Assembly (NCBI GenBank): GCA_028288585.1
Contig: JAQBNL010000025.1
Span: 1-64,000 of the forward strand
Source of the DNA: Chitinophagaceae bacterium
GTDB lineage: Bacteria > Bacteroidota > Bacteroidia > Chitinophagales > Chitinophagaceae
DNA: 64,000 nt
Direction of reading: 5' to 3'
Positions 1-64,000 of this stretch are shown here, one piece after another. A program made the translations under genes and the position numbers. The first letter of the stretch is position 1. Each line of letters begins with the position of its first letter. Under the pieces are notes generated by a model. It did no database searches, was not told where the DNA came from, and worked only from the letters and a program-made list of their open reading frames with translations.

Positions 1-750
1 ATCAGTAAAAAAATACAGGCCTGCTCTATGATCACCTTCTGCAAAGATATGACCAGGCTTTATCTTTCCTGTCAATAGCCCACGCTCCAAAGGACTGTAG
101 GCTAAAATGGATATATTGTTTTCCAAACAATACGGCACCACATCTTCTTCAATATCTTTTTTCACCATACTGTAAGGAACCTGGTTGGATACAATGTTTA
201 TATATTCCCGTGCCTCCGCCAACTGCTGTACATTGTAATTGCAAACGCCTGCATGTCTCACTTTACCCTGTTCAATTAATTTTGCAACAGCACCCATAGT
301 TTCTTCGATCGGCGTAGTGCGGTCAGGCCAATGGATCTGGTAGAGATCAATATAATCAGTGCCTAACCTGCGCAGGCTGTCCTCACATTCTTTAATAACA
401 CTTTCCTTACCGGCATATTTATAAATATCTATTTCTTTTCCTTTTGTATCTGCACTGTGAAAAGCAAGATCACCTTTGGCAAGGTCCCATCGCATACCAT
501 ACTTGGTTAGTATTTGCACCTTATCCCTCGGAAGATCTTTTATCGCTTCACCTACAATTTCTTCGCTGTTGCCCTGCCCGTAAATTGGCGCAGTATCAAT
601 TGATGTAACTCCAAGATCATGTGCTGCCCTGATAGCTTTGATAGCATCATTTCTTTCTGTGCCGCCCCACATCCAGCCACCGGCAGCCCATGCTCCAAAA
701 GTAATAGCTGATACCCTAAGGTCAGCGTTTCCTAATTTTCTGTATTGCAT
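1..750 (-). CDS. Aldo/keto reductase, C-terminus cut by window edge
   Basis: Reverse translation from the ATG at 750 gives an aldo/keto reductase beginning MQYRKLGNADLRVSAITFG and open for 250 codons to the window edge, so the C-terminus lies outside. NADPH-dependent (alpha/beta)8-barrel oxidoreductase of the AKR11/YghZ-like type. The catalytic Asp and Tyr lie in the segment SIDTAPIYGQGNSE, the Lys in ILTKYG and the His in IDLYQIHWPD, giving the usual D-Y-K-H tetrad. No signal peptide, so cytoplasmic. The substrate cannot be told. Its 5' region carries a terminator-like hairpin (836-857) and a LytTR-type box (1024-1053), so expression may depend on read-through of that hairpin. Confidence 0.93.
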   Translation of the reverse strand, partial: MQYRKLGNADLRVSAITFGAWAAGGWMWGGTERNDAIKAIRAAHDLGVTSIDTAPIYGQGNSEEIVGEAIKDLPRDKVQILTKYGMRWDLAKGDLAFHSADTKGKEIDIYKYAGKESVIKECEDSLRRLGTDYIDLYQIHWPDRTTPIEETMGAVAKLIEQGKVRHAGVCNYNVQQLAEAREYINIVSNQVPYSMVKKDIEEDVVPYCLENNISILAYSPLERGLLTGKIKPGHIFAEGDHRAGLYFFTD

Positions 751-827
751 GTTATATAAATTTTATTGTTAGATTAATTAATAAGGATGAGCTCCTGCTG
801 ATTTCTGCGATGGTTTTTTTGCAGTTT

Positions 828-857
828 AAAAAATTGGGCCGCATAGAAATACAGCCC
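828..857 (-). terminator. Intrinsic terminator, cassette A
   Basis: On the minus strand a 9-bp stem GGGCUGUAU/AUGCGGCCC with a UUCU loop (836-857) is followed by a six-U run (828-833). It is nearly identical to the hairpins at 5282-5303 and 5504-5525. Two positions pair only as U.G wobbles on the minus strand and would be C.A mismatches on the plus strand. This identifies minus as the functional strand. Confidence 0.8.
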
Positions 858-986
858 GTTACCAAAACTAACTGCTTATGAGAAAACCTTACTAAACCTT
901 CTTTTGCTTTTATATTGAGCTTGCATCGCAAACTGTGATCTTAAAATGTTTTTGTTATTCACATTATAAAGCTACGCTGCCGGTTT
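828..986 (-). ncRNA. Putative small RNA or attenuated leader, cassette A
   Basis: Minus-strand cassette. LytTR-type box at 1024-1053, then a promoter-like CACCTCTG (993-1000) followed by AAAAATAA, then about 155 nt without a convincing ORF, then the terminator at 828-857. The last 50 nt, including TTTTCTCATAAGCAGTT before the hairpin, match cassette B. The start near 986 is inferred from the -7-like element. Because the aldo/keto reductase starts 78 nt past the U-run, the transcript could instead be an attenuated leader of that gene. This entry also accounts for most of the 361-bp gap at 751-1111. Confidence 0.5.
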
Positions 987-1023
987 ATTTTTCAGAGGTG
1001 TAATACGCCTGTTTGAGTTTAAC

Positions 1024-1053
1024 TGTCGATGAACAGGCAAAACCTGTCGGCGG
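1024..1053 (-). promoter_or_regulatory. LytTR-type direct-repeat box A
   Basis: Two 9-bp repeats in plus-strand reading, TGTCGATGA (1024-1032) and TGTCGGCGG (1045-1053), are separated by the 12-bp spacer ACAGGCAAAACC (21-bp period). Two 9-bp repeats with 12-13 bp between them is the known architecture of LytTR-domain binding sites. The same box occurs at 2713, 5418 and 5643. Binding by the LytTR regulator at 5811-6506 is inference. Confidence 0.6.
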
Positions 1054-1111
1054 AGATTAAAAACCGGCAGTATACAGAACAATACCGGATAAAGTTTCGG
1101 GAACTTAATTA

Positions 1112-2128
1112 TTACTTAACAGGCGCTTCTTCGGAGATCAGTTTTTCAGCTTTTAGGTCTGCCCAAAAGTCTGCGGGGATCTTTACTTTCATTGATCCAA
1201 CATCTTCCGTTATTTGTTGCGCTGTTCTTGCACCGCAAAGAACGGCAGCAGATACATCCGGCATTGCCGCAAATTGTAAAGCAGCCGTTCTCAGATCCAC
1301 ATCATACGCATTGGCTATGGCGGCAAGGTGATCTCTTTTCGCAATAAATTCATTGGGCATTTCGCGGCCATAATTATACCGGTTACTCCCGGAGATAAAG
1401 CCGGCATTTAATGCAGAGCCCATTACAAGCCGGATATTCTTTTTTCTTACCGCGGGAAAGATATTTTTTAATGCATACTCATGATCAATTAATGAATATT
1501 GCGAAGCCAGCAAAAAAATATCAGGATCGGCGACTTCCATTGTAGCCAATATAGGTTCGGGCCTGTTAACACCAAGTCCCCAGGCTTTTATCAAACCTTC
1601 TTCACGCATACGGGTGAGCTCAGGAAAAGCGCCTTGTGTAGCTATTTCAAAATGCCCCAGCCATGCACCCTCAAGATATTTATTGTCGGGAGACAGGTCG
1701 TGAACAAAAACAATATCCAGGCTATCTATACCCAAACGCTGCAGACTGTCTTCAATGGAACGGCGCACGGCAGCAGCCGAATAATTAAACTCAACCATGT
1801 TTGGCGAACCGGCCAATGGAAAAAGATTTGATCTGATTGCTTTTTTTGATGCCTTCAGCAGCTTGCCTACTTTAGATGAAATAACATATTCTGACCTTTT
1901 TTGACTGTGAAGGAACTGTCCGAAGCGGCGTTCTGCCAAACCTAAACCATACCAGGGCGAAACATCGTAATAACGGACACCTGCGTCCCAGGCGGCTTCT
2001 AAAGTTTGCTGTGCTTCAGCATCAGTAACGGCAGAAAATTCGTTGCCAATTGGCACACCACCCAAACCAAAATGGTAGGGCAGCCGGTAATGGCCGGAAG
2101 TTGTTGATGCTGTTTTTTCCTGTTTCAT
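1112..2128 (-). CDS. Aldo/keto reductase (D-threo-aldose 1-dehydrogenase-like)
   Basis: A 338-residue aldo/keto reductase resembling the D-threo-aldose 1-dehydrogenase / pyridoxal 4-dehydrogenase group. That group oxidises sugars such as L-fucose to lactones with NAD(P)+. Visible marks are YYDVSPWYGLGLAERRFG near residues 53-70 (catalytic Asp and Tyr), the Lys in SSKVGKLL, and the His in DIVFVHDL. The C-terminal cofactor-loop region (SAAVLCGARTAQQI) is intact. No signal peptide, so cytoplasmic. It is followed by cassette A and another aldo/keto reductase, and is preceded by osmC only 65 bp away on the same strand, so osmC and this gene could be co-transcribed. The exact substrate is unknown. 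Confidence 0.88.
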   Translation of the reverse strand: MKQEKTASTTSGHYRLPYHFGLGGVPIGNEFSAVTDAEAQQTLEAAWDAGVRYYDVSPWYGLGLAERRFGQFLHSQKRSEYVISSKVGKLLKASKKAIRSNLFPLAGSPNMVEFNYSAAAVRRSIEDSLQRLGIDSLDIVFVHDLSPDNKYLEGAWLGHFEIATQGAFPELTRMREEGLIKAWGLGVNRPEPILATMEVADPDIFLLASQYSLIDHEYALKNIFPAVRKKNIRLVMGSALNAGFISGSNRYNYGREMPNEFIAKRDHLAAIANAYDVDLRTAALQFAAMPDVSAAVLCGARTAQQITEDVGSMKVKIPADFWADLKAEKLISEEAPVK

Positions 2129-2193
2129 ACTATTGCTGTTTTACATGTATTATTTATATAACAAAATTTATTCTCACTAAACGGAGACCTTTT

Positions 2194-2643
2194 TTAGAGG
2201 CCAGTCTCATTCGCCTCTGTTTTACTCTCTCTGGAAATAAATGTGCGGAGTTCAATATCATTCTCTAAAATTTTTGAAATGGGGCAATGCTTTGCAACTT
2301 CCTGCAACCGTAATTTTTGTTCTTCATCAACCGGGCTAAGAAATATTATTTGCCTGTCAATGATGGTAATAATTTTTTCATCTTTTGTTTCCTGGTAATA
2401 ATTAACTTTTACTGCCATCTGCGGAATATCCCAGCCCTTGTTATCAACAAACATTCGCAAAGTGATCAGTGTGCATGATGCAAGCGATGAAAGCAAAAGT
2501 GTGTAAGGATCAGGGCCCAGGTCTTTTCCTCCTGACGTTACAGGCTCATCGGCAATAAATTTTCCACTTCGCCATTCTATAGTGCATTGATATTTTTCCT
2601 TGCCGATGATCCCGTGAACGGGTTTTTCAAATTTGTATTCCAT
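2194..2643 (-). CDS. OsmC family peroxidase-like protein
   Basis: A 149-residue OsmC/Ohr-family protein. Family members reduce organic hydroperoxides through two cysteines. One is in the LASCTLITLRMF helix (about residue 57) and the other in HCPISKIL (about residue 120). Both are present at the expected spacing, so it should be catalytically competent. The Gly/Pro loop LGPDPYTLLLSSLASC is typical of the OsmC subclass (YhfA-like) rather than Ohr. Cytoplasmic. The start ATG at 2643 is supported by a -7 element TACTTTTG at 2677-2684 and a LytTR-type box just upstream, so it is a probable member of the local two-component regulon. Confidence 0.9.
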   Translation of the reverse strand: MEYKFEKPVHGIIGKEKYQCTIEWRSGKFIADEPVTSGGKDLGPDPYTLLLSSLASCTLITLRMFVDNKGWDIPQMAVKVNYYQETKDEKIITIIDRQIIFLSPVDEEQKLRLQEVAKHCPISKILENDIELRTFISRESKTEANETGL

Positions 2644-2676
2644 ACTATTTTTTTTGTTTTAAAACTTAGTTGTATC

Positions 2677-2742
2677 CAAAAGTATCCAGGCGCAACATCC
2701 CAGTGGTTTCGGAATCGATGACGAGGCAAGAACTGTCGATGA
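2677..2742 (-). promoter_or_regulatory. osmC promoter with LytTR-type box D
   Basis: Minus-strand -7 element TACTTTTG (2677-2684) matches the Bacteroidota consensus TAnnTTTG. No good -33 element is seen. Instead, 28 bp upstream lies a 9-12-9 direct repeat: plus-strand repeats AATCGATGA (2713-2721) and TGTCGATGA (2734-2742) with spacer CGAGGCAAGAAC. A missing -33 element next to an activator-type site suggests activator dependence. Confidence 0.6.
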
Positions 2743-2835
2743 GAGGAAAATTTTGTATCGGCACCCATCAGCGTATTGCAAGAAGTAGCACAGGTTTACA
2801 GGGGGTAGTAAATTATAAAAGCATTACCTAAAAGA

Positions 2836-5031
2836 TCAGGATATATCTTCCAGGTATTCTTTAGCCTCCTGAAAAACCTGCCGGCAAATTTTATTGACCG
2901 CCATTATTTTTTCCTGCACGTTAGTATTTTCTTTTTCAATACCGGCATTATTTTCAATATTGTCCAGGTAAGGATCCAGTTTTTCTGTAAGCCCCATAAA
3001 TGAAACAGAGGTTTTCAGGTTGTGTGCTATCTGTGATGCTTCTTCATAATTTTTTTTAGCAAACGCATCCTGCATGGCTTCCAGGTCAGCCGGTGTTTGT
3101 TGCAGGAATTGCTCTATCATATTTACTTCGAATACAGTGTTACCACCGGATATTTCTTTGAGATAACCGAGGTTCAGATATTCCGCAGTTTTACCAGCGG
3201 TATTATTTTCATTCTTTTTCCCCGCTGAACCACTGCTGTTTTGTAATATGCCATTGATTATTTTGAACAATTCATTTTCCCGGATGGGCTTTGAAATATA
3301 TTCATTCATTCCATAGCTTAAACATTTCTCTCTTTCTCCTGCCATTGCATGCGCCGTCATAGCAATAATGGGAATATTATTATTAAGTTCATTCCTGATC
3401 TTTTTTGTGGCCATGTATCCATCCATCAGCGGCATCTGTATATCCATTAATACCAGGCTGTAATTTTTTTGCTCCAATGCATCGATAACTTCCTGTCCAT
3501 TATTCACAATATCAAAATCAAGATCCCAGCTTGCCAGTAAGTGTTTCATCAGGTTTTGATTCATGGCATTATCCTCTGCTACCAGTATCTTAATATTTTT
3601 TGTGTTTAATTGTATCTCTTCTTCGGGTATAAATTTATCTCCGTTCAGATCTTTTGAGACCTTATAAGGAATGATAAAAATAAATTCAGTTCCCCCGTTT
3701 GTTTTACTGCTTACACTGATCGTTCCGTTTTGTAATTCTACCAGCTGCTTAACAATAGACAACCCAAGGCCCGTGCCTCCGTATTTACGGGTTGTATCTG
3801 TATCAGCCTGTTGAAACCTGTCAAATATGGTTTCTATTTTATTAGCCGGGATACCAATGCCGGTATCTTTAACAGAAAAAGAAATATCAATTGCCTCTTC
3901 CTTTTTCTTATTGGCTGTTACATTTATATGGATGCTGCCGGTATTGGTAAACTTTACAGAATTATTTACAAGGTTCACCAATATTTGTGTGAGGCGGATG
4001 GCATCGCCAATTAATATATCGGGTATCTGCTCTTCTACATTTACAGTAAGATGGAGATTCTTTTGCTGGATTTTTTCTCCAAACATTGTTTGTACTGAGT
4101 GCAGCAATCCACGCAAACTAAAAGAGTTTGATTCAATACGCATCATGCCGGCTTCTATCTTAGAAAAATCAAGTACGTCATTTATAATGGTCAGTAAATT
4201 TTCACCGGAATTCTGGATGGATCTTACAAACTCCTTTTCCTTTTCATTTAATGGTTCTTTCTGTAACAAATTTGTAAAACCAAGAATTGCATTCATCGGC
4301 GTTCGGATCTCATGGCTCATGTTTGCCATAAAATTTTCTTTCATAAGAGCAGCTTCCCGTACTTTCTTTTCTGATTCATTTAATTGATCATACAACTGTT
4401 GTTGCCGCTTAACTTTTTTGGTGATATACCAAAAAGTGAACATGCATGCTAACCCGGCGGTGACGGCCAGGAAAATTCCCCACTCTTTTGCACTGTGCCC
4501 GCTCTTATCAGCATCAACAGCCAATTGTGTAAGATATCTTTGCCGTGGTATGCTTAATGAATCGATAACATCCACAATTTCCTCCATTACGTACTTTTTG
4601 CGGTTCTTGTACATCTCTTCAGCTGCGGGCTGGCCTTTCGTAAAAAGGGCGGTGAGAATATTCTCGCTGAACTTCAGTTTATCTTCTATTAACGAATCCA
4701 GGAGTTGTACAAGTTGTTTGGTACTGTCAGTTAGCAAAAGAGGATTTAACTTAGAAAGCGATTCGGTTACATTTTTTTCTTTTTGCCTTATACGGCCAAG
4801 ATACACAGAATCCTCACTAATAACCGTGCGGTGTATCTGGCTTTCAATGTAAAGCAGATCTGTTTGTAATTTTTTTGCCTCCCCGATTATCTGGAATTCG
4901 TTGATCAGTGATTCATTACCGTGGATGAGATTATTGATATTCCGGTTGGAGTTGTATTGCAGGAATACAACCAGCATAATGGTGGCAATAAAAATGCCGA
5001 GTAAATAAACCATGAACCTTTTGTTATGCAT
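2836..5031 (-). CDS. Hybrid sensor histidine kinase with receiver and HPt domains
   Basis: A 731-residue membrane-bound hybrid kinase. In order: TM helix (about 7-24), a periplasmic helical sensor region (about 25-180), a second TM helix (about 184-203), a coiled linker, HisKA with the H-box [20 protein letters not shown], HATPase with N box ([12 protein letters not shown]) and G boxes ([15 protein letters not shown]), a receiver with ILVAEDN and the phospho-Asp in [13 protein letters not shown], and a C-terminal HPt domain with [11 protein letters not shown]. All phosphorelay residues are present. The start overlaps by 8 bp the stop of a small membrane-protein gene, implying one operon. The LytTR regulator gene upstream on the same strand is the likely output, but this is inferred from proximity. 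Confidence 0.93.
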
Positions 5032-5269
5032 TGGTGTCAGGTTTTATTGTCTGTATTTTTTTAGTTTCTAAGTTACTGCTTTTAGAAGTGCTGTTCATGA
5101 AATTAAAGTATAACCTGAAAAGAATTACAATAGAAAATGCAGTAAGTATCACCAGCAGGATAATAATGATCTTTTGCGCATGGTGTTCCATTGCATACAA
5201 TGAGTAATACGTAAAAAGAATAATAGCAACTGTATTCAGAATAAATGATATCGTAAATTTTATTTTCAT
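5024..5269 (-). CDS. Small two-helix membrane protein upstream of hybrid kinase
   Basis: An 81-residue protein with two predicted membrane helices (about residues 6-25 and 32-53) separated by the short charged loop MEHHAQK, and a polar Ser/Lys/Thr tail. I do not recognise a family. It overlaps the kinase start by 8 bp (translational coupling), so it may be a membrane partner of the kinase. Its ATG lies only 5-6 bp after the U-run of the cassette B terminator. Transcription arriving from the B promoter must pass that hairpin to express this gene and the kinase. Confidence 0.65.
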   Translation of the reverse strand: MKIKFTISFILNTVAIILFTYYSLYAMEHHAQKIIIILLVILTAFSIVILFRLYFNFMNSTSKSSNLETKKIQTIKPDTNA

Positions 5270-5274
5270 AGATT

Positions 5275-5303
5275 AAAAAGAGGGCCGCATAGAAATGCAG
5301 CCC
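5275..5303 (-). terminator. Terminator/attenuator hairpin, cassette B
   Basis: Minus-strand stem GGGCUGCAU/AUGCGGCCC with UUCU loop (5282-5303), followed by UCUUUUU (5275-5281). It lies immediately before the ATG of the small membrane protein at 5269, so it can act as an attenuator of the kinase operon. It also occupies the ribosome-binding region. Confidence 0.75.
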
Positions 5304-5377
5304 GTAAACTAAACCAACTGCTTATGAGAAAACTGATTTTATTTTTTTTGGGATATATTATTTATCATCTTTAATTA
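5275..5377 (-). ncRNA. Putative small RNA or attenuated leader, cassette B
   Basis: Minus-strand cassette with box at 5418-5447, promoter-like CACCTTTA (5383-5390) 27 bp downstream of the box, about 100 nt with no conserved ORF, and the terminator at 5275-5303. It is a diverged tandem copy of cassette C (222-bp offset between hairpins). The box, the CACCTTTACAAAATAATT segment and the hairpin are the best conserved parts. The 5' end is inferred. It may be a leader of the kinase operon rather than a free RNA. Confidence 0.5.
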
Positions 5378-5417
5378 TTTTGTAAAGGTGGATTAGAAAA
5401 TCATGAGCCTTCTGTAA

Positions 5418-5447
5418 AAACGGCAAACAGGCAAAAAGTGTCGTTGA
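5418..5447 (-). promoter_or_regulatory. LytTR-type direct-repeat box B
   Basis: Plus-strand repeats AAACGGCAA (5418-5426) and TGTCGTTGA (5439-5447) with spacer ACAGGCAAAAAG (21-bp period). The repeat nearest the promoter is the more degenerate one, as in box C. It lies 27 bp upstream of the -7-like element. Confidence 0.55.
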
Positions 5448-5496
5448 AAAGAATTACCTGCTGTGTGGTCATCATACATTTAAGTTTAATTGATTT

Positions 5497-5525
5497 AAAA
5501 AAGGGGCCGCATAGAAATGCAGCCC
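5497..5525 (-). terminator. Intrinsic terminator, cassette C
   Basis: Same 9-bp stem and UUCU loop as cassette B (5504-5525), followed by C and a six-U run (5497-5502). No gene lies between it and the next LytTR-type box, so here it ends a free-standing transcript. Confidence 0.8.
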
Positions 5526-5601
5526 GTTACCCTAAAACTAAACTGCCATGAAAAAAACTGTTTTTATATATGCGGATATATTCTTTATTATCTTTTAATT
5601 A
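5497..5601 (-). ncRNA. Putative small RNA, cassette C
   Basis: The clearest small-RNA candidate of the three cassettes: box at 5643-5672, -7-like CACCTTTA at 5607-5614 (28 bp from the box, the same spacing as in the osmC promoter), roughly 100 nt, then a strong terminator and no downstream gene of its own. It lies directly 3' of the LytTR response-regulator gene. The start site is inferred. Confidence 0.55.
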
Positions 5602-5642
5602 TTTTGTAAAGGTGGGTTAGAAAAATCAGTAGCTTTTTGTAA

Positions 5643-5672
5643 AAACGGTTAACGGGCAAAAGATGTCGGTGA
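5643..5672 (-). promoter_or_regulatory. LytTR-type direct-repeat box C
   Basis: Plus-strand repeats AAACGGTTA (5643-5651) and TGTCGGTGA (5664-5672), spacer ACGGGCAAAAGA, 21-bp period. A further degenerate half-site TGTCAATTA follows at 5684-5692. Confidence 0.55.
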
Positions 5673-5741
5673 AAACAATTTGATGTCAATTACATCGAAA
5701 AAAAAATCTTAAAAAGTAAGGAGATGGAGAAGCAATTTTTT

Positions 5742-5772
5742 GCCACAGATTACACAGATTTTTACAGAGATA
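5742..5772. repeat. CACAGATT-type short interspersed repeat
   Basis: Imperfect tandem units CACAGATTA, CACAGATTTTTA, CAGAGATA preceded by TTTTTTGC. The motif GCCACAGATTACACAGATT is a familiar intergenic repeat in many bacterial genomes. It lies between box C and the end of the LytTR regulator gene. No coding potential. Confidence 0.5.
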
Positions 5773-5810
5773 CTTGTAATCCGTAGCTTATTAAACAGTG
5801 GCTATTAAAA

Positions 5811-6506
5811 TCAAAAAATATTCAATCTTTTGTTTAAGATCTTGCGGTAAGCATCTGCTACAGGGATGGTTTTATTATTAATGACAATAACTCCTTCTTC
5901 AATTTTTTCTATCTTATTAAGCGCAACAATATAAGAGCGGTGTACGCGAAGGAATTTATTAGGAGGTAATTTTTCTTCAACATTTTTTAAGGTAGTATGT
6001 ATCGCATGAAATTTTTGTTGGGTAAATACTTTTACATAATCCCCCATGGCTTCCATAAAAAGAATGTCTTCAATTAGTAAACGTTTTAGTACCCCGTTAT
6101 CTCTTATAAAAACAAATTCTGTTTCTTCAACTGAAACATCTGTTTTATTACTGTTATATATCTCGGTAGCTTTTTCAATTGCCTGCAAAAAGCGTGGAAG
6201 TGTGACAGGCTTTACAATGTAATCCGCCACTTTCAATTCAAAGGCATCCACTGCATATTCCGTTTTTGATGTGGTAAAAATGATGATTGGTTTTTTATCT
6301 ACAAGGTTACGTGTTAGTTCTATTCCTGTCATGCCGGGCATTTCAATATCAAGAAATAACAGATCTACCGCCAGGGAATTCATGAGATTATAGGCTTCCA
6401 ACCCACTGGAACATTCGCCAACAATTGTTAACTCTTCTACCTGTGAGGCCAATTGTTTCATGGCTGTACGGGCCATTTTATTGTCATCGATGATCAGGCA
6501 GTTCAT
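5811..6506 (-). CDS. LytTR family response regulator
   Basis: A 231-residue LytR/AlgR-type regulator. The N-terminal receiver (about 1-120) has the acidic pair in LIIDDNK, the phospho-Asp in LLFLDIEMPGMTG (about residue 55), Thr in IIFTTSK and Lys in DYIVKPV. The C-terminal LytTR DNA-binding domain (about 130-231) has FIRDNGVLKRLLIEDILFMEAMGDYVKVFT and the signature FLRVHRSYIVALNKIE. LytTR proteins bind two 9-bp direct repeats 12-13 bp apart. Four such repeats occur in this window, three of them just downstream on the same strand and near the kinase operon. Probable output of the hybrid kinase at 2836-5031. A consensus promoter lies at 6557-6587. Confidence 0.95.
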   Translation of the reverse strand: MNCLIIDDNKMARTAMKQLASQVEELTIVGECSSGLEAYNLMNSLAVDLLFLDIEMPGMTGIELTRNLVDKKPIIIFTTSKTEYAVDAFELKVADYIVKPVTLPRFLQAIEKATEIYNSNKTDVSVEETEFVFIRDNGVLKRLLIEDILFMEAMGDYVKVFTQQKFHAIHTTLKNVEEKLPPNKFLRVHRSYIVALNKIEKIEEGVIVINNKTIPVADAYRKILNKRLNIF

Positions 6507-6556
6507 ATAAAATTTATAACATGATTTAGAATTTCTCTATCTCACTTAAATTTATA

Positions 6557-6587
6557 CAAAAATATTTAGAAAGTATTAATGATTCAA
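6557..6587 (-). promoter_or_regulatory. Promoter of the LytTR regulator
   Basis: Minus strand: -33 TTG (6585-6587), 20-bp spacer, -7 TATTTTTG (6557-6564), matching the Bacteroidota TTTG/N19-21/TAnnTTTG pattern. Predicted 5' UTR of about 45 nt to the ATG at 6506. Confidence 0.6.
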
Positions 6588-6609
6588 TTGAAGATACCTT
6601 TAGCACCAC

Positions 6610-6638
6610 AAAGGGGATTTTATAAGAATCCCCTTTTT
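6610..6638. terminator. Hairpin at end of the glycan utilization operon
   Basis: Perfect 10-bp inverted repeat AAAGGGGATT/AATCCCCTTT (6610-6619 and 6627-6636) with a 7-nt loop. It lies downstream of the last glycoside hydrolase gene (stop at 6695). The U-run is strong on the plus strand and only three U on the minus strand, so termination of the minus operon may be partial. Confidence 0.55.
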
Positions 6639-6694
6639 CTTTTAGCACTACCAGTGGCTTTTCCTTAAATCATTAATAAGTTATTTCGTCATTA

Positions 6695-7996
6695 TCATTT
6701 TACATAAAAAGGAATGTTAGCCGTAGCTACCTTATTGTATCCATCACTTATGTATAAGAACAAGCGATAAGCACCTTCTTTTGCAGGTGTTTTCAAAATG
6801 GAATTGTTTAAGCTTTCAACAGTTACCGATCCCGGTATTTCAACGGGCCGTGATTCCCGGTCACCCCCATTTTTAAGGTCAGTGCTTTCAGGCAAAAGCT
6901 CCCAACGTATGGCCAATTTATCTTTATCCGGATCATTTGCAAATATGGCTACCGGGTAATTTTTATTTTCTTCCAGGTAAATGATATCAGTTGCTTTTTT
7001 ATTATTCAATAATACAGAATCCACATGTGGCGCACGGTCTTTTGGCCATTTGCCTGTCCATAAATATTGCATTACGTCAACAACTTCTGATTCTTCTCCT
7101 TTCTCTGTAAAAAGCCCATACCAGGTAGGTGTTCTTTCCTGCTTTTGACCCCATAAAAACACGTATGAACCTATACAGTGATTATCCTGTTTTATAGATA
7201 CCTCATACCTGCTCTTATACACTGCGGCTTTTTGACTGCTGGTTTCTTCTATGGATGCTTTCCAGGGAGTTTGCATACTTTCCCAATGGCCTGTTGGGCC
7301 CCATTCAGTTACCATGTATGGACCTTCCCATCCGGCAGAACGCAATTTTTGCGGTACACCGGCCAACCCACCATATTCCTGTATTGAAAGTAAATCAAGT
7401 TGGGGGCAACGTGATTTAATGTAATCAATTTCTCTTTTATTTATTCCGGCCAACATTGTTGTTACCAGGTGATTGGGATCTTCCTCGTGAATCATTTTTG
7501 TTATATCATTTACAGCATCCCAAACCTTTGGATTTTTATATTCAAGGTTAAGCTCATTGCCTATGCCCCATATTAACAGCGCCGGATAATTTTTGTATTT
7601 ACGAACTTCGAGGCGCAGCTTTTCCAACTGTTGTTTCACTGCAACTGTATCATTGTAATTAAAGCCATGACGCTCCCGGGCTACGTTTAAACCCATGGTT
7701 ACTGTTAATCCCAGTTGATTTGCTTTATTTAATACTTCTTCTCCATCCCGGGTATTCCAGGTACGGATAGAATTTCCTCCATACTTAGCCAAACGGTCGC
7801 TATAGCTTGTACCACCAGCTCCTTTTATAAAATAAGGCTTGCCATCTCTTAATAATATAAAACCATTATTTTTTGCAACGATTTTTGTTTTTACAGCACT
7901 ATCAATATTTTGTGTATAAGCAGTATTTAATTCGGATAAAAAAAGGATGCTAATTATACTTGATAATTTAAATAAAATCACGGTTATTTTTTTCAT
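6695..7996 (-). CDS. Clan GH-A glycoside hydrolase (GH2-like TIM barrel)
   Basis: A 433-residue secreted hydrolase. I chose the ATG at 7996 because MKKITVILFKLSSIISILFL is a signal peptide and an upstream start would overlap the GH3 gene. The barrel has the acid/base Glu in LLIWGIGNELNL (about residue 150) and the nucleophile Glu in MVTEWGPTG (about residue 230), the two-Glu arrangement of clan GH-A. The C-terminal 80 residues look like an immunoglobulin-like beta domain. Overall it resembles GH2 catalytic barrels without the GH2 N-terminal sandwich. An alternative is a beta-1,3-glucanase family such as GH158, which sits in laminarin loci of Bacteroides. It follows GH3 by 10 bp as the last gene of the operon. 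Confidence 0.75.
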   Translation of the reverse strand: MKKITVILFKLSSIISILFLSELNTAYTQNIDSAVKTKIVAKNNGFILLRDGKPYFIKGAGGTSYSDRLAKYGGNSIRTWNTRDGEEVLNKANQLGLTVTMGLNVARERHGFNYNDTVAVKQQLEKLRLEVRKYKNYPALLIWGIGNELNLEYKNPKVWDAVNDITKMIHEEDPNHLVTTMLAGINKREIDYIKSRCPQLDLLSIQEYGGLAGVPQKLRSAGWEGPYMVTEWGPTGHWESMQTPWKASIEETSSQKAAVYKSRYEVSIKQDNHCIGSYVFLWGQKQERTPTWYGLFTEKGEESEVVDVMQYLWTGKWPKDRAPHVDSVLLNNKKATDIIYLEENKNYPVAIFANDPDKDKLAIRWELLPESTDLKNGGDRESRPVEIPGSVTVESLNNSILKTPAKEGAYRLFLYISDGYNKVATANIPFYVK

Positions 7997-8006
7997 AGGT
8001 GCTATA

Positions 8007-10172
8007 TTATAAAGTAACTTTTCCTGTAAGTTTGATGGCTTTTGAAGATCCCCCAACAAGAATATCAAATACTCCGGGTTCTAATACCCATTCATTTTTT
8101 ATATCATTATAATATTGAAATGCATCTGCATTTAGTGTAAGTATTATTGTTTTTTGCTCACCTGGTTGCAGCATTATTTTTTCAAAAGATTTTAATTCTT
8201 TTTCCGGTCTTGGCAAAGTTGATTTTTCCTGTTTCACATAAACCTGTGCCACTTCAGCACCGGTAACGCTTCCGCTATTTTTTATATTAAATGTTACAGT
8301 AACTTTTTTCTTACTTCCCTGAACTGTTAGGTTGCTATATTCAAAAGTGGTATAAGAAAGCCCGTGACCAAATGCAAATTGTGGTTCTACTTTATAGGTA
8401 TCAAAATAGCGATAGCCAACATAAATATCATCAGTATAATATAATTGCTGTAAGTCTTTTGATTTCATGCCAATCTTTTCAGCAGGTGCATCTTCCAATG
8501 TTTTTGGAAACGTCATTGGTAATTTTCCTGATGGATTAACCTGCCCGAAAATTATTTTAGCTAATGCATTTCCGCCTTCCATGCCGGGATACCATGCCTG
8601 CAAAATTGCCGGCGCATTATTCACCCATCGGGTCATATCAATTGGTCCCCCGCCTATTAATACTACAATAGTTTTAGGATTTGCTTTTATCACAGCTTTT
8701 ATTAATTCATCCTGCCCGAAGGGCATGTACATATCAGGCTTGTCAGTATCCTCTGCGTCATAAGCATTGTCACTCCAAACGTTATAATTATATCCATGTG
8801 TCCAACCGCCTACAACTATTGCCACATCTGCTTTTGAAGCTGCATCTGCTGCCTGTGTAATTAATGTATTATCTGCTGTTGCTCCTCTTTCAATTCTATA
8901 TCCCTGGTTATACGTTATATTAATTTTATTGCCTCCTATACTTTTTAAACCTTGCAACGGAGTTACTTCATAAAAGGCTTTAGCCTGCGAGCTTCCGCCA
9001 CCCATTGCCTGATTTCTTTCTGCATTAAACCCAATTACCGCAATTGATTTTATGGATGATGACAGCGGCAAAATCCTGTTATCATTTTTAAGCAAAACAA
9101 TCCCTTCTTCTGCTATTTTAAGAGCAGTTTGCTGATGCGCTTTTGTATTATACTCACCTTTTTTACGCACTCCGTCAATCATATTTGTTTTGTACATCAC
9201 ATACAAAATCCTTCTTACTTTATCATCAAGTATTTTTTCATCAAGCTTACCATTTCTTATAAGAGTAACTACTGTATCCCCCATAAAAAATTTACTATAA
9301 TTGGGGTTAGGCAGCATACCCAGATCTGTTCCCATTTCCAAATCGCAACCATTCCAAAATGCTTCAAGTGTATTGTGAACTGCTCCCCAATCGCTAATTA
9401 CAGCGCCTTTAAATCCCCATTCTTTTTTTAATATCTGTGTAACCAGGTAATAGTTTTGTGTTGCCCACTGCCCTCTAAACTTATTGTATGAACCCATTAA
9501 AGTATTTACATTTCCTTCTGTAACAGCGGCTTTAAAACCCGGCAGATAAATTTCACGCAATGCACGCTCACTCATATTTACATTCACCGTGTTTCGTTTT
9601 GTTTCTATATTGTTGGCAGCATAATGCTTTACACATGCAGATATACCCTGGTCCTGCACACCTTTAATATAGCCTACTGTCATTTTTGAAATAAGGTATG
9701 GGTCTTCACTTTGGTACTCGAAATTCCGCCCGTTTAATGGTGAGCGAATAATATTAATGCCTGGTCCAAGAATAACATCTTTGCCACGAAAGTTAGCTTC
9801 ACTGCCAAGAACAGCGCCGAAGGCATAACCTAATTTAGGATTCCATGTTGCGGCAAGACAAACCCCCGTAGGGAGATAGGTTCCGGAATCATAAACATTG
9901 TTAAGGCCCGACCAGCCACGGCCATGCTCACGCCTTACGGCATGAGGCCCATCAGAAGTTACGAGTTCAGGAATTCCTAAACGAGGCACACCGCCTGATG
10001 TAAAAGATGAACTTGCGTGTATCATATGCACCTTTTCTTCCAGCGTCATTTTTTTAATTAATGCATTGATCTTTGCTTCTGTAGATGCATTAGTTTGTGC
10101 ATTTGCAGTTAATGCTAAAACTGTTGCAGTAATTAATAAAAGTATCCTTATAGGTGCTGATTTGTATACCAT
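8007..10172 (-). CDS. Glycoside hydrolase family 3 beta-glucosidase
   Basis: A 721-residue GH3 enzyme with signal peptide (cleavage after ...TANAQ). The N-terminal barrel contains VTSDGPHAVRREHGRGW, KHYAANN and the nucleophile Asp in AVISDWGA (about residue 260). The alpha/beta sandwich has GGGSSQAKAF and VVVGGWTHGYNYN. The C-terminal fibronectin type III-like domain starts near YFDTYKVEPQFAFGHGLSYTTF. GH3 enzymes remove terminal beta-glucose, so here it should finish oligosaccharides made by the GH16 and GH5 enzymes in the periplasm. It starts 9 bp after the GH5 gene ends. Confidence 0.93.
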   Translation of the reverse strand: MVYKSAPIRILLLITATVLALTANAQTNASTEAKINALIKKMTLEEKVHMIHASSSFTSGGVPRLGIPELVTSDGPHAVRREHGRGWSGLNNVYDSGTYLPTGVCLAATWNPKLGYAFGAVLGSEANFRGKDVILGPGINIIRSPLNGRNFEYQSEDPYLISKMTVGYIKGVQDQGISACVKHYAANNIETKRNTVNVNMSERALREIYLPGFKAAVTEGNVNTLMGSYNKFRGQWATQNYYLVTQILKKEWGFKGAVISDWGAVHNTLEAFWNGCDLEMGTDLGMLPNPNYSKFFMGDTVVTLIRNGKLDEKILDDKVRRILYVMYKTNMIDGVRKKGEYNTKAHQQTALKIAEEGIVLLKNDNRILPLSSSIKSIAVIGFNAERNQAMGGGSSQAKAFYEVTPLQGLKSIGGNKINITYNQGYRIERGATADNTLITQAADAASKADVAIVVGGWTHGYNYNVWSDNAYDAEDTDKPDMYMPFGQDELIKAVIKANPKTIVVLIGGGPIDMTRWVNNAPAILQAWYPGMEGGNALAKIIFGQVNPSGKLPMTFPKTLEDAPAEKIGMKSKDLQQLYYTDDIYVGYRYFDTYKVEPQFAFGHGLSYTTFEYSNLTVQGSKKKVTVTFNIKNSGSVTGAEVAQVYVKQEKSTLPRPEKELKSFEKIMLQPGEQKTIILTLNADAFQYYNDIKNEWVLEPGVFDILVGGSSKAIKLTGKVTL

Positions 10173-10181
10173 AATGATGAA

Positions 10182-11936
10182 TTATTTAAGACTGATGAAT
10201 TGAAAATAATTTAGTTTGAACTCACCTTTTATTATATGAACTTTAAAGCGGTTAATACCTTTAGTTAGAAGAATATTTTTTACAGTTATTATTTTCCAAT
10301 CCTTATCATTTGCGCCTTGCATTAATGAAATATTTTCTACCAGGGTAACGCCATTTATTGTTAACTGTATTTCACCAGCCTTACCTGATGCAGTGCGGAT
10401 ATTTAAATTAAATGTCCCTGTTTTAGTAACATTGATTGTGTATTGCAGCCATTCACCATCTTCTATCCAGCCTACATTAAATCCGTTGGTTATAGAATCA
10501 GTACAGGCTTCAATATCCACTCCGTCATTTCTATATTGCCCGCCACGGTTTCCCTGGGTTCTTTTACCTGTTGATACATGGTAGTTTGCAGAGTCATTAT
10601 CAAGATATGCAAAACGGTTTCTTCCTAAATCATAATCAACAGCAAATACAATTGCGTTTGATTTAATTACATGTTGCTTAAAAGGGATTGTTTCAAAAGA
10701 ATGAACCTGCCGGAACATAGCATCAACAACATCTTTATGAAAAACATTATTCTCTGCTTTTATATCTTCCGTTAACTGCATCAAGGTATTAAAAGCATCC
10801 GCTTGCGAAGGTTTTGGAGATTGCCCTTTCCAATAACTTATCAATTGTTTATAGCCATTGTTTTGTTTAACCTGCAAAGGATTATTTAAACCAAATTTTT
10901 TTAGTGGCCACCATGCCCAGCCAATTTTATTTTTTTCAAATAATTCGATCGCATCAGTAAACCATACATTTGAGTTTTCTCCTGACTCTCCGCACCATAC
11001 GGGTACATTGTATTTATCGCGGATATCTAAAAATTTTTGTATTGACTGCTGATCATTATTGTTCCAGTATTTATGAAAACTTACAACCATGTTGTTATCC
11101 CATAAAGGAAATATGCCGTTATAATTATTTGCCCAGCAATTTGCTTCAATAAAAATTATATGCTTTTTATCTACCTGTCTTATTGCTTCAGAAATATCCG
11201 TTAGCAATTTTTTAAGAGGAGCATTTTCTGTTTCGCCGCAACCATTTTTATCAGAAGCGTTTTGAAAACCCCAGTTAGTTTCATTAATAAGATCATAGCC
11301 GCCTATCCATTCTTCGTTTGCATAGCGCTCAGCTAATTTTTTCCAAAGAGTGATTGTTTTTTGTTTATTCATTTCACTTTGCCAAAGAGATGGTTTAGAT
11401 GTATCCCTGTCTGAGATGGCGATATCATTTCCTTGCCCCCCGGGTGCAGCATGCAGATCGAGAATGAGATAAATTTTATTTGCTTTACACCAGCTTAACA
11501 AACTATCCGTTAATTGAAATCCTTTGCTTAACCATGTATCCTTACCTGGCACAGGCTCTTGCTCTGTTGGAAGTGTAAACAGGTTATAGTGCATAGGTAA
11601 CCTTATCGAATTAAATCCCCATGCAGCCAAAGAATCTATGTCAGCTTTACGGGTGTGATTAGATAGCCATGCATTATAAAATGTATTTGTTTTTTCTTCA
11701 CCAATCAAATCTATGATCTTAGATTTTACAGCTCTTTGATTTGCAGCAATTCCACCTAACTGTAACATATAAGGTTCCTGCAGCATCCATCCGCCAAGAC
11801 CCATCCCCCGGAGAATTATTTCTTTGCCACTTCCATTTACAATAGCTTTTCCATTTACCTTAAGAAAGCCTTGCGAATATGTTGTATACTTCGAAAAAAA
11901 CAGGAGAGAGATTAGTAATAATCTTTTTAAAAACAT
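10182..11936 (-). CDS. GH5 glycoside hydrolase with C-terminal CBM6-like domain
   Basis: 584 residues with signal peptide (MFLKRLLLISLLFFSKYTTYSQ). The GH5 barrel (about 25-350) shows GFNSIRLPMHYNLF, LDLHAAPGGQ, the acid/base Glu in YDLINETNWG, and the nucleophile in VPVWCGESGENS. This resembles exo-beta-1,3-glucanase/cellulase-type GH5. The last 145 residues are a CBM6-type beta-sandwich: VDIEACTD, FNVGWIEDGEWLQYTINV, FNLNIRTASGKAG, and a closing FKLNYFQF. The binding module suggests attachment to insoluble or long-chain beta-glucan. It is co-directional with GH3 (9-bp gap). Confidence 0.88.
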   Translation of the reverse strand: MFLKRLLLISLLFFSKYTTYSQGFLKVNGKAIVNGSGKEIILRGMGLGGWMLQEPYMLQLGGIAANQRAVKSKIIDLIGEEKTNTFYNAWLSNHTRKADIDSLAAWGFNSIRLPMHYNLFTLPTEQEPVPGKDTWLSKGFQLTDSLLSWCKANKIYLILDLHAAPGGQGNDIAISDRDTSKPSLWQSEMNKQKTITLWKKLAERYANEEWIGGYDLINETNWGFQNASDKNGCGETENAPLKKLLTDISEAIRQVDKKHIIFIEANCWANNYNGIFPLWDNNMVVSFHKYWNNNDQQSIQKFLDIRDKYNVPVWCGESGENSNVWFTDAIELFEKNKIGWAWWPLKKFGLNNPLQVKQNNGYKQLISYWKGQSPKPSQADAFNTLMQLTEDIKAENNVFHKDVVDAMFRQVHSFETIPFKQHVIKSNAIVFAVDYDLGRNRFAYLDNDSANYHVSTGKRTQGNRGGQYRNDGVDIEACTDSITNGFNVGWIEDGEWLQYTINVTKTGTFNLNIRTASGKAGEIQLTINGVTLVENISLMQGANDKDWKIITVKNILLTKGINRFKVHIIKGEFKLNYFQFISLK

Positions 11937-12003
11937 AATAGAAATAAGATTAAAGTTGAAATAAAATATGAGTGCTTGTTTTTTATGTGAAAAAAATCAC
12001 TGC

Positions 12004-13239
12004 TTAAATGTTTTTATTTTTTTTAAAATATTGTAAAAGGTTATTTATTTTTTCATCACGATATACAGCAATTTTATGCGTACGTAATAAATAAAATGAG
12101 GTGGTATCACTTCCGGAAAGTTGAAATGTAATGGCCCGTGAGGGCTGCAGAGGCATATGACAATCTATACAATTTGCTTTCATAGTATTTGCCATTGCTT
12201 CATCCATTTTTAAAGAGCTATGATCAGTATCCTTATGGCAGCTTAAACATTTTTTAGAATATTCACTAACATCTGTACCTGCATTAGTATGCGGATTATG
12301 ACAGCTTAAGCAATCCATAGTTTTACTTTGCAAAAAGCATTTGCTCTGCGATAACAATTGATATTGGTTACCATGTACATCAAAATCAGAAGTAGTATTA
12401 TTATGAGAAGCCCATGGTAAAAAGAAATTTGCAAGTGTATCTCCCATTTTAAATTTAAAAGCAGAAATCTCTTTCTTTTTATCATTACCGGAATGACAAA
12501 CAGCGCAGACATCTAATTTTTGTTGCCTTGATAATGTATTGGAAGTAACAATATATTTTGCCTGTTTCACTTCAGGATAAGTAAGATGATAATTTACATG
12601 ATTGGTTGAAGGCCCATGACATCTTTCGCAATCGATCCCATTAATTAAAGAATTTTTATCTAATACTTCTTCTATCACCTTATTGCTTGCATTTAATTTT
12701 CCTTCAATGTATGAGCTATGGCATTCGAAGCAGCCTATCCCAATAGACCGTGTAAAATTTACAACGGAGGGATAGGCAGGGCTGGAAGCCCAGGTGTGTA
12801 CTGTAGTATAATATGAAATGGGTAACTCAAAAGTTTTATTACCCTGCCAGTATAAAAAAGTTTGTGCATGTTTTATGCCGAAAGTAATATCCATGCGATG
12901 TATTTCTGCCTCCTTTCCATTTACATATAAAACCTGGAACAGGCCACTGTCCCTGTGTTCCATAACAATTTGGGTTGCAGAATTAACTACAAAAGTATTT
13001 TGGCCATGAGTAAAACTTCCGAGTATATTTTTGTCTGAGGCTGTTTTAGTGCTGTTGAAATGAGAGGTAGCAACATAAGAATCATAAATTGATTTATGAC
13101 ACTGCCTGCAACTGGCAGAACCTATAAATATATCTCCTCTTGGGTCATTATTTTTTTCCACGCTATTAATACACCTTGATAGAATCATAATTAAACCACT
13201 GATCGTGAATATTAATATGAAAGATTTTTTATTTCTCAT
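12004..13239 (-). CDS. Seven-haem cytochrome c lipoprotein
   Basis: A 411-residue lipoprotein (lipobox ILSRC near residue 23) with seven CXXCH haem sites: CRQCH, CFECH, CERCH, CAVCH, CLSCH, CLSCH and CIDCH. The opening SASCRQCHKSIYDSYVATSHF is typical of cytochrome c554-like multihaem families. It should sit in the periplasm facing outer or inner membrane and carry electrons. No CuxAB-, MauG- or nitrite-reductase-specific motif was recognised. It lies inside the beta-glucan operon (67 bp before GH5, 51 bp after GH16), where such a protein is not expected. Redox partner and purpose are unknown. Confidence 0.88.
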   Translation of the reverse strand: MRNKKSFILIFTISGLIMILSRCINSVEKNNDPRGDIFIGSASCRQCHKSIYDSYVATSHFNSTKTASDKNILGSFTHGQNTFVVNSATQIVMEHRDSGLFQVLYVNGKEAEIHRMDITFGIKHAQTFLYWQGNKTFELPISYYTTVHTWASSPAYPSVVNFTRSIGIGCFECHSSYIEGKLNASNKVIEEVLDKNSLINGIDCERCHGPSTNHVNYHLTYPEVKQAKYIVTSNTLSRQQKLDVCAVCHSGNDKKKEISAFKFKMGDTLANFFLPWASHNNTTSDFDVHGNQYQLLSQSKCFLQSKTMDCLSCHNPHTNAGTDVSEYSKKCLSCHKDTDHSSLKMDEAMANTMKANCIDCHMPLQPSRAITFQLSGSDTTSFYLLRTHKIAVYRDEKINNLLQYFKKNKNI

Positions 13240-13290
13240 ATTCAGATCTACAGATTATTATTCAGCAATAAAGCAGGTACTATAATTGCT

Positions 13291-14496
13291 TTATTGAAAA
13301 ACTCTTATATAATCAACTATCATCCTTTGCGGGAAAGTTGTTGTTGCATCAGGGCTGCCAGGCCAGTCGCCTCCCACTGCTACATTGAAAATGAAAAAGA
13401 AAGGAGCATTAAAAGGGTAGGGGCTGGAGCCTACATCGGTTTTATTTACAGTAAGGAAAAGATTATTATCAACATACAATTTTAGCTGGTCAAGTTTCCA
13501 TTCCATAGAGAAAACATGGAATTGATCATAGAAGGAGCTGCCACTAAGCGTATAGAAATTTCCCTTTGAGCCATGTGTTGCTCCGGAAGCGCCATAATGT
13601 AAAGTGCTGTATGATTTTGATGGCTCCTGTCCTAAAAGTTCCATAATATCTATCTCTCCGCAGGCAGGCCATCCGGCGGTATTAATATTATTTCCAAGCA
13701 TCCATAATGCGGGCCATATTCCTTTTCCTCTTGGAAGTTTAGCACGGATATCAACCTTGCCATACGTGAATGATTTTTTATTTTGAGTAGTTAACCGGCT
13801 GGAAGAATAATTAAAACCGCCGATTGATTCCTTACGTGCTTCTATGATTAAGTTTCCATTAGATACAAACACATTTTTTGCACTGTTAGTATAATATTCC
13901 AATTCGTGATTGCCCCATCCGCCGGAACCATTGCCAATCTCGTAATTCCATGTACTCCCATTTAATGCTGTTCCCGAAAATTCATCATTCCACACAAGTG
14001 TATAACCCGGGTAAGTAAGTGGTGTAGTGAAGCCGGTGTTATCAGTTGTAAAGTTTATTCCATCTTCTGTAATAATAGTGCCTTTAGCCGAAGCAACGCC
14101 AATTGTACAACCTTTGGGATTGCTAAGCTGAACGGTGAATTCAAGATTATCCTGTCGTGTGTCAGAAGCATCTCCTTTAATTTGAACGGTAACTTCTGCA
14201 ATGGATTGATTGGCCGGAATACTAATTGTTCCGGATGCAGCTGTATAATCCCTGGGAGCAGTGGCTGTACCATCTGTTACTACATAATCAACAGTTACGG
14301 GAACAGTAGTTGTTTTATCTAATGTAATATTAAAATGCATGGTGGCTGTTGTGGTTGTTCTTGCCAGTGAAGCATTTTCAATTTTTACTACAGGCACAAC
14401 AGCAGCCGGGGTTGGAGAGGTATTATCTTTCTTAGTACATGAAAGAGCAGTTAAATTTAATACGGCCATCAATAGACCGCTGAATTTTTGCAACAT
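13291..14496 (-). CDS. GH16 laminarinase-like lipoprotein with Calx-beta domain
   Basis: 401-residue lipoprotein (lipobox ALSC, residues 17-20). Residues about 35-145 form a Calx-beta domain (DYVVTDGTATAPRDYTAASGTISIP). Residues about 160-401 are GH16, with YTLVWNDEFSG at the start, WPALWMLGNN, and the catalytic signature GEIDIMELLG (nucleophile Glu, helper Asp, acid/base Glu). The EIDIME form with the extra Met is characteristic of bacterial laminarinases (endo-beta-1,3-glucanases) rather than kappa-carrageenases or agarases. As a lipoprotein of a Sus-type locus it probably acts on the cell surface, cutting long glucan for SusCD import. Confidence 0.92.
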   Translation of the reverse strand: MLQKFSGLLMAVLNLTALSCTKKDNTSPTPAAVVPVVKIENASLARTTTTATMHFNITLDKTTTVPVTVDYVVTDGTATAPRDYTAASGTISIPANQSIAEVTVQIKGDASDTRQDNLEFTVQLSNPKGCTIGVASAKGTIITEDGINFTTDNTGFTTPLTYPGYTLVWNDEFSGTALNGSTWNYEIGNGSGGWGNHELEYYTNSAKNVFVSNGNLIIEARKESIGGFNYSSSRLTTQNKKSFTYGKVDIRAKLPRGKGIWPALWMLGNNINTAGWPACGEIDIMELLGQEPSKSYSTLHYGASGATHGSKGNFYTLSGSSFYDQFHVFSMEWKLDQLKLYVDNNLFLTVNKTDVGSSPYPFNAPFFFIFNVAVGGDWPGSPDATTTFPQRMIVDYIRVFQ

Positions 14497-14569
14497 AGTA
14501 ATTATTTTTATGACGCTATTTTGGGCTAATGTATTTAGCTGTATTTATAAGAAGGGCATGAAATAAGAA

Positions 14570-14595
14570 AGCACAGGACATTACTGTCCCGTGCT
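14570..14595 (-). terminator. Intra-operon hairpin between surface lipoprotein and GH16
   Basis: Inverted repeat AGCACaGGAC/GTCCcGTGCT with a 6-nt loop, followed on the minus strand by TTCTTATTTC. It is a moderate intrinsic terminator or RNA-processing/stabilising hairpin, placed so as to lower expression of the enzyme genes relative to susC/susD and the binding proteins. Confidence 0.5.
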
Positions 14596-14630
14596 ATGAA
14601 AACCTTAGTTCTTCTTTAAAATTTTACAGA

Positions 14631-15560
14631 TCAATTTGCTTTAAGTTTTATATACCATGCATTGCCTGTTTCAGTACCTTGAACTCTCAGGTACAAACTA
14701 GTTGCTGTAATAGATAATATTTCATATTCTTTTAGCACAGCACCATAACCAATAAAGGTATCAGTACCGCCTAAAAGTATAGCTGTTTTAGTTGAAGCCG
14801 ATGATGCAATTCCTGAAGCGGATGGAAGAAATGAAAAAGAAGATGTTCCACCACTATAATTGTAACATGCCTCACCTCCTGCAGCAGGAATGCCCGGAAG
14901 ACCTCCTGCTAATGCACCTGTTTTAGTGAAAGCACCATCAGGCGTTGCAACAGTAAGGGTATAGCCGTTAGACGTTTTAGTGAATGTGTAAGTTGCAGTA
15001 TAGAAACAGTTGCAACAAGCAACTTTTTCATTAATGCCTGCAGCCCACCATTCAGGCGTTACTGAAGTTGTGCTCCATGGGCCAACACCAAAATGTGCAG
15101 GTATAGTTTTATCTACACTCCAGCTTTTTGAGCCCGCCCCTGTAAGATTAGAAACGATAGTTGCAGAAGGTGTAAAATTACTTTGAACCTGGATATCTTT
15201 TGTTACCGTTGTTGCTGTACCGCCTGCACCATATGCTACTACTGTTATCCTGTAAGTGTTCAACCCCAGGGTAGTATATTTGTTGGTAGCCTTTCCATTG
15301 GCAAGAAATAGAAGGCTTATACCATCAGCGGCATTATAATCTATTTTATAAGAGAGTACATTTTTACCAGTCACTGTAACCTCCACATCGCCTGATCCAT
15401 CGCCATTTGGATGTGTAGCATCTACGCCGATAATCTTAGTGCCGATAACAATGTCAGTTGGAGCAGTAAGACTTCCCATGCTGTAATCTGTTTTTTTGCA
15501 ACTATTGATTACCAGCAATAGTGTAAATACACCTAAGTAAAATTTTATATTCTGTATCAT
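14631..15560 (-). CDS. PKD-domain surface lipoprotein (putative glycan-binding protein)
   Basis: 309-residue lipoprotein (lipobox VINSC, about residues 16-20). An N-terminal PKD/Ig-like domain (about 35-125; VEVTVTGKNVLSYKIDY) is followed by a C-terminal domain (about 140-309) that I do not recognise. That domain contains WSVDKTIPAHFGVGPWS, a Cys-Cys-x-Cys cluster (ACCNCF) and several aromatic residues. Position after susC/susD and another PKD lipoprotein, and before GH16, is that of surface glycan-binding proteins in beta-glucan loci. It lies 12 bp after the preceding gene, so it is co-transcribed with it. Confidence 0.75.
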   Translation of the reverse strand: MIQNIKFYLGVFTLLLVINSCKKTDYSMGSLTAPTDIVIGTKIIGVDATHPNGDGSGDVEVTVTGKNVLSYKIDYNAADGISLLFLANGKATNKYTTLGLNTYRITVVAYGAGGTATTVTKDIQVQSNFTPSATIVSNLTGAGSKSWSVDKTIPAHFGVGPWSTTSVTPEWWAAGINEKVACCNCFYTATYTFTKTSNGYTLTVATPDGAFTKTGALAGGLPGIPAAGGEACYNYSGGTSSFSFLPSASGIASSASTKTAILLGGTDTFIGYGAVLKEYEILSITATSLYLRVQGTETGNAWYIKLKAN

Positions 15561-15572
15561 GATAAATATATT

Positions 15573-16676
15573 TTAATTGGTTTGTCTAAAATTGTCAACA
15601 TAAATAACCGCACCAGCACCATCCGCGCCATCATTAAAGCGCAAAACAAGTTGTCTGAATTTTTCGGTAGCAGGTATTGCTGCAATAGTGCCGAAATCAA
15701 ACACAAGTTCTTCCCACACGCCGGATGTAGTAAATGCTGTTTTAAGTACCGCAACACCATTGGCAAGACCCGAGACTGCAGATTCTAATTCTACATTGAG
15801 TTTTTTACCTATCAATGCAGGATCAGGATTATAAGCCAGTACTCTTATTTTTTTACCTGCTGCCATGTCAATCGGAATATTTAAAGGGCTATAAGTTCCG
15901 CTCCAGGATTCATAACCACGGGTGAACTTACCAACCTTTGCGCTCATGTTTAATCCTGATGGATTCGGGTTTGCAACAGTAGCGAATTGTTGGCCACCAC
16001 CAAAAGTGCCGAAAAAGTAATTGATAGTAGTTAAATCAAAAGTGATAGGAAGGCCAAACGGATCGTAAATAGTTACCGGCGTAATCTTCTCTGTTGTAGC
16101 AGCGCCACCGCTTAAGGCAACTACCCGTACATTGTAAATGCCTGCTGCTGCATAATCATGTGATACCTCGGCACCTGTAGCAAGAGGTGTACCTACCTCG
16201 TTAGCTACATCACCAAAATATACAAGGTAAGAAGCTGCATAAAGTGCTGTAGCTTTCACCTTTAAATTATGAATATTTGTAGTTGTAGTTACGGTTACAT
16301 TTTCAGGAGCTCTGTAAGTTAGCTGTAACGGATAGGTAGCTGTGGTTTCCGTTCCTGAAAGGCTTTTTGAAATAATTGTAACAGTATAACTTCCTTCAGG
16401 ATAAGCATGTGTGGCACTAAAGCCAGGGTTCACGTTAGCTTGTGATGCAGTACCTGTACCATGGCCAAACTTAACAACATAAGAAGATACACCCTCCCCG
16501 GTTGGTGTAATTTTTACATTACCGGAATTGTCATTGCTTATATCGAAAATTTTGCCGGGATTAGCTGAAGCGGCTGAGTTTAAAAAAGATGTATCACTAT
16601 TAATGCCTTCTTTTTGACATCCAATTGCGCCTACAATTAATGCTAGTAAGCTAAATATTATTATTTTTTTCTTCAT
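15573..16676 (-). CDS. PKD-domain surface glycan-binding lipoprotein
   Basis: 367-residue lipoprotein (lipobox GAIGC, about residues 16-20). It has two PKD-like domains (about 40-125 and 125-205; YVVKFGHGTG, YLVYFGDVAN) and a C-terminal jelly-roll region (about 215-367). The latter has TRGYESWSGTYSPLNIPIDMA and a closing VIYVDNFRQ, reminiscent of carbohydrate-binding modules. It follows susD by 11 bp. Gene order susC-susD-PKD lipoprotein matches surface glycan-binding proteins of laminarin loci. It probably captures beta-glucan at the cell surface. Specificity is inferred from the neighbouring GH16. Confidence 0.82.
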   Translation of the reverse strand: MKKKIIIFSLLALIVGAIGCQKEGINSDTSFLNSAASANPGKIFDISNDNSGNVKITPTGEGVSSYVVKFGHGTGTASQANVNPGFSATHAYPEGSYTVTIISKSLSGTETTATYPLQLTYRAPENVTVTTTTNIHNLKVKATALYAASYLVYFGDVANEVGTPLATGAEVSHDYAAAGIYNVRVVALSGGAATTEKITPVTIYDPFGLPITFDLTTINYFFGTFGGGQQFATVANPNPSGLNMSAKVGKFTRGYESWSGTYSPLNIPIDMAAGKKIRVLAYNPDPALIGKKLNVELESAVSGLANGVAVLKTAFTTSGVWEELVFDFGTIAAIPATEKFRQLVLRFNDGADGAGAVIYVDNFRQTN

Positions 16677-16687
16677 GATAGTTAGTT

Positions 16688-18202
16688 TTAGTAGTTCGGA
16701 TTTTGAACCAGTTTAGTACCCTGTAATTCACCGGCCGGTATTGGGAAAATTTCATTTTTACCTGCTTTAAAACCCCTGCTTGCCAATACAGTGGCCGCAT
16801 CCCCCCAGCGAACAAGGTCAAAGAAACGGTGACCTTCACCTGCAAGTTCTAACCTGCGCTCTGTTTTGATAGCATCCAGTGAAACAGGAACAGAGGGTAA
16901 TCCTACTCTGGCACGAACAGCATCCAATAAAGCCTGCGCTCTTGCACCGGTTGCGCCCAATGCTTCAGCTTCCATAAGATAAGTATCAGCTAAACGGATG
17001 ATATAATCATTTTGCTGGAAGTTTAGTTCGGTTGTACCGGGCAAGGTAGTTTTATCAGATAATTGAGGAATGAATTTCATCAAAAAATATCCGGTATTCT
17101 GATATCCTTCGATATAGGTTACCTTATTTGCAGCGGCCAGTGCTTTAACATCAAGAACCGTTGCGGAAAAGCGTGGATCATTCTTAATCAGGTCATAAAA
17201 GTTTTGAGTCCATACATTAAAGCTCCATCCTGCTGTATAAATATTAGGTGCACTTGGATCTTTTCTTGAATAACTTCTCGGTCCAACCATTTGGTCTGCG
17301 GAATTTCCTTCATCAGCACTGCTGCCCCAAAATCCCCAATCAGAAAAGGATTGGTTAGAATGAGCAGCTTCAAGGAGTGATTCAGCGTTGAATTTGTTAG
17401 TAAAGACCCATAGATCAGAAAAATTTGGCAACAGTTTATTACCATATTGATTTGGCTGCCCGGGTGTTGTACCGTTAACAATAGCTAATTGAGCTGCAGC
17501 TTCAGTTTTCTTATTTTCATATAAGTAAACCTTACCCAGCATAGCTTGTATAGCAACTTTAGTAAGCCTTCCTGCTTCCGTTGCTAAAACAACACTGGCA
17601 GGAAGATTTGGTATAGCTTCAGTAAGATCTTTTTCGATCTGTGTGTATACAGCTGCAGGAGTTGCCTGGGAAACATTATAAATGTCTGCAGCACTTAAGG
17701 GTTCAAGCAGTAGCGGAACGTTTTTGAACATCCTGACAAGGTTAAAATAGTAGATAGCCCGTAACGCCTTTGCTTCGGCAGTAAAGCGTGCCTTTTCCCC
17801 TGCATCCATAGGCACTCCCGTTAATTTTTGCAGTAAAATATTTGCTCTAAAAATACCCTGGTAATGATCGCTCCAGAAACTGCGGGGTAAAATGTTAGGA
17901 TTGAGCGTATAATTAGAGAATCCCTGGATACCTGCACCATCGGTTGCGCCACCGCCACCGGCATAATTATCATCTGAACCTGCGTTCATCATTGTGATCA
18001 TATTTTCAAAACCCCCGGCATTTTTGCGCAGCACATCATATACTGCTACAAGACCCGTAAAAGCTTGATCTCTATTGGCATAATAATTTGCTGTGAGAAA
18101 TTGTCCCTGGGGGGTAAGTTCTATAAAACTCTTTTTACATGCTCCAAGCACAAATACGATTGTAATTGCAAGACATGCTGTTTTGATTTTAAAATTTTTC
18201 AT
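16688..18202 (-). CDS. susD: SusD/RagB family glycan-binding outer-membrane lipoprotein
   Basis: 504-residue SusD homologue. I chose the ATG at 18202 because it gives the lipoprotein signal MKNFKIKTACLAITIVFVLGAC (lipobox LGAC). A longer reading would run into susC, which ends at 18222. Family marks are CKKSFIELTPQGQFLTANYYANRDQAFTGLVAVYD at the mature N-terminus, FNLVRMFKNVPLL, IEKDLTEAIPNLP, KVAIQAMLGKVYLYEN, and the C-terminal ERRLELAGEGHRFFDLVRWGDA. It caps the SusC transporter and binds the glycan. Co-transcribed with susC (19-bp gap). Confidence 0.96.
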   Translation of the reverse strand: MKNFKIKTACLAITIVFVLGACKKSFIELTPQGQFLTANYYANRDQAFTGLVAVYDVLRKNAGGFENMITMMNAGSDDNYAGGGGATDGAGIQGFSNYTLNPNILPRSFWSDHYQGIFRANILLQKLTGVPMDAGEKARFTAEAKALRAIYYFNLVRMFKNVPLLLEPLSAADIYNVSQATPAAVYTQIEKDLTEAIPNLPASVVLATEAGRLTKVAIQAMLGKVYLYENKKTEAAAQLAIVNGTTPGQPNQYGNKLLPNFSDLWVFTNKFNAESLLEAAHSNQSFSDWGFWGSSADEGNSADQMVGPRSYSRKDPSAPNIYTAGWSFNVWTQNFYDLIKNDPRFSATVLDVKALAAANKVTYIEGYQNTGYFLMKFIPQLSDKTTLPGTTELNFQQNDYIIRLADTYLMEAEALGATGARAQALLDAVRARVGLPSVPVSLDAIKTERRLELAGEGHRFFDLVRWGDAATVLASRGFKAGKNEIFPIPAGELQGTKLVQNPNY

Positions 18203-18221
18203 ATAAACTAAATTAATAAAT

Positions 18222-21200
18222 TTAAAATTGAAGTTGAATACCACCAAGAATTGTACGTGCCTGCGGATATTGTCCCCTATCAATCCCAAATACTCCACCA
18301 CCTACTTCCGGATCGTATCCTGTATAGTTTGTTAGAGTAAATAGGTTTTCTGCTGTAACGTATACTCTGAACCTGGATATGCCAACCCTGTTGAACAACC
18401 TGTTTGGTAGAGTATAGCCCAATTGTACAACTTTTAAACGCAGGTAATCACCACTTTCAAGATAAAAATCAGACATTTTACTGAAATTACCATTTGGATC
18501 GCTGTCGGTTAGTCTTGGAAAGTCATTCGAAGTTCCTTCACCATGCCAACGGCTTAATGCCTTTGTTGAATAATTTCCAGTTAGTATATCAAGCCGGCGT
18601 AATCCCTGGAATATTTTATTCCCTGCCACGCCTTGAGCAAAGGCCATAAAGTCAAAACCTTTGTAATCCATATTAATGGTAAAGCCAAAAGTATATTTTG
18701 GAAGATTAGTTCCAAGGAAAGTCTTATCCAGGTTATCACTGGATATTTTTCCATCCCCGTTCAAATCAGCCCATATAAAATCCCCCGGACGGGCATCGGG
18801 TTGAATGAGGCCGCCGCTCTTATTTTTATAATCCTGGATTTGCTGATCGTTCTGGAAAATTCCCATGGTCTTATAACCAAAAAAACTGTTATAGGATTGC
18901 CCTACCTGTGTGCGTGTAACAGAACCCATTGACTGGAAGCTTGCATCACCACCTATGAAATTTGTATCCTTGGCTACATAAGTAACAGTATTTTTTATGT
19001 AAGAACCATTTGCGTTAACTGAAAAATTGAACTTACCAAAACTCTTACGATATCCCAATTCTAATTCAAAACCGGTATTTTTCATATCCGCTACATTACC
19101 TGTTGGATTAGATGAAACACCTACATATCCGGGAATCACAATCGGACGAAGAATACCCGTTGTCTTTTTATTATACCAGTCAAATCCAACTGTAAGATTT
19201 TTGAACAGCTGTGCATCAAGACCAACATCAGTAGAAGCAGTTTGCTCCCAAAACAGGTCAGGATTATCTAAGGTTAAAGGTGCATAGCCTGTTGTTATTG
19301 CACCAGAATTTCCGATAGTATAATTATAGCCACCATTTACTATTGAAAGATACCTAAAGTCAGCACTGGCGTCATTCCCAACAACCCCGTACCCACCTCT
19401 AAGCTTTAAAGAGCTAATTATGTTATTGGTATGCCAGAAATTTTCTCTGTTAACATTCCACCCTGCAGAAAAAGATGGGAAGTAGCCATATTTTTTGTTG
19501 GGGCCAAACTTGGTAGAACCATCCCGGCGAACAATACCTGTAAGAAAATATTTATCTAAATAACTATAGTTTAGGCGACTAAATAAGGAATAAATTTTGT
19601 GTTGTACAAAATCGCTGGAGTAATCTGACCGGTCAGCTACGGGAACATTAAAATTAAAAGAAGCATCCTTATAGCTACTAATGGGTAGATTAGAAAGAGT
19701 TACCCCAACATTGCCGCCAATGTTTTCCACGTAAGCACCTTGGCCTACCAAAAGGGTAATATCGTGATTACCTAATTTTCTATTATAAGTAATTGTATTC
19801 TCAATATTCCAGTTGAACGATCTGTTCTCACCTTTACCATAACTATTTTTGCTTGATGAAACTGTTGAACTAAGGAGATAAATAGGATTAAAGCCAAGAT
19901 TACCATAAAATGCCTTTTTTGCTCCAACTGTAGAACGCAGCCTAAGCCCTTTTATCGGGGTTGCTTCCAGGTAAGCATTACCAACAAAATCATCAGACCA
20001 GTTATATCCACCCAATCTTGTTTGAATATATGCAATTGGGTTTGTCATTTCCTGCCCTACATAATTGGAAATACCATAAGGATTACCATTGGCATCTTTA
20101 ATTATCGTTGAATTGGTATAGATACCCGCATTCGGCTGTGCCGTTGGATTTGTAACAACTAATGGTGTAATAGGGTCAAGATTTATAGCAGAACTCAACG
20201 GGCCGCCAAATTCACTATTGGTATTGCCAAGTCCTGTACTCCTGGCATGGGTATATCCCAACGTTTGACCAAAAGTAAAAATGTTGGATATCTTATGCGT
20301 AGAGTTGAGGCGAAAGTTTAATTTTTGATATTTGGAAATCTCTGTAGCAACAATTCCATCCTGCTTTTGTATACCCGCAGATAAATAAAAAGTTGACCTG
20401 TCACTTCCTCCACTAAGACTAATTTCCTGCAAATACTTACGTGCAGAGTTATTAAAAATTGCTTTCTGCCAGTCCGTACCGGTACCTAATGTAGTAACAT
20501 CAGGAAATACAATGTTCTTTCCTGCAGCAACTGAACTTTCGTTCCTTAAAACTGCATATTGTGTTGCATTAAGCAGATCAAGCATTTTTGCCGGAGCTGA
20601 AGTAGCATAAAAACCATTATAGTTTACAGTAAGTTTTCCTGATCTACCCTTTTTTGTGGTTACCAGTATTACACCTCCTGCAGCACGTGTACCATAAATA
20701 GCAGAGGAAGCTGCATCTTTTAATACTTCGATGGATTCGATATCTGACTGGTTGAGATAACCTATACCTCCTGCGTCAACTACTACACCATCAACAACCC
20801 ATAATGGGTTATTGTTATTAAAGGTGGTAATACCACGAATACGAATCGTAGAAGCAGAACCAGGTTGCCCTGAATTTTGCATTATTGTTACGCCGGATAC
20901 ACGGCCTTGTAATGCCTGTTCGATTCTACCATTAGGCACATTTTCCAGGTCCTTAGCCTTAACACTGGAGATAGCTCCGGTGACTAAGCTTTTTTTCTGC
21001 GTTCCATAACCAACAACTACCACTTCATTCATTACATTTTCATTCGGCTGAAATACTACGTCTGTAGTACCAGATGCACTGACAGAACGTTCCATCGGCT
21101 GCATGCCTACCAAAGTAAAAACTAATGTGGAATTTTTACGGGGGACAGTAATATTATAATTACCATCGGAATTAGCTGTAGTAGCAATACGGGTGCCCTT

Positions 21201-21338
21201 GACAGAAATTGTTGCGCCTACAGCCGGGTCTCCTGTAGCAGTAGTAACTTTTCCAGAAACATTAAGTTCCTGAGCCAATAAAACCGGGATGGCCATCAAA
21301 TAAAAAACAAAAAATAGGAAAGTAGTTCTAATTTTCAT
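18222..21338 (-). CDS. susC: SusC/RagA family TonB-linked outer-membrane transporter
   Basis: 1038-residue SusC homologue. ATG at 21338 gives the signal peptide MKIRTTFLFFVFYLMAIPVLLAQ; 13 extra upstream codons are excluded. The mature protein starts with a carboxypeptidase-like regulatory domain (LNVSGKVTTATGDPAVGATISVKGT), then a plug domain with VVVGYGTQKKSLVTGAISS and the SusC signature IRGITTFNNNNPLWVVDGV, then a 22-strand barrel ending in GGIQLQF (terminal Phe). Imports beta-glucan oligosaccharides with TonB energy. First gene of the operon; its promoter is at 21394-21425 and repeat sites that may be operators lie just upstream. Confidence 0.97.
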   Translation of the reverse strand: MKIRTTFLFFVFYLMAIPVLLAQELNVSGKVTTATGDPAVGATISVKGTRIATTANSDGNYNITVPRKNSTLVFTLVGMQPMERSVSASGTTDVVFQPNENVMNEVVVVGYGTQKKSLVTGAISSVKAKDLENVPNGRIEQALQGRVSGVTIMQNSGQPGSASTIRIRGITTFNNNNPLWVVDGVVVDAGGIGYLNQSDIESIEVLKDAASSAIYGTRAAGGVILVTTKKGRSGKLTVNYNGFYATSAPAKMLDLLNATQYAVLRNESSVAAGKNIVFPDVTTLGTGTDWQKAIFNNSARKYLQEISLSGGSDRSTFYLSAGIQKQDGIVATEISKYQKLNFRLNSTHKISNIFTFGQTLGYTHARSTGLGNTNSEFGGPLSSAINLDPITPLVVTNPTAQPNAGIYTNSTIIKDANGNPYGISNYVGQEMTNPIAYIQTRLGGYNWSDDFVGNAYLEATPIKGLRLRSTVGAKKAFYGNLGFNPIYLLSSTVSSSKNSYGKGENRSFNWNIENTITYNRKLGNHDITLLVGQGAYVENIGGNVGVTLSNLPISSYKDASFNFNVPVADRSDYSSDFVQHKIYSLFSRLNYSYLDKYFLTGIVRRDGSTKFGPNKKYGYFPSFSAGWNVNRENFWHTNNIISSLKLRGGYGVVGNDASADFRYLSIVNGGYNYTIGNSGAITTGYAPLTLDNPDLFWEQTASTDVGLDAQLFKNLTVGFDWYNKKTTGILRPIVIPGYVGVSSNPTGNVADMKNTGFELELGYRKSFGKFNFSVNANGSYIKNTVTYVAKDTNFIGGDASFQSMGSVTRTQVGQSYNSFFGYKTMGIFQNDQQIQDYKNKSGGLIQPDARPGDFIWADLNGDGKISSDNLDKTFLGTNLPKYTFGFTINMDYKGFDFMAFAQGVAGNKIFQGLRRLDILTGNYSTKALSRWHGEGTSNDFPRLTDSDPNGNFSKMSDFYLESGDYLRLKVVQLGYTLPNRLFNRVGISRFRVYVTAENLFTLTNYTGYDPEVGGGVFGIDRGQYPQARTILGGIQLQF

Positions 21339-21393
21339 ATACAAGCAATTTAATTTTGAGGAAAAAATTTGGTTCAATCGTAAAAAGAGAAGG

Positions 21394-21425
21394 CAAATTT
21401 GAAGTATAAAATTTTATTTTCCAAA
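21394..21425 (-). promoter_or_regulatory. susC promoter
   Basis: Minus strand: -33 TTTG (21422-21425), 20-bp spacer, -7 CAAATTTG (21394-21401; one mismatch to TAnnTTTG). Predicted 5' UTR of about 50 nt before the ATG at 21338. Confidence 0.5.
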
Positions 21426-21432
21426 TATTTAA

Positions 21433-21504
21433 TACTACACTACTACATCATTCAAAAAAAATGGTTGGTTCTCACGTATATCTGTACTTCTTTATTACAT
21501 CATT
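21433..21504. promoter_or_regulatory. Possible operators between susC and its regulator
   Basis: Minus strand shows a direct repeat TGTAGTAgTGTAGTA directly upstream of the susC -33 element (about 21434-21448). The string TACATCATT occurs at 21444-21452 and again at 21496-21504, 52 bp apart (about five helical turns). A related GTAG/CTAC palindrome with ACTACATC lies at 24449-24472, downstream of the regulator. Candidate sites for the LuxR-type domain of the regulator. Confidence 0.35.
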
Positions 21505-21543
21505 AGCATTATTTCATATTTTTAGTCAATTATTCTTTGATGT

Positions 21544-24414
21544 ATGAAAAAGGTATCATTAATCCTGCTATTATTTTTTTTATTTAAAAGGTTGCCAGCA
21601 CAAAATTCTATTGGGTTATCTGATATAATAAACTATACCAACCAACTATATGCAGCAGGGGCACAAAACTGGGACATTAAACAAGATGAAAATGGGATAC
21701 TATACTTTGCAAATAATGAGGGGTTATTAACTTTTGATGGTTCTTATTGGAAATTATACAAACTGCCCAACAATACAGTAGTACGGTCTGTTGAAATAGG
21801 ATACGACCATAAAATATATGTAGGCGGCCAAAATGAGATAGGATTTTTTAGCCCGGATAAAAAAGGGGCACTTGTTTATACTTCTTTAATCTCTTTAATA
21901 CCTCTAAAAGATAGATCTTTTAATGACGTTTGGAGTATTATATCCTATGGCAGGGATATTTTTTTTAGGACGAGTACTAAAATCATGAAATTAAATGGAA
22001 ATAGGTTTTCTATTTATCCGGATGAAAACTGGCGCTTTATTGGATTAAGCAATAACCAATTAATTGCACAGGATCATACGAATAAATTACAGGTGTACAT
22101 TAATAATTCATGGATGCCTTATATTAATCAAAACGTTCTGCCTAAAGATTTTCTTCTTACTTCTTTTGTTCCATTTTCGAAGGATACCTCTATTATTACA
22201 ACATTAAAAAATGGTGTTTACTTTTTTGTAAATAATTCGCTGACTGAATTTAAAGCAACTGCTTTAAATGATATATCTAAAAAGAATATTTATACTTCTT
22301 TAAATATTGGGAATAATCGTTTATTGCTTGCTACAAGTTTAGATGGTTGTTTTGTTATTGATAAAAAAGGTAATCTTATTCAAAGTTTTTCAACTTTAGA
22401 AGGGTTACAAAATAATAATGTTCGTCACGTATTTTTAGATAAAAACCACAATCTTTGGTTAGGCCTTGATAATGGCATTGATTTTATTGCATATAACAAT
22501 GCCATTAAGGAAATAAATCCTGACAGACAAAATAAAGGCGCAGGCTATGCTGCTATTATTCATAATAATTCTCTTTATATAGGAACTATCAATGGGCTAT
22601 ACTCAATTCCTTTAGATAATTCTAAAAACCTGAGTTTACTTAAGGGTATTTTTAAGCCTATAGCAAAATCCCAGGGCCAGGTTTGGAGCCTTGCGGAAGT
22701 GAACGGAGAATTATTGATGGGCCATCATGAAGGTGCATTTATAATAAGTAATAATACAGCACAACTGTTAGATAATTCGTCAGGCTTTTGGAATTTTTTC
22801 CCATTATATAAGCAGTCTTCCACGATAATGCTCGCAGGAAATTACCAAGGTATTAATTTTTATAATTATGAAAACGGGAAGTTTATAAATTCTAATATTC
22901 GTGCACGTTTTGAATCTTCCAGGTTTATAGCAATGGACAACGAAAATGTTTGGGCAGCTCATCCATATAAAGGAATTTTTAAAATCAATTTTAATCCTCC
23001 CGGAAATACTACTATACAAAATTATAGTAATAATAAAGGCCTGTCATCAGTTAATCACTACTACATTTATAAAATCAAAAACAGAATTGTAGTGCCCACT
23101 GAAAATGGTTTTTTTGAATATAATTCTTCTGCTGATATTTTTCAAAAATCAGTATTTTTTGAAAAACTTTTTGGCCCGATAAAAACCAATTATTTAAAAG
23201 AAGATCCAAATGGAAATATTTGGTTCACCTCAGAAAAAAATTTAGGAGTAGTTGATTTTTCAGGTAAGGAACCGAAGGTGATTTACATAACAGAATTAAC
23301 AGGTAAATTTCTTCGCGGGTTTGAGTTTATTTATCCCGTTGATATAAATAATATTCTTGTGGGTGGAGAAAAGGGGTTTTACCATATTAATTATGAACAA
23401 TACCGCGGAAACAATAACCGGATTGAAGTATTAATAAGAACCGTAAAAGCTATTAATCAAAATGATAGTTTAATTTTTGGGGGTTATTACAGCGCTGTAA
23501 AAACACAACCTGAACTTAATTATCATTTAAATTCTATTCATTTTGAATACTCTTCAATTTTATATGGCCAGCAATCAAACATTGAGTATAGCTATTTATT
23601 AAAAAATTTTGATAAGAACTGGTCTGGCTGGATAAAAAAAACTGATAAGGAATATACTAACCTGCCGGCAGGCACGTATAGCTTTCAGGTTAAAGCCAGA
23701 AATAATCTTGGCAATGAATCAAAGATAGCGAGTTATAGTTTTACTATTTTACCTCCATGGTATCAAACAAAATGGGCTTATTTTATTTATATTTTGCTTT
23801 TTATAATCGGCAATTATATCCTTATTATTTTTCTAAAAAGAAAGTTCAAAACACAGCAAATAAAACATGATGAAGAACAAAAACGATTACAATATCTGCA
23901 CCAACTGGAAATGGAAAAAACAGATAAAGAGATTGTAAAATTAAAATATGAAAAGCTGGAAGCAGAGGTGCAACATAAAAATAAAGAGCTTGCGTCGGTT
24001 GCCATGCACCTGGTACAAAAAGGTGAGCTTTTATCTAAGATAAAAGATCAGATGGTACGTTTAAAAGAACATTCTAAAAGTGAAAAAAGTTCTGATGACC
24101 TAAAAAAAATTATCAATGTAATTAAAGATGAAAATAAAATTGATAAACAATGGGAACAATTTACAGTGCACTTTGATAATGTTCATAGCGATTTTCATAC
24201 TGCATTAAAAAGTAAACACCCTGCCTTAAGTGCAAAGGAATTAAAATTATCTGCCTATTTAAGAATGAATCTTTCTACCAAAGAAATTGCACAATTAATG
24301 AATATTTCAATAAGAGGTGTTGAAATAAGCAGGTACAGGCTTCGTAAAAAATTACAGATACCCACTGATGTTAACTTATATGATTTTCTTATTGAGGCAA
24401 CCTCTTCTAACTAA
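21544..24414 (+). CDS. Membrane-bound propeller / Y_Y_Y / LuxR-type HTH regulator
   Basis: 956 residues with signal peptide (MKKVSLILLLFFLFKRLPAQ). Residues about 25-650 are two-component-type propeller repeats (GLQNNNVRHVFLDKNHNLWLGLDNGIDFI; ENGFFEYN; DPNGNIWFTSEKNLGVVDF). Residues about 655-735 are the Y_Y_Y domain (YSYLLKNFDKNWSGW, YTNLPAGTYSFQVKARN). One TM helix follows (about 740-762), then a long coiled coil, then a C-terminal LuxR-type HTH (LSTKEIAQLMNISIRGVEISRYRLRKKLQI). No kinase or receiver domain is present, so it is a one-component relative of hybrid two-component systems. It senses periplasmic oligosaccharide and probably activates the divergent susC operon. Confidence 0.9.
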   Translation: MKKVSLILLLFFLFKRLPAQNSIGLSDIINYTNQLYAAGAQNWDIKQDENGILYFANNEGLLTFDGSYWKLYKLPNNTVVRSVEIGYDHKIYVGGQNEIGFFSPDKKGALVYTSLISLIPLKDRSFNDVWSIISYGRDIFFRTSTKIMKLNGNRFSIYPDENWRFIGLSNNQLIAQDHTNKLQVYINNSWMPYINQNVLPKDFLLTSFVPFSKDTSIITTLKNGVYFFVNNSLTEFKATALNDISKKNIYTSLNIGNNRLLLATSLDGCFVIDKKGNLIQSFSTLEGLQNNNVRHVFLDKNHNLWLGLDNGIDFIAYNNAIKEINPDRQNKGAGYAAIIHNNSLYIGTINGLYSIPLDNSKNLSLLKGIFKPIAKSQGQVWSLAEVNGELLMGHHEGAFIISNNTAQLLDNSSGFWNFFPLYKQSSTIMLAGNYQGINFYNYENGKFINSNIRARFESSRFIAMDNENVWAAHPYKGIFKINFNPPGNTTIQNYSNNKGLSSVNHYYIYKIKNRIVVPTENGFFEYNSSADIFQKSVFFEKLFGPIKTNYLKEDPNGNIWFTSEKNLGVVDFSGKEPKVIYITELTGKFLRGFEFIYPVDINNILVGGEKGFYHINYEQYRGNNNRIEVLIRTVKAINQNDSLIFGGYYSAVKTQPELNYHLNSIHFEYSSILYGQQSNIEYSYLLKNFDKNWSGWIKKTDKEYTNLPAGTYSFQVKARNNLGNESKIASYSFTILPPWYQTKWAYFIYILLFIIGNYILIIFLKRKFKTQQIKHDEEQKRLQYLHQLEMEKTDKEIVKLKYEKLEAEVQHKNKELASVAMHLVQKGELLSKIKDQMVRLKEHSKSEKSSDDLKKIINVIKDENKIDKQWEQFTVHFDNVHSDFHTALKSKHPALSAKELKLSAYLRMNLSTKEIAQLMNISIRGVEISRYRLRKKLQIPTDVNLYDFLIEATSSN

Positions 24415-24629
24415 ATACACCCTATACAACTTTTTAAATCAGCCTTAGTAGTAGATGATTAACTACATCTTACTTCATAAATAGTTTTTCGGTTCACTCT
24501 ATAACATTTTTCTCGCACTAAAAACGTGTTGGCCATCATTAATAATTTGCTGTGATACGCTTATCTGGAAAGCGTTACAAAATATATATTCACCTTTTGG
24601 CGTTATTAAACATGTAATAAGTTTAACTA
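24415..24629. other. Intergenic region without recognisable gene
   Basis: AT-rich, no plausible ORF. It holds the GTAGTAGATGATTAACTAC palindrome-like site (24451-24469) and a 6-bp stem ACGCTT/AAGCGT (24557-24575) that lacks a U-run on either strand. The rest of the space to 24967 is covered by the promoter, RNA and terminator entries. Nothing was recognised at 24809-24967, apart from a doubtful 32-codon frame starting at 24814. Confidence 0.4.
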
Positions 24630-24657
24630 TTTGTAAATATTGCCCTGGTTATCTTTG
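24630..24657 (+). promoter_or_regulatory. Promoter of a terminated transcript upstream of aldo/keto reductase
   Basis: -7 TATCTTTG (24650-24657) is an exact TAnnTTTG match. TTTG at 24630-24633 could be the -33 element with a 16-bp spacer, slightly short. Predicted start near 24663. Confidence 0.55.
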
Positions 24658-24662
24658 TAAAA

Positions 24663-24808
24663 TAATAAGAGTTATTAAATAGCAGCATTGTTGAGGATGA
24701 TTTGCGCAGACACAAGCGAATGTTGTTTACAAAAATTAATATCAAGATTTTCATATAGCAATCAATCGTTGAGGTCGTCCCGTTTCTACGGGAGGACCTA
24801 TTTTTTTT
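24663..24808 (+). ncRNA. Putative small RNA or attenuated leader
   Basis: About 145 nt bounded by a consensus promoter (24630-24657) and a very strong intrinsic terminator (24772-24808). A 74-codon frame from 24688 crosses the terminator and has no recognisable homology, so I treat the segment as non-coding. It is either an independent small RNA or a leader controlling the aldo/keto reductase/esterase pair that starts 160 nt past the terminator. Confidence 0.5.
24772..24808 (+). terminator. Strong intrinsic terminator
   Basis: Stem AGGTC-g-TCCCGT / ACGGGA-g-GACCT with a TTCT loop and one internal G.G mismatch, followed by A and eight T (24801-24808). Confidence 0.85.
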
Positions 24809-24967
24809 CAGAGATGTCCCAACAACTCCATGATGAAGATTTAAGCCCCTTAAAAAAGATATTACTATTTTTATTTCTGAATCACAGGAAAAAGTATTCT
24901 TTGGATAACTAATTGAATAGTTTTTCTGAGTTTATTCATAAAATAATCTTTAAAAAAAATTACTAAA

Positions 24968-25963
24968 ATGGAATATAGCCCTTCACCAAAAAGATACGAT
25001 AGCATGATTTATAACCGTTGCGGAAAGAGTGGCTTATTGCTGCCTGCTGTTTCATTTGGATTGTGGCAAAACTTTGGATCAGTAGATGATTTTAAAAATG
25101 CCTGGAAGATGGTTTGTCATGCATTTGATCGCGGGATAACTCATTTTGATCTTGCAAATAATTATGGGCCGTTACCCGGTACTGCCGAAGAGAATTTTGG
25201 TAAAATAATAAAGAAAAATTTTACAGGTAATCTTCGCGATGAATTAATTATTTCTACCAAGGCAGGTTATTTAATGTGGCCCGGCCCTTACGGCGAGTGG
25301 GGATCGAGAAAATATTTATTATCGAGCCTTGATCAAAGTTTAAAAAGAATGGAACTGGAATATGTTGACATTTTTTATTCGCATCGGCCTGACCCCGATA
25401 CACCCATGGAAGAAACGATGATGGCGCTTGATACTGCAGTAAGAAGTGGAAAAGCATTGTATGCAGGAATTTCCAGCTATAGCCCTGAACAAACAAAGCA
25501 GGCAATAAAAATTTTAAAAGATCTCGGTACGCCCTGCCTGATACATCAGCCTAAATATTCCATGTTTGAAAGGTGGGTAGAAGATGGTTTATTAGATGTT
25601 TTGGAAGAAACAGGCGTTGGTTGTATCCCATTTTCTCCATTGGCGCAAGGCATGCTTACTGATAAATATTTAAAGGGGATTCCTAAAAATTCAAGAGCAT
25701 CTAAACCGGAAGCCTCATTAAAACTTACCGATATAACTGCTGAAAGATTACAGCAAATCAGGGCATTGAATGAAATTGCAAAACTACGAAACCAGTCCCT
25801 GGCTCAAATGGCAATTGCCTGGTTGCTGAAAGATAAAAGAGTAACCTCTGTATTAATTGGAGCAAGCTCTGTTGATCAATTGAACAATAATATTGATACG
25901 CTCAACAATTTAAGTTTTTTGCCTGATGAACTGGATGCAATTAATAAAATATTAAAAGATTGA
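24968..25963 (+). CDS. Aldo/keto reductase, L-glyceraldehyde-3-phosphate reductase type
   Basis: 331-residue cytoplasmic aldo/keto reductase of the YghZ/AKR14 group. It begins MIYNRCGKSGLLLPAVSFGLW and continues with ITHFDLANNYGPLPGTAEENFG (catalytic Asp and Tyr). Further marks are IISTKAGYLMWPGPYGEWGSRKYLLSSL-type text around the catalytic Lys, and VDIFYSHRPDPDTPMEETM (His). The WPGPYGxWGSRK stretch is diagnostic of the group that reduces L-glyceraldehyde 3-phosphate and methylglyoxal. Its stop codon overlaps the TTG start of the next gene, so the two are translationally coupled. It may process glycan-derived aldehydes, but a direct role in the neighbouring glucan locus is inference. Confidence 0.9.
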   Translation: MEYSPSPKRYDSMIYNRCGKSGLLLPAVSFGLWQNFGSVDDFKNAWKMVCHAFDRGITHFDLANNYGPLPGTAEENFGKIIKKNFTGNLRDELIISTKAGYLMWPGPYGEWGSRKYLLSSLDQSLKRMELEYVDIFYSHRPDPDTPMEETMMALDTAVRSGKALYAGISSYSPEQTKQAIKILKDLGTPCLIHQPKYSMFERWVEDGLLDVLEETGVGCIPFSPLAQGMLTDKYLKGIPKNSRASKPEASLKLTDITAERLQQIRALNEIAKLRNQSLAQMAIAWLLKDKRVTSVLIGASSVDQLNNNIDTLNNLSFLPDELDAINKILKD

Positions 25964-27099
25964 AGAGTGTGGTAATAAAAAATATTCTATCATTTTTTTG
26001 TTTCAATTATTTCAAGTTTATTGTAGTTATTTGTATCAGCTTTATTAGTTGTGACTCCGCAAAAACTAATAAGAGTTCTTGCAATATTTTACCGGCAGCC
26101 TCTTTGCAACCTTATGGAAGGTTTATAGTAAATGATAAGCAGGAGGTGGAACTGATAAGTTCGGGAGTGCATTTTGGTTTTACTTTCGAAGGAAAGCAAT
26201 GCGAAATTTTTGCTTCAATTTCTAATGCAAATGCACACAACTACCTGCAATATGAATTGGATGGTATTTATCAAAAAAGAATAAAAATATCCGGAAATTC
26301 TAAAGAGCCTATTATTATTAATGCTGCAGATACCGGGAAGCATACGATATGGATATATAAAGCAACAGAAGCATATACAGGCGCTATCCTCATTCAAAAG
26401 ATTTCAGGTGAAAAAATAAGGGTTCTTCAAAAACAAAGTTTGCCATTAATAGAATTTATTGGCAACAGCATTACCTGCGGCGCTGCTGCCGATGCATCTG
26501 AAGTTGCCTGCGGCGCCGGCGAATACCATGATCAACACAATGCTTATTATGCGTATGGGCCAAGAGTAGCAAGAGCCTTAGGTACTGAATTTATCCTAAG
26601 CAGTATAAGTGGTGTCGGCATTTACCGCAATTGGCATAGTGATGGGCCTGCAATGCCAGAGGTGTATGAGAAAACAGATTTTCAGAAGAATAATACTATC
26701 CTTTGGAATTTTAAAGCTTATACACCACACGTTGTAAGCATAGCGTTAGGGACAAATGATTTCAGCAATGGAGATGGGTTAAAAAAAAGAGACCCATTTG
26801 ACAGTTCGATTTTTGTAAGCAGCTATATAAAATTTGTGCAATTGGTGAAATCGAAATATTTGCATGCACAAATAGCTTTGCTAAGTAGCCCAATGCTTAA
26901 TGGCAGTAACAGGGTTACTTTGCAAAACTGTTTATCAACAGTAAAAAATAAAATTGATGCGTTATATCCTGGCAGCAAACCTATAGCGCTATATTTTTTT
27001 AAGCCCATGCAAACCAGGGGATGCGGCGGCCACCCCAGCGTTGAAGACCATGCTATACTTGCAGAAGAACTTATCCCTTTTTTTAAGAAGCTGTTGTAA
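25960..27099 (+). CDS. SGNH-type carbohydrate esterase (CE2-like) lipoprotein
   Basis: 379 residues. The only usable start is TTG at 25960, which overlaps the preceding stop (TTGA). No ATG lies near enough to keep the lipoprotein signal (FKFIVVICISFISC, lipobox near residue 32). An N-terminal beta-sandwich (about 50-155) precedes an SGNH hydrolase domain with IEFIGNSITCGA (block I Ser), GVGIYRN, ALGTNDFSNGDG (Asn block) and a C-terminal GGHPSVEDH (Asp/His pair). Architecture fits CE2 acetyl esterases, which remove acetyl groups from plant polysaccharides or oligosaccharides. Coupled to the aldo/keto reductase. Confidence 0.85.
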   Translation: MKSVVIKNILSFFCFNYFKFIVVICISFISCDSAKTNKSSCNILPAASLQPYGRFIVNDKQEVELISSGVHFGFTFEGKQCEIFASISNANAHNYLQYELDGIYQKRIKISGNSKEPIIINAADTGKHTIWIYKATEAYTGAILIQKISGEKIRVLQKQSLPLIEFIGNSITCGAAADASEVACGAGEYHDQHNAYYAYGPRVARALGTEFILSSISGVGIYRNWHSDGPAMPEVYEKTDFQKNNTILWNFKAYTPHVVSIALGTNDFSNGDGLKKRDPFDSSIFVSSYIKFVQLVKSKYLHAQIALLSSPMLNGSNRVTLQNCLSTVKNKIDALYPGSKPIALYFFKPMQTRGCGGHPSVEDHAILAEELIPFFKKLL

Positions 27100-27143
27100 A
27101 TCAAGTAACCTGTAGAAGCCTCAATTTACTTTTTGCCATGCAA

Positions 27144-27566
27144 TTATTTGTTACTTAAAGAGTCTTCCTTTGCCTGCGGCATATCAACTGGTATTGCCTC
27201 GCCTTTATGGCATGTATAGCAGGTAATTGTTTGTATTAATTGTTGGTCTTTAACTCCTTTTTCAGGAGGGAAATATTTGGCGTTAATACCATTTGTCATA
27301 AGCATCATTTTGCGGGCAATTAATTTCTCTGATTTTGCATCACTTGCCATATCCCAGGTTTTCCTTAGCTCGTTATGTACATGGCAGAATCCACACTTTA
27401 CCCCGAGTGAAATGGAATAATGCTCCATAATACTATCCAGCGCCTGTTCGGAAATATCCTTTGGTAAAATTTTTAAATTTTTAAATTTTGGCGGATCAAA
27501 AGTTGTAAATGCAGCGAGTGTAATGAAGCTGATAAAACCAAGAAGAATCAAAAACGTTTTTTTCAT
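27144..27566 (-). CDS. Di-haem c-type cytochrome (reaction-centre cytochrome subunit-like)
   Basis: 140 residues with an N-terminal signal/anchor helix (MKKTFLILLGFISFITLAAF). Two haem motifs, CGFCH (about residue 58) and CYTCH (about residue 117), are spaced as in the photosynthetic reaction centre cytochrome c subunit-like family, a common periplasmic protein of non-phototrophic Bacteroidota. Conserved text VKCGFCHVHNELRKTWDMASDAKSEKLIARKMM-type helix between haems. Electron partner not known. It is convergent with the esterase gene (44-bp gap) and appears monocistronic. Confidence 0.85.
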   Translation of the reverse strand: MKKTFLILLGFISFITLAAFTTFDPPKFKNLKILPKDISEQALDSIMEHYSISLGVKCGFCHVHNELRKTWDMASDAKSEKLIARKMMLMTNGINAKYFPPEKGVKDQQLIQTITCYTCHKGEAIPVDMPQAKEDSLSNK

Positions 27567-27733
27567 AAATGATAATTAAAGATGTTTAAAGATATATGGT
27601 AAAAACTAAAAATGATGCCGGTTAAAAAATTATTCTTAAAATTTATTCCGTCTTTATGATAATTGGAAAAGGAACAGTAATAGAAAAACAAATGTGGCTT
27701 TGTTGCGAAATATACATATCAAACTTGGTTAAA

Positions 27734-27741
27734 TAAATTTG
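27734..27741 (+). promoter_or_regulatory. -7 element for META lipoprotein gene
   Basis: TAAATTTG matches TAnnTTTG exactly. It places the transcript start near 27747, which rules out the longer upstream start (27743) and supports the ATG at 27794. No clear -33 element. Confidence 0.4.
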
Positions 27742-27793
27742 GATGATTTATAATGGCAGGAAAATTGATTTCTATAAAAGAAATCAAAGCCTA

Positions 27794-28219
27794 ATGAAAA
27801 AAATATTTTGTTGTATGGTATTTGGAATAGCGCTTATTTCCTGTCATACTACCAAAACATCATCCGGTAATATTGTGGTTGAAAAAAATAATGCTGCATA
27901 TTTGAATGGAACCTGGCAATTGCAAATGCTTTTTGCATCTGATAATAACTGGATGCATGCCCCCTTCATAAATATTAATTTAAAAGACAAAACATTTTCA
28001 GGAAACGGCAGTTGTAATACTATCAGTGGAAAATTTACTATAAATGAAAACTATCTTGGATTTGATAAAAATATAACCTCAACAAAAATGGCTTGCCCAA
28101 ATAATTATGAGAAATCCTTTCTATCTGCTCTTTTAAAAATAAACAGGTATACACTCAATAAAGATGAGCTGGAGTTAGGGCAGGGAGATATTGTATTAAT
28201 GAAATTTAAGAGAAATTAA
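27794..28219 (+). CDS. META domain (HslJ-like) lipoprotein
   Basis: 141-residue lipoprotein (MKKIFCCMVFGIALISCHTT, lipobox LISC). The mature part is a META domain: LNGTWQLQML, INLKDKTFSGNGSCNTISGKFTI, STKMACPNNYEKSFLSAL, ending with a DIVLMKF strand. HslJ-type META proteins sit in the envelope and are linked to heat and novobiocin resistance in E. coli, but the molecular role is unknown. The ATG at 27794 is preferred over an in-frame ATG at 27743, because the shorter form starts exactly at a lipoprotein signal and a -7 element lies at 27734. Confidence 0.85.
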   Translation: MKKIFCCMVFGIALISCHTTKTSSGNIVVEKNNAAYLNGTWQLQMLFASDNNWMHAPFININLKDKTFSGNGSCNTISGKFTINENYLGFDKNITSTKMACPNNYEKSFLSALLKINRYTLNKDELELGQGDIVLMKFKRN

Positions 28220-28226
28220 GTGCAGA

Positions 28227-28562
28227 TTATACTGCCATCGCCTGCTCAATTATCTGTTCCATATCAATACCGGAATGGCTTTCGTCATAAATACATTCAC
28301 CATTTTTTATAACCAGTATTTGGGGCGATTCGTGGCAGACTTTAAAATCTTCTGAAATTTTATTGGAGATCAACCTGTATTGTATTAGATCAAGAAAATG
28401 AAAGTCCATCTCATCCGGCTGAATGTTTCTTTCAAGCCTGTTTTTAGCCATACTGCTTATAGAACAGCGTGTGCTATGCTTAAAAATAACCTGAGGCTTT
28501 GTGTTAGAATGTACTTTTATTTGATGAAGTTGTTCTTCATTAGTCAGGGTGATCCAATTCAT
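28227..28562 (-). CDS. ytxJ: YtxJ monothiol bacilliredoxin
   Basis: 111-residue thioredoxin-fold protein of the YtxJ (bacilliredoxin-like) family. The family marks are NWITLTNEEQLHQI at the start, IFKHSTRCSISSMAKNRLE with the single active-site Cys (about residue 33), and the cis-Pro region HESPQILVIKNGE. It removes bacillithiol from protein thiols, which fits the use of bacillithiol by many Bacteroidota. A 39-residue lipoprotein gene ends 15 bp upstream and shares its promoter. Confidence 0.9.
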   Translation of the reverse strand: MNWITLTNEEQLHQIKVHSNTKPQVIFKHSTRCSISSMAKNRLERNIQPDEMDFHFLDLIQYRLISNKISEDFKVCHESPQILVIKNGECIYDESHSGIDMEQIIEQAMAV

Positions 28563-28577
28563 GTATGTAAGAAATCT

Positions 28578-28697
28578 TTAGTGAATAATATTCTCTGTCA
28601 TTGGGCATCCCGTGCGGCTTCTTCTGCTGCTGGTGCATGATGATAAAGTTGCTATTACAAAAGATACAATTAGAACAGTAAAGATTAATTTTTTCAT
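28578..28697 (-). CDS. Small lipoprotein (39 aa) upstream of ytxJ
   Basis: Short gene too small for routine calling. ATG at 28697 encodes MKKLIFTVLIVSFVIATLSSC (a complete lipoprotein signal with lipobox LSSC), then a tiny mature part with SSRRSRTGCPM and ending in NIIH. The Arg-rich stretch followed by GCP is a pattern I have seen in small Bacteroidota lipoproteins, but I cannot name a family. A perfect -7 element (28739-28746) lies upstream and ytxJ follows after 15 bp, so this is the first gene of a two-gene operon. Function unknown. Confidence 0.7.
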   Translation of the reverse strand: MKKLIFTVLIVSFVIATLSSCTSSRRSRTGCPMTENIIH

Positions 28698-28738
28698 AGT
28701 TTTTTATTTAGTTGAACTATTTTGCATCTTCATTGACG

Positions 28739-28746
28739 CAAAGTTA
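28739..28746 (-). promoter_or_regulatory. -7 element for small lipoprotein-ytxJ operon
   Basis: Minus-strand TAACTTTG, an exact TAnnTTTG match, predicts a 5' UTR of about 35 nt before the ATG at 28697. The -33 region is weak. Confidence 0.5.
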
Positions 28747-28845
28747 AGGCATCCCCTTCATGGGAATAAATTCTAAAACGTCTAATTATATCAATCTATT
28801 GTTAAAACTCAAAAAAAAGTTTAAAATCCTTTAAATTCCCCGTTA

Positions 28846-30201
28846 ATGCATGTTCATTTTATAGCTATCGGCGGTAGTGTAATGCACCAATTGGCAATTG
28901 CTCTTAAACGCAAAGGTTACGTGGTTACAGGCAGCGATGATGAGATATTTGAACCAGCAAAGTCGAATCTTGAAAAAGAGAATATTTTGCCTTCAAAAAC
29001 AGGTTGGTTTCCTGAAAAAATTACTAAAAATATAGATGCTGTTATTCTTGGAATGCATGCAAAAGAAGATAATCCTGAATTGCAAAAGGCAAAAGAGTCA
29101 GGGTTAAAAATCTATTCTTTCCCTGAATATATTTACCAGGAAAGTAAAAATAAAACCAGGGTAGCAGTAGGTGGAAGCCATGGAAAAACCAGTACTACTG
29201 CCATGATAATGCATGTGCTTAAAAATGCAGGAAAAGATTTTGATTACCTGGTGGGTGCGAAGCTGCAGGGGTTTGAGCAAAGTGTAAATATTACCCATGC
29301 GCCTGTTATTATTTGCGAAGCGGATGAATATCCTGCCAGCGTGATGGAGAAGCGCCCAAAATTTCATTTCCTGTTTCCTCATATTGCTGTTATTACCGGC
29401 ATAGCATGGGATCATATTAATGTGTTCCCAACGTTTGAATTTTATTTAGAGCAATTCAAAATATTTATTAATAAGATAGAGACAAATGGTGTTTTAATAT
29501 ATAATGAATCGGATGAAATATTAAAGAAGCTGGTTGATGAAAATAAACGACTTGATATCAGGTATGAGCCTTATAGATTACCTACCTATTTTATTGAAAA
29601 CGGGAAAACAGAAGTGATAATTGAGGGAGAAAAGTCAATGCCACTAAAAGTATTTGGTAATCATAACCTTTTGAATTTGCATGCTGCTTATTTGGTTTGC
29701 AAAGAGTTAGGAGTAGGAGCGCAGGTATTTATAAAAGCTATTACTGATTTTGCAGGCGCTGCAAAAAGATTGGAGGTATTGGCTGAAAATAAGGAGTATA
29801 ATATTTACCGTGATTTTGCCCATGCACCCAGTAAGGTAAAAGCCAGTATTGAGGCAGTTAAACTGCAATTTCCCACTAGAAAATTAATTGCAGTTTTGGA
29901 ATTACATACCTACAGCAGCCTGAATGAAAATTTTATGAAAGAATATAGAGGTGCTATGAAGGATGCTGATGAAGCGGTGGTTTTTTATAGCAGTCATGCA
30001 TTGGAATTAAAAAGAATGCCAGTGCTGCCAAAAGAAAAAGTTATCCAGGGTTTTGCGAAAGATAATTTACTGGTTATAAATAAAAGAGAAGATCTTGAGC
30101 AATTCCTTGAAAAGGAGGATTATTCTAACTCAAATTTACTACTGATGAGCAGTGGAAATTACGACGGAATGGATATTTTGAACTTAAAACTTACAACGTA
30201 A
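28846..30201 (+). CDS. mpl: UDP-N-acetylmuramate:L-Ala-gamma-D-Glu-meso-DAP ligase
   Basis: 451-residue Mur ligase of the Mpl (peptidoglycan recycling) type. Mpl joins recycled tripeptide to UDP-MurNAc using ATP. MHVHFIAIGGSVMHQLAIALKRKGYVVTGSDDEIFEP is the N-terminal Rossmann domain with the Mpl-specific Met-His. VGGSHGKTSTTAMI is the ATP-binding P loop, and ITGIAWDHINVFPTFEFY and YRDFAHAPSKVKASIEAVK are typical of Mpl. Length matches E. coli Mpl (457). Cytoplasmic. Followed by an exonuclease gene after 13 bp, possibly the same transcript. Confidence 0.95.
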   Translation: MHVHFIAIGGSVMHQLAIALKRKGYVVTGSDDEIFEPAKSNLEKENILPSKTGWFPEKITKNIDAVILGMHAKEDNPELQKAKESGLKIYSFPEYIYQESKNKTRVAVGGSHGKTSTTAMIMHVLKNAGKDFDYLVGAKLQGFEQSVNITHAPVIICEADEYPASVMEKRPKFHFLFPHIAVITGIAWDHINVFPTFEFYLEQFKIFINKIETNGVLIYNESDEILKKLVDENKRLDIRYEPYRLPTYFIENGKTEVIIEGEKSMPLKVFGNHNLLNLHAAYLVCKELGVGAQVFIKAITDFAGAAKRLEVLAENKEYNIYRDFAHAPSKVKASIEAVKLQFPTRKLIAVLELHTYSSLNENFMKEYRGAMKDADEAVVFYSSHALELKRMPVLPKEKVIQGFAKDNLLVINKREDLEQFLEKEDYSNSNLLLMSSGNYDGMDILNLKLTT

Positions 30202-30214
30202 AACCTATAATTTA

Positions 30215-30982
30215 ATGCCCTTACAACTAACACGCCCTTTGGCTTTTATTGATCTTGAAACAACAGGTGTTAATCTTGCCTGCGACAGGATTATTGAGAT
30301 TGCTATAATAAAAATTTTGCCTGACGGAACAAAACAGGTTAAACATAAAATCTTAAACCCCCAAATACCAATTCCACAGGGCTCATCAGATATACATGGC
30401 TTTACAGATGAGATGGTAAAAGCTTCGCCGACATTTAAAGAGGTGGCTAACGAATTAAAGCAATTTATTGACAATGCTGATCTTTCAGGATATAATTCAA
30501 ACCGGTTTGACATACCTCTTTTAGTGGAAGAATTCCTGAGAGCAGGAATTCAACTGGATATGAGTAACAGGCGAATGGTGGATGTACAGCATGTTTTTCA
30601 TATGATGGAGAAAAGGACATTGTCAGCTGCATACCAGTTTTACTGCAATAAAGAATTATGCGATGCTCACAGCGCTGAGGCAGATGCTACAGCTACCTGG
30701 GAAATATTAGAAGCACAAACTATACGGTATCAAAACCTGGGGAATACATTGGACTCTATCCTGGAATTTACGGGGGAAGAAAAAATTGTGGATTTTGCCC
30801 GAAGAATGATAATGGATAATGATATAGAAATATTTAATTTTGGAAAACATAAGGGCCGGCCTGTAGCTGACGTTTTAAAAGCAGAGCCCCAGTATTATGA
30901 CTGGATGATGAAAGGCGATTTTCCATTGCATACCAAACAGAAACTCACCGAAATATTTAACCGCACCCTGTTAAAAAAATAA
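30215..30982 (+). CDS. DnaQ-like 3'-5' exonuclease
   Basis: 255 residues. The DEDDh exonuclease domain (about 8-175) shows ExoI FIDLETTGVNL (Asp, Glu), ExoII GYNSNRFDIPLL (Asp) and ExoIII with DAHSAEADATATWEIL (His, Asp). The C-terminal extension (about 205-255; FNFGKHKGRPVADVLKAEPQYYDWMMKGDFP) is a small domain often attached to epsilon-like exonucleases of Bacteroidota. Could be the proofreading-type epsilon relative or a separate repair exonuclease. No polymerase-binding motif was recognised. Confidence 0.88.
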   Translation: MPLQLTRPLAFIDLETTGVNLACDRIIEIAIIKILPDGTKQVKHKILNPQIPIPQGSSDIHGFTDEMVKASPTFKEVANELKQFIDNADLSGYNSNRFDIPLLVEEFLRAGIQLDMSNRRMVDVQHVFHMMEKRTLSAAYQFYCNKELCDAHSAEADATATWEILEAQTIRYQNLGNTLDSILEFTGEEKIVDFARRMIMDNDIEIFNFGKHKGRPVADVLKAEPQYYDWMMKGDFPLHTKQKLTEIFNRTLLKK

Positions 30983-31058
30983 TAATTGAAAATTTGATTG
31001 GTTATTGTTTAAACCTGTCTAATAATAGTTTCGTAAATTTAAATAATTAATTTTTTTT

Positions 31059-31841
31059 TTGGAGAAGCTGATCATCATACCTACTTACAATGAAAAAGAA
31101 AATATTGCCAATATTTTACAGGCAGTTTTTTCTCTTGAGCAAAATTTTCATGTTCTTATTATTGATGATGGATCACCGGATGGAACTGCCAACATAGTAA
31201 AATCTTTATTCGCAAAATATCCCGGGCAATTATTTTTAGAAGAAAGAATCGGAAAGCTTGGTTTGGGCACGGCATACATCCACGGATTTAACTGGGCATT
31301 GGATAAAGGATACCGTTTTATTTTTGAAATGGATGCGGATTTCTCTCATGACCCACATGATCTTGATAAACTTTACCGGGCCTGTGCAACAGGGAGTGCT
31401 GATGTAGCCATAGGATCCAGGTATGTAAAAAATGGACGGGTCGAAAACTGGCCATGGTCAAGAGTTAGCCTTTCCAAAGGCGGCGCATTGTACACAAGAA
31501 TGATAACATGGATACCTGTTAAGGATCCTACTGCAGGTTTTATTTGTTATAAAAGAGAAGTGCTTGAAGCAATTAATCTTGATGAAATAACTTTTGTTGG
31601 TTATGCTTTTCAAATAGAAATGAAATTTGCCGCATGGAAACTCGGCTTTAAAATAAAAGAGGTGCCTATAACTTTTATTGACAGGCAATTCGGTATATCA
31701 AAAATGAATAAGGGTATTGTAAAAGAAGGTATCCTTGGGGTACTGAAATTAAAGTGGATGAGCATGTTTAAAAATTACCGTAACCGCGTAAAAAATATTC
31801 CTGAAATATCTCCCTCTTTTCAAAAAGAAATTACTGTCTGA
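31059..31841 (+). CDS. Polyprenol monophosphomannose synthase-like GT2
   Basis: 260-residue GT-A glycosyltransferase of the dolichol/polyprenol-phosphate mannosyltransferase family: LIIIPTYNEKENI, VLIIDDGSPDGTANIV, FEMDADFSHDPHDLDKL (DAD metal site), and GSRYVKNGRVENWPWSR. No C-terminal TM domain, so a soluble or peripheral form that makes polyprenyl-P-mannose for extracytoplasmic glycosylation. The start is TTG at 31059, which lies at the end of an uninterrupted run of ten T; no ATG is available nearby and MEKLIIIPTYNE is the typical family N-terminus. An ATT start just upstream cannot be excluded. Confidence 0.88.
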   Translation: MEKLIIIPTYNEKENIANILQAVFSLEQNFHVLIIDDGSPDGTANIVKSLFAKYPGQLFLEERIGKLGLGTAYIHGFNWALDKGYRFIFEMDADFSHDPHDLDKLYRACATGSADVAIGSRYVKNGRVENWPWSRVSLSKGGALYTRMITWIPVKDPTAGFICYKREVLEAINLDEITFVGYAFQIEMKFAAWKLGFKIKEVPITFIDRQFGISKMNKGIVKEGILGVLKLKWMSMFKNYRNRVKNIPEISPSFQKEITV

Positions 31842-31905
31842 ATCGGGATTTATCTGATTTTTTTTCCTGCGGACTCCACAAATCCCACATTCCCGGCTCT
31901 CACAA

Positions 31906-32808
31906 TTATTTTTTAAACCCAGGGTGAAACCGCTGTAAAGTATCCCGTAAATATTCCCTGTCAAGATGTGTATAAATTTCTGTAGTGGTAATACTTTCAT
32001 GCCCCAGCATTTCCTGAACAGCACGCAGGTCTGCGCCCCCTTCTACCAAATGTGTAGCAAATGAATGACGGAATGTATGTGGCGAAATATTTTTAGTTAT
32101 ACCTGCCTGTTTTGCCAGTTCTTTAATTATCATAAATATCATAACTCTCGATAATTTTCTTCCCCTCCGGTTTAAAAATAAAATGTCCTCATAACCTGGT
32201 TTTACAGGTGTGTGAACCCGGGTATTATTTTTATAAAGAGCAATATGTTTTACAGCGCTGCTGCCAACAGGCACCAGCCTTTCCTTATCACCTTTGCCGA
32301 TTACTCTTATAAAACCTACATCAAGGTATAAGCAGGATATTTTTAAATTCACCAGTTCAGTAACCCGTAATCCGCAGCTGTACAGCGTTTCAATAACAGC
32401 TTTATTTCTCACTCCTTCAGGTGTGCTCAGGTCTATGGCAGCAATTATACTTTCAATTTCATTAAAGCTTAATACATCCGGCAGGCTTCTTTTTAATTTA
32501 GGCGCTTCCAGTAAAGCAGTAGGGTCTTGTGTTACAATTTGTTCCTGCAGGCAGTATTTATAAAAATTCCTAAGCCCTGAAATAATCCTTGACTGGCTTG
32601 ACGGTGTCATTCCTAATTCGCTAATCCACTTTACAAATTTTTCAAGGTCGGTTAATAAAATTTGCCGGGGGGATTTGTCTGATTTTATCAACAGGAGATA
32701 TTGGGTTAATTTTTCTATATCCTGTAAATAAGCCTGAACGGTATTATCTGATAAAGATTTCTCCAGCTGAAGGTAAGCCCTGAATCCTTTTTTATATCCC
32801 TCCCACAT
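31906..32808 (-). CDS. xerD: Site-specific tyrosine recombinase XerD
   Basis: 300-residue tyrosine recombinase. N-terminal SAM-like domain (MWEGYKKGFRAYLQLEKSLSDNTVQAY), then the catalytic domain with Arg in YSCGLRVTEL, Lys in VIGKGDKERLVPV, the HxxR box SPHTFRHSFATH, His in MLGHESITTT and the Tyr nucleophile in EIYTHLDREYL. Size and TEIYTHL motif match XerD rather than an integrase. Acts with XerC at dif to resolve chromosome dimers. Convergent with the glycosyltransferase gene; no mobile element is associated. Confidence 0.93.
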   Translation of the reverse strand: MWEGYKKGFRAYLQLEKSLSDNTVQAYLQDIEKLTQYLLLIKSDKSPRQILLTDLEKFVKWISELGMTPSSQSRIISGLRNFYKYCLQEQIVTQDPTALLEAPKLKRSLPDVLSFNEIESIIAAIDLSTPEGVRNKAVIETLYSCGLRVTELVNLKISCLYLDVGFIRVIGKGDKERLVPVGSSAVKHIALYKNNTRVHTPVKPGYEDILFLNRRGRKLSRVMIFMIIKELAKQAGITKNISPHTFRHSFATHLVEGGADLRAVQEMLGHESITTTEIYTHLDREYLRDTLQRFHPGFKK

Positions 32809-32919
32809 ATTTAAATATTGTTTTTAAATTATCCTTATTCATCTGGATTTATGTTCTAATTTAGCTCCTGCTAAATTCGTTAATGATACTCAATATCGGC
32901 TAATCTAATTTTATTCTTA

Positions 32920-33465
32920 ATGCAGGTTATAAATCTTCGGCTTCACAAAAAAAAATATATTCAGAACAAAAAATCTCTCCGGTATTTTTTAACTAAAACA
33001 GAAAATAATCCTCCAAAGAACCTGGATGACCTTGCAGAGAAGATTGATAAAGAAGTTTGGAAAGAAACAGATTGCCTTAGCTGCGCCAATTGCTGTAAAA
33101 CGATGAGCCCTACTTACACTTTCCAGGATATGAAAAGAATTGCTGGTCATCTTAACATGAGGATAAAAGATTTTAAAACAAAATGGCTTTACCTTGATAA
33201 AAAAGAAAATGACTGGATGAATGTTTCCCGTCCATGCCAGTTCCTTGATAAGAAAACAAACATGTGTTCAATATACGAAGTGCGGCCGGCAGATTGTTCA
33301 GGCTTTCCTCATCTTAATAAATTACCGGTTACTGATTACATGTACATTCATCACCAGAATATCGAATACTGTCCTGCCACTTATAGGTTTGTTGAAAAAT
33401 TAAAAGAGAGAATCTTATTATCAAAAATTACTGTAAAGAAGATTGGGATAGGGGTTCAAAAATAG
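32920..33465 (+). CDS. YkgJ family cysteine cluster protein
   Basis: 181 residues with the YkgJ/UPF0153 cysteine pattern: CLSCANCCKTMSPTYT (about 48-63), CQFLDKKTNMCSIYEVRPADC (about 108-128) and a late Cys at EYCPATYRFVE. This family is thought to bind zinc or an Fe-S cluster, with no firm function. The N-terminal 30 residues are Lys/Arg-rich and may bind nucleic acid. Stop lies 3 bp from the stop of the convergent yraN gene. Confidence 0.85.
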   Translation: MQVINLRLHKKKYIQNKKSLRYFLTKTENNPPKNLDDLAEKIDKEVWKETDCLSCANCCKTMSPTYTFQDMKRIAGHLNMRIKDFKTKWLYLDKKENDWMNVSRPCQFLDKKTNMCSIYEVRPADCSGFPHLNKLPVTDYMYIHHQNIEYCPATYRFVEKLKERILLSKITVKKIGIGVQK

Positions 33466-33468
33466 CTG

Positions 33469-33825
33469 TCAGAGTGATACATCTTCAATTAAAAAATATT
33501 CGGGTTGTTTATTTTTTTCCATGGTTATAGAGAGTATATCAAACTGGATTAATTTCCAGCCAGGATAGAGCAACAAAAATTCTTCGGCAGCTCCCATCAG
33601 GTTTTTTACTTTCTTTTTGCTAACATCTTCTTCGGGATGCCCGAATGTTGTAGTCCGCCTTGTTTTAACTTCAATAAAATGTAAGCAGGAATTCTTTGTA
33701 GCGATAATATCTGTTTCCCAGTTTTTATGCCTCCAGTTGCGGTGAAGAATTGTATAACCTTTATCCAGCAGGTATTTTGAAGCCATTTCTTCCCCCAGGT
33801 TGCCGGTTACATTATGATGCGCCAT
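33469..33825 (-). CDS. YraN/UPF0102 family endonuclease-like protein
   Basis: 118 residues starting at ATG 33825 (MAHHNVTGNLGEEMASKYL); a TTG three codons upstream is less likely. Family text GNLGEEMASKYLLDKGYTILHRNWR, the restriction-enzyme-like core (Glu, ETDIIAT; FIEVKTRR) and KKVKNLMGAAEEFL are all present. The EVK motif is the PD-(D/E)XK-type core. Role in the cell is not settled (Holliday-junction or DNA-processing nuclease suggested for the family). Confidence 0.88.
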   Translation of the reverse strand: MAHHNVTGNLGEEMASKYLLDKGYTILHRNWRHKNWETDIIATKNSCLHFIEVKTRRTTTFGHPEEDVSKKKVKNLMGAAEEFLLLYPGWKLIQFDILSITMEKNKQPEYFLIEDVSL

Positions 33826-33909
33826 AAAATGCAAATTAGCAATTTGCGTTCTGTAAAATTGTATTGATGGCGAAATTTTATTACTTATTTTTGCCCTAAA
33901 TAATTCAGT

Positions 33910-34491
33910 ATGAAAATAACAAAGCAGGTAGTAGTAAGTTTTATTTTACTGGTAATAATTGCATCATTGTATCGCGTTATGCCGGGCAGACCTTTTGGTT
34001 TTGCTCCACAATGGGCCATGACAATATTTGCAGGAGCAGTGATAAAGAATAAGAAGTTCTCCTTTCTTCTTCCATTAGCTTCCATGTTTGTATCAGATGC
34101 TTTGTATGAAATATTATATAGAACCGGGGCAGGAAATATACCTGGATTTTATTCAGGGCAAATAACCAATTATATTCTTTTTGGAGCGATGACCGTGTTT
34201 GGATTTTTTATAACAAGGATAAGCTTTAAAAGAATTTTTGCTGCTGCTATTGCTGCACCCACTGCATTTTTCCTGTTGTCTAATTTCTTTGTATGGTTTA
34301 GTAATTCTCCTGATGCAGGCTATGCACGGCCAAAAACTTTTAACGGATTATTGCTCTGCTATAATGATGGATTACCTTTCTACCAGTGGAGTATAGCAGC
34401 AACTTTAATTTTCTCTGCTATATTGTTTGGCAGTTATTATTTTGTTACGAAAAATTCTGCCACTGCAGAAGATAGATTTGTTATGGCCTGA
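33910..34491 (+). CDS. DUF6580-like integral membrane protein
   Basis: 193 residues with about five predicted TM helices: 5-25, 38-60, 75-95, 105-135 and 165-185. MPGRPFGFAPQWAMTIFAGAVI and PLASMFVSDALYEIL resemble the Bacteroidota DUF6580 family, which is related to the substrate-binding (S) components of ECF-type transporters. No cognate ATPase gene is nearby. Its 3' end overlaps the rnhA 3' end by 11 bp (convergent). Confidence 0.7.
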   Translation: MKITKQVVVSFILLVIIASLYRVMPGRPFGFAPQWAMTIFAGAVIKNKKFSFLLPLASMFVSDALYEILYRTGAGNIPGFYSGQITNYILFGAMTVFGFFITRISFKRIFAAAIAAPTAFFLLSNFFVWFSNSPDAGYARPKTFNGLLLCYNDGLPFYQWSIAATLIFSAILFGSYYFVTKNSATAEDRFVMA

Positions 34492-34948
34492 TCTCACTCT
34501 CATAACCTTCATCTACCAATAAATGTTTTCCATCGGCAGCTTCTGTTGCTAACTCATCACAACGGGCATTGTAAAAATTATCAGCATGTCCTTTTACCCA
34601 TTTAAATTTTATTTGATGGTTTTGTGAGAGTTTATAAAAACGTAGCCAGAGGTCTTTATTTTTTTTGCCTCCTTTAAAATCCGTCTTTATCCATTTTGCC
34701 AGCCATCCTTCTTCATAAGCTTTTACCACATAGTTGCTGTCAGAATAGATTAGCAACGATAGATTATTTTTTTTCATCGCTTCCAGCGCTGCTATTACAG
34801 CCGTCAGTTCCATCCTGTTGTTTGTGGTAAGGCGATATCCTTTTGATAATTCTTTACGAATATCTCCCCAAATTAAAACTGCGCCATAGCCGCCAGGGCC
34901 CGGGTTTCCACGGGATGCACCATCAGTATAAATGATAACCTGTTGCAT
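34481..34948 (-). CDS. rnhA: Ribonuclease HI
   Basis: 155 residues, the usual RNase HI length. Catalytic residues are in IYTDGASRGNPGPGGYG (Asp), NNRMELTAVIAAL (Glu), LLIYSDSNYVVKAY (Asp) and ARCDELATEAA (Asp), with the conserved His-Ala-Asp in VKGHADNFYN. Degrades the RNA strand of RNA-DNA hybrids. Start ATG at 34948 is followed upstream by repeat-rich intergenic DNA. Confidence 0.95.
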   Translation of the reverse strand: MQQVIIYTDGASRGNPGPGGYGAVLIWGDIRKELSKGYRLTTNNRMELTAVIAALEAMKKNNLSLLIYSDSNYVVKAYEEGWLAKWIKTDFKGGKKNKDLWLRFYKLSQNHQIKFKWVKGHADNFYNARCDELATEAADGKHLLVDEGYESEIRP

Positions 34949-34952
34949 AGTT

Positions 34953-35045
34953 AGTTTGTAGTTGGTGGTTGGTAGTTAATAGTTGGTGATGTTTAAAATA
35001 GTTTAATGTAATAACGAATATTCAATTCTAAAAAAACTACAAACT
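34953..35045. repeat. GTTTGTAGTT-type degenerate repeats with inverted ends
   Basis: Clustered variants of TAGTT/TTGGT (34951-34995), bounded by a perfect 11-bp inverted repeat: AGTTTGTAGTT (34953-34963) and AACTACAAACT (35035-35045). A related run GTTTGCAGTTTGCAGTTTGG is at about 47135-47154. Fills the rnhA-carboxylase spacer. Confidence 0.5.
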
Positions 35046-35061
35046 ATAAATTGCAAAAACT

Positions 35062-36696
35062 TTAAACTTGAATGACGCCGGTTTTAAAATCAGCAATATC
35101 ATTATTATTATTTGCCGCGGTAAGGCATTCAGAAATTATTTTTCTTGTATCTGCGGGATCAATTATATCATCTACCCATAACCTTGCAGCTGCGTAATAA
35201 GGTGAGGTTTGCTTCTCATAGCGTGCAATGATTTCTGATAATAATTTTTCTTCATGTTCGGGCGTAATTTCTTTGCCCTTTGTTTTTAAAGAAGCCACCT
35301 GTATCTGCAAAAGTGTTTTGGCTGCCTGTTCTCCTCCCATAACAGCAATTTTTGCAGAGGGCCACGCAAAAATAAAACGGGGATCATAGGCTTTCCCACA
35401 CATGGCATAATTACCGGCGCCATAGGAATTACCAACAATAATCGTAATTTTTGGAACTACAGAATTAGCAACTGCATTTACCATTTTTGCGCCGTCTTTT
35501 ATAATACCACTATGCTCACTGCGGCTGCCTACCATAAAGCCGGTAACATCCTGTAAAAAAATAAGTGGGATTTTCTTTTGATTACAATTCATTATAAAAC
35601 GTGCAGCCTTATCAGCGCTGTCATTATAAATAACACCACCAATTTGTAATTCTCCTTTCTTATTTTTTATGTTTAGGCGCTGATTGGCAACCATGCCAAC
35701 TGCCCATCCATTTACCCGGGCATAGCCGCATAAAATAGTTTTTCCATAATCCATTTTAAATTCCTCAAACTCCGAATTGTCTACGATGCATTTAATGATC
35801 TCCAGCATATCATACGGCGAATTATTTCCTTCAGGAAAAGTGCCATATAAATAAGCGGTATCCTGTTTTGGTGCAATTGGTTTGGCCCTATTAAAACCTG
35901 CAGGAGGTTTTTCTCCGAGCTTACTCATTATTTTTTTTATTTGATCCAGGCATTCCTGCTCGGTCTCAAATTTATAATCAGCAATGCCACTAATCTCTGT
36001 ATGCGTTGCTGCACCGCCTAATGTTTCACTGTCAATATTTTCTCCAATTGCTGCTTTAACTAAGTATGGCCCGGCTAAATAGATGGAACCATTTCCCTGT
36101 ACCATTAAAGTTTCATCACTCATAATTGGCAGGTAAGCGCCGCCTGCTACGCATGGACCCATAACGGCTGCAATTTGCGAAATACCCATTGCACTCATCT
36201 TTGCATTGTTCCTGAAAATGCGGCCGAAGTGTTCTTTATCAGGAAATATTTCATCCTGCAGGGGAAGAAAAACACCTGCACTGTCTACTAAATAAATAAC
36301 AGGTAATTTATTTTCCATGGCAATTTCCTGCATCCTTAAATTCTTTTTACCTGTAATGGGAAACCATGCACCAGCTTTTACAGTCTGGTCATTGGCAACT
36401 ATCACACATTGTTTCCCGCTTACATAGCCAATGCCTGCTACCGTGCCGCCGGCCGGGCATCCGCCGTACTCTTCATACATCTCATAACCTGCAAATGTTC
36501 CTATTTCGATAAAAGGTTTATCTGCATCTTTTAAATAATCTATTCTTTCTCTTGCAGTAAGTTTATTTTTTTCTCTTTGTTTTTCAATTGCTTTTTTGCC
36601 TCCGCCTGCTTCAATTTTTGTTTTCTTCTGTTTCACCTGGCTAAGGGCAAGTTTCATTGCATCTTCATTCTTATTAAAATCAATATTTGTATTCAT
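35062..36696 (-). CDS. Acyl-CoA carboxylase carboxyltransferase (beta) subunit
   Basis: 544 residues. ATG at 36696 is chosen because it starts 8 bp after the preceding stop and matches family N-termini; an ATG at 36753 would lie inside the upstream gene. Two crotonase-fold carboxyltransferase domains: N-terminal with EIGTFAGYEMYEEYGGCPAGGTVAGIGYV and C-terminal with GMVANQRLNIKNKKGEL, LQDVTGFMVGSRSEHSGIIKDGAKMVNAV and FAWPSAKIAVMGGEQAAKTL. Resembles methylcrotonyl-CoA carboxylase beta (leucine breakdown) more than propionyl-CoA carboxylase. The biotin-carrying alpha subunit is not in this window. Confidence 0.9.
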   Translation of the reverse strand: MNTNIDFNKNEDAMKLALSQVKQKKTKIEAGGGKKAIEKQREKNKLTARERIDYLKDADKPFIEIGTFAGYEMYEEYGGCPAGGTVAGIGYVSGKQCVIVANDQTVKAGAWFPITGKKNLRMQEIAMENKLPVIYLVDSAGVFLPLQDEIFPDKEHFGRIFRNNAKMSAMGISQIAAVMGPCVAGGAYLPIMSDETLMVQGNGSIYLAGPYLVKAAIGENIDSETLGGAATHTEISGIADYKFETEQECLDQIKKIMSKLGEKPPAGFNRAKPIAPKQDTAYLYGTFPEGNNSPYDMLEIIKCIVDNSEFEEFKMDYGKTILCGYARVNGWAVGMVANQRLNIKNKKGELQIGGVIYNDSADKAARFIMNCNQKKIPLIFLQDVTGFMVGSRSEHSGIIKDGAKMVNAVANSVVPKITIIVGNSYGAGNYAMCGKAYDPRFIFAWPSAKIAVMGGEQAAKTLLQIQVASLKTKGKEITPEHEEKLLSEIIARYEKQTSPYYAAARLWVDDIIDPADTRKIISECLTAANNNNDIADFKTGVIQV

Positions 36697-36704
36697 GGGG
36701 TTCG

Positions 36705-37706
36705 TTATTCCTTTTCTGCAGTTTTTAAATTTACTAATCTTCCTTTCTGCCATGCTTTCAATTCACGTTTATAACTTTTTTTATTTTGCTTAACCAGGTC
36801 CGGATCATCCATGTCAGTAAGGTTTGGCTTGCCCCCATTTACCCATGCAGTATACCAGAAATTAGAAAGATCGATAGCGGCCAACCGCATTTGTCTCTCA
36901 ACCATTCCATTTAATACTTCATGATATTTTGCAGCATAGGCATCACTTAACACCGGCTGATTAAAACGCATTAGCGGTTTTCCTGCGCTATCTTTTTTAT
37001 ATAGATCATCTTTTGGAAAGTTAGCCCGTAATTGTTTTTCCGCAGCCAGCACTGTGTCTGCTGCAAGATGTGATTGTTTGATTATCCTCCATATTTCTGA
37101 AATGATATCATCAATGTATTTTGCATCACCTGTGTAAAAATTATAGGTCCCGCCAAACGTCTCAGGTAATCGTGATTCCCAAAAGGAATGAATTCCTTTT
37201 TGGTTGGTAAGCTGTCCGTCGTAATTGGAAGATGTATGCAAGGGAACATGCGCATCTCCCATATAATGCCCAAGTTCTGCAGAAAGAAATATTATCTCAG
37301 ATTTATTTTTTCTTGAAAAAGCCAAAGTAAGCCTGTCCATAAGCGATTGCATGTACCAGGGCAGGTACCCGCTTTTCTGTAGAAATGCACTGTCATATTT
37401 TGCATACGCATCTTTCACTGTACGTGGCAATGCATCTGCTTTTACACCAAAATCTTCGATGTCAATAAAATGCCTTGCCGGTTCGGCTTTATCGTTCAAT
37501 AAAGCTCTTCTCAAGTCAGGAACTACTGCACCTTCTGTTATAAAATCAATATGGTTGTAATAAAAAGTTCTCATTTCAGGCGGTAATGCAAATACTGCGG
37601 ACCGGTTAATATGTTTATGGCCCCAACTTCCCCAGGCATATAATAAAGTTATACTGCCCGTAATAAGCGTAAGTGTTATGAATGCAATTGAGATCTTTCT
37701 TTTCAC
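36705..37706 (-). CDS. S1/P1 nuclease-like zinc-dependent hydrolase
   Basis: 333 residues with a signal peptide (MKRKISIAFITLTLITGSITLLYA) so that the mature protein starts at Trp-Gly. In this fold that N-terminal Trp helps bind zinc. Metal-binding His/Asp residues are in WGSWGHKHINRSAVF, ARHFIDIEDFG, ELGHYMGDAHVPLHTSSNYDGQ and HSFWES. Pattern fits the phospholipase C/P1 nuclease superfamily; in Bacteroidota such proteins are exported. Substrate (nucleic acid or phospholipid) cannot be decided. The stop is 8 bp upstream of the carboxylase ATG, so likely one transcript. Confidence 0.82.
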   Translation of the reverse strand: MKRKISIAFITLTLITGSITLLYAWGSWGHKHINRSAVFALPPEMRTFYYNHIDFITEGAVVPDLRRALLNDKAEPARHFIDIEDFGVKADALPRTVKDAYAKYDSAFLQKSGYLPWYMQSLMDRLTLAFSRKNKSEIIFLSAELGHYMGDAHVPLHTSSNYDGQLTNQKGIHSFWESRLPETFGGTYNFYTGDAKYIDDIISEIWRIIKQSHLAADTVLAAEKQLRANFPKDDLYKKDSAGKPLMRFNQPVLSDAYAAKYHEVLNGMVERQMRLAAIDLSNFWYTAWVNGGKPNLTDMDDPDLVKQNKKSYKRELKAWQKGRLVNLKTAEKE

Positions 37707-37743
37707 GGATTATTATTTTAAAAGCTTAAAGGTAAGTTGTTGC

Positions 37744-37769
37744 AAATAAAAATCCCGCAACTGCGGGAT
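37744..37769 (-). terminator. Intrinsic terminator of the PBP1A gene
   Basis: Perfect stem ATCCCGCA/TGCGGGAT (37752-37769) with a tiny loop, followed on the minus strand by TTTTATTT. Lies 15 bp past the stop codon of the PBP gene. Confidence 0.85.
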
Positions 37770-37783
37770 CGTTAAAAATTTAT

Positions 37784-40261
37784 CTAGTAATCATTTTTTG
37801 CCGGTGGCTTAACTAATTTTTTATTTTTATCATCAGTTTTCCCTGCTGGTGGCATAACGGCTTTTGTATCTTTTTTCTCAGGCAATTTAGAGCTGTCTGT
37901 TTTATTTTTATCAGCCTTTAAAACTTCTTCATTTCCTCCTTTATCTTTTCCGGGTGGTTGATTAAGATCTTTAAATGCATCCTTACTAAAATCAGATTCA
38001 ACAGGCGCTGTTAATTCGCTTCCTTCATAATCGCCCTGATTACCGTTACCCTGGTCTTCAGAAAAATCAGAGCCCTGGCCCTGCTGTACAAGAGCTGTAA
38101 AATTTTGGTCTGCATAAATAGGATTATTATCCAATTCGGCGGGCCTTTGAAATTCAGCTTTGGGGTCTATTCCCAATCTTTTATCAGCATATACTTTTTG
38201 CATAAAGTAAGCATATTCAGGCATTGCCATTTCATTACCACCATACGTCCACCTGATTTTTAAAAAGGGGTCATCACAGCCTACCCAGGCGCCTGCCAGT
38301 AACTGCGGTGTATAGCCAAGAAACCATCCATCTGTATTATCATTGGTAGTTCCTGTTTTACCACCCATTGGGCTTGTAATTCCAAATCTGCCACGCATTG
38401 CATGGCCGGTGCCAAAATCCACAACACCCTGCATCATTTTATACATTGTATAAGCATCTGCTTCGCTTATAACCTGTTTTGATTCGGGTTGAAAACTTTC
38501 CAGCACATTGCCATTCTTATCTTCTATACGGGTAATAAAAATTGGTTCAGTACTAAAGCCACGGTTCGGAAACATTGTATAGGCATGCAGCATTTCCAGT
38601 AAGGTAAGATCGGCTGCACCAAGGGCTATGGAGGGCACCAAAGGAATAAAACTTTTTATACCGCATAAGTGGGCAAACTCTGCTGTTTTTTTAGGACCTA
38701 TACGGCTCATAAGATCGTATGCCCCGGTATTTAATGACCGGGCAAGACAATAGGCCATGGTTCCCCCGCCATCTCCTGAAATTGTTTTACCATTCAATGT
38801 AATAGCACGGCCCCCAATATAGCTTGCGGGTGTAAGCCCTGCATCAATTAATGCCAGTGTATAAAGCAGTGGTTTAAATGAAGAACCTACCTGCCTGTTG
38901 GTGGTAACATGATCAAATTTGAACCATTTAAAATCAATTCCGCCAACCCATGCTTTTACTTCTCCTGTAACAGGATCTACGGCAGCAAATGATGTTTGCA
39001 TCATCTGCTTTAAATATTTGATTGAATCAATAGGTGTCATCACGGTATCCTTCTCACGTTCCCTGTTCCATGCAAATACTTTCATACGAACGGGTACATA
39101 AAAAGATTTTTTTATTTCTGCCTCATCAATTTCATCTTCCTTCATTTGTCTCCAGCGCTCACTTTCCTTCATTGCTCTTAATAAAATGTCCTGGTGATTT
39201 TTCCAAACATCTTTACCCAACTGGCTGTTGAATTTTTTTTGCATTGCATTCATGTGAAGCACTACTGCTTCTTCAGCATACAACTGCATTTTAGGATCGA
39301 TGGTGGTGTAAATTTTCAATCCATCCCTGTACAGGTCATAATTTTTTTCTGTTTTAGGATCCTGGTGTGTTTTGCACCATTCGTCTAATTTTTTGCTTAA
39401 TACAGCACGGAAGTAGGGAGCAATTCCCATATTCTCATCCAGCTTTTTATATTTTATACCCAGCGGTTTTTGCTTTAATGCATTCGCTTCTGATTCTTTA
39501 AGTACATCATTACGCACCATTTGCTCCAATACAACGTTTCTTCTTTCCGTAGCAGCCTGCGGATGACGTACTGGGTCGTATTGATTAGGGCCTTTTAACA
39601 TACCAACCAGCAATGCTGCTTCATCAGTTGTTAGCATAGAAGGCTCTTTTTGAAAGAACACTCTTGATGCATTGCGAATCCCAAAAACATTACCCCATGG
39701 CACCCTGTTGAGATATAAGGATATTATTTCCTGCTTGGTAAAATTTCTTTCCAGTTTAAGGGCAACTATCCATTCTTTTAATTTATCAATACTTCTCGTT
39801 AAAATATTTCCACGTCCCTGGCGCAAAATATTTTTAGCTAATTGCTGAGTGATGGTACTTCCGCCTCCGTCTCTTCCCAAACCGTATACAGCCCGGGCAA
39901 CACTTTTTGCATCTATACCCGAATGCTCATAAAAGCGCTCATCTTCTGTAGCTATTAATGCATCTACTACATGCGGAGAAATATCTTTAAAATCCACAGA
40001 GCTCCTGTTTTCCGCATAAATTTTCCCCATCAGCGTAAGGCCATCATTTGCATAAATTTCTGAAGCAAGATTAGCCTGTGGATTTTCCAATTCCTGCATA
40101 GAAGGGATCTTTCCAAAAATGCCAACCTGCGCACATAACAACATCAAAAGAAATAATGCTGTACCACCCAATACCGTATACCATAAAATTTTTACGGAAC
40201 GTTTAATTGTTATTTTTTTGGAAGTGCTTTTGCCTGTTGTAGAAGTTCTTTTTTCAGCCAC
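37784..40261 (-). CDS. mrcA: Penicillin-binding protein 1A
   Basis: 825-residue class A PBP with a GTG start at 40261 (no ATG upstream of the TM helix). N-terminal TM helix (about 30-50). Glycosyltransferase domain (GT51, about 75-250) with ATEDERFYEHSGIDAKSVARA, GGSTITQQLAKNIL and KLKEWIVALKLERNFTKQEIISLYLN. Transpeptidase domain with the active Ser in TNRQVGSSFKPLLYTLAL (SxxK), SLN in CLARSLNTGAYD, and KTGTTNDNTDGWF (KTG). The last 110 residues are a Lys/Asp/Pro-rich low-complexity tail. Polymerises and cross-links peptidoglycan. Confidence 0.95.
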   Translation of the reverse strand: MAEKRTSTTGKSTSKKITIKRSVKILWYTVLGGTALFLLMLLCAQVGIFGKIPSMQELENPQANLASEIYANDGLTLMGKIYAENRSSVDFKDISPHVVDALIATEDERFYEHSGIDAKSVARAVYGLGRDGGGSTITQQLAKNILRQGRGNILTRSIDKLKEWIVALKLERNFTKQEIISLYLNRVPWGNVFGIRNASRVFFQKEPSMLTTDEAALLVGMLKGPNQYDPVRHPQAATERRNVVLEQMVRNDVLKESEANALKQKPLGIKYKKLDENMGIAPYFRAVLSKKLDEWCKTHQDPKTEKNYDLYRDGLKIYTTIDPKMQLYAEEAVVLHMNAMQKKFNSQLGKDVWKNHQDILLRAMKESERWRQMKEDEIDEAEIKKSFYVPVRMKVFAWNREREKDTVMTPIDSIKYLKQMMQTSFAAVDPVTGEVKAWVGGIDFKWFKFDHVTTNRQVGSSFKPLLYTLALIDAGLTPASYIGGRAITLNGKTISGDGGGTMAYCLARSLNTGAYDLMSRIGPKKTAEFAHLCGIKSFIPLVPSIALGAADLTLLEMLHAYTMFPNRGFSTEPIFITRIEDKNGNVLESFQPESKQVISEADAYTMYKMMQGVVDFGTGHAMRGRFGITSPMGGKTGTTNDNTDGWFLGYTPQLLAGAWVGCDDPFLKIRWTYGGNEMAMPEYAYFMQKVYADKRLGIDPKAEFQRPAELDNNPIYADQNFTALVQQGQGSDFSEDQGNGNQGDYEGSELTAPVESDFSKDAFKDLNQPPGKDKGGNEEVLKADKNKTDSSKLPEKKDTKAVMPPAGKTDDKNKKLVKPPAKNDY

Positions 40262-40348
40262 TGAATTTGAGTTAAAATTTATAAGGTTACCAAAGTTAGA
40301 AAAGACAAGCCTTGTTTGGGCAAATTGTTTCGTTAAACTTTTAAAGAA

Positions 40349-43300
40349 TTAAAATTTACCGGGGTATTTGGTATTAAGCAGTTTAATATATCCGGGAAGA
40401 TCTTTGTTGACTTTTAATACCTGTAAATTAGCATCGGAGATTATTAAAAAGAAATATTTATTGGCAGGCAGCCATGAAATTTCAGCTGGTGCATTTTTCT
40501 TTAACCTGTCTGCATATATGATAGCGGCATTAGCGTCGGGAAATTTACTGAATATCAAAATATTTCTATCCTTATCAACAGCATCTTTGGTTATCTCAAT
40601 CGGTTGACCGGAGAATTTCTCACGATTATACCTGTTAAAAGCATTTCTTGCTTCACTGATATAAACAGGGTCAACCTTGTCCAGTATCATCACAACATTT
40701 TGCGCCTCTTCTTCAATAAATGTGAACGTGCCATTGGTAATTGGTTGCGGCTTTATGGGCTGGGGTTGAACAACTTCTTTTTTCTCCTCAGGTACAACCG
40801 TTTTTGGCTGCACGGGTTTATTAGTTTGTATTGGCTTTTTCTCTGCAGGTTCATCATTTATCACAACCGGTTTATCCTCATCATACCTTTTTATATTTAA
40901 GCTGGTAAGGTAACCTTCAATTTGTTTTCTCCTGTTTAAAACATCTATCATCGTTGCTGCTTTATCTTTCATGGGTGATGTTGGATACAGCGTGATGATA
41001 TTATTTAAAGTAGCTATTGCCTGGCTATCCTGGTTTTGTTTTATATAATACACTGATTCAATGTACAGCAATTGGGGGTTCCAGTAATTATTTCCATATA
41101 CACTATCTGCCGATTTTTTATCCTGCACAGCTTTTTCAAATTGTCCTTCAATAAAAAGGGTATAAATATTTTCGTAACGTTTGGTTGCTGCCGGATCTTT
41201 TGCTCCCTGTTTTACAGACTGTGGATTGGTTATGATTTGTGCAGATTTACTATTCCTGAAATTAGTAGTAAGTAAATTTTTATAGTAAGATGCTTTAGAT
41301 AAGTTTCCTAATTTTTGGTAGCAATAAATTAAATTCAAATACAATTCACCATCATACAGGTTGTTGGGAAAGCGTTGTAAAGATGTTTCATACGTTTGAA
41401 CAGCCATGTTATAATCTTCAAGATTATTTTGATACAATTTTCCCAATTCAAATAATGAAGCGCCAACTAAAACGTTTGAAGCATTTAGTTTCTCAGCAGT
41501 CAATGGAACATTGCTCAGCAGCCCGTCATAACTAAGCTCTGTATTAATCACAGGTGTTTTATTATCCAGGGCAGTTAGGTTATTATTTGCAGGGTTAATG
41601 TTGTTGGCAATTGTGGTTGTAGAAGCATTACGGCGCCAGTTATCAACGTTTAAACGATTGCCCCACCTGCTTTTGAATTCAGTAAATCCTCTTGATTTCA
41701 TCGAAGCATTATAAAAATACCAATCGCCTTTTGTATTGTTTGATCCGAAAAGATCTATCGATTGGTTTTGGCTGTTATCAAAAACGGAAGAAGGAGATAA
41801 GTTGGCATCAATATCTTTAAGCCCCTTTTCTTTGCGCATTTTTTTTAAAAGATCTTTTAAAAAAATTTCTCTTTCATTTGCTGAAAGCATTGCAATATGT
41901 TGCAGGCTGTCTTCTCTTTCAATGATATTTATTTTTTCTACAATTTTTGATAATGCATTTTTCCGGTCTTCTATTTCCTTTACTCTTCCAATTAATACAT
42001 CATCAGTAAGCTGCAGGCTGTCATAAAAAGCAGAAGCATTTTTATAATCTTTTTTATTAAAAGCTATGTCAGCCAATTGCAGGTAAGCCCTGTTTTTATA
42101 AGCTGTGTTAAGTTCATTATAGCTCAAACTTTTCCTGAACAAAAATTCAGCAGCAGCTGTGTCAGGTTTTTGAAGGGCAAGCTCACCGGCAGAATAATAA
42201 ACGATGTCGCGATAAGCATCATACTTATCTTTCTTTGCCATTCTTATCAAATTGTCAATCGTATTATTAAATTCTTTCGGATCGTTGCTGCGGTATATTT
42301 TGGCATTATTTAAATTGGCATAAATATCCAGCAAAGGATCAGTAGTATGCCTCATAGCCTTTGTATAATATTGGGAAGCTTTTTCAGGTTGTTTTGTAAT
42401 TTCAAAAAGCTGTGCAAGCAAATATTCCCACCGGGCTTTATCCTGTTTATCTTCTGCGGCTGATAAAGCTTTTTCAAGATGAGCAGCTGTACTGTCGAAC
42501 ATTTTTTGTTTATAAAACCAATAGGCATTTACTTCTTCAAGATCAGCTTTTAAGCGGGCAGGAAAATTCTGATCATTTTGCAATGTATTTATCAAACCAG
42601 CAGCATCAGTGTATTCATCCTGTTCAATGTATGTTCTTATCTGCCACACCAATGCATCGTTTCGGCTGGGCGGCCTGTTGAAAGCTTTATTAGCAATAGA
42701 ATTATTTTCTTTGCTGGCTATGCTTATTGAATTTCCCCCTGCATTTTCATTTGTGCCCACCACCGGCGGAAAATCATCACCCTTTCTTTTACGTGGAAAA
42801 AGATTGTAATTAATAAACTGAAAGGTCATCGCAGCGGAATCGAATTCCTTCTGAAATAAATATGATTTACCTATGAGAAGGTATAAATTATCAACCCAGT
42901 CACTTCTAAGATCATGCAAAAGTATGCCGGCCGTAGCTTTATAAATAACTGAATCCAGTTCGGTTTTTTGCGCAGCTGTTGTAGTTAAAGAATAGCCATA
43001 AAAAGGGAGCAGTTTACCATAATCGTCCTTGTTGGATATTCTTGCTCTTTCAATTACATCATTAAGCTTGTTATGTGCATTGAAGTAATAATTATAATGC
43101 GATACGGTATTTTGTGAGATCCTTTTTTTTAAAGTAAATTTTTTATCGCCGGTAGTTTCTGATTTTAATGTCTTGTTCTTGAACTTTTCCGGTTTATCCT
43201 TTTGCATGTCAAAAGTTATGTTGCCTAACTGGCTAAATGCCGGAGCCATATAGCAAAACAGTATAAGTAAAAGGGAAGATCTTAGGGCCAGGCAGCGCAT
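40349..43300 (-). CDS. porW: Type IX secretion system protein PorW/SprE (TPR)
   Basis: 983 residues with a signal peptide (MRCLALRSSLLLILFCYMAPAFSQ). Many tetratricopeptide repeats cover about 100-430 and 610-780 (YTKAMRHTTDPLLDIYANLN; VLVGASLFELGKLYQNNLEDYNMAVQTYETSLQRFPNN). The C-terminal domain after a Pro/Lys-rich linker (about 800-860) ends with PGYIKLLNTKYPGKF. Length, signal and repeats match SprE/PorW, the periplasmic or outer-membrane factor needed for gliding and type IX secretion. This fits the CHU_C-tailed protein at 60667-63870. In this genome the other T9SS genes lie elsewhere. Divergent from the gene at 43546. Confidence 0.85.
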   Translation of the reverse strand: MRCLALRSSLLLILFCYMAPAFSQLGNITFDMQKDKPEKFKNKTLKSETTGDKKFTLKKRISQNTVSHYNYYFNAHNKLNDVIERARISNKDDYGKLLPFYGYSLTTTAAQKTELDSVIYKATAGILLHDLRSDWVDNLYLLIGKSYLFQKEFDSAAMTFQFINYNLFPRKRKGDDFPPVVGTNENAGGNSISIASKENNSIANKAFNRPPSRNDALVWQIRTYIEQDEYTDAAGLINTLQNDQNFPARLKADLEEVNAYWFYKQKMFDSTAAHLEKALSAAEDKQDKARWEYLLAQLFEITKQPEKASQYYTKAMRHTTDPLLDIYANLNNAKIYRSNDPKEFNNTIDNLIRMAKKDKYDAYRDIVYYSAGELALQKPDTAAAEFLFRKSLSYNELNTAYKNRAYLQLADIAFNKKDYKNASAFYDSLQLTDDVLIGRVKEIEDRKNALSKIVEKINIIEREDSLQHIAMLSANEREIFLKDLLKKMRKEKGLKDIDANLSPSSVFDNSQNQSIDLFGSNNTKGDWYFYNASMKSRGFTEFKSRWGNRLNVDNWRRNASTTTIANNINPANNNLTALDNKTPVINTELSYDGLLSNVPLTAEKLNASNVLVGASLFELGKLYQNNLEDYNMAVQTYETSLQRFPNNLYDGELYLNLIYCYQKLGNLSKASYYKNLLTTNFRNSKSAQIITNPQSVKQGAKDPAATKRYENIYTLFIEGQFEKAVQDKKSADSVYGNNYWNPQLLYIESVYYIKQNQDSQAIATLNNIITLYPTSPMKDKAATMIDVLNRRKQIEGYLTSLNIKRYDEDKPVVINDEPAEKKPIQTNKPVQPKTVVPEEKKEVVQPQPIKPQPITNGTFTFIEEEAQNVVMILDKVDPVYISEARNAFNRYNREKFSGQPIEITKDAVDKDRNILIFSKFPDANAAIIYADRLKKNAPAEISWLPANKYFFLIISDANLQVLKVNKDLPGYIKLLNTKYPGKF

Positions 43301-43545
43301 GTGGTAATAATGATTTTTAATAACTATACGATTTGGATCTCAAGTGTATTTATATAAAACTACTTTTCAACAAAAATATTTTAAAAATACGGTTATTTTA
43401 AGCTATTATGCTATTAAATGCGCATGCTTTGTTATTTTTAACAAGCTAAAAAAGTTTACCGGTTTATTAGTTTACCTGTTATTGGGATACTGGCTGCCGG
43501 GTAATTGATAAACAAATAAACCAATAAACGAATAAACCAAAAAAT

Positions 43546-43938
43546 ATGGCAATACCTGAGGCCAACAGTACTTTACAACGTTTACGAAATCGCTACAGGC
43601 TTGTTGTTATGAACGAGGATACATACGAGGAAGTGGTAGCTTTTAAATTAAGCAGGATAAGCGTTTACATTGCCTTAAGTACTTTGTTTGTTGTGTTGGT
43701 TGGGTTAACGGTAGCGCTTATTGCTTTTACGCCGCTTAAATTATACATCCCGGGGTTTGGTGATGCAAGGCAGGCAAAGGAATACCAGGGATTAAAAGTA
43801 AAGGCAGATTCAATTGAAAGAACTTTGATCTACAAACAGCAATATATCGATAATATTCAAAAAGTTTTAAAAGGAGAAGTGGTAAAACAAGATACCACGC
43901 CATTGAAATTAAAACCGGCAGAAAAAACTAATGACTGA
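43546..43938 (+). CDS. Single-pass membrane protein with C-terminal helical region
   Basis: 130 residues. Cytoplasmic N-terminus with RLRNRYRLVVMNEDTYEEVVAFKLSR, one TM helix (about 51-72, VYIALSTLFVVLVGLTVALIAF), then a periplasmic helix and a short Lys-rich tail. The N-terminal stretch resembles that of Bacteroidota M23-peptidase/bactofilin-associated membrane proteins, but no catalytic domain is present. First gene of a tightly overlapped set (8-bp overlap with atpZ-like). A 33-bp run of AATAAACC-type repeats lies just before the start. Function unknown. Confidence 0.7.
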   Translation: MAIPEANSTLQRLRNRYRLVVMNEDTYEEVVAFKLSRISVYIALSTLFVVLVGLTVALIAFTPLKLYIPGFGDARQAKEYQGLKVKADSIERTLIYKQQYIDNIQKVLKGEVVKQDTTPLKLKPAEKTND

Positions 43939-44173
43939 TATTAATAAACCTGATCCCGATAATTATAGGTATAAAAAAGGGAGCACACAGCTATGGCAAT
44001 ATGCCGGGATAGGAGGGCAGCTTTTGGTGAGTTTGGGCATCGGTGTTTTCCTTGGTTTAAAGGCGGATGAATGGCTGAACTTTACAATTCCTTTGTTCGT
44101 TTGGATATTACCTTTGCTTATTTTAATTGCTATGATAGCAAAATTGATAAAAGCCACATCAAGAAAGAAATGA
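43931..44173 (+). CDS. AtpZ/AtpI-like membrane protein
   Basis: 80 residues with two TM helices (about 23-46 and 53-74) and the pattern QLWQYAGIGGQLLVSLGIGVFLGLKADEWLNF, which matches the AtpZ/ATP synthase gene 1 family. AtpI/AtpZ proteins help assemble the c-ring or carry divalent cations for the F1Fo ATP synthase and usually open the atp operon. Overlaps both neighbours (8 bp upstream, 4 bp downstream ATGA). No atpB-atpE-atpF genes follow. Confidence 0.85.
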   Translation: MTDINKPDPDNYRYKKGSTQLWQYAGIGGQLLVSLGIGVFLGLKADEWLNFTIPLFVWILPLLILIAMIAKLIKATSRKK

Positions 44174-44568
44174 AACTTAGAGACAGAGAACTTTTTACTA
44201 TAACGGTAGTATTTATTATTATCAATTTGTTATTGGTAATTGGTACGGAATTTTTAAAAGAACATGGATTTGACCGGCTATTCCTAATGAGTTCAAATCT
44301 TTTTCTTTATTTGCTGAGCCTTGGCGGCTTTGCGCTTCAGCGAAAGGGTTTGCGGTCTCCAAATCCGCAAGCATTTGTCCGTGGTGTATATTCATCAATG
44401 ATATTTAAGATGTTTATTACAATGATTGCCGTATTGATCTATGTTTTTTTATTTAGAAGTAAAATAAATAAGCCCGGATTATTTACTGCTATGGGTTTAT
44501 ACATTGTATACACAGTTATAGAAGTATCAATGCTAATGAAGCTTGCAAGGAAGAAAAAAAATGCCTAA
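44170..44568 (+). CDS. Four-TM membrane protein linked to AtpZ
   Basis: 132 residues from the ATG at 44170, which overlaps the AtpZ-like stop (ATGA). A longer frame from 44071 lies inside that gene and is rejected. Four hydrophobic helices (about 8-28, 35-55, 75-98 and 103-122). This resembles the small membrane protein found between AtpZ and AtpB in Bacteroidota atp operons (AtpI-like topology). Its stop overlaps the next start by 8 bp. Confidence 0.7.
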   Translation: MKLRDRELFTITVVFIIINLLLVIGTEFLKEHGFDRLFLMSSNLFLYLLSLGGFALQRKGLRSPNPQAFVRGVYSSMIFKMFITMIAVLIYVFLFRSKINKPGLFTAMGLYIVYTVIEVSMLMKLARKKKNA

Positions 44569-45181
44569 AAAAGAATCACCTCTTAGCGCACTCAACTCGT
44601 TTTTACCGGAAGGCTCTTTTGAAGAAGTTGCCAACTATCTTCATCAATACAAAGTTCATCTTACTATTGCCAGGGAACGTAAAAGTATTTTAGGCAATTA
44701 CCGCAATAAGCATTTTGATAAAGCACACCGTATTAGTGTTAATGGCAATCTTAATAAATATTCTTTCTTAATCACTTTGCTTCATGAGCTGGCGCATTTG
44801 CTTGCACATGAAAAGTATGGGCACAGGATACAGGCACATGGAAAACAGTGGAAAGAAGAATATGGAAAGATATTAGGCGAATTCATTCCTAAAAAAATAT
44901 TTCCTGCAGAGATTGAAAAATTATTGATGGCTAGCTTGCACAATCCTGCTGCTACCACCTGTGCCGAACCACATTTAATAAGAGCATTAAAAAAGCATGA
45001 TGTAAAGAAGGAAGGTTATTTTTTTGTTGAAGAGTTACCCGTAGGAAGCCTGTTTAAAATAGCAAGTGGCGCCATTTTTAAAAAAGGCGAAAGGATAAGA
45101 AAGCGTTTTAAATGCGTAGAAGTAGCCACCAAAAAAGTTTACCTGTTTAGCCCGGTATATGAAGTGGTATTGGTGTCATAG
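44561..45181 (+). CDS. SprT-like zinc metalloprotease-fold protein
   Basis: 206 residues from the ATG at 44561. SprT-like domain with the zinc-binding HELAHLLAHEKYGH (HExxH plus a distal His) in the middle and FEEVANYLHQYKVHLTIARERKSILGNYR at the N-terminus. The C-terminal zinc-ribbon Cys pairs of typical SprT are not seen; instead the tail has LFKIASGAIFKKGERIRKRFKCVEVATKKVYLFSP. Related eukaryotic Spartan proteins cut DNA-protein crosslinks; the bacterial role is open. Translated in overlap with the AtpZ-linked genes, an unusual partner. Confidence 0.8.
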   Translation: MPKKESPLSALNSFLPEGSFEEVANYLHQYKVHLTIARERKSILGNYRNKHFDKAHRISVNGNLNKYSFLITLLHELAHLLAHEKYGHRIQAHGKQWKEEYGKILGEFIPKKIFPAEIEKLLMASLHNPAATTCAEPHLIRALKKHDVKKEGYFFVEELPVGSLFKIASGAIFKKGERIRKRFKCVEVATKKVYLFSPVYEVVLVS

Positions 45182-45307
45182 TTCTTTCACCATCCATACG
45201 TCACAGCCGGTATGCCCCTTTTTGGCTGCGGAGTTTTGAGAAAAGTAAACACCGGCAACTTTATCATCTATGTTAACAACAAAATATTTTAATTTCTCCT
45301 GTTGAAA
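45176..45307 (-). pseudogene. Possible gene remnant, 43 codons without start
   Basis: Minus-strand open frame of 43 codons ending in TGA, bounded upstream by an in-frame TAG and lacking a start codon. It reads like a real protein C-terminus (KLKYFVVNIDDKVAGVYFSQ ... GHTGCDVWMVKEL) and is not explained by the gene on the other strand, which it overlaps by only 6 bp. Resembles the last strands of a GNAT-like or similar small enzyme, but I cannot identify it. Probably a decayed gene 3' end. Confidence 0.35.
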
Positions 45308-45338
45308 CTATTGGTCATGTAAATTATATTTCACTATT

Positions 45339-45785
45339 CTATTGTTGTATCAACTGGCCTCTTATTTCACCGGCCGGATAGAGTGCAGTGTGTACGTTTA
45401 CATAATAGAGGCCTGCTTTCAGGTCAGCCTCCTGTGTTGCATCCAAAGCCGCACTTGTATAAGTTATTGGAGAAACTGTAACATTGGTAAAGCCAAAAAT
45501 TATTCCGCCAGACACACCAATAACTCCTTTATGAATATGTGATGCTGTTGCAGTACCGGTTAACCCGCTATAGGTTGTACTTACAGTAAATATTTTAGTA
45601 TCATTATTGAATACTAAAGTAGAAGAGCCTGTACCCGTTGAAGGATTTGAAGGCGCCTCACTGGCTCCGCTTAAAGTGGCTTTAAAAGTTATATTCGGAT
45701 CCGGAGGCGTCGTACTGCTCTTACTGCAGGAAGCAACAGCCGAAAAAATAAATGCAATTGCCATCAATTTAATTGTGCGTATCAT
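45339..45785 (-). CDS. CHRD domain lipoprotein
   Basis: 148-residue lipoprotein (MIRTIKLMAIAFIFSAVASC, lipobox VASC). The mature part is a CHRD domain: FKATLSGASEAP, GTGSSTLVFNNDTKIFTVSTTYSGL, ASHIHKG, and YYVNVHTALYPAGEIRGQL. The HIH and NVHT ... GEIRGQ motifs are the hallmarks. CHRD domains are named after chordin; in bacteria their role is unknown, perhaps metal or oxidative stress related. Monocistronic; an AT-rich perfect palindrome lies 26 bp upstream. Confidence 0.88.
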   Translation of the reverse strand: MIRTIKLMAIAFIFSAVASCSKSSTTPPDPNITFKATLSGASEAPSNPSTGTGSSTLVFNNDTKIFTVSTTYSGLTGTATASHIHKGVIGVSGGIIFGFTNVTVSPITYTSAALDATQEADLKAGLYYVNVHTALYPAGEIRGQLIQQ

Positions 45786-45810
45786 ATTATAAGTTTTAGA
45801 TGAAAAGAAG

Positions 45811-45835
45811 AATAATCTATATTCAATAGATTATT
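45811..45835. promoter_or_regulatory. AT-rich perfect palindrome upstream of CHRD gene
   Basis: AATAATCTAT/ATAGATTATT, 10-bp arms around a 5-bp centre. It lies 26 bp before the CHRD start and 60 bp after the sucC stop. It could be an operator for a dimeric repressor or a weak terminator of sucC (T-rich sequence follows on the minus strand). Confidence 0.4.
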
Positions 45836-45894
45836 TCCTTATAATACGCAGTAAAATAAAAAGGGGTTGCCTGTATTGATGAGGAAAAATTCTT

Positions 45895-47106
45895 TTACGC
45901 TACAGCTTTATTTACAAGTTCAGCAGCTTCGCTTAAAAGAATTGCAGACTGAACTTTTAGTCCGCTATTATCAATTAATTCTTTTGCAACATCAGCATTA
46001 GTGCCTTGCAAACGAACAATAATAGGTATCTCAATATTGCCGATTGATTGGTATGCATCAATAACTCCCTGCGCCACACGATCGCAGCGAACAATACCTC
46101 CAAAAATATTTATAAGAATAGCTTTTACTTTCGGGTCTTTTAAAATTATCCTGAAACCTGCTTCCACTGTTTGCGCATTTGCAGTGCCACCAACATCTAA
46201 AAAATTTGCAGGTTCGCCACCACTTAGTTTTATCATATCCATGGTAGCCATGGCAAGTCCTGCACCATTAACCATACAGCCAACATTGCCATCAAGCTTA
46301 ACAAAATTTAAATTGAATTTAGCCGCTTCCACTTCTGTAGGATCTTCTTCTGAAACATCTCTCATATTTTCAAGATCAGCATGGCGCATCAATGCATTGT
46401 CATCTATATTCATTTTGCAATCCACAGCAATTATTTTTTCGTCGCTTGTTTTAAACAAAGGATTTATTTCAACCATATTACAATCAAGGCCCAAATAGGC
46501 ATTGTATAAATTGCCTACAAACCTCACGCAATTCTTAAATGCCTCGCCTTTTAATCCCAAATTAAAAGCAATCTTTCTTGCCTGGAAACCCTGTACCCCT
46601 CCGCCCGGGTGAATCCATTCTTTAAAAATTTTATCGGGTGTATCGTGCGCCACATCTTCAATATTCATCCCCCCTTCAGTGCTGTACATAATAACGTTTC
46701 TTCCTTTGCTTCTATCCATCAAAATAGATAAATAAAATTCCTTTACAGGGTTTGGCCCATCATAGTAAACATCCTGGGCAATTAAAACTTTATTTACCAC
46801 TTTACCTGCCGGGCCGGTTTGAATGGTGACCAATGTTCCTCCTAAAATATTTTGTGCAATAGTTTTAACATCCTCTGCATTTTTACCCACGGCTACACCA
46901 CGCTGTTCTGTTCCGGCAATTTTTCCTTTACCTCTTCCGCCTGCATGTATCTGTGCTTTTACCACGGCAAATTTGCTTTCGTATTGTGAATGTATCTGCC
47001 TATAGGCGTCCTCAGCCTGCAATGCGCTGCTGCATACAATTCCTTCCTGTACGGGAACATTAAATTTTTTCAATAATTCCTTAGCCTGGTATTCGTGAAG
47101 ATTCAT
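45895..47106 (-). CDS. sucC: Succinyl-CoA ligase (ADP-forming) beta subunit
   Basis: 403 residues. ATP-grasp domain (MNLHEYQAKELLKKFNVPVQEGIV; KAQIHAGGRGKGKIAGTEQRGV) followed by the CoA-ligase domain with FLDVGGTANAQTVEAGFRIIL and ILINIFGGIVRCDRVAQGVID. EINPLFKT carries the metal-binding Asn. Catalyses succinyl-CoA to succinate in the TCA cycle, making ATP or GTP. The alpha subunit gene sucD is not adjacent, as is common in Bacteroidota. Upstream is a promoter that mirrors the one of the divergent nucleoside phosphorylase gene. Confidence 0.96.
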   Translation of the reverse strand: MNLHEYQAKELLKKFNVPVQEGIVCSSALQAEDAYRQIHSQYESKFAVVKAQIHAGGRGKGKIAGTEQRGVAVGKNAEDVKTIAQNILGGTLVTIQTGPAGKVVNKVLIAQDVYYDGPNPVKEFYLSILMDRSKGRNVIMYSTEGGMNIEDVAHDTPDKIFKEWIHPGGGVQGFQARKIAFNLGLKGEAFKNCVRFVGNLYNAYLGLDCNMVEINPLFKTSDEKIIAVDCKMNIDDNALMRHADLENMRDVSEEDPTEVEAAKFNLNFVKLDGNVGCMVNGAGLAMATMDMIKLSGGEPANFLDVGGTANAQTVEAGFRIILKDPKVKAILINIFGGIVRCDRVAQGVIDAYQSIGNIEIPIIVRLQGTNADVAKELIDNSGLKVQSAILLSEAAELVNKAVA

Positions 47107-47117
47107 CTTAATAATTT

Positions 47118-47246
47118 GCAGCGAAGATAAGTAAGTTTGCAGTTTGCAGTTTGGAGTTTTTAGTTTTGATACAATGAGGATGATTTTTACAGTTCCCTTT
47201 GCTCCTTTACATTCTTGCTAACAATATCTTCACTTATCTTCGCTGC
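47118..47246. promoter_or_regulatory. Mirror-image promoters of sucC and the nucleoside phosphorylase gene
   Basis: A perfect 15-bp inverted repeat: GCAGCGAAGATAAGT (47118-47132) and ACTTATCTTCGCTGC (47232-47246). Read toward each gene it gives TTATCTTCGCTGC, whose TATCTTCG resembles the -7 TAnnTTTG box. It sits 12 bp (sucC) and 20 bp (phosphorylase) before the start codons, so each copy could be a -7/start-site region. Confidence 0.5.
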
Positions 47247-47266
47247 TTAATTTTTTTGAAGTCTCT

Positions 47267-48073
47267 ATGGAAAAAATAAATGAAGCAGTAAAATACATTC
47301 AAAGCATTTATTCTGAAATACCGGCGGTGGGTATTGTATTGGGCAGCGGGTTGGGGAGTTTTGCGAATGAAATAAAAATTGAAAAAGAGATTTCATATGG
47401 TGATATTCCAAACTTTCCTGTAAGCACTGTAAAAGGGCATAGCGGTAAAATGATTTTTGGAGAATTGAGCGGGAAAAAAGTGGTGGCAATGGCGGGCCGG
47501 TTTCATTATTACGAGGGATATAATACGGAAGACATTATTTTACCCATCAGGGTTTTAAAATATTTGGGAATTAAAACTTTACTGCTGAGTAATGCAGCAG
47601 GGGCAACAAATAAAACGTTTACTGTTGGTGATCTTATGATCATTAATGATCACATTAGCCTGCTTACGCCAAATCCTTTAATCGGGAAAAATGATGAAAG
47701 CATAGGCCCGCGTTTTCCTGATATGAGTGAGCCTTATAAAAAAGATCTTATTAATAAAGCAAAAGAGATTGCCCTTAAAAATAGCATTGATGTAAAGGAG
47801 GGGATTTACGTTTCGGTAACCGGGCCAACATTTGAAACCAAAGCTGAGTATCACATGATACATGTTTTAGGTGCAGATGCTGTAGGCATGAGCACTGTAC
47901 AGGAAGTAATTGCCGCTGTGCATATGGGCTTGCCTGTATTAGCAATAAGTGTAATCACAGACCTTGGCATTGGAGAAGAAAATATTATCACGCATGAAGA
48001 AGTATTGCAGGCTGCAAATGATGCTGAACCAAAACTGGCCTGTATTTTTAAAGAGTTGGTTGCCCAGCTTTAA
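47267..48073 (+). CDS. punA: Purine nucleoside phosphorylase
   Basis: 268 residues, class II (trimeric) purine nucleoside phosphorylase. Marks are VLGSGLGSFANEI (phosphate loop), FPVSTVKGHSGKMIFGEL, MAGRFHYYEGYN, LLLSNAAGATN, PTFETKAEYHMIHVLGADAVGMSTVQEVIAA and ISVITDLG. Cleaves inosine and guanosine to base and ribose 1-phosphate for salvage. Length is normal. Followed by a porin gene after 15 bp, possibly co-transcribed. Confidence 0.93.
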   Translation: MEKINEAVKYIQSIYSEIPAVGIVLGSGLGSFANEIKIEKEISYGDIPNFPVSTVKGHSGKMIFGELSGKKVVAMAGRFHYYEGYNTEDIILPIRVLKYLGIKTLLLSNAAGATNKTFTVGDLMIINDHISLLTPNPLIGKNDESIGPRFPDMSEPYKKDLINKAKEIALKNSIDVKEGIYVSVTGPTFETKAEYHMIHVLGADAVGMSTVQEVIAAVHMGLPVLAISVITDLGIGEENIITHEEVLQAANDAEPKLACIFKELVAQL

Positions 48074-48088
48074 CTGTACAATATTATA

Positions 48089-50188
48089 ATGATAAAAAGA
48101 CCGTATAATTTTTTCCGGAAGTATGCTGCAGGATTCCTTATCCTGGCGGGTTTATTTTTTTATCAATCTTCGTTTGCACAGCGGCGGCCTAAAAGTTTAC
48201 AAAGTACTACAGATGGGGTAACTAATGGAAGCAATTCCAAACTCCCTCCGGAAGCGCAATCCGGTGATACAACCATAGGGTTTAAACACAGGGACGACCT
48301 GGCTGATTCTATTACCATATCATACCGGTACCTGGATACGTTGAGAAGCATAAGGCTTGATTCTTCTATAAATGATTTTAATAAATTTTTTTCTGTGCCT
48401 GCCCATTATGTTACGCTGGGTAATAATGGCAGCGCAGGATACCCTGTACTTTTTACGCCTATATTAAAACCAGGATGGGATGCAGGTTTTCATGAATATG
48501 ATATTTACAGGTTCACTCTTGAAAATACAAAGTTTTATAAAACAACAAGGCCTTATGCACAAATAACTTATTTGCTTGCATCAGGCAAAGAGCAGTTCAT
48601 TAATATTCTTCACACACAAAACATAAAGCCCAACTGGAACTTTGGTTTTGAATACCGGTTAATAGCCGCACCTGGTTTTTTTCAGACACAAAATACAGGG
48701 CATAATAATTACAGGTTGTTCAGTAATTACCAGGGTAATAAAAAAAGATATGCAGCATGGTTTGCTTTAATAGGAAATAAATTAGCAGCATCAGAAAACG
48801 GGGGCATTCAAAAAGATATTTATCTGGATAGCTCGGAGTATCATAAACGCTTTGCAGTTCCTGTTAATCTTGGTGGTGAAGTTTCCAACTCATTTAATAT
48901 TTTTTCAACAAAAATATTAACCGGGAATACCTATAGAGATTTTACTTTTTTCTTCAGGCAGAGCTATGATTTGGGGAAAAGGGATTCTATAGAAATAAAT
49001 GACAGTACTAAAGAATATCTGTTTTATCCCAAATTTCGTTTTCAGCATTCCATTTCATACAGTACATACACGTATAGTTTTCAGGACACAATATCCCTCA
49101 ATTCCTATACAGGTTTAAAAGATGCCAGGGCTGACTCTGCCATTTTAAAGAATTGGTATGATACCTCGATTAATGCAGCCTATGGATTAAACTTTTTTGT
49201 TCAGGATAAATGGAAAATACTTAGCAATGATTTTTCCATCAAACAATTTCCTGAAACAAAAAATCCTGCTCAATTTATAGAAGTAGGAGCACGGATTGAA
49301 AATTTAAAAGGAATATTTACAGCTGTTACAAAGAGCTATTATAATGTGGCATTGCATGGAGAATACCGAAATAAAACAAAGAATAAAAAATGGGATGCGC
49401 TTTTAAAGGGAGAATTTTATACAGTCGGTTTAAATTCAGGTGACTATACTGTACATGCCTCCCTTACGAGATTTTTAAATGCAAAATTTGGTAATATCCA
49501 GGTAGGTTTTCAAAACGTAAACCGTTCACCTTCATTTATATTTGAAGATCAGTCATCTTTCAACTTTAAAAATCCATCACTTACTAAAAAAGAGAACATT
49601 ACGGTATTATCTGCTGCTGCCGAAAATCCAAAATTCACTCTCTGGTTCAGGAATATTTCTATCGCCAACTATACTTACTTCAAAAATTATTACCAAACAG
49701 ATCAATATTCTTCACTGATAAATATTACCCAGGTACAGGCTTTCAAAAAATTTCAGTTTAAGCTTTTGCGAAATAAATTGTTTTTGTACAGTGATTTTAT
49801 TGTACAGCAAACGGCGGCAAATTCTCCTGTAAGAGTACCCCTGTTTTATACAAGACAGCGGCTTGCTTTTGAGGGCGTTTTCTATAAGAACTTAAATTTA
49901 AGCACCGGCTTTGACATCAATTATAACACACCCTATAAAGCCAATAATTACTCACCTGTTATGGGGCAATTTTTCCCACAGGATTCTACTATTACCAATC
50001 TTCCCAACGTTTCTTACTTTTTTAATTTCAGGATAAAATCGTTTACGGGCCTAATTAAGTTTGAAAACATTAATACAATAAACCTTGCCAATGGCTTAAG
50101 TTTTACCAATAATAATTTTGCTGCACCGCATTATCCAACACCGGGATTAATTTTCAGGCTGGGCGTTAAGTGGAACTTTGTAAATTAG
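48089..50188 (+). CDS. Putative outer-membrane porin of Bacteroidota
   Basis: 699 residues with a signal peptide (MIKRPYNFFRKYAAGFLILAGLFFYQSSFAQ). After a low-complexity Ser/Pro linker the protein is a long beta-barrel: YVTLGNNGSAGYPVLFTPI, repeated aromatic-ended strands and a closing FRLGVKWNFVN. It matches the family annotated as putative porin in this phylum. No plug or TonB box, so a passive pore is likely. Transported substrate unknown; proximity to the nucleoside phosphorylase gene suggests, but does not show, nucleoside uptake. Confidence 0.8.
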   Translation: MIKRPYNFFRKYAAGFLILAGLFFYQSSFAQRRPKSLQSTTDGVTNGSNSKLPPEAQSGDTTIGFKHRDDLADSITISYRYLDTLRSIRLDSSINDFNKFFSVPAHYVTLGNNGSAGYPVLFTPILKPGWDAGFHEYDIYRFTLENTKFYKTTRPYAQITYLLASGKEQFINILHTQNIKPNWNFGFEYRLIAAPGFFQTQNTGHNNYRLFSNYQGNKKRYAAWFALIGNKLAASENGGIQKDIYLDSSEYHKRFAVPVNLGGEVSNSFNIFSTKILTGNTYRDFTFFFRQSYDLGKRDSIEINDSTKEYLFYPKFRFQHSISYSTYTYSFQDTISLNSYTGLKDARADSAILKNWYDTSINAAYGLNFFVQDKWKILSNDFSIKQFPETKNPAQFIEVGARIENLKGIFTAVTKSYYNVALHGEYRNKTKNKKWDALLKGEFYTVGLNSGDYTVHASLTRFLNAKFGNIQVGFQNVNRSPSFIFEDQSSFNFKNPSLTKKENITVLSAAAENPKFTLWFRNISIANYTYFKNYYQTDQYSSLINITQVQAFKKFQFKLLRNKLFLYSDFIVQQTAANSPVRVPLFYTRQRLAFEGVFYKNLNLSTGFDINYNTPYKANNYSPVMGQFFPQDSTITNLPNVSYFFNFRIKSFTGLIKFENINTINLANGLSFTNNNFAAPHYPTPGLIFRLGVKWNFVN

Positions 50189-50254
50189 ATTGATGATGGT
50201 TTATGGAAAGTTGTTAAAGTAGACCTGTCTTTCTTTATTATCATATTTTCATTA

Positions 50255-50262
50255 TACTTTTG
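50255..50262 (+). promoter_or_regulatory. -7 element before the metal-cluster first gene
   Basis: TACTTTTG, an exact TAnnTTTG match, ends only 8 bp before the ATG at 50271, implying a very short or absent 5' UTR. The -33 region is weak, which would suit activator control. Confidence 0.4.
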
Positions 50263-50270
50263 TAACTGCA

Positions 50271-50657
50271 ATGAAAAAGCTTCTTGTAGCCATACTCGCA
50301 ATTGTTTACCTCGCAGTTTCCAGCGGAGTTGCTATGAATATCCATTATTGTATGGGTAAGCTGGCTTCGGTTGACCTGATGCATAATAATAATAAGTGTG
50401 GTAAATGCGGAATGAAAACCAGCACTAAAGGCGGATGTTGCAAAGATGAGTTTAAGATAGTTAAGCTTAATGACTCGCACAAACTCATCAGCAACGATAT
50501 AAATATTTTTAGCCCGGTTGCAATTATTAATAACCCAAAAAGCATTTTTGATTCAGCCCTTCAAAATGCTCAAATAACTTCAGATTTTAATAATCATTCT
50601 CCGCCTATATCCCAGGGCGTTTCTCTTTGTATTCTCAACAGCGTTTTCAGGATTTAG
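50271..50657 (+). CDS. HYC_CC_PP family small secreted protein
   Basis: 128 residues with a signal peptide (MKKLLVAILAIVYLAVSSGVAM). The family signature is present: NIHYCMGKL (HYC), KCGKCGMKTSTKGGCCKDEF (CxxC and CC) and the late NHSPPISQG (PP). The family occurs in Bacteroidota next to copper and metal resistance genes, and its His/Cys pattern suggests metal binding in the periplasm. First gene of the plus-strand metal cluster. Confidence 0.85.
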   Translation: MKKLLVAILAIVYLAVSSGVAMNIHYCMGKLASVDLMHNNNKCGKCGMKTSTKGGCCKDEFKIVKLNDSHKLISNDINIFSPVAIINNPKSIFDSALQNAQITSDFNNHSPPISQGVSLCILNSVFRI

Positions 50658-50745
50658 AATTTGTATAAAGTTTTAAACATCAATAGTAATTACTGTTGGT
50701 GCTTTACTATGTATATTATTTCTTAAATCAAATAAAATTTTATAA

Positions 50746-51252
50746 ATGAAAACGCTAAATATATATGCTGCTTTATTGTTCAGCATATTCGCAATCAATT
50801 TTTCTTTTGCCCAGAAAACCACCATACTTAATAAGAAAGAGAATATTAAAGTATGGGGCAATTGTGAAACCTGTAAAAAACGGATAGAAAATGCAGCAAA
50901 GTCAGGAGGGGCAGTAACTGCAGATTGGAATGACGAATCACAAATCCTTGCTGTAAGTTATGATGGAGCCAAAACATCATCCGAAAAAATTCAAAAGGCC
51001 ATAGCATCTTCAGGTCACGATACACAGGCTTTTAAAGCCGATAATAAAGCTTATAATAAATTACCATCTTGCTGTAAATATGAGAGAAATACAGCCTTTA
51101 CAAGTATGAGCGGAAAAATCAAATCAATGGCAAATTGTAAAGACATGAAGTGTTGTAAGGATAATGGTTGCTGCGATAAGAATGGCAAGTGTAATGACAA
51201 AGCCTGTAAGGAGGTTGCAGAATGTAAAGACATGCAATGTTGTAAATCTTAA
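50746..51252 (+). CDS. HMA-domain protein with cysteine-rich tail
   Basis: 168 residues with a signal peptide (cleaved after FSFAQ). An HMA (heavy-metal-associated) domain (about 25-100) with CETCKKRIE in place of the usual CxxC helix, then a tail (about 108-168) with 12 Cys. The tail includes the repeats CKDMKCCK and CKDMQCCK plus CCDKNGKC. The tail looks like a metallothionein fused to a metal-delivery domain. Periplasmic copper or silver/zinc binding is expected. Follows the HYC_CC_PP gene and precedes a second HMA protein by 18 bp. Confidence 0.85.
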   Translation: MKTLNIYAALLFSIFAINFSFAQKTTILNKKENIKVWGNCETCKKRIENAAKSGGAVTADWNDESQILAVSYDGAKTSSEKIQKAIASSGHDTQAFKADNKAYNKLPSCCKYERNTAFTSMSGKIKSMANCKDMKCCKDNGCCDKNGKCNDKACKEVAECKDMQCCKS

Positions 51253-51270
51253 AATCAATTAAAAAAAATT

Positions 51271-51762
51271 ATGAAGAAGATATTTTTAATGGCGGCCATC
51301 GTTTATTCGGTGGCTGCTAATTCGCAGGTGACAAAAGTTAGTTTACAGGCCAGCGGATTAACGTGCAGTATGTGCAGTAATGCTATAAACAAAGCATTAA
51401 AATCATTGGACTTTGTAGAAAAAGTAGATGCTAATATTAAAACTTCCACTTTTGAAATAACATTTAAGGATGGAAGCAATGTTGACTTTGATAAATTGAA
51501 AAGCAAAGTAGAGGGCGCCGGATTTTCAGTTGCCGGTTTTAGCGCTACGGTACATTTTAATAATGTAAAAATAAAAAGTGATGAAGCAGTTACTATAGGA
51601 GATAAGAAGCTGCAATTTGTAAATGTAAAAGAACAAACTTTAAATGGCCCAAAGGCAATTAAAGTTATTGATAAAGGATTTGTTTCCCCGAAAGAATATA
51701 AAAAGAACAGTGTTGCATCTACTGATTCAAAGAATGGAAGAGTATATCATGTTACCATTTAA
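51271..51762 (+). CDS. Periplasmic HMA-domain protein
   Basis: 163 residues with a signal peptide (MKKIFLMAAIVYSVAANSQ). HMA fold with the metal site LTCSMCSNAINKAL (about 31-44) and GAGFSVAGFSATVHF as the closing strand. A second, shorter beta-domain follows (about 95-163) without Cys. Probably passes Cu(I) between periplasmic partners. Nine bp before the DUF3347 lipoprotein gene. Confidence 0.85.
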   Translation: MKKIFLMAAIVYSVAANSQVTKVSLQASGLTCSMCSNAINKALKSLDFVEKVDANIKTSTFEITFKDGSNVDFDKLKSKVEGAGFSVAGFSATVHFNNVKIKSDEAVTIGDKKLQFVNVKEQTLNGPKAIKVIDKGFVSPKEYKKNSVASTDSKNGRVYHVTI

Positions 51763-51771
51763 TTTAAAATT

Positions 51772-52377
51772 ATGCTGCATAGAATTTTAATTTCTACAGT
51801 TGTTTTGTTTATTGCCTGTAACAGTTCAACAGAGAACAGGAAAGATGATATGTCAGCCTTACATCAAACAATAGTTAATGATACTTCCGGTAAACAAAAA
51901 GAGAATGTAAAAGAAATTTCCTCATCGTTTACAAATGTTGACTCCAAAGCTGCGGCTGTTTTTACGTCTGTAATTAATAAATACCTGGAATTAAAGAATG
52001 CTTTAGCAGATAATGATGAACCAGATGCGCAAAAGAAAGGCAAAGAATTATTTGATGCATTATCTAAAATTGATAAATCATTATTGCCGCCCGAGCAAAA
52101 AAAAGTATACGAGCAGGAAGAAGAAGATCTAAAGGAAAATGCTGAACACATCGGTAAAAGCAAGCTTGAGCATCAGCGAATGCATTTTTCTATTTTAAGC
52201 GAAAGTATTTATGTGATTGCCAAATCATTTGGTGCAGGCAGGCCTTTATATCATCTTTTTTGTTCAAAGGCCGAAGATAGCAAAGGTGCAATGTGGCTTA
52301 GTGAGTCTCCTGATCTTGGCAATCCTTATTTAGGTAAAGGAACTGGTTGTATTGAAGTAATAGAGAAAATAAGGTAA
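51772..52377 (+). CDS. DUF3347-domain lipoprotein
   Basis: 201-residue lipoprotein (MLHRILISTVVLFIAC, lipobox FIAC). The DUF3347 domain (about 60-195) is mostly helical: VFTSVINKYLELKNALADNDEPDAQKKGKELFDAL, HQRMHFSILSESIYVIAKSFGAGRPLYHLFCSKAED, and GAMWLSESPDLGNPYLGKGTGCIEVI. Late Cys and His/Met residues could bind metal. In Bacteroidota DUF3347 proteins occur with copper efflux or HMA genes and as C-terminal parts of CusB-like adaptors. Confidence 0.85.
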   Translation: MLHRILISTVVLFIACNSSTENRKDDMSALHQTIVNDTSGKQKENVKEISSSFTNVDSKAAAVFTSVINKYLELKNALADNDEPDAQKKGKELFDALSKIDKSLLPPEQKKVYEQEEEDLKENAEHIGKSKLEHQRMHFSILSESIYVIAKSFGAGRPLYHLFCSKAEDSKGAMWLSESPDLGNPYLGKGTGCIEVIEKIR

Positions 52378-52395
52378 ACTGTAAAAATTGTAAGT

Positions 52396-54006
52396 ATGAG
52401 AACAGTAATTTCAATACTGATATTAATGATGAGTTTTTGCAGCGTTTCTATTGCGCAAATGGATATGAAAGGTATGGATATGAAGCAGCATAATACAGTT
52501 AAGAAAAAGGTAGTGAAGAAAAAGCCAGTTGCTAAAAAACCGGCAAGAAAAATACCTGTTTCCAAAATGAACATGAAAGGCATGGACAATGATATGAGTA
52601 ATATGAAGATGGATCAGGGAGATACGATGAAGATGAGTAATGATATGAGCAACATGAAGATGGATAATAGTGATACAATGAAGATTAATCACGATATGGA
52701 CCACGTGAAAATGGGTATAGCAAATGATTCAATGAAGATGGATGATATGAGCAACATGAAAATGGATAATAGTGATACAATGAAGATGGATCAAGATATG
52801 GATATGAGTAATATGAGTGATCCGTTTTCTTTAAACCTCCCAATGGAACGTCATGGATCAGGGACCGGCTGGTTGCCCGATACTTCACCAATGTATGCGT
52901 ATATGATTCATGCAAATAAGTGGATGTATATGCTGCATGGTAATATTTTTTTGCGCTATAATAAACAGGATGTATTTAATAAAGGTTCAAGAGGAGATGA
53001 AAAATTTGATGCTCCTAATTGGATAATGTTTATGGGACAAAGGAAAGTGGGAGAGAAGGGATTATTTCATTTTAGTACAATGTTTTCTCTTGATCCTGTT
53101 ACTGAAGGCGGGCAGGGTTATCCTCTCCTGTTTCAAAGTGGTGAGGCTTATAATGGAAAACCAATTGTAGACAGGCAACATCCGCATGATCTCTTTTCTG
53201 AATTATCAATAAGTTATTCTCATACATTTTCTAAAAATGCAGATGTATTTCTTTATGTAGGTTATCCCGGAGAACCTGCATTGGGCCCTGTGGCTTTTAT
53301 GCATCGTCCGGCGGCCTTATTTAATCCTGATGCGCCTTTATCTCATCACTGGAGCGATGCTACTCATATAACTTTTGGCGTAGCTACACTTGGTGTTCGT
53401 TTCGGTGATGTAAAAATTGAAGCATCATCATTTACAGGCAGAGAGCCAAATGATATGAGATATGATTTTGATAAACCAAAATTTGATTCATGGAGCGGAA
53501 GAATATCTTATAACCCTTCAAAACGCTGGGCCCTGCAGGTTTCTCACGGATTTATAAAAAGCCCTGAAGAATTACATCCTGGTGAAGATGTAAACCGTAC
53601 AACAGCATCTGCTGTCTTCAGCAATGCGTCATTAAATATTTCAGGAGTATTTGGTTTAAATAAAATAAAAAATAATAAAGCAGAAAATAGTTTTTTATTA
53701 GAAGGGTCAAAGACTATTAAAAGAGCAACAATATATTCAAGGTATGAATATGTTCAAAAGTCAGTAGAAGAATTGGCACTTGATGAAACTATTTATGGCC
53801 ATGATGCTGTATTTCCTGTAAATGCATTTACGCTTGGAATAAATTATGATGTGATACAATTAGCTAATACCCGTCTGTCAGCAGGCACTCAATTCAGCTA
53901 TTATCATGCAGATGAAAAATTAAATAACCTTTATGGAAAAAATCCTATGGCCTTCGAAGTGTATTTAAGGATATATCCTTCTCTTATGAAAAAACATAAA
54001 ATGTAA
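52396..54006 (+). CDS. Outer-membrane protein with Met-rich metal-binding region
   Basis: 536 residues with a signal peptide (MRTVISILILMMSFCSVSIAQ). Residues about 22-145 are a Lys-rich segment followed by tandem Met/Asp repeats of the form MSNMKMDNSDTMKM (five or so copies). They give many MxM and MxxM motifs typical of Cu(I)-binding. Residues about 150-536 form a beta-barrel domain (PMYAYMIHANKWMYMLHGN; DRQHPHDLFSELSISY; YPSLMKKHKM at the end). The HPHD and HHWSDATH segments add His ligands. I do not know the exact family. It is probably an outer-membrane copper sink or channel. Central gene of the metal cluster. Confidence 0.75.
   Translation: MRTVISILILMMSFCSVSIAQMDMKGMDMKQHNTVKKKVVKKKPVAKKPARKIPVSKMNMKGMDNDMSNMKMDQGDTMKMSNDMSNMKMDNSDTMKINHDMDHVKMGIANDSMKMDDMSNMKMDNSDTMKMDQDMDMSNMSDPFSLNLPMERHGSGTGWLPDTSPMYAYMIHANKWMYMLHGNIFLRYNKQDVFNKGSRGDEKFDAPNWIMFMGQRKVGEKGLFHFSTMFSLDPVTEGGQGYPLLFQSGEAYNGKPIVDRQHPHDLFSELSISYSHTFSKNADVFLYVGYPGEPALGPVAFMHRPAALFNPDAPLSHHWSDATHITFGVATLGVRFGDVKIEASSFTGREPNDMRYDFDKPKFDSWSGRISYNPSKRWALQVSHGFIKSPEELHPGEDVNRTTASAVFSNASLNISGVFGLNKIKNNKAENSFLLEGSKTIKRATIYSRYEYVQKSVEELALDETIYGHDAVFPVNAFTLGINYDVIQLANTRLSAGTQFSYYHADEKLNNLYGKNPMAFEVYLRIYPSLMKKHKM
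52570..52815 (+). repeat. Tandem Met/Asp-coding repeats
   Basis: Degenerate tandem repeats of about 42-45 bp (cores ATGAGTAATATGAAGATGGA and GATACAATGAAGATG) inside the outer-membrane protein gene. Repeat number can change by slippage without a frameshift because the units are multiples of three. Confidence 0.6.
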
Positions 54007-54042
54007 TTATGAAGAAATTTCTTAATCATTAAAATCAATTTT

Positions 54043-54369
54043 ATGACAGGTTACCACACTTACAAAAATTGTATAGAGGCATGTTTAAAATGTGCCGCTA
54101 TCTGTAATCATTGTGCATCTTCCTGCGCACAGGAAGATGATGTAAAAATGATGGCAAAATGCATCCAGCTTGATATGGAATGCTCAGCTATTTGCTATGC
54201 GGCCGCACAACTAATGAGCCTGGGAAGCGATTATGCAAAACATATTTGTCACCATTGTGCAGAGATATGCGAAGCATGTGCTGATGAATGCAGCAAACAT
54301 GAAAATGAACATTGTAAAGAATGTGCAGAGGCCTGCCGCAGGTGTGCGGCCGAATGCAGAAAAATGTAA
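54043..54369 (+). CDS. csp: Four-helix bundle copper-storage protein (Csp/DUF326)
   Basis: 108 residues with about 19 Cys spaced along four amphipathic helices (NCIEACLKCAAICNHCASSC; CIQLDMECSAICYAA; HICHHCAEICEACADECS; CKECAEACRRCAAECRKM). This matches the Csp family (DUF326), whose tetramers hold many Cu(I) ions in the bundle core. There is no signal peptide, so it is the cytosolic type (Csp3-like). It sits 4 bp upstream of an outer-membrane protein gene in the metal cluster. Confidence 0.92.
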   Translation: MTGYHTYKNCIEACLKCAAICNHCASSCAQEDDVKMMAKCIQLDMECSAICYAAAQLMSLGSDYAKHICHHCAEICEACADECSKHENEHCKECAEACRRCAAECRKM

Positions 54370-54372
54370 TTA

Positions 54373-55260
54373 ATGAAAAAATATTTTGTAATACTTTTTA
54401 TTTTCATTCAGCAGAATGCCTTTACCCAGGAGTTGTATGTATTTACTGAGCCTGCAAGCAATATGGCTACAGGCAGTACCGGGTTCAGGCTAAATTCAAA
54501 GGTTTTTAAAATGAACCACAGTGGTAAATATGATGGTTACAGGATAGACCCTGAAATAATGGTTGGCGTAAGTAAAAAAATGATGATACATATTAATGCC
54601 TATGGCTCTGATATGTTTCAAAAAAGTTTCAGATTAGAGGGTGCCAGTTTGTATGGCAAGTACAGGTTTTTTTCGCAGGATGATGTACATGAGCATTTTC
54701 GCCTGGCGGCATTTGGGAAAATATCAGTTATTAAAAATCCGCAATATTTAATAACCACTGAACATCATCTTTTGCCTGATGGTATGGGAGGTTATGTTCA
54801 GCATGAACAGGAGGTACATTTGCGAAGCAATGATATAGATCTTGATGGAAATAATTCAGGGATTGCCACAGGAATAGTAGCTACGCAATTAAAAAATAAA
54901 CTGGCGCTGTCTGCATCATTGGGCTATATATACCGTATGAATAACATAGATTATAAAACAGAAATTTTTCAGCCACTGCATGCAATAACGTATACTACAT
55001 CGGCCGGGTTACTTTTATTTCCAAAGGAATATACCAGTTATAAACAAACCAATATGAACCTGTACATGGAAATACTTGGACAATCTTTTATTGATAAAAA
55101 ACAATACTATGTGGATGTGGCGCCTGCTGTACAGTTTATTTTTAACAGCATAGCCCGGCTGGACGTTGGTTACCGTATAAAATTGGCAGGGAATGTAGAA
55201 CGCCTAAGCAAAAGTTATTTTATGCTGCGTTTGGAATATAATCTTCTGAATGTTTTTTAA
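54373..55260 (+). CDS. Outer-membrane beta-barrel protein in metal cluster
   Basis: 295 residues with a signal peptide (MKKYFVILFIFIQQNAFTQ). It is a predicted barrel of about 12 strands (LYGKYRFF, RLAAFGKISVI, ALSASLGYIYRM, LMLRLEYNLLNVF at the end). A His/Met-containing loop includes EHHLLPDGMGGYVQHEQEVH. It resembles the outer-membrane proteins of Bacteroidota copper clusters, without a clear named family. Probably a metal-exporting or metal-binding porin. ATG begins 4 bp after the Csp stop. Confidence 0.7.
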   Translation: MKKYFVILFIFIQQNAFTQELYVFTEPASNMATGSTGFRLNSKVFKMNHSGKYDGYRIDPEIMVGVSKKMMIHINAYGSDMFQKSFRLEGASLYGKYRFFSQDDVHEHFRLAAFGKISVIKNPQYLITTEHHLLPDGMGGYVQHEQEVHLRSNDIDLDGNNSGIATGIVATQLKNKLALSASLGYIYRMNNIDYKTEIFQPLHAITYTTSAGLLLFPKEYTSYKQTNMNLYMEILGQSFIDKKQYYVDVAPAVQFIFNSIARLDVGYRIKLAGNVERLSKSYFMLRLEYNLLNVF

Positions 55261-55266
55261 ATTAAT

Positions 55267-55350
55267 ATGATTATTGCACAAAAAATAATATCAGGATTTT
55301 TAAGACTATTGAAATTTTTTTTAGTGAGGAAGAAGGATTGCTGTAAGTAG
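55267..55350 (+). CDS. Possible 27-residue micropeptide
   Basis: ATG at 55267 opens a 27-codon frame just after the barrel gene. It has a hydrophobic helix followed by VRKKDCCK, echoing the KDMKCCK repeats of the HMA protein nearby. No good ribosome-binding site, and the Bacteroidota consensus does not help. Only a suggestion. Confidence 0.22.
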   Translation: MIIAQKIISGFLRLLKFFLVRKKDCCK

Positions 55351-55481
55351 TATCCGGTAATCCTATCCTGCCGGAAACAATTTAATTATCATCTGTATAC
55401 ATTATATGGTTGTTAGAGTCGCTGCATTATCTCTCATTGCAGGCAACCCTTTTTTTCCAGTTCACGTAATTACTTATGGTT

Positions 55482-55489
55482 TACATTTG
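55482..55489 (+). promoter_or_regulatory. -7 element for barrel gene at 55505
   Basis: TACATTTG matches TAnnTTTG exactly and implies a start near 55495. This excludes the longer upstream frame from 55406 and sets the ATG at 55505. Confidence 0.5.
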
Positions 55490-55504
55490 CAAAAAAGTAC
55501 AACT

Positions 55505-56410
55505 ATGAAAAGATTTTTCCTTACTGTTTTTACTTTCCTTATAATATTTTCTGCTTCGGCATGTGAGATCTGCGGGTGTGGGGTTGGCAATTTTTATCTT
55601 GGCTTGTTGCCACATTTCAACAGGAAATTTTTTGGTGTAAGATATCAATATACCCATTATCATACACAGCTTGCCAGTGATGCAACACAGTTCAGCAATG
55701 ATTATTATAAAACTGTAGAGTTGTGGGGTGGTATTAATATTGGCTCTAAATTGCAACTATTGGCATTTGTTCCATATCACATTAATAAGCAGTTTACAGA
55801 TGATGGAATAAAAACGCAAAACGGGATTGGAGATGTAAGCCTTTTATTAAATTATAATCTTCTCCATAGCAGAAATGCGGGTAAGCGTTTAGTTGAACAT
55901 CAACTTTGGATAGGAGGTGGAGTTAAATTACCAACGGGAAAAAATAACATTGATGTAAATGATCCGCTTGTAAATCCGGGAGACGTAAATTCACAAACCG
56001 GATCGGGAAGCACTGATATTTTATTGAATGCTTCTTACGATGTAAGCATAAATAAGTTTGGATTAAATACTTCTGTGAATTATAAGATTAATACTGATAA
56101 TAAAACCGGATACCAGTTTGGTAACCGCTTTACTGCAAATACATTCGCTTATTATAAACTGCGTGCAATGGGTTTAGGCATTGCTCCAAATGTTGGTTTG
56201 CTATACGAGAATGCTGCTATAAATAAGTTGAGTAAAACTGCAGTTGTACAAACAGGCGGCAACCTTACATCAGTTGCCGGGGGTATTGAAATGAACTTTA
56301 ATAAAATTGCATTAGGTGCAAATGTTCAATTACCTGTAGCACAAAATTTTGCTGAAGGACAAACCCAGGCAAAGGTAAAAGGATTAGTACATCTTACTTT
56401 TGCATTGTAA
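55505..56410 (+). CDS. Outer-membrane transporter-like beta-barrel
   Basis: 301 residues from the ATG at 55505 (MKRFFLTVFTFLIIFSASACEICGCGVGNFYLGLLPHFNR-type N-terminus). The upstream frame is excluded by a -7 element at 55482. The mature start has CEICGCG, a metal-binding Cys cluster, then a barrel with alternating aromatic strands (GVRYQYTHYH, KLQLLAFVPYHI, LKLPTGKNN-like, and a closing KGLVHLTFAL). Probably exports or senses metal with the neighbouring genes. It has its own promoter. Confidence 0.7.
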   Translation: MKRFFLTVFTFLIIFSASACEICGCGVGNFYLGLLPHFNRKFFGVRYQYTHYHTQLASDATQFSNDYYKTVELWGGINIGSKLQLLAFVPYHINKQFTDDGIKTQNGIGDVSLLLNYNLLHSRNAGKRLVEHQLWIGGGVKLPTGKNNIDVNDPLVNPGDVNSQTGSGSTDILLNASYDVSINKFGLNTSVNYKINTDNKTGYQFGNRFTANTFAYYKLRAMGLGIAPNVGLLYENAAINKLSKTAVVQTGGNLTSVAGGIEMNFNKIALGANVQLPVAQNFAEGQTQAKVKGLVHLTFAL

Positions 56411-56479
56411 AATAATGGGATTAAACAGATTGATAAGGTTTGCCTAAACTTTTAATTATTCTTCTGCATACTGCATAAT

Positions 56480-56505
56480 AAAAATGGCCGGTGAGATACC
56501 GGCCA
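56480..56505 (-). terminator. Intrinsic terminator of isomerase-like gene
   Basis: Perfect 8-bp stem TGGCCGGT/ACCGGCCA (56485-56505) with a GAGAT loop, followed on the minus strand by TTTTATTATG. It lies 43 bp past the stop codon at 56548. Confidence 0.85.
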
Positions 56506-56547
56506 CGGAGTTGGAAATTCATATAGGCTTAATACAATAAAAAAATT

Positions 56548-57498
56548 CTATGCTAAACCTGCAGCAACTTTTTGCAGTAATGCTTTTGTTTTGCGTATAC
56601 CTTCTTCTTCGCTTATTTTTTCACCTTCATACTCAATTCCGAGATATCCATGAAATCCGGAATCCTTAATTAATTTCAGCATCCTGTAATAATCGGTTTC
56701 TATACAATTACCATTTGCATCAAAATTAATTGTTTTTGCACTTACCCCTTTAGCATACGGCATCATTTCAGTAACGCCTTTATAGCGGTCATATTCCTCA
56801 ATACATTTACCGGCCCATTGTTGGTCACCTTCTCTTCTTATACAGAAATTATTAAAGTCTGGCAATACTCCAACATTCGATCTGTTGATGCCCTTCATTA
56901 AACCTACCATCCACTGGCCATTGGATGTGTGGCCTCCATGGTTTTCAACAATTACATTTATATTTTGGTTACCTGCATATTCTCCCAAACGGCTAATACT
57001 TTCAATCGCTGCTTTTTGAACATCCTCTGCGCTTCCTTTACCAAATGCATTCACCCGGACCGTAAGGCAACCAAGATACTTAGCGGCATCAACCCATTTG
57101 TAATGGTTTTCTACTGCCTGCATTCTTTTGGCTTTATCAGTATCACCTAAATCGCCTTCGCCATCGCACATGATAAGATGATTTTTCACCCCATTATTGT
57201 TACAGCGTTTCAATAATTCGTTCAGGTAATTTGTATCCTTTGCTTTGTCTTTAAAAAACTGGTTTACATATTCTACCACACTTATTCCGTATTGCTGTTT
57301 GGCCACAACAGGAAAATCAAGATTGGTCATTTTACCTGCTTTTAAAGCCTTGTGAAAGCTCCATTCAGCAAGAGATATTTCAAAAAAAGAAGAAGACGCA
57401 GCAACAGACCTTTTACTCATAGCACAAGAAGCAGCGCCAACACCCAGAGCGGCTGCACCAGCCAGTTGGGTTATAAATTTCCGCCGTGTGGCACACAT
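56548..57498 (-). CDS. Sugar phosphate isomerase/epimerase (TIM barrel) with Tat signal
   Basis: 316 residues. The N-terminus MCATRRKFITQLAGAAALGVGAASC carries a Tat-type RRKF motif, and the lipobox AASC suggests a lipoprotein exported folded. Barrel domain of the xylose isomerase-like/AP endonuclease 2 family: SLAEWSFHKAL, VRVNAFG, VIVENHGGHTSNGQWM (Glu), VLPDFNNF (Asp), and YLGIEYEGEKISEEEG (Glu). Those residues form the metal site. Probable role in periplasmic sugar or inositol conversion; substrate unknown. It has its own terminator. Confidence 0.85.
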   Translation of the reverse strand: MCATRRKFITQLAGAAALGVGAASCAMSKRSVAASSSFFEISLAEWSFHKALKAGKMTNLDFPVVAKQQYGISVVEYVNQFFKDKAKDTNYLNELLKRCNNNGVKNHLIMCDGEGDLGDTDKAKRMQAVENHYKWVDAAKYLGCLTVRVNAFGKGSAEDVQKAAIESISRLGEYAGNQNINVIVENHGGHTSNGQWMVGLMKGINRSNVGVLPDFNNFCIRREGDQQWAGKCIEEYDRYKGVTEMMPYAKGVSAKTINFDANGNCIETDYYRMLKLIKDSGFHGYLGIEYEGEKISEEEGIRKTKALLQKVAAGLA

Positions 57499-57639
57499 AG
57501 TATTTTGGATTAAAAGTTAATTAATTGAATTATAATTTTCATAAACATAAAAAATATTCTTCTTATAGAAATACTTATTTTAATAGGCATGATAGGAGCT
57601 AATAAAAATATAACCCATCAATTGTGTAATTAATAATAA

Positions 57640-58410
57640 TTATTTTTTTAGTTTGAACCGTGCAGAAATTCCTATCGCAAGGTACCAGGCCGGTGCCGCT
57701 TTTGAAATTCCAATGCCTGAAGAAAGATCTATCTTATAGTTTTCTGTAATAAAATATGCAAGACCTCCATCAATGTTATGCTCCGGAAATATTTGTTTTT
57801 TATAAGCGCCAAAATATTCAATATAGGTGTACCATTTTTTTGCAGGGTTAACGCCTAAGGTAAGTGTATAAATGTAGGCACGATCATTTGTGAATCCATC
57901 CCACTCACAGCCCAGGTTATAACCCAATGCGGTGTTTGGAGATAAAGTGTGCTGCATAGTAAACCGAAAGTTGGGGGCAACTTTACCAGGCTTAAATTTA
58001 GCCGAAGAAAAAGCAGGTATCCCTAAATGAAAAAGAAATGATGTGGTGGGAAGGATTTTTTTTTCATTAAACAAAAAAATTTTTGTACCAAGTTCGGCGA
58101 TATCCAAACCTGTTTTATTCACTGTTCCAAATGGTATTATTAAAGAAGAATTTGTTCTGATAGCGGTGATAAATCTAAGTTCAACTCTTTTACTTAATCC
58201 GTACCTGCTTAATAGGGTTGGCGTCAAAAATTCTTTTTCACCATTGTTGATTGTTTGAAAATCAAATCCTGCTTCCAACTGGATCCATTTCTCAGGAACT
58301 AAAAAAACGCTTTCAGTCTGGTCCGGCCTGTCAGTATCAATCGGGTTAAGCTGCGCATATACACAATTAATAAATCCTCCAAATAAGATGAGTAAAATAC
58401 TTTTTTTCAA
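57640..58410 (-). CDS. Outer-membrane transporter-like protein (MetA-pathway phenol degradation fold)
   Basis: 256 residues starting at TTG 58410 (no ATG available). Signal peptide LKKSILLILFGGFINCVYAQ, then the family opening LNPIDTDRPDQTESVFLVPEKWIQLEAGFDF. That opening and a barrel of about ten strands ending AWYLAIGISARFKLKK are typical of the Phenol_MetA_deg/transporter family of outer-membrane proteins. Nothing shows its substrate. No coupling to the genes on either side is evident (23 bp from the next stop). Confidence 0.78.
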   Translation of the reverse strand: MKKSILLILFGGFINCVYAQLNPIDTDRPDQTESVFLVPEKWIQLEAGFDFQTINNGEKEFLTPTLLSRYGLSKRVELRFITAIRTNSSLIIPFGTVNKTGLDIAELGTKIFLFNEKKILPTTSFLFHLGIPAFSSAKFKPGKVAPNFRFTMQHTLSPNTALGYNLGCEWDGFTNDRAYIYTLTLGVNPAKKWYTYIEYFGAYKKQIFPEHNIDGGLAYFITENYKIDLSSGIGISKAAPAWYLAIGISARFKLKK

Positions 58411-58433
58411 ACTGATATTTTAAAATCGAAAGT

Positions 58434-59627
58434 TTATTTCTCAAAGAAAGCAACACTGCCACCCACCCAATCTTTCTCCATATTATAGCGTACGCCTATC
58501 ATTTTACCTTTGCTTAACCTGGCAAGATTATTTACTGCAACAGGCCTTTGCCAGCTGTCTTTCCAAAAATAAAAAATCCGTATTTCTGCTTTTGCGGGAA
58601 CATTGGGAGTAACAATCACATCAGCATATTTTACTTTACGCTGCAATATCCAGTTCTCCGGATCTTTTACGTTTTCAATATCTTCTTTTGTAACATCAAT
58701 TATTACACCTTGTCCTGCAAAGGAGAATAGGGGTTTTAAAACAAAATTTTCCATGTCGCCGGGCAACTGTTTTACTTCATTAAGAAAAAATGTTTCCGGC
58801 ACGTATGGATGTTTAATAAATGGCAATGTGAATTTGCTTATGCGGTAAAACCAATTGGGATGCGGTACCCATTCCACATCCAGTGGCTGGGTAAGATCAA
58901 CAAAATTTCCAAGGGATTCTTTTTGCTGCGATAATTCATCAAAAATTACACGGTTATAAATTCTTTTTACCTGTATTTTCTTTCCTTCGTTCATGTAATA
59001 TAAATTCCTGCCTTCCTTTACCAGGTCTGTAAGAGAAACTATGGGTATACCTAAATAATCCTGTGTACAATAAAAATCAATCCTGGTTTTTTGCTCATGA
59101 GGATTTATTTCTAAAAGAATAACATTTTCAACTTTATGTTCACCAATAATTATTTCTTTCAGCAATTCTATATAAGATTCTTTATTGTAGCCATTTAAAT
59201 AAGCGTCAAAATTACCGGGGATAGAAAAATGTTTTTTTAATACTTCAGGATAATACGCCTGGAATCCGAATAGGGTAGGAAAGCCCTGCATTTCTATCAA
59301 TTGAGGTTCAAGCTCACCTGTTTTATTTTCGCAGATACCAAAATCAAATGCAATAAAGTGTGTATGATCATTTTCATTTGGCACAGCTTCATTTTTTGGA
59401 ATAGCAGATGCGGTTAACTTTTTAAAGTTCTCATCAACAATTACATCAACAATAGCTTCACATGCATCAATTATCTTTTTTGTAAAATCTTTAGGAATAA
59501 AAATGGGCGTTTCTGCAATACGGAAAACTATAGCACCCGGATGTGGGCTGTCAAGATCAGCAAGAAAATTTTTATACTTCTCTTCAGAAAAATTTTCATT
59601 GAATGGTTGCCTCAGATCATTTATCAT
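58434..59627 (-). CDS. ATP-grasp-like protein paired with glutamine amidotransferase
   Basis: 397 residues. The C-terminal half looks like an ATP-grasp fold: LPGDMENFVLKPLFSFAGQGVII (Lys and Gly-rich loop), WILQRKVKYADVIV and EIRIFYFWKDSWQRPVAVNNLARLS. The N-terminal half has no family I can name. It is soluble, with no signal peptide. It shares an operon with a class I glutamine amidotransferase 62 bp upstream. This suggests amide or isopeptide ligation using ammonia from glutamine, but the substrate is unknown. Confidence 0.65.
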   Translation of the reverse strand: MINDLRQPFNENFSEEKYKNFLADLDSPHPGAIVFRIAETPIFIPKDFTKKIIDACEAIVDVIVDENFKKLTASAIPKNEAVPNENDHTHFIAFDFGICENKTGELEPQLIEMQGFPTLFGFQAYYPEVLKKHFSIPGNFDAYLNGYNKESYIELLKEIIIGEHKVENVILLEINPHEQKTRIDFYCTQDYLGIPIVSLTDLVKEGRNLYYMNEGKKIQVKRIYNRVIFDELSQQKESLGNFVDLTQPLDVEWVPHPNWFYRISKFTLPFIKHPYVPETFFLNEVKQLPGDMENFVLKPLFSFAGQGVIIDVTKEDIENVKDPENWILQRKVKYADVIVTPNVPAKAEIRIFYFWKDSWQRPVAVNNLARLSKGKMIGVRYNMEKDWVGGSVAFFEK

Positions 59628-59689
59628 GATATTTAATTTGCATGATAAAAATACTTTTTAAAGTGACACAGATCTATAAGCGATCAACT

Positions 59690-60532
59690 TTAAGCAGGAA
59701 CAGGAACACCATGTTCAACAGCAATGTTTAAAAAGTTAGGCAGTATATGTGAATAGGTCCATGATATTTTATCAGGGTCGTTTAAATGTTTCAGCATTGA
59801 TTCCCATTTATCATACCCATAACTTTCAATAACGGTTTTCTTTTTTTCTTCCGTTTGCAGGTACATGCTCATACCTACTGCATCAGCTTCAGGATGAAAC
59901 TGGGTGCCGAAAAAATATTCATTAAAACGAATGGCCATAATTGCCCTTTCAAGCGGGATATGAACCCTTTCTTTTTCTATACATAAAATCTTTGCCCCTT
60001 TATAGAGGATATCCATTTTTGGTTCAATCACTTGCCAGTCACGGCTGTCCACCGCATAAAAAGGATCATTCAAACCATTGAATACAGGTTCATTTTTCCC
60101 ATCTTCTAAAAGGTGAATGGGGAAAACACCGAAGGCAGTTGAGTTTCTTTTACAAACATTGGCAAGCTTCCAATACCTGCATACCAGTTGAAATGAGTGA
60201 CAGATAAAGAATACGTATTTCTTTTGAGGATTATCAGGATTATTATTCCATTCTTCAATTGTACCAAGCCAGTTAAAATATGTTTTTTCCCATTCGCTTC
60301 CTTCGCTTTCCAATGGGCTTCCGGGGCCGCCTGTACTTATGTAAATATCATAGCTTGTACCAGGCGTTTCATTTTTTAATCTTACTTCAAATTCATCCCA
60401 TTCTACATCAAAATTATTGGTTTCCTGAAACTGGTTTATTATTTCCCGAAGACACCGCATTCCCTGGTTGTCCTGCCCCTCGTACATATCAAGAATGGCA
60501 ATTTTTATTATTTTTTTCTCATCCGGATTCAT
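59690..60532 (-). CDS. Class I glutamine amidotransferase
   Basis: 280 residues. Triad residues are visible: nucleophile Cys in FFICHSFQLVC (about residue 110) and His-x-Glu in GTQFHPEADAVG (about residue 218). Oxyanion STGGPGSP precedes. The N-terminus IKIAILDMYEGQDNQGMRCLREIINQFQETNNFDVEW is unusual for GMP synthase- or CarA-like members. It supplies ammonia to a partner, most likely the ATP-grasp protein encoded next in the operon. Divergent from the large surface protein gene. Confidence 0.85.
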   Translation of the reverse strand: MNPDEKKIIKIAILDMYEGQDNQGMRCLREIINQFQETNNFDVEWDEFEVRLKNETPGTSYDIYISTGGPGSPLESEGSEWEKTYFNWLGTIEEWNNNPDNPQKKYVFFICHSFQLVCRYWKLANVCKRNSTAFGVFPIHLLEDGKNEPVFNGLNDPFYAVDSRDWQVIEPKMDILYKGAKILCIEKERVHIPLERAIMAIRFNEYFFGTQFHPEADAVGMSMYLQTEEKKKTVIESYGYDKWESMLKHLNDPDKISWTYSHILPNFLNIAVEHGVPVPA

Positions 60533-60627
60533 TGTGCAAAAATAAATTATTATGACTGTTATTAAAGGCTATTTAATAACATAGTATGATCATAAAACAT
60601 TTTAAACTTTTAATTGCGATAATTATT

Positions 60628-60635
60628 TACATTTG
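60628..60635 (+). promoter_or_regulatory. -7 element for SprB-repeat protein gene
   Basis: TACATTTG matches TAnnTTTG exactly and predicts a transcript start near 60641. This supports the ATG at 60667 and excludes the earlier in-frame ATG at 60586. Confidence 0.5.
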
Positions 60636-60666
60636 CCAACTCCCAATTGACATACGCCTTATTTTA

Positions 60667-63600
60667 ATGCAGAAGATTTTGACTTTCCTGGTTTTCTTTG
60701 CTTTGGCTATGCCTTCAATCGGGCAGAGCAATTTTTCTTTTAATTGCAGAAAGGATACTACTATTGAGTGCACAACCTCATGTTTAACTTTAAAAACCAG
60801 GCTCCCAAATGTTTATTCATCAACAGCCTCCTACAGTGTAAATGAAATATCGGTGCTTAGTTGTTTTCAACCTTATGTAAGCCCTTCAGCCAATGGAACC
60901 CTGGCTAACTTATTAATTGATGATAGGTACTCACCCCCAATAGATATTACATTTCCTTTTTCGTTTTATGGAAATACTTATACAAAGCTTATAGCGAGCA
61001 CCAATGGATTTTTAAGTTTTGATATTTCAAAAGCTACAGCATTTAGCCATTTTGGTATTTTGAAAAACGGGGCTTCATTAAGTTCTACTTCAGGTACTCC
61101 TGAGGATTTGCCAAGTAGCTTGTACGACAAAGCTTTAATAATGGGTCCTTATCATGATCTGGATCCTAATATTTCCACCGCCACCCAACAAATTAAATAT
61201 GATGTTATTGGAACTGCACCATACAGAAAATGGATATTGAGTTATTATAATGTTCCATTATATACTACTGCCTGTTTAAATCTTAATTATAATACTCACC
61301 AGATAGTGTTGTATGAAACATTGGGAATTGTTGAAATATTTATTTTCAATAAAGAGATTTGCCTTAACTGGAATAATGGAAGAGCTATGATAGGATTGCA
61401 GGATTTTAATAAAACTTCTGCAATAATGGCTCCCTTAAGAGGGGCAAGCAGTGCGCCGTGGGGAAGTAACGGAATAAATGAAAGCTGGCGTTTTGTTCCG
61501 TCAGCGGGGCAATCTTTATTTAAAAAAGTTGAGCTATATACTTTATCGGAAAATTTTGTGACCACAGGAAAAACCACAGCAGCTGGAAATAATTTATTAG
61601 ATGTAAGTTTTGATAATGTTTGTCCGCCAAGTACAGGCGAAACTTATCTTGTAAAATCTTTTTATAAAGATCCCGCTAACTTATCATCTGAAATTATAGG
61701 TATTGATACAATTAATATTTCACGGGGAGATCCCATAAACGTAAATATTACACCTGCTACATGTGTTCAAACCAGTACGGGCCAGCTAAGTGTAACTTCT
61801 CCTTTAGGTTCTATGTATGAATATTCTATTGATGGAAATAATTGGCAGTCATCAACCACGTTTAATCTTGCGCCAGGTTCATACACACTTAGATCCAGAA
61901 TAGTGGGAAGTAATTGTATTTCAAGTAAATTAATTAATATCAGTACTGAATCGTTTGAGGCCAGTATTAAAGTTATTCTTAAACCGTGTCCACCGCCCCT
62001 TTCGGCTTTAATTCAAGTTTTCCCGGTACATGGAGTGCCGCCATATTTATATTCACTTGATGGGGGCGCATTTCAAACCTCAGATACTTTTACAGGATTA
62101 TTGGAAGGTAATTATACAGTGCTGGTGAAGGATGCCAGGGGTTGTAGTTATTCCCAGGTAGTAACAATAATTAACCAGGGTTTAGCATCGGCCTCAGTAA
62201 ACAATTCAATTTGTGGCAAAGCGCCTTCAGGCTCAGTAACCGTTACCCCTAATTTTGGATTCTCTCCTTACAGTTATTCGCTCAATGGCGGTTCATTTCA
62301 GAGCTCAAATGTTTTCAGCAGTTTAACCCCGGGAACATATAATATTACTATCCAGGATTCAACATTATGTAATTATATTTTGCCTGTTACAGTAAACACC
62401 GATATTATTATGTATGCAAATCCTGCAATAGTACGGCCAGACTGTTATGGAAATTCTAATGGGAAAATTACAATCCATCCTTTTATGGGTGATCCACCTT
62501 ACAGCTATGCTATAGATTCTCAAGCATTTAAAAGCGATAGCACATTTAAAAATCTATCTGCCGGAAATTATGTTCTACATATAAAAGATTCTACAGGATG
62601 CATACTGGATACAACGGTAACTGTATTTCAACCCAATCCTGTAGGTGGCTCAGCAGTAATAATCCCCGCTACCAATTGCCTTGGAAACGATGGACAAATT
62701 ACTGTTAAGGCTAACGGGGGTAATGTGCCATACATGTTTTCAATTGACAGCGGTGCAACTTACCAGGCAAGTAATTTTTTTTATGCCAAGGCAGGAGCAT
62801 TTGATATTATAATAAAAGATAGGACCGGTTGTTCAACAAAAGTAAGTGATACAGTTTTTGCAAACGATAGCCGGTTAATAGTGGATTTAGGACCAGATAA
62901 AACCATTTGTGCCGGCAATTCTGCAACGATAACAGTTACGAGTACACAACCCGTGGCTATTTATAATTCAAATCCTTCCGCAGGATTAAGTGTTGTAACC
63001 TCTCAAACACTTATTGCCACTCCGGCTGATACAACTACCTATATTATTTTTGCAAAAACTGCGATCTGCCAGGGTTATGATTCAATAACTATAAATGTGT
63101 TACATAAACCTATTGCAGATGCAGGAAAGGATACAGTAATATGTAATAATACATATGCTTCATTATATGGTAATGCAAAAAATGTATCAGGTAGTGTAAA
63201 CTATATGTGGTTGCCATCTCCTGATATAGTGAGTCCAAACTCACAGGGTACAAGAGTATATCCCAAAATCATTCGTCCAAATAGGTATAGATTGGAAGTG
63301 AGCGATAATTATGGCTGCCATTTTAAATCATACGACGATGTAGTAGTAACTATGCAGCCGCCTTTTATTCCTTCTGCAGGTAATGATACTATTGCTTCAA
63401 TTGGTATTCCGCATCAGTTGCAGGGTAGCAGCGGAGGTATGGAATATTTATGGTCTCCTGCTGCTGTTTTAAATAACCCGGCTTTACAAAACCCTATTGC
63501 TGTTCTGCAAAATGATGTAAAGTTTAATTTAACGGTAAAAGATTCTTTAGGCTGTATTGGCACAAGCACGGTATTGGTAAAAGTTTATAAGGGAATAACG

Positions 63601-63870
63601 TATTATATACCTAATGCGTTTACTCCAAACGGAGATGGAATGAATGATACTTTTAAGGCAATTGCACCGGGAATAAAGCAAACAAATTATTTTAGAATAT
63701 ATAACCGTTGGGGAAAGTTAATGTTTGAAACTTCTAATATTAAAAATGGCTGGGATGGAAATTGTTCAGGGATGCCCCAACCTACTTCAGTATATGTCTG
63801 GATTATAAAAGGTATGGATATAGCCGGGAAGATTATTGATTTAAAAGGCACTGTAACACTCATCCGGTAA
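60667..63870 (+). CDS. Type IX-secreted surface protein with SprB repeats and CHU_C tail
   Basis: 1067 residues from the ATG at 60667, which gives the signal peptide MQKILTFLVFFALAMPSIGQ; the -7 element at 60628 agrees. An N-terminal domain (about 25-300) contains FPFSFYGNTYTKLIASTNGFLSFD, a lectin/nidogen-like sandwich. Five SprB-type repeats follow (about 370-745; SLDGGAFQTSDTFTGLLEGNYTVLVKDARGC and relatives). Two PKD-like domains (about 745-960) and the CHU_C type IX sorting domain (about 975-1067; YYIPNAFTPNGDGMNDTF) close it. Exported by the T9SS and attached or released at the surface; adhesion or gliding are likely. Confidence 0.88.
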   Translation: MQKILTFLVFFALAMPSIGQSNFSFNCRKDTTIECTTSCLTLKTRLPNVYSSTASYSVNEISVLSCFQPYVSPSANGTLANLLIDDRYSPPIDITFPFSFYGNTYTKLIASTNGFLSFDISKATAFSHFGILKNGASLSSTSGTPEDLPSSLYDKALIMGPYHDLDPNISTATQQIKYDVIGTAPYRKWILSYYNVPLYTTACLNLNYNTHQIVLYETLGIVEIFIFNKEICLNWNNGRAMIGLQDFNKTSAIMAPLRGASSAPWGSNGINESWRFVPSAGQSLFKKVELYTLSENFVTTGKTTAAGNNLLDVSFDNVCPPSTGETYLVKSFYKDPANLSSEIIGIDTINISRGDPINVNITPATCVQTSTGQLSVTSPLGSMYEYSIDGNNWQSSTTFNLAPGSYTLRSRIVGSNCISSKLINISTESFEASIKVILKPCPPPLSALIQVFPVHGVPPYLYSLDGGAFQTSDTFTGLLEGNYTVLVKDARGCSYSQVVTIINQGLASASVNNSICGKAPSGSVTVTPNFGFSPYSYSLNGGSFQSSNVFSSLTPGTYNITIQDSTLCNYILPVTVNTDIIMYANPAIVRPDCYGNSNGKITIHPFMGDPPYSYAIDSQAFKSDSTFKNLSAGNYVLHIKDSTGCILDTTVTVFQPNPVGGSAVIIPATNCLGNDGQITVKANGGNVPYMFSIDSGATYQASNFFYAKAGAFDIIIKDRTGCSTKVSDTVFANDSRLIVDLGPDKTICAGNSATITVTSTQPVAIYNSNPSAGLSVVTSQTLIATPADTTTYIIFAKTAICQGYDSITINVLHKPIADAGKDTVICNNTYASLYGNAKNVSGSVNYMWLPSPDIVSPNSQGTRVYPKIIRPNRYRLEVSDNYGCHFKSYDDVVVTMQPPFIPSAGNDTIASIGIPHQLQGSSGGMEYLWSPAAVLNNPALQNPIAVLQNDVKFNLTVKDSLGCIGTSTVLVKVYKGITYYIPNAFTPNGDGMNDTFKAIAPGIKQTNYFRIYNRWGKLMFETSNIKNGWDGNCSGMPQPTSVYVWIIKGMDIAGKIIDLKGTVTLIR

Positions 63871-64000
63871 TATGGTTCCTGCTTTTTAATTCACTTGCTC
63901 GTTTCATATCTATTTACCAATGCATCTTATCAAATCGCAGACAGCGAATGATGAGTACTTCGCATCTGTAATATCAGAATAAATTATTAAAATACTTTTT

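Follow-up and report, generated by a model that had tools for sequence, protein, structure and literature searches.

What do three similar cassettes beside a LytTR two-component system encode, what controls them, and on what might their products act? An earlier note placed the cassettes on the minus strand of the 64,000-nucleotide stretch analyzed here (the window), at 828-1053 (A), 5275-5447 (B), and 5497-5672 (C), and the sequence bears out both these positions and the order assigned to their parts: LytTR box, degenerate −7 element, terminator hairpin, and U-run. A repeat search returned the 3′ modules (829-887, 5275-5333, and 5497-5555) as its top direct-repeat family. The neighboring genes are also on the minus strand. 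On the 3′ side of cassette A lies an aldo/keto reductase gene cut by the contig start (1-750), and a second aldo/keto reductase gene (1112-2128) separates A from an OsmC-like gene (2194-2643). Between cassette B and a hybrid histidine kinase with HisKA, HATPase_c, Response_reg, and Hpt domains (2836-5031) is a gene for an 81-amino-acid protein without a Pfam match (5024-5269). The LytTR response regulator, with Response_reg and LytTR domains, is encoded at 5811-6506.

The LytTR-type box belongs to a four-copy repeat family. Three copies are in the cassettes (1027-1049 in A, 5421-5443 in B, and 5646-5668 in C, all minus strand) and the fourth, outside them, is 5′ of the OsmC-like gene (2716-2738, minus strand; 2721-2738 in the repeat search), with TACTTTTG 54 bp on. 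The CACCTYTR element reported after each cassette box is present, starting 49 bp from the box start in A (CACCTCTG, 993-1000), 53 bp in B (CACCTTTA, 5383-5390), and 54 bp in C (CACCTTTA, 5607-5614), again on the minus strand; it resembles a degenerate form of the Bacteroidetes −7 element, TAnnTTTG. The window contains four box sites against 0.13 expected, an exact match by construction since the pattern was derived from these four sites. The rest of the 3.3-Mb genome contains only five matches, each with 2 mismatches, which is no more than the level of a reversed control (10 sites). Both features that we looked for in a LytTR regulon, a regulator encoded nearby and a repeated box upstream, are found here. 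One orthologous LytTR locus, in genome G003, has box, divergent RNA (31.7 bits with R1, the covariance model described below), terminator, and kinase operon in the same order, and the spacing from box to −7 element is 49-54 bp in A, B, C, the osmC site, and this ortholog. Together, the boxes, the near-fixed spacing, and the orthologous locus make control of A, B, and C by the two-component system plausible.

Between the −7 element and the hairpin, each cassette has a stretch that is for the most part unpaired; it reads UUUUCUCAUAAGCAGUURGUUU in A and B and diverges in C. Predicted RNA A (828-987, minus strand, predicted ends) would consist of a leader, a seed (866-886), the hairpin (857-836), and a T-run; RNA B (5275-5377, minus strand, predicted ends) has its seed at 5312-5332 and its hairpin at 5303-5282; and RNA C (5497-5601, minus strand) combines a divergent seed with a hairpin at 5525-5504. 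Each hairpin has 9 pairs, a TTCT loop, and a T-run on the minus strand, and the three rank first among 11 terminator-like sites in the window, where shuffles lead one to expect 4.9. The earlier argument for the minus strand holds: the base change in copy A converts a C-G pair to U.G on this strand and to A.C on the plus strand. A U.G pair at stem position 5 in A, B, and C likewise disrupts the plus-strand stem, and across 42 relatives G.U cells outnumber A.C cells on the RNA-sense strand by 22 to 2. Folding-energy z-scores were −0.72 (A), −2.63 (B), and −1.43 (C) for the minus strand, modest on energy alone, and 0.46, −1.59, and −1.16, respectively, for the plus strand.

R1 is a covariance model built from the conserved stretch and the hairpin. 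The search of Chitinophagaceae that the earlier note had proposed matched 117 of 147 genomes, 107 of them at an E value of 1e-10 or better. R1 matches A at 829-894 (76.8 bits), B at 5275-5340 (75.9 bits), and C at 5497-5564 (45.9 bits). Genomes contain up to 12 copies and this one contains four, which corrects the earlier description as a three-copy family: the fourth class-1 copy is at G000:C96:6629-6695(-). In a sample of the phylum outside Chitinophagaceae, R1 gave two marginal matches (G261 and G334), and that in G261 is the start of a protein gene without a hairpin. Stem positions are 95.8% paired, with 68 cells changed on both sides compared to 15.8 in shuffles. Covariation, spread, promoter elements, and the G.U strand bias support a small RNA family well. 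As for the earlier note's view that the family lacks a prior annotation, no Rfam family matches at the gathering score, and searches of an open-access library yielded no paper about RNAs of this kind in Chitinophagaceae. This is apparently a large, multicopy small RNA family of Chitinophagaceae undescribed so far.

The composition of the sample affects how some of these figures are read. The reference list (63) left out L067, L068, and L073, which match the seed and lack a hairpin, and L049, a cut-off copy; alignment A1 contains 42 of the 63 references. Because most loci were picked for matching the seed, its invariance is in part a product of that choice. Neither stem nor promoter played a role in picking loci, and the copies are related rather than independent. 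For the promoter count, 14 of 204 seed matches were left out because an automated check rejected their stem or T-run, although all of them except L125 show a hairpin by eye; of the 190 left, 188 came with sufficient sequence on the 5′ side. Two other candidates were rejected. A plus-strand peptide (MRKL...) opposite the seed agrees only in its first residues among matched regions, and an ECF sigma gene that adjoins three copies and has a leader complementary to them occurs in near-identical relatives, with no independent conservation.

A sigma-54-like promoter element precedes 103 of the 188 copies, compared to 2 of 188 shuffles. Twenty copies lie behind hsp20 genes, and all 20 hsp20 upstream regions score at least 9.5 for sigma-54 (4 of 20 shuffles). 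A test based on absence of rpoN was ruled out, as the gene is universal (147 of 147 genomes). Strict TAnnTTTG occurs in only 8 of 31 class-2 copies. For the −24/−12 element, the score is 11.5 for the C96 copy and stays below that value in the window, at 8.5 for A, 10.0 for B, and 8.0 for C. As sigma-54-like promoters prevail in the family as a whole, control by LytTR seems to have been added locally rather than to define the family.

Could the hairpins act in cis? As attenuators, they would terminate conditionally within a leader, that of the small-protein/kinase operon for B and C and that of the aldo/keto reductase gene for A, with the conserved stretch as a sensor or anti-terminator partner. 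Such a role fits the position of all three cassettes upstream of co-directional genes. The T-run of B stops 5 nt short of the small-protein ATG, and its G003 counterpart also terminates just short of it, making read-through control possible there. Copies outside the sigma-54 class face either way, the next gene being co-directional for 27 of 63 and for 11 of the 19 behind hsp20. However, 76 of 98 sigma-54 copies have an opposing gene downstream and are therefore not leaders, and on this basis attenuation was set aside as a general function. Moreover, the seed is unchanged whatever gene is downstream, and folds of the cassettes reveal no alternative anti-terminator stem. We consider attenuation unlikely.

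For trans-acting RNAs, we compared predicted pairing of the seed at start codons in a receptor test that was partly designed after the top matches had been seen: six of nine TonB-dependent receptors pair well, compared to 36 of 755 other genes (Fisher 1.4e-6), and none of 300 shuffled seeds reached this pairing. The other three receptors pair poorly (−5.0, −6.7, and −9.8), and adding five receptor fragments gives 7 of 14. The seed prefers the three SusC-like genes (p = 0.0026), a preference not shared by the seeds of class 2 (p = 0.62) and class 3 (p = 0.51), and in other genomes it prefers six receptor-like genes (p = 0.004). Taken together, signal-peptide genes do not rank lower in a rank test (p = 0.22), although a mean difference as low as theirs arose with 0 of 40 shuffled seeds. 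Predicted targets in the window are a SusC-like receptor gene with Plug, CarbopepD_reg_2, and TonB-dependent barrel domains (18222-21338, minus strand; −19.8 kcal/mol at its start) and a PKD-domain lipoprotein-like gene (15573-16676, minus strand; −19.6 kcal/mol). Two other screens were set aside: short seed-complement words 5′ of genes in this genome gave a weak signal, and a duplex screen of mixed loci gave only a slight excess above shuffled seeds.

The same stretch could mainly be a site for an RNA-binding protein, such as an RbpB-like RRM protein, with base pairing secondary. An unpaired run of over 20 nt hardly varies among copies, in part because they were selected by their seed; this genome encodes an RRM_1 protein; and RbpB is reported to bind and antagonize FopS, a small RNA of Bacteroides thetaiotaomicron (PMC11697453). 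This explanation appears quite improbable to us, as receptor starts pair better with the real seed than with any shuffle and the 5′ half of the stretch varies among the G001 paralogs. That the modules are no more than repeated terminators or a mobile repeat, with no regulatory RNA function, as small, intergenic modules in such numbers might suggest, is very hard to credit. Neighbors recur over many genera, with an RF1 gene preceding 73 copies and a VanZ-like gene opposite 76, which speaks for inheritance in place; moreover, one would not expect unpaired sequence to be conserved or promoter elements to keep their positions.

We favor, with moderate confidence and from sequence comparison, FopS-like small RNAs that mask start codons and whose paralogs link different inputs to receptor mRNAs. 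Each cassette would be a stand-alone minus-strand gene for one member of the multicopy family. The LytTR regulator would bind the box and activate a promoter with its −7 element ~54 bp on, yielding an RNA of ~100-160 nt that, judging from the comparison, carries a largely unpaired conserved seed and ends in an intrinsic terminator. The seed is predicted to pair over the AUG and 5′ UTR of mRNAs encoding TonB-dependent outer-membrane receptors, SusC-like ones among them, and to block translation initiation, as FopS does at the start codon of susC in B. thetaiotaomicron (PMC11697453). The RRM_1 protein of this genome fits this reading as well, whereas the absence of the seed CAU from three G001 paralogs counts against it. 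Elsewhere in Chitinophagaceae, same-seed paralogs lie behind sigma-54-like promoters or hsp20 genes, so that a single set of targets would receive different inputs; in this genome, three copies would have come under a small LytTR regulon, which has a further box preceding osmC. In response to several distinct signals, the family probably prevents synthesis of outer-membrane receptors for nutrients.

In gut Bacteroides, a family of paralogous small RNAs was reported in 2025 to control the translation of SusC-like receptors (PMC11697453). A wider reading, to which we give slightly less than even weight, is that FopS-like start-codon-masking RNAs extend far beyond Bacteroidaceae within Bacteroidota, with at least three seed classes in Chitinophagaceae, and that class-1 paralogs sharing one seed attach sigma-54, hsp20 transcripts, and LytTR signaling to it, such that many stresses converge on the synthesis of outer-membrane receptors. 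If true, this counterpart in a large environmental family, multicopy, with a near-invariant seed and diverse promoters, would make such control a general feature of Bacteroidota. It would also offer a comparative system for the wiring of stress signals to nutrient uptake and provide covariance models of families absent from Rfam.

Parts of this arrangement have precedents in other phyla. The Qrr, LhrC, and OmrA/B sibling RNAs exist in several copies with a common seed, and Qrr is linked to sigma-54. In Staphylococcus aureus, the LytTR response regulator AgrA drives the regulatory RNA RNAIII. The likeness to AgrA-RNAIII, drawn from description, lies in pairing a LytTR regulator with a regulatory RNA. 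Qrr, LhrC, and OmrA/B, named as sibling RNAs in PMC11697453, belong to other phyla and are likened here by copy number and the sharing of a seed.

The closest known RNA, reached via Rfam, is FopS of Bacteroides (RF04319), whose architecture matches although Rfam membership fails. The FopS model aligns full-length to cassette C (5494-5558) at 24.7 bits against a cut-off of 56, matches neither the C96 copy nor one from class 2 at E values up to 1, and exceeds the cut-off in 0 of 39 genomes (best, 36.4 bits). Conservation of FopS is reported within Bacteroidaceae (PMC11697453). In descriptive alignments to the FopS R1′ seed, C and class 2 appear to fit best and class 1 and the G003 copy more poorly; the Chitinophagaceae seed sequence differs from that of FopS. 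The promoters also differ, being canonical sigma-ABfr for FopS (PMC11697453) and sigma-54-like, hsp20-linked, or LytTR-linked here. GibS of B. thetaiotaomicron is likewise a metabolic small RNA of Bacteroidota (PMC7366714); by description, it shares its seed region R1 with FopS and, unlike the RNAs described here, has two such regions (PMC11697453). As in FopS, an unpaired 5′ seed is combined with a Rho-independent terminator, the seed of B being weakly paired in part. FopS, as reported, also resembles this family in its multicopy paralogs, one of them derived from a 3′ end, and in opening its seed with a U-run that ends in CAU (PMC11697453). Start-codon pairing with SusC-like mRNAs, shown for FopS (PMC11697453), is predicted for the Chitinophagaceae RNAs.

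The three cassettes in the window, A, B and C, share one order on the minus strand: a LytTR-type box (consensus CGACAnnTnTTGCCYnnTnnnCG), a -7-like element 49 bp (A), 53 bp (B) or 54 bp (C) from the box start, a leader, a conserved stretch, a 9-bp hairpin with a UUCU loop, and a U-run. The stretch is UUUUCUCAUAAGCAGUURGUUU in A and B and UUUUUUUCAUGGCAGUUUAGUUUUAGG in C. The architecture that an earlier note had described, with its terminator, is present in all three, and the RNA spans expected there coincide with those we predict on the minus strand, about 987-828 (A), 5377-5275 (B) and 5601-5497 (C). Transcription of small RNAs with such ends, LytTR binding and repression are inferred.

A fourth box (2716-2738) lies upstream of an OsmC-like gene and is followed at 54 bp by TACTTTTG. 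Since elsewhere in the genome the box had only two-mismatch sites, at control level, the boxes appear to form a small regulon local to the LytTR gene. Among 20 genomes of the genus, a single close LytTR orthologue was found, in G003 (60% identity; next best, 44%). Its locus has the gene order of cassette B: box, -7 element (at 54 bp), a divergent match (31.7 bits, E 3.9e-6) to R1, our covariance model of the stretch and hairpin, then terminator, small-protein ATG and kinase.

Of 99 related genomes, 44 matched the DNA of 5270-5700 (E up to 0.001): every one of the 20 in the genus, 24 of the family's 40 others and none of the 39 outside the family. Common to the matches are the stretch and hairpin, and the promoter is not shared. 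The covariation in relatives that the earlier note had called for was found in the hairpin stem: in 42 aligned copies, 95.8% of hairpin cells are paired, and 68 show changes on both sides, versus 15.8 in shuffles and 8-18 in slid versions. In the covariance search of Chitinophagaceae that it proposed, R1 matched 117 of 147 family genomes (E up to 0.001; at most 12 copies), with a best E of 1.1e-11 or better in 107 of the 117 and weaker than 1e-8 in 10. Eight of 148 genomes in a phylum sample matched, six within the family and two, marginally, outside. The exact pattern occurs in at least 119 stretches of named genomes; among the 80 matches listed, labels are mostly Chitinophagaceae genera (Niabella, Flavihumibacter, Sediminibacterium, Terrimonas, Ferruginibacter, Puia and others) or broader Bacteroidetes, the exceptions being MAGs labelled Williamsia (two loci) and Sphingobacterium (one). 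Paralogues in G001 (L309, L312, L316) keep UUAGUUUUGG and the hairpin, with the 5′ half of the seed, the largely unpaired conserved stretch, altered and CAU lost.

Of 188 copies, 103 have a sigma-54-like element with a score of at least 11.5, versus 2 of 188 shuffled sequences. Scores in the window's own genome are 8.5 (A), 10.0 (B), 8.0 (C) and 11.5 for a fourth copy of the same class, class 1, on contig C96 (6629-6695, minus strand). Twenty copies are linked to hsp20 (one representative was checked and is HSP20), whose stop codon falls 6-35 nt before the seed. These hsp20 genes may also be sigma-54-dependent, because the upstream regions of all 20 reach a score of at least 9.5, compared with 4 of 20 shuffles. 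In the sigma-54 class, 76 of 98 copies face an opposing gene next downstream. The two orientations are nearly balanced in the remaining copies (36 opposing versus 27; hsp20-linked copies, 8 versus 11). With one representative of each neighbour typed in Pfam, an RF1 gene is first or second upstream of 73 copies, C96 included, and a VanZ-like gene lies opposite 76. Copies at L151 and L211 sit 21-24 nt behind the stop of a short conserved protein ending ...EEREGGFFGS...; the L311 copy is closer.

Two further seed classes were found. The second has the seed CGGUUUUUCAUAGGAUAUUGGAU plus a hairpin; its model, R2, found matches in 108 of the 147 family genomes, with no more than 13 copies in any, and its stem shows covariation (10 both-side cells versus 2.9). 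Its copies in the window's own genome are at L294:14560-14620 (contig C32, minus strand), L358:2534-2595 (contig C44, plus strand) and C86:11920-11978, the first two with TAnnTTTG directly upstream of the seed. Several genus genomes carry tandem pairs 205-290 bp apart (L353:2030-2094 and 2319-2383; L008, L009). The third seed, UUUUCAUAGGAUAAGGUUUAA, precedes a terminator in 8 of 10 loci (L393, L394, L395 and L397-L401) fetched from the best sub-threshold matches to FopS (RF04319), a Bacteroides small-RNA family. In each class a run of U ends in CAU, which is complementary to AUGA.

Guided by the FopS precedent, we compared predicted pairing to SusC-like and other genes across 0.89 Mb of the window's own genome. 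The class-1 seed averaged -18.2 kcal/mol for three SusC-like genes versus -11.5 for others (p 0.0026), a difference beyond 10 of 10 shuffles. Seeds of B and C likewise favoured these genes (p 0.004); class-2 and class-3 seeds had no preference for them (p 0.62 and 0.51). For signal-peptide genes in general, the class-1 rank test was not significant (p 0.22), the mean difference was below that of every one of 40 shuffles, and signal peptides are encoded by 10 of the 20 best-pairing genes versus 4.5 expected. Pfam typing of 24 large signal-peptide proteins defined receptors by TonB-dependent or carboxypeptidase-regulatory domains. In this test, designed after the top hits had been seen, 6 of 9 receptors paired at -16 or lower versus 36 of 755 others (Fisher 1.4e-6; rank test 0.008), a preference matched by 0 of 300 shuffled seeds; adding five receptor fragments gave 7 of 14. 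At loci from other genomes, six receptor-like genes averaged -14.5 versus -10.1 (p 0.004; 0 of 100 shuffles), two of the six reaching -16, and in an earlier screen a receptor-like cluster ranked first of 36. Many receptors start with ATGAGAAA, complementary to the seed. The predicted targets include the window's own SusC-like gene (18222-21338), about 12.5 kb from the cassettes and beside an ORF that we take to be SusD-like. Next to the cassettes, 6695-24414 is an apparent glycan-use locus, with this gene, the SusD-like ORF, a PKD lipoprotein, a GH3 enzyme and a Y_Y_Y/Reg_prop/GerE regulator.

At a relaxed Rfam threshold, FopS spans its whole model on cassette C, with 24.7 bits versus a gathering score of 56; no FopS match was found in the C96 copy or one class-2 copy. 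None of the 39 Chitinophagaceae genomes selected, one of them for being R1-negative, passed the FopS cut-off, and their best hits run from 36.4 bits (E 0.0015) down; matches at E up to 1 occur in nearly all 39, so weight is placed only on the best. Four sub-threshold matches follow one another at intervals of about 200 bp (G160:C1:4555485-4556135) and may represent sRNA genes in tandem. FopS comprises 14 members in B. thetaiotaomicron and combines an unpaired 5′ seed with a terminator; it blocks translation of SusC-like transporters near the start codon and is antagonised by the RRM protein RbpB (PMC11697453). A 97-aa RRM_1 protein (L282:16276-16569, plus strand) is a possible RbpB counterpart. 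We do not file the cassettes as FopS; they are FopS-like.
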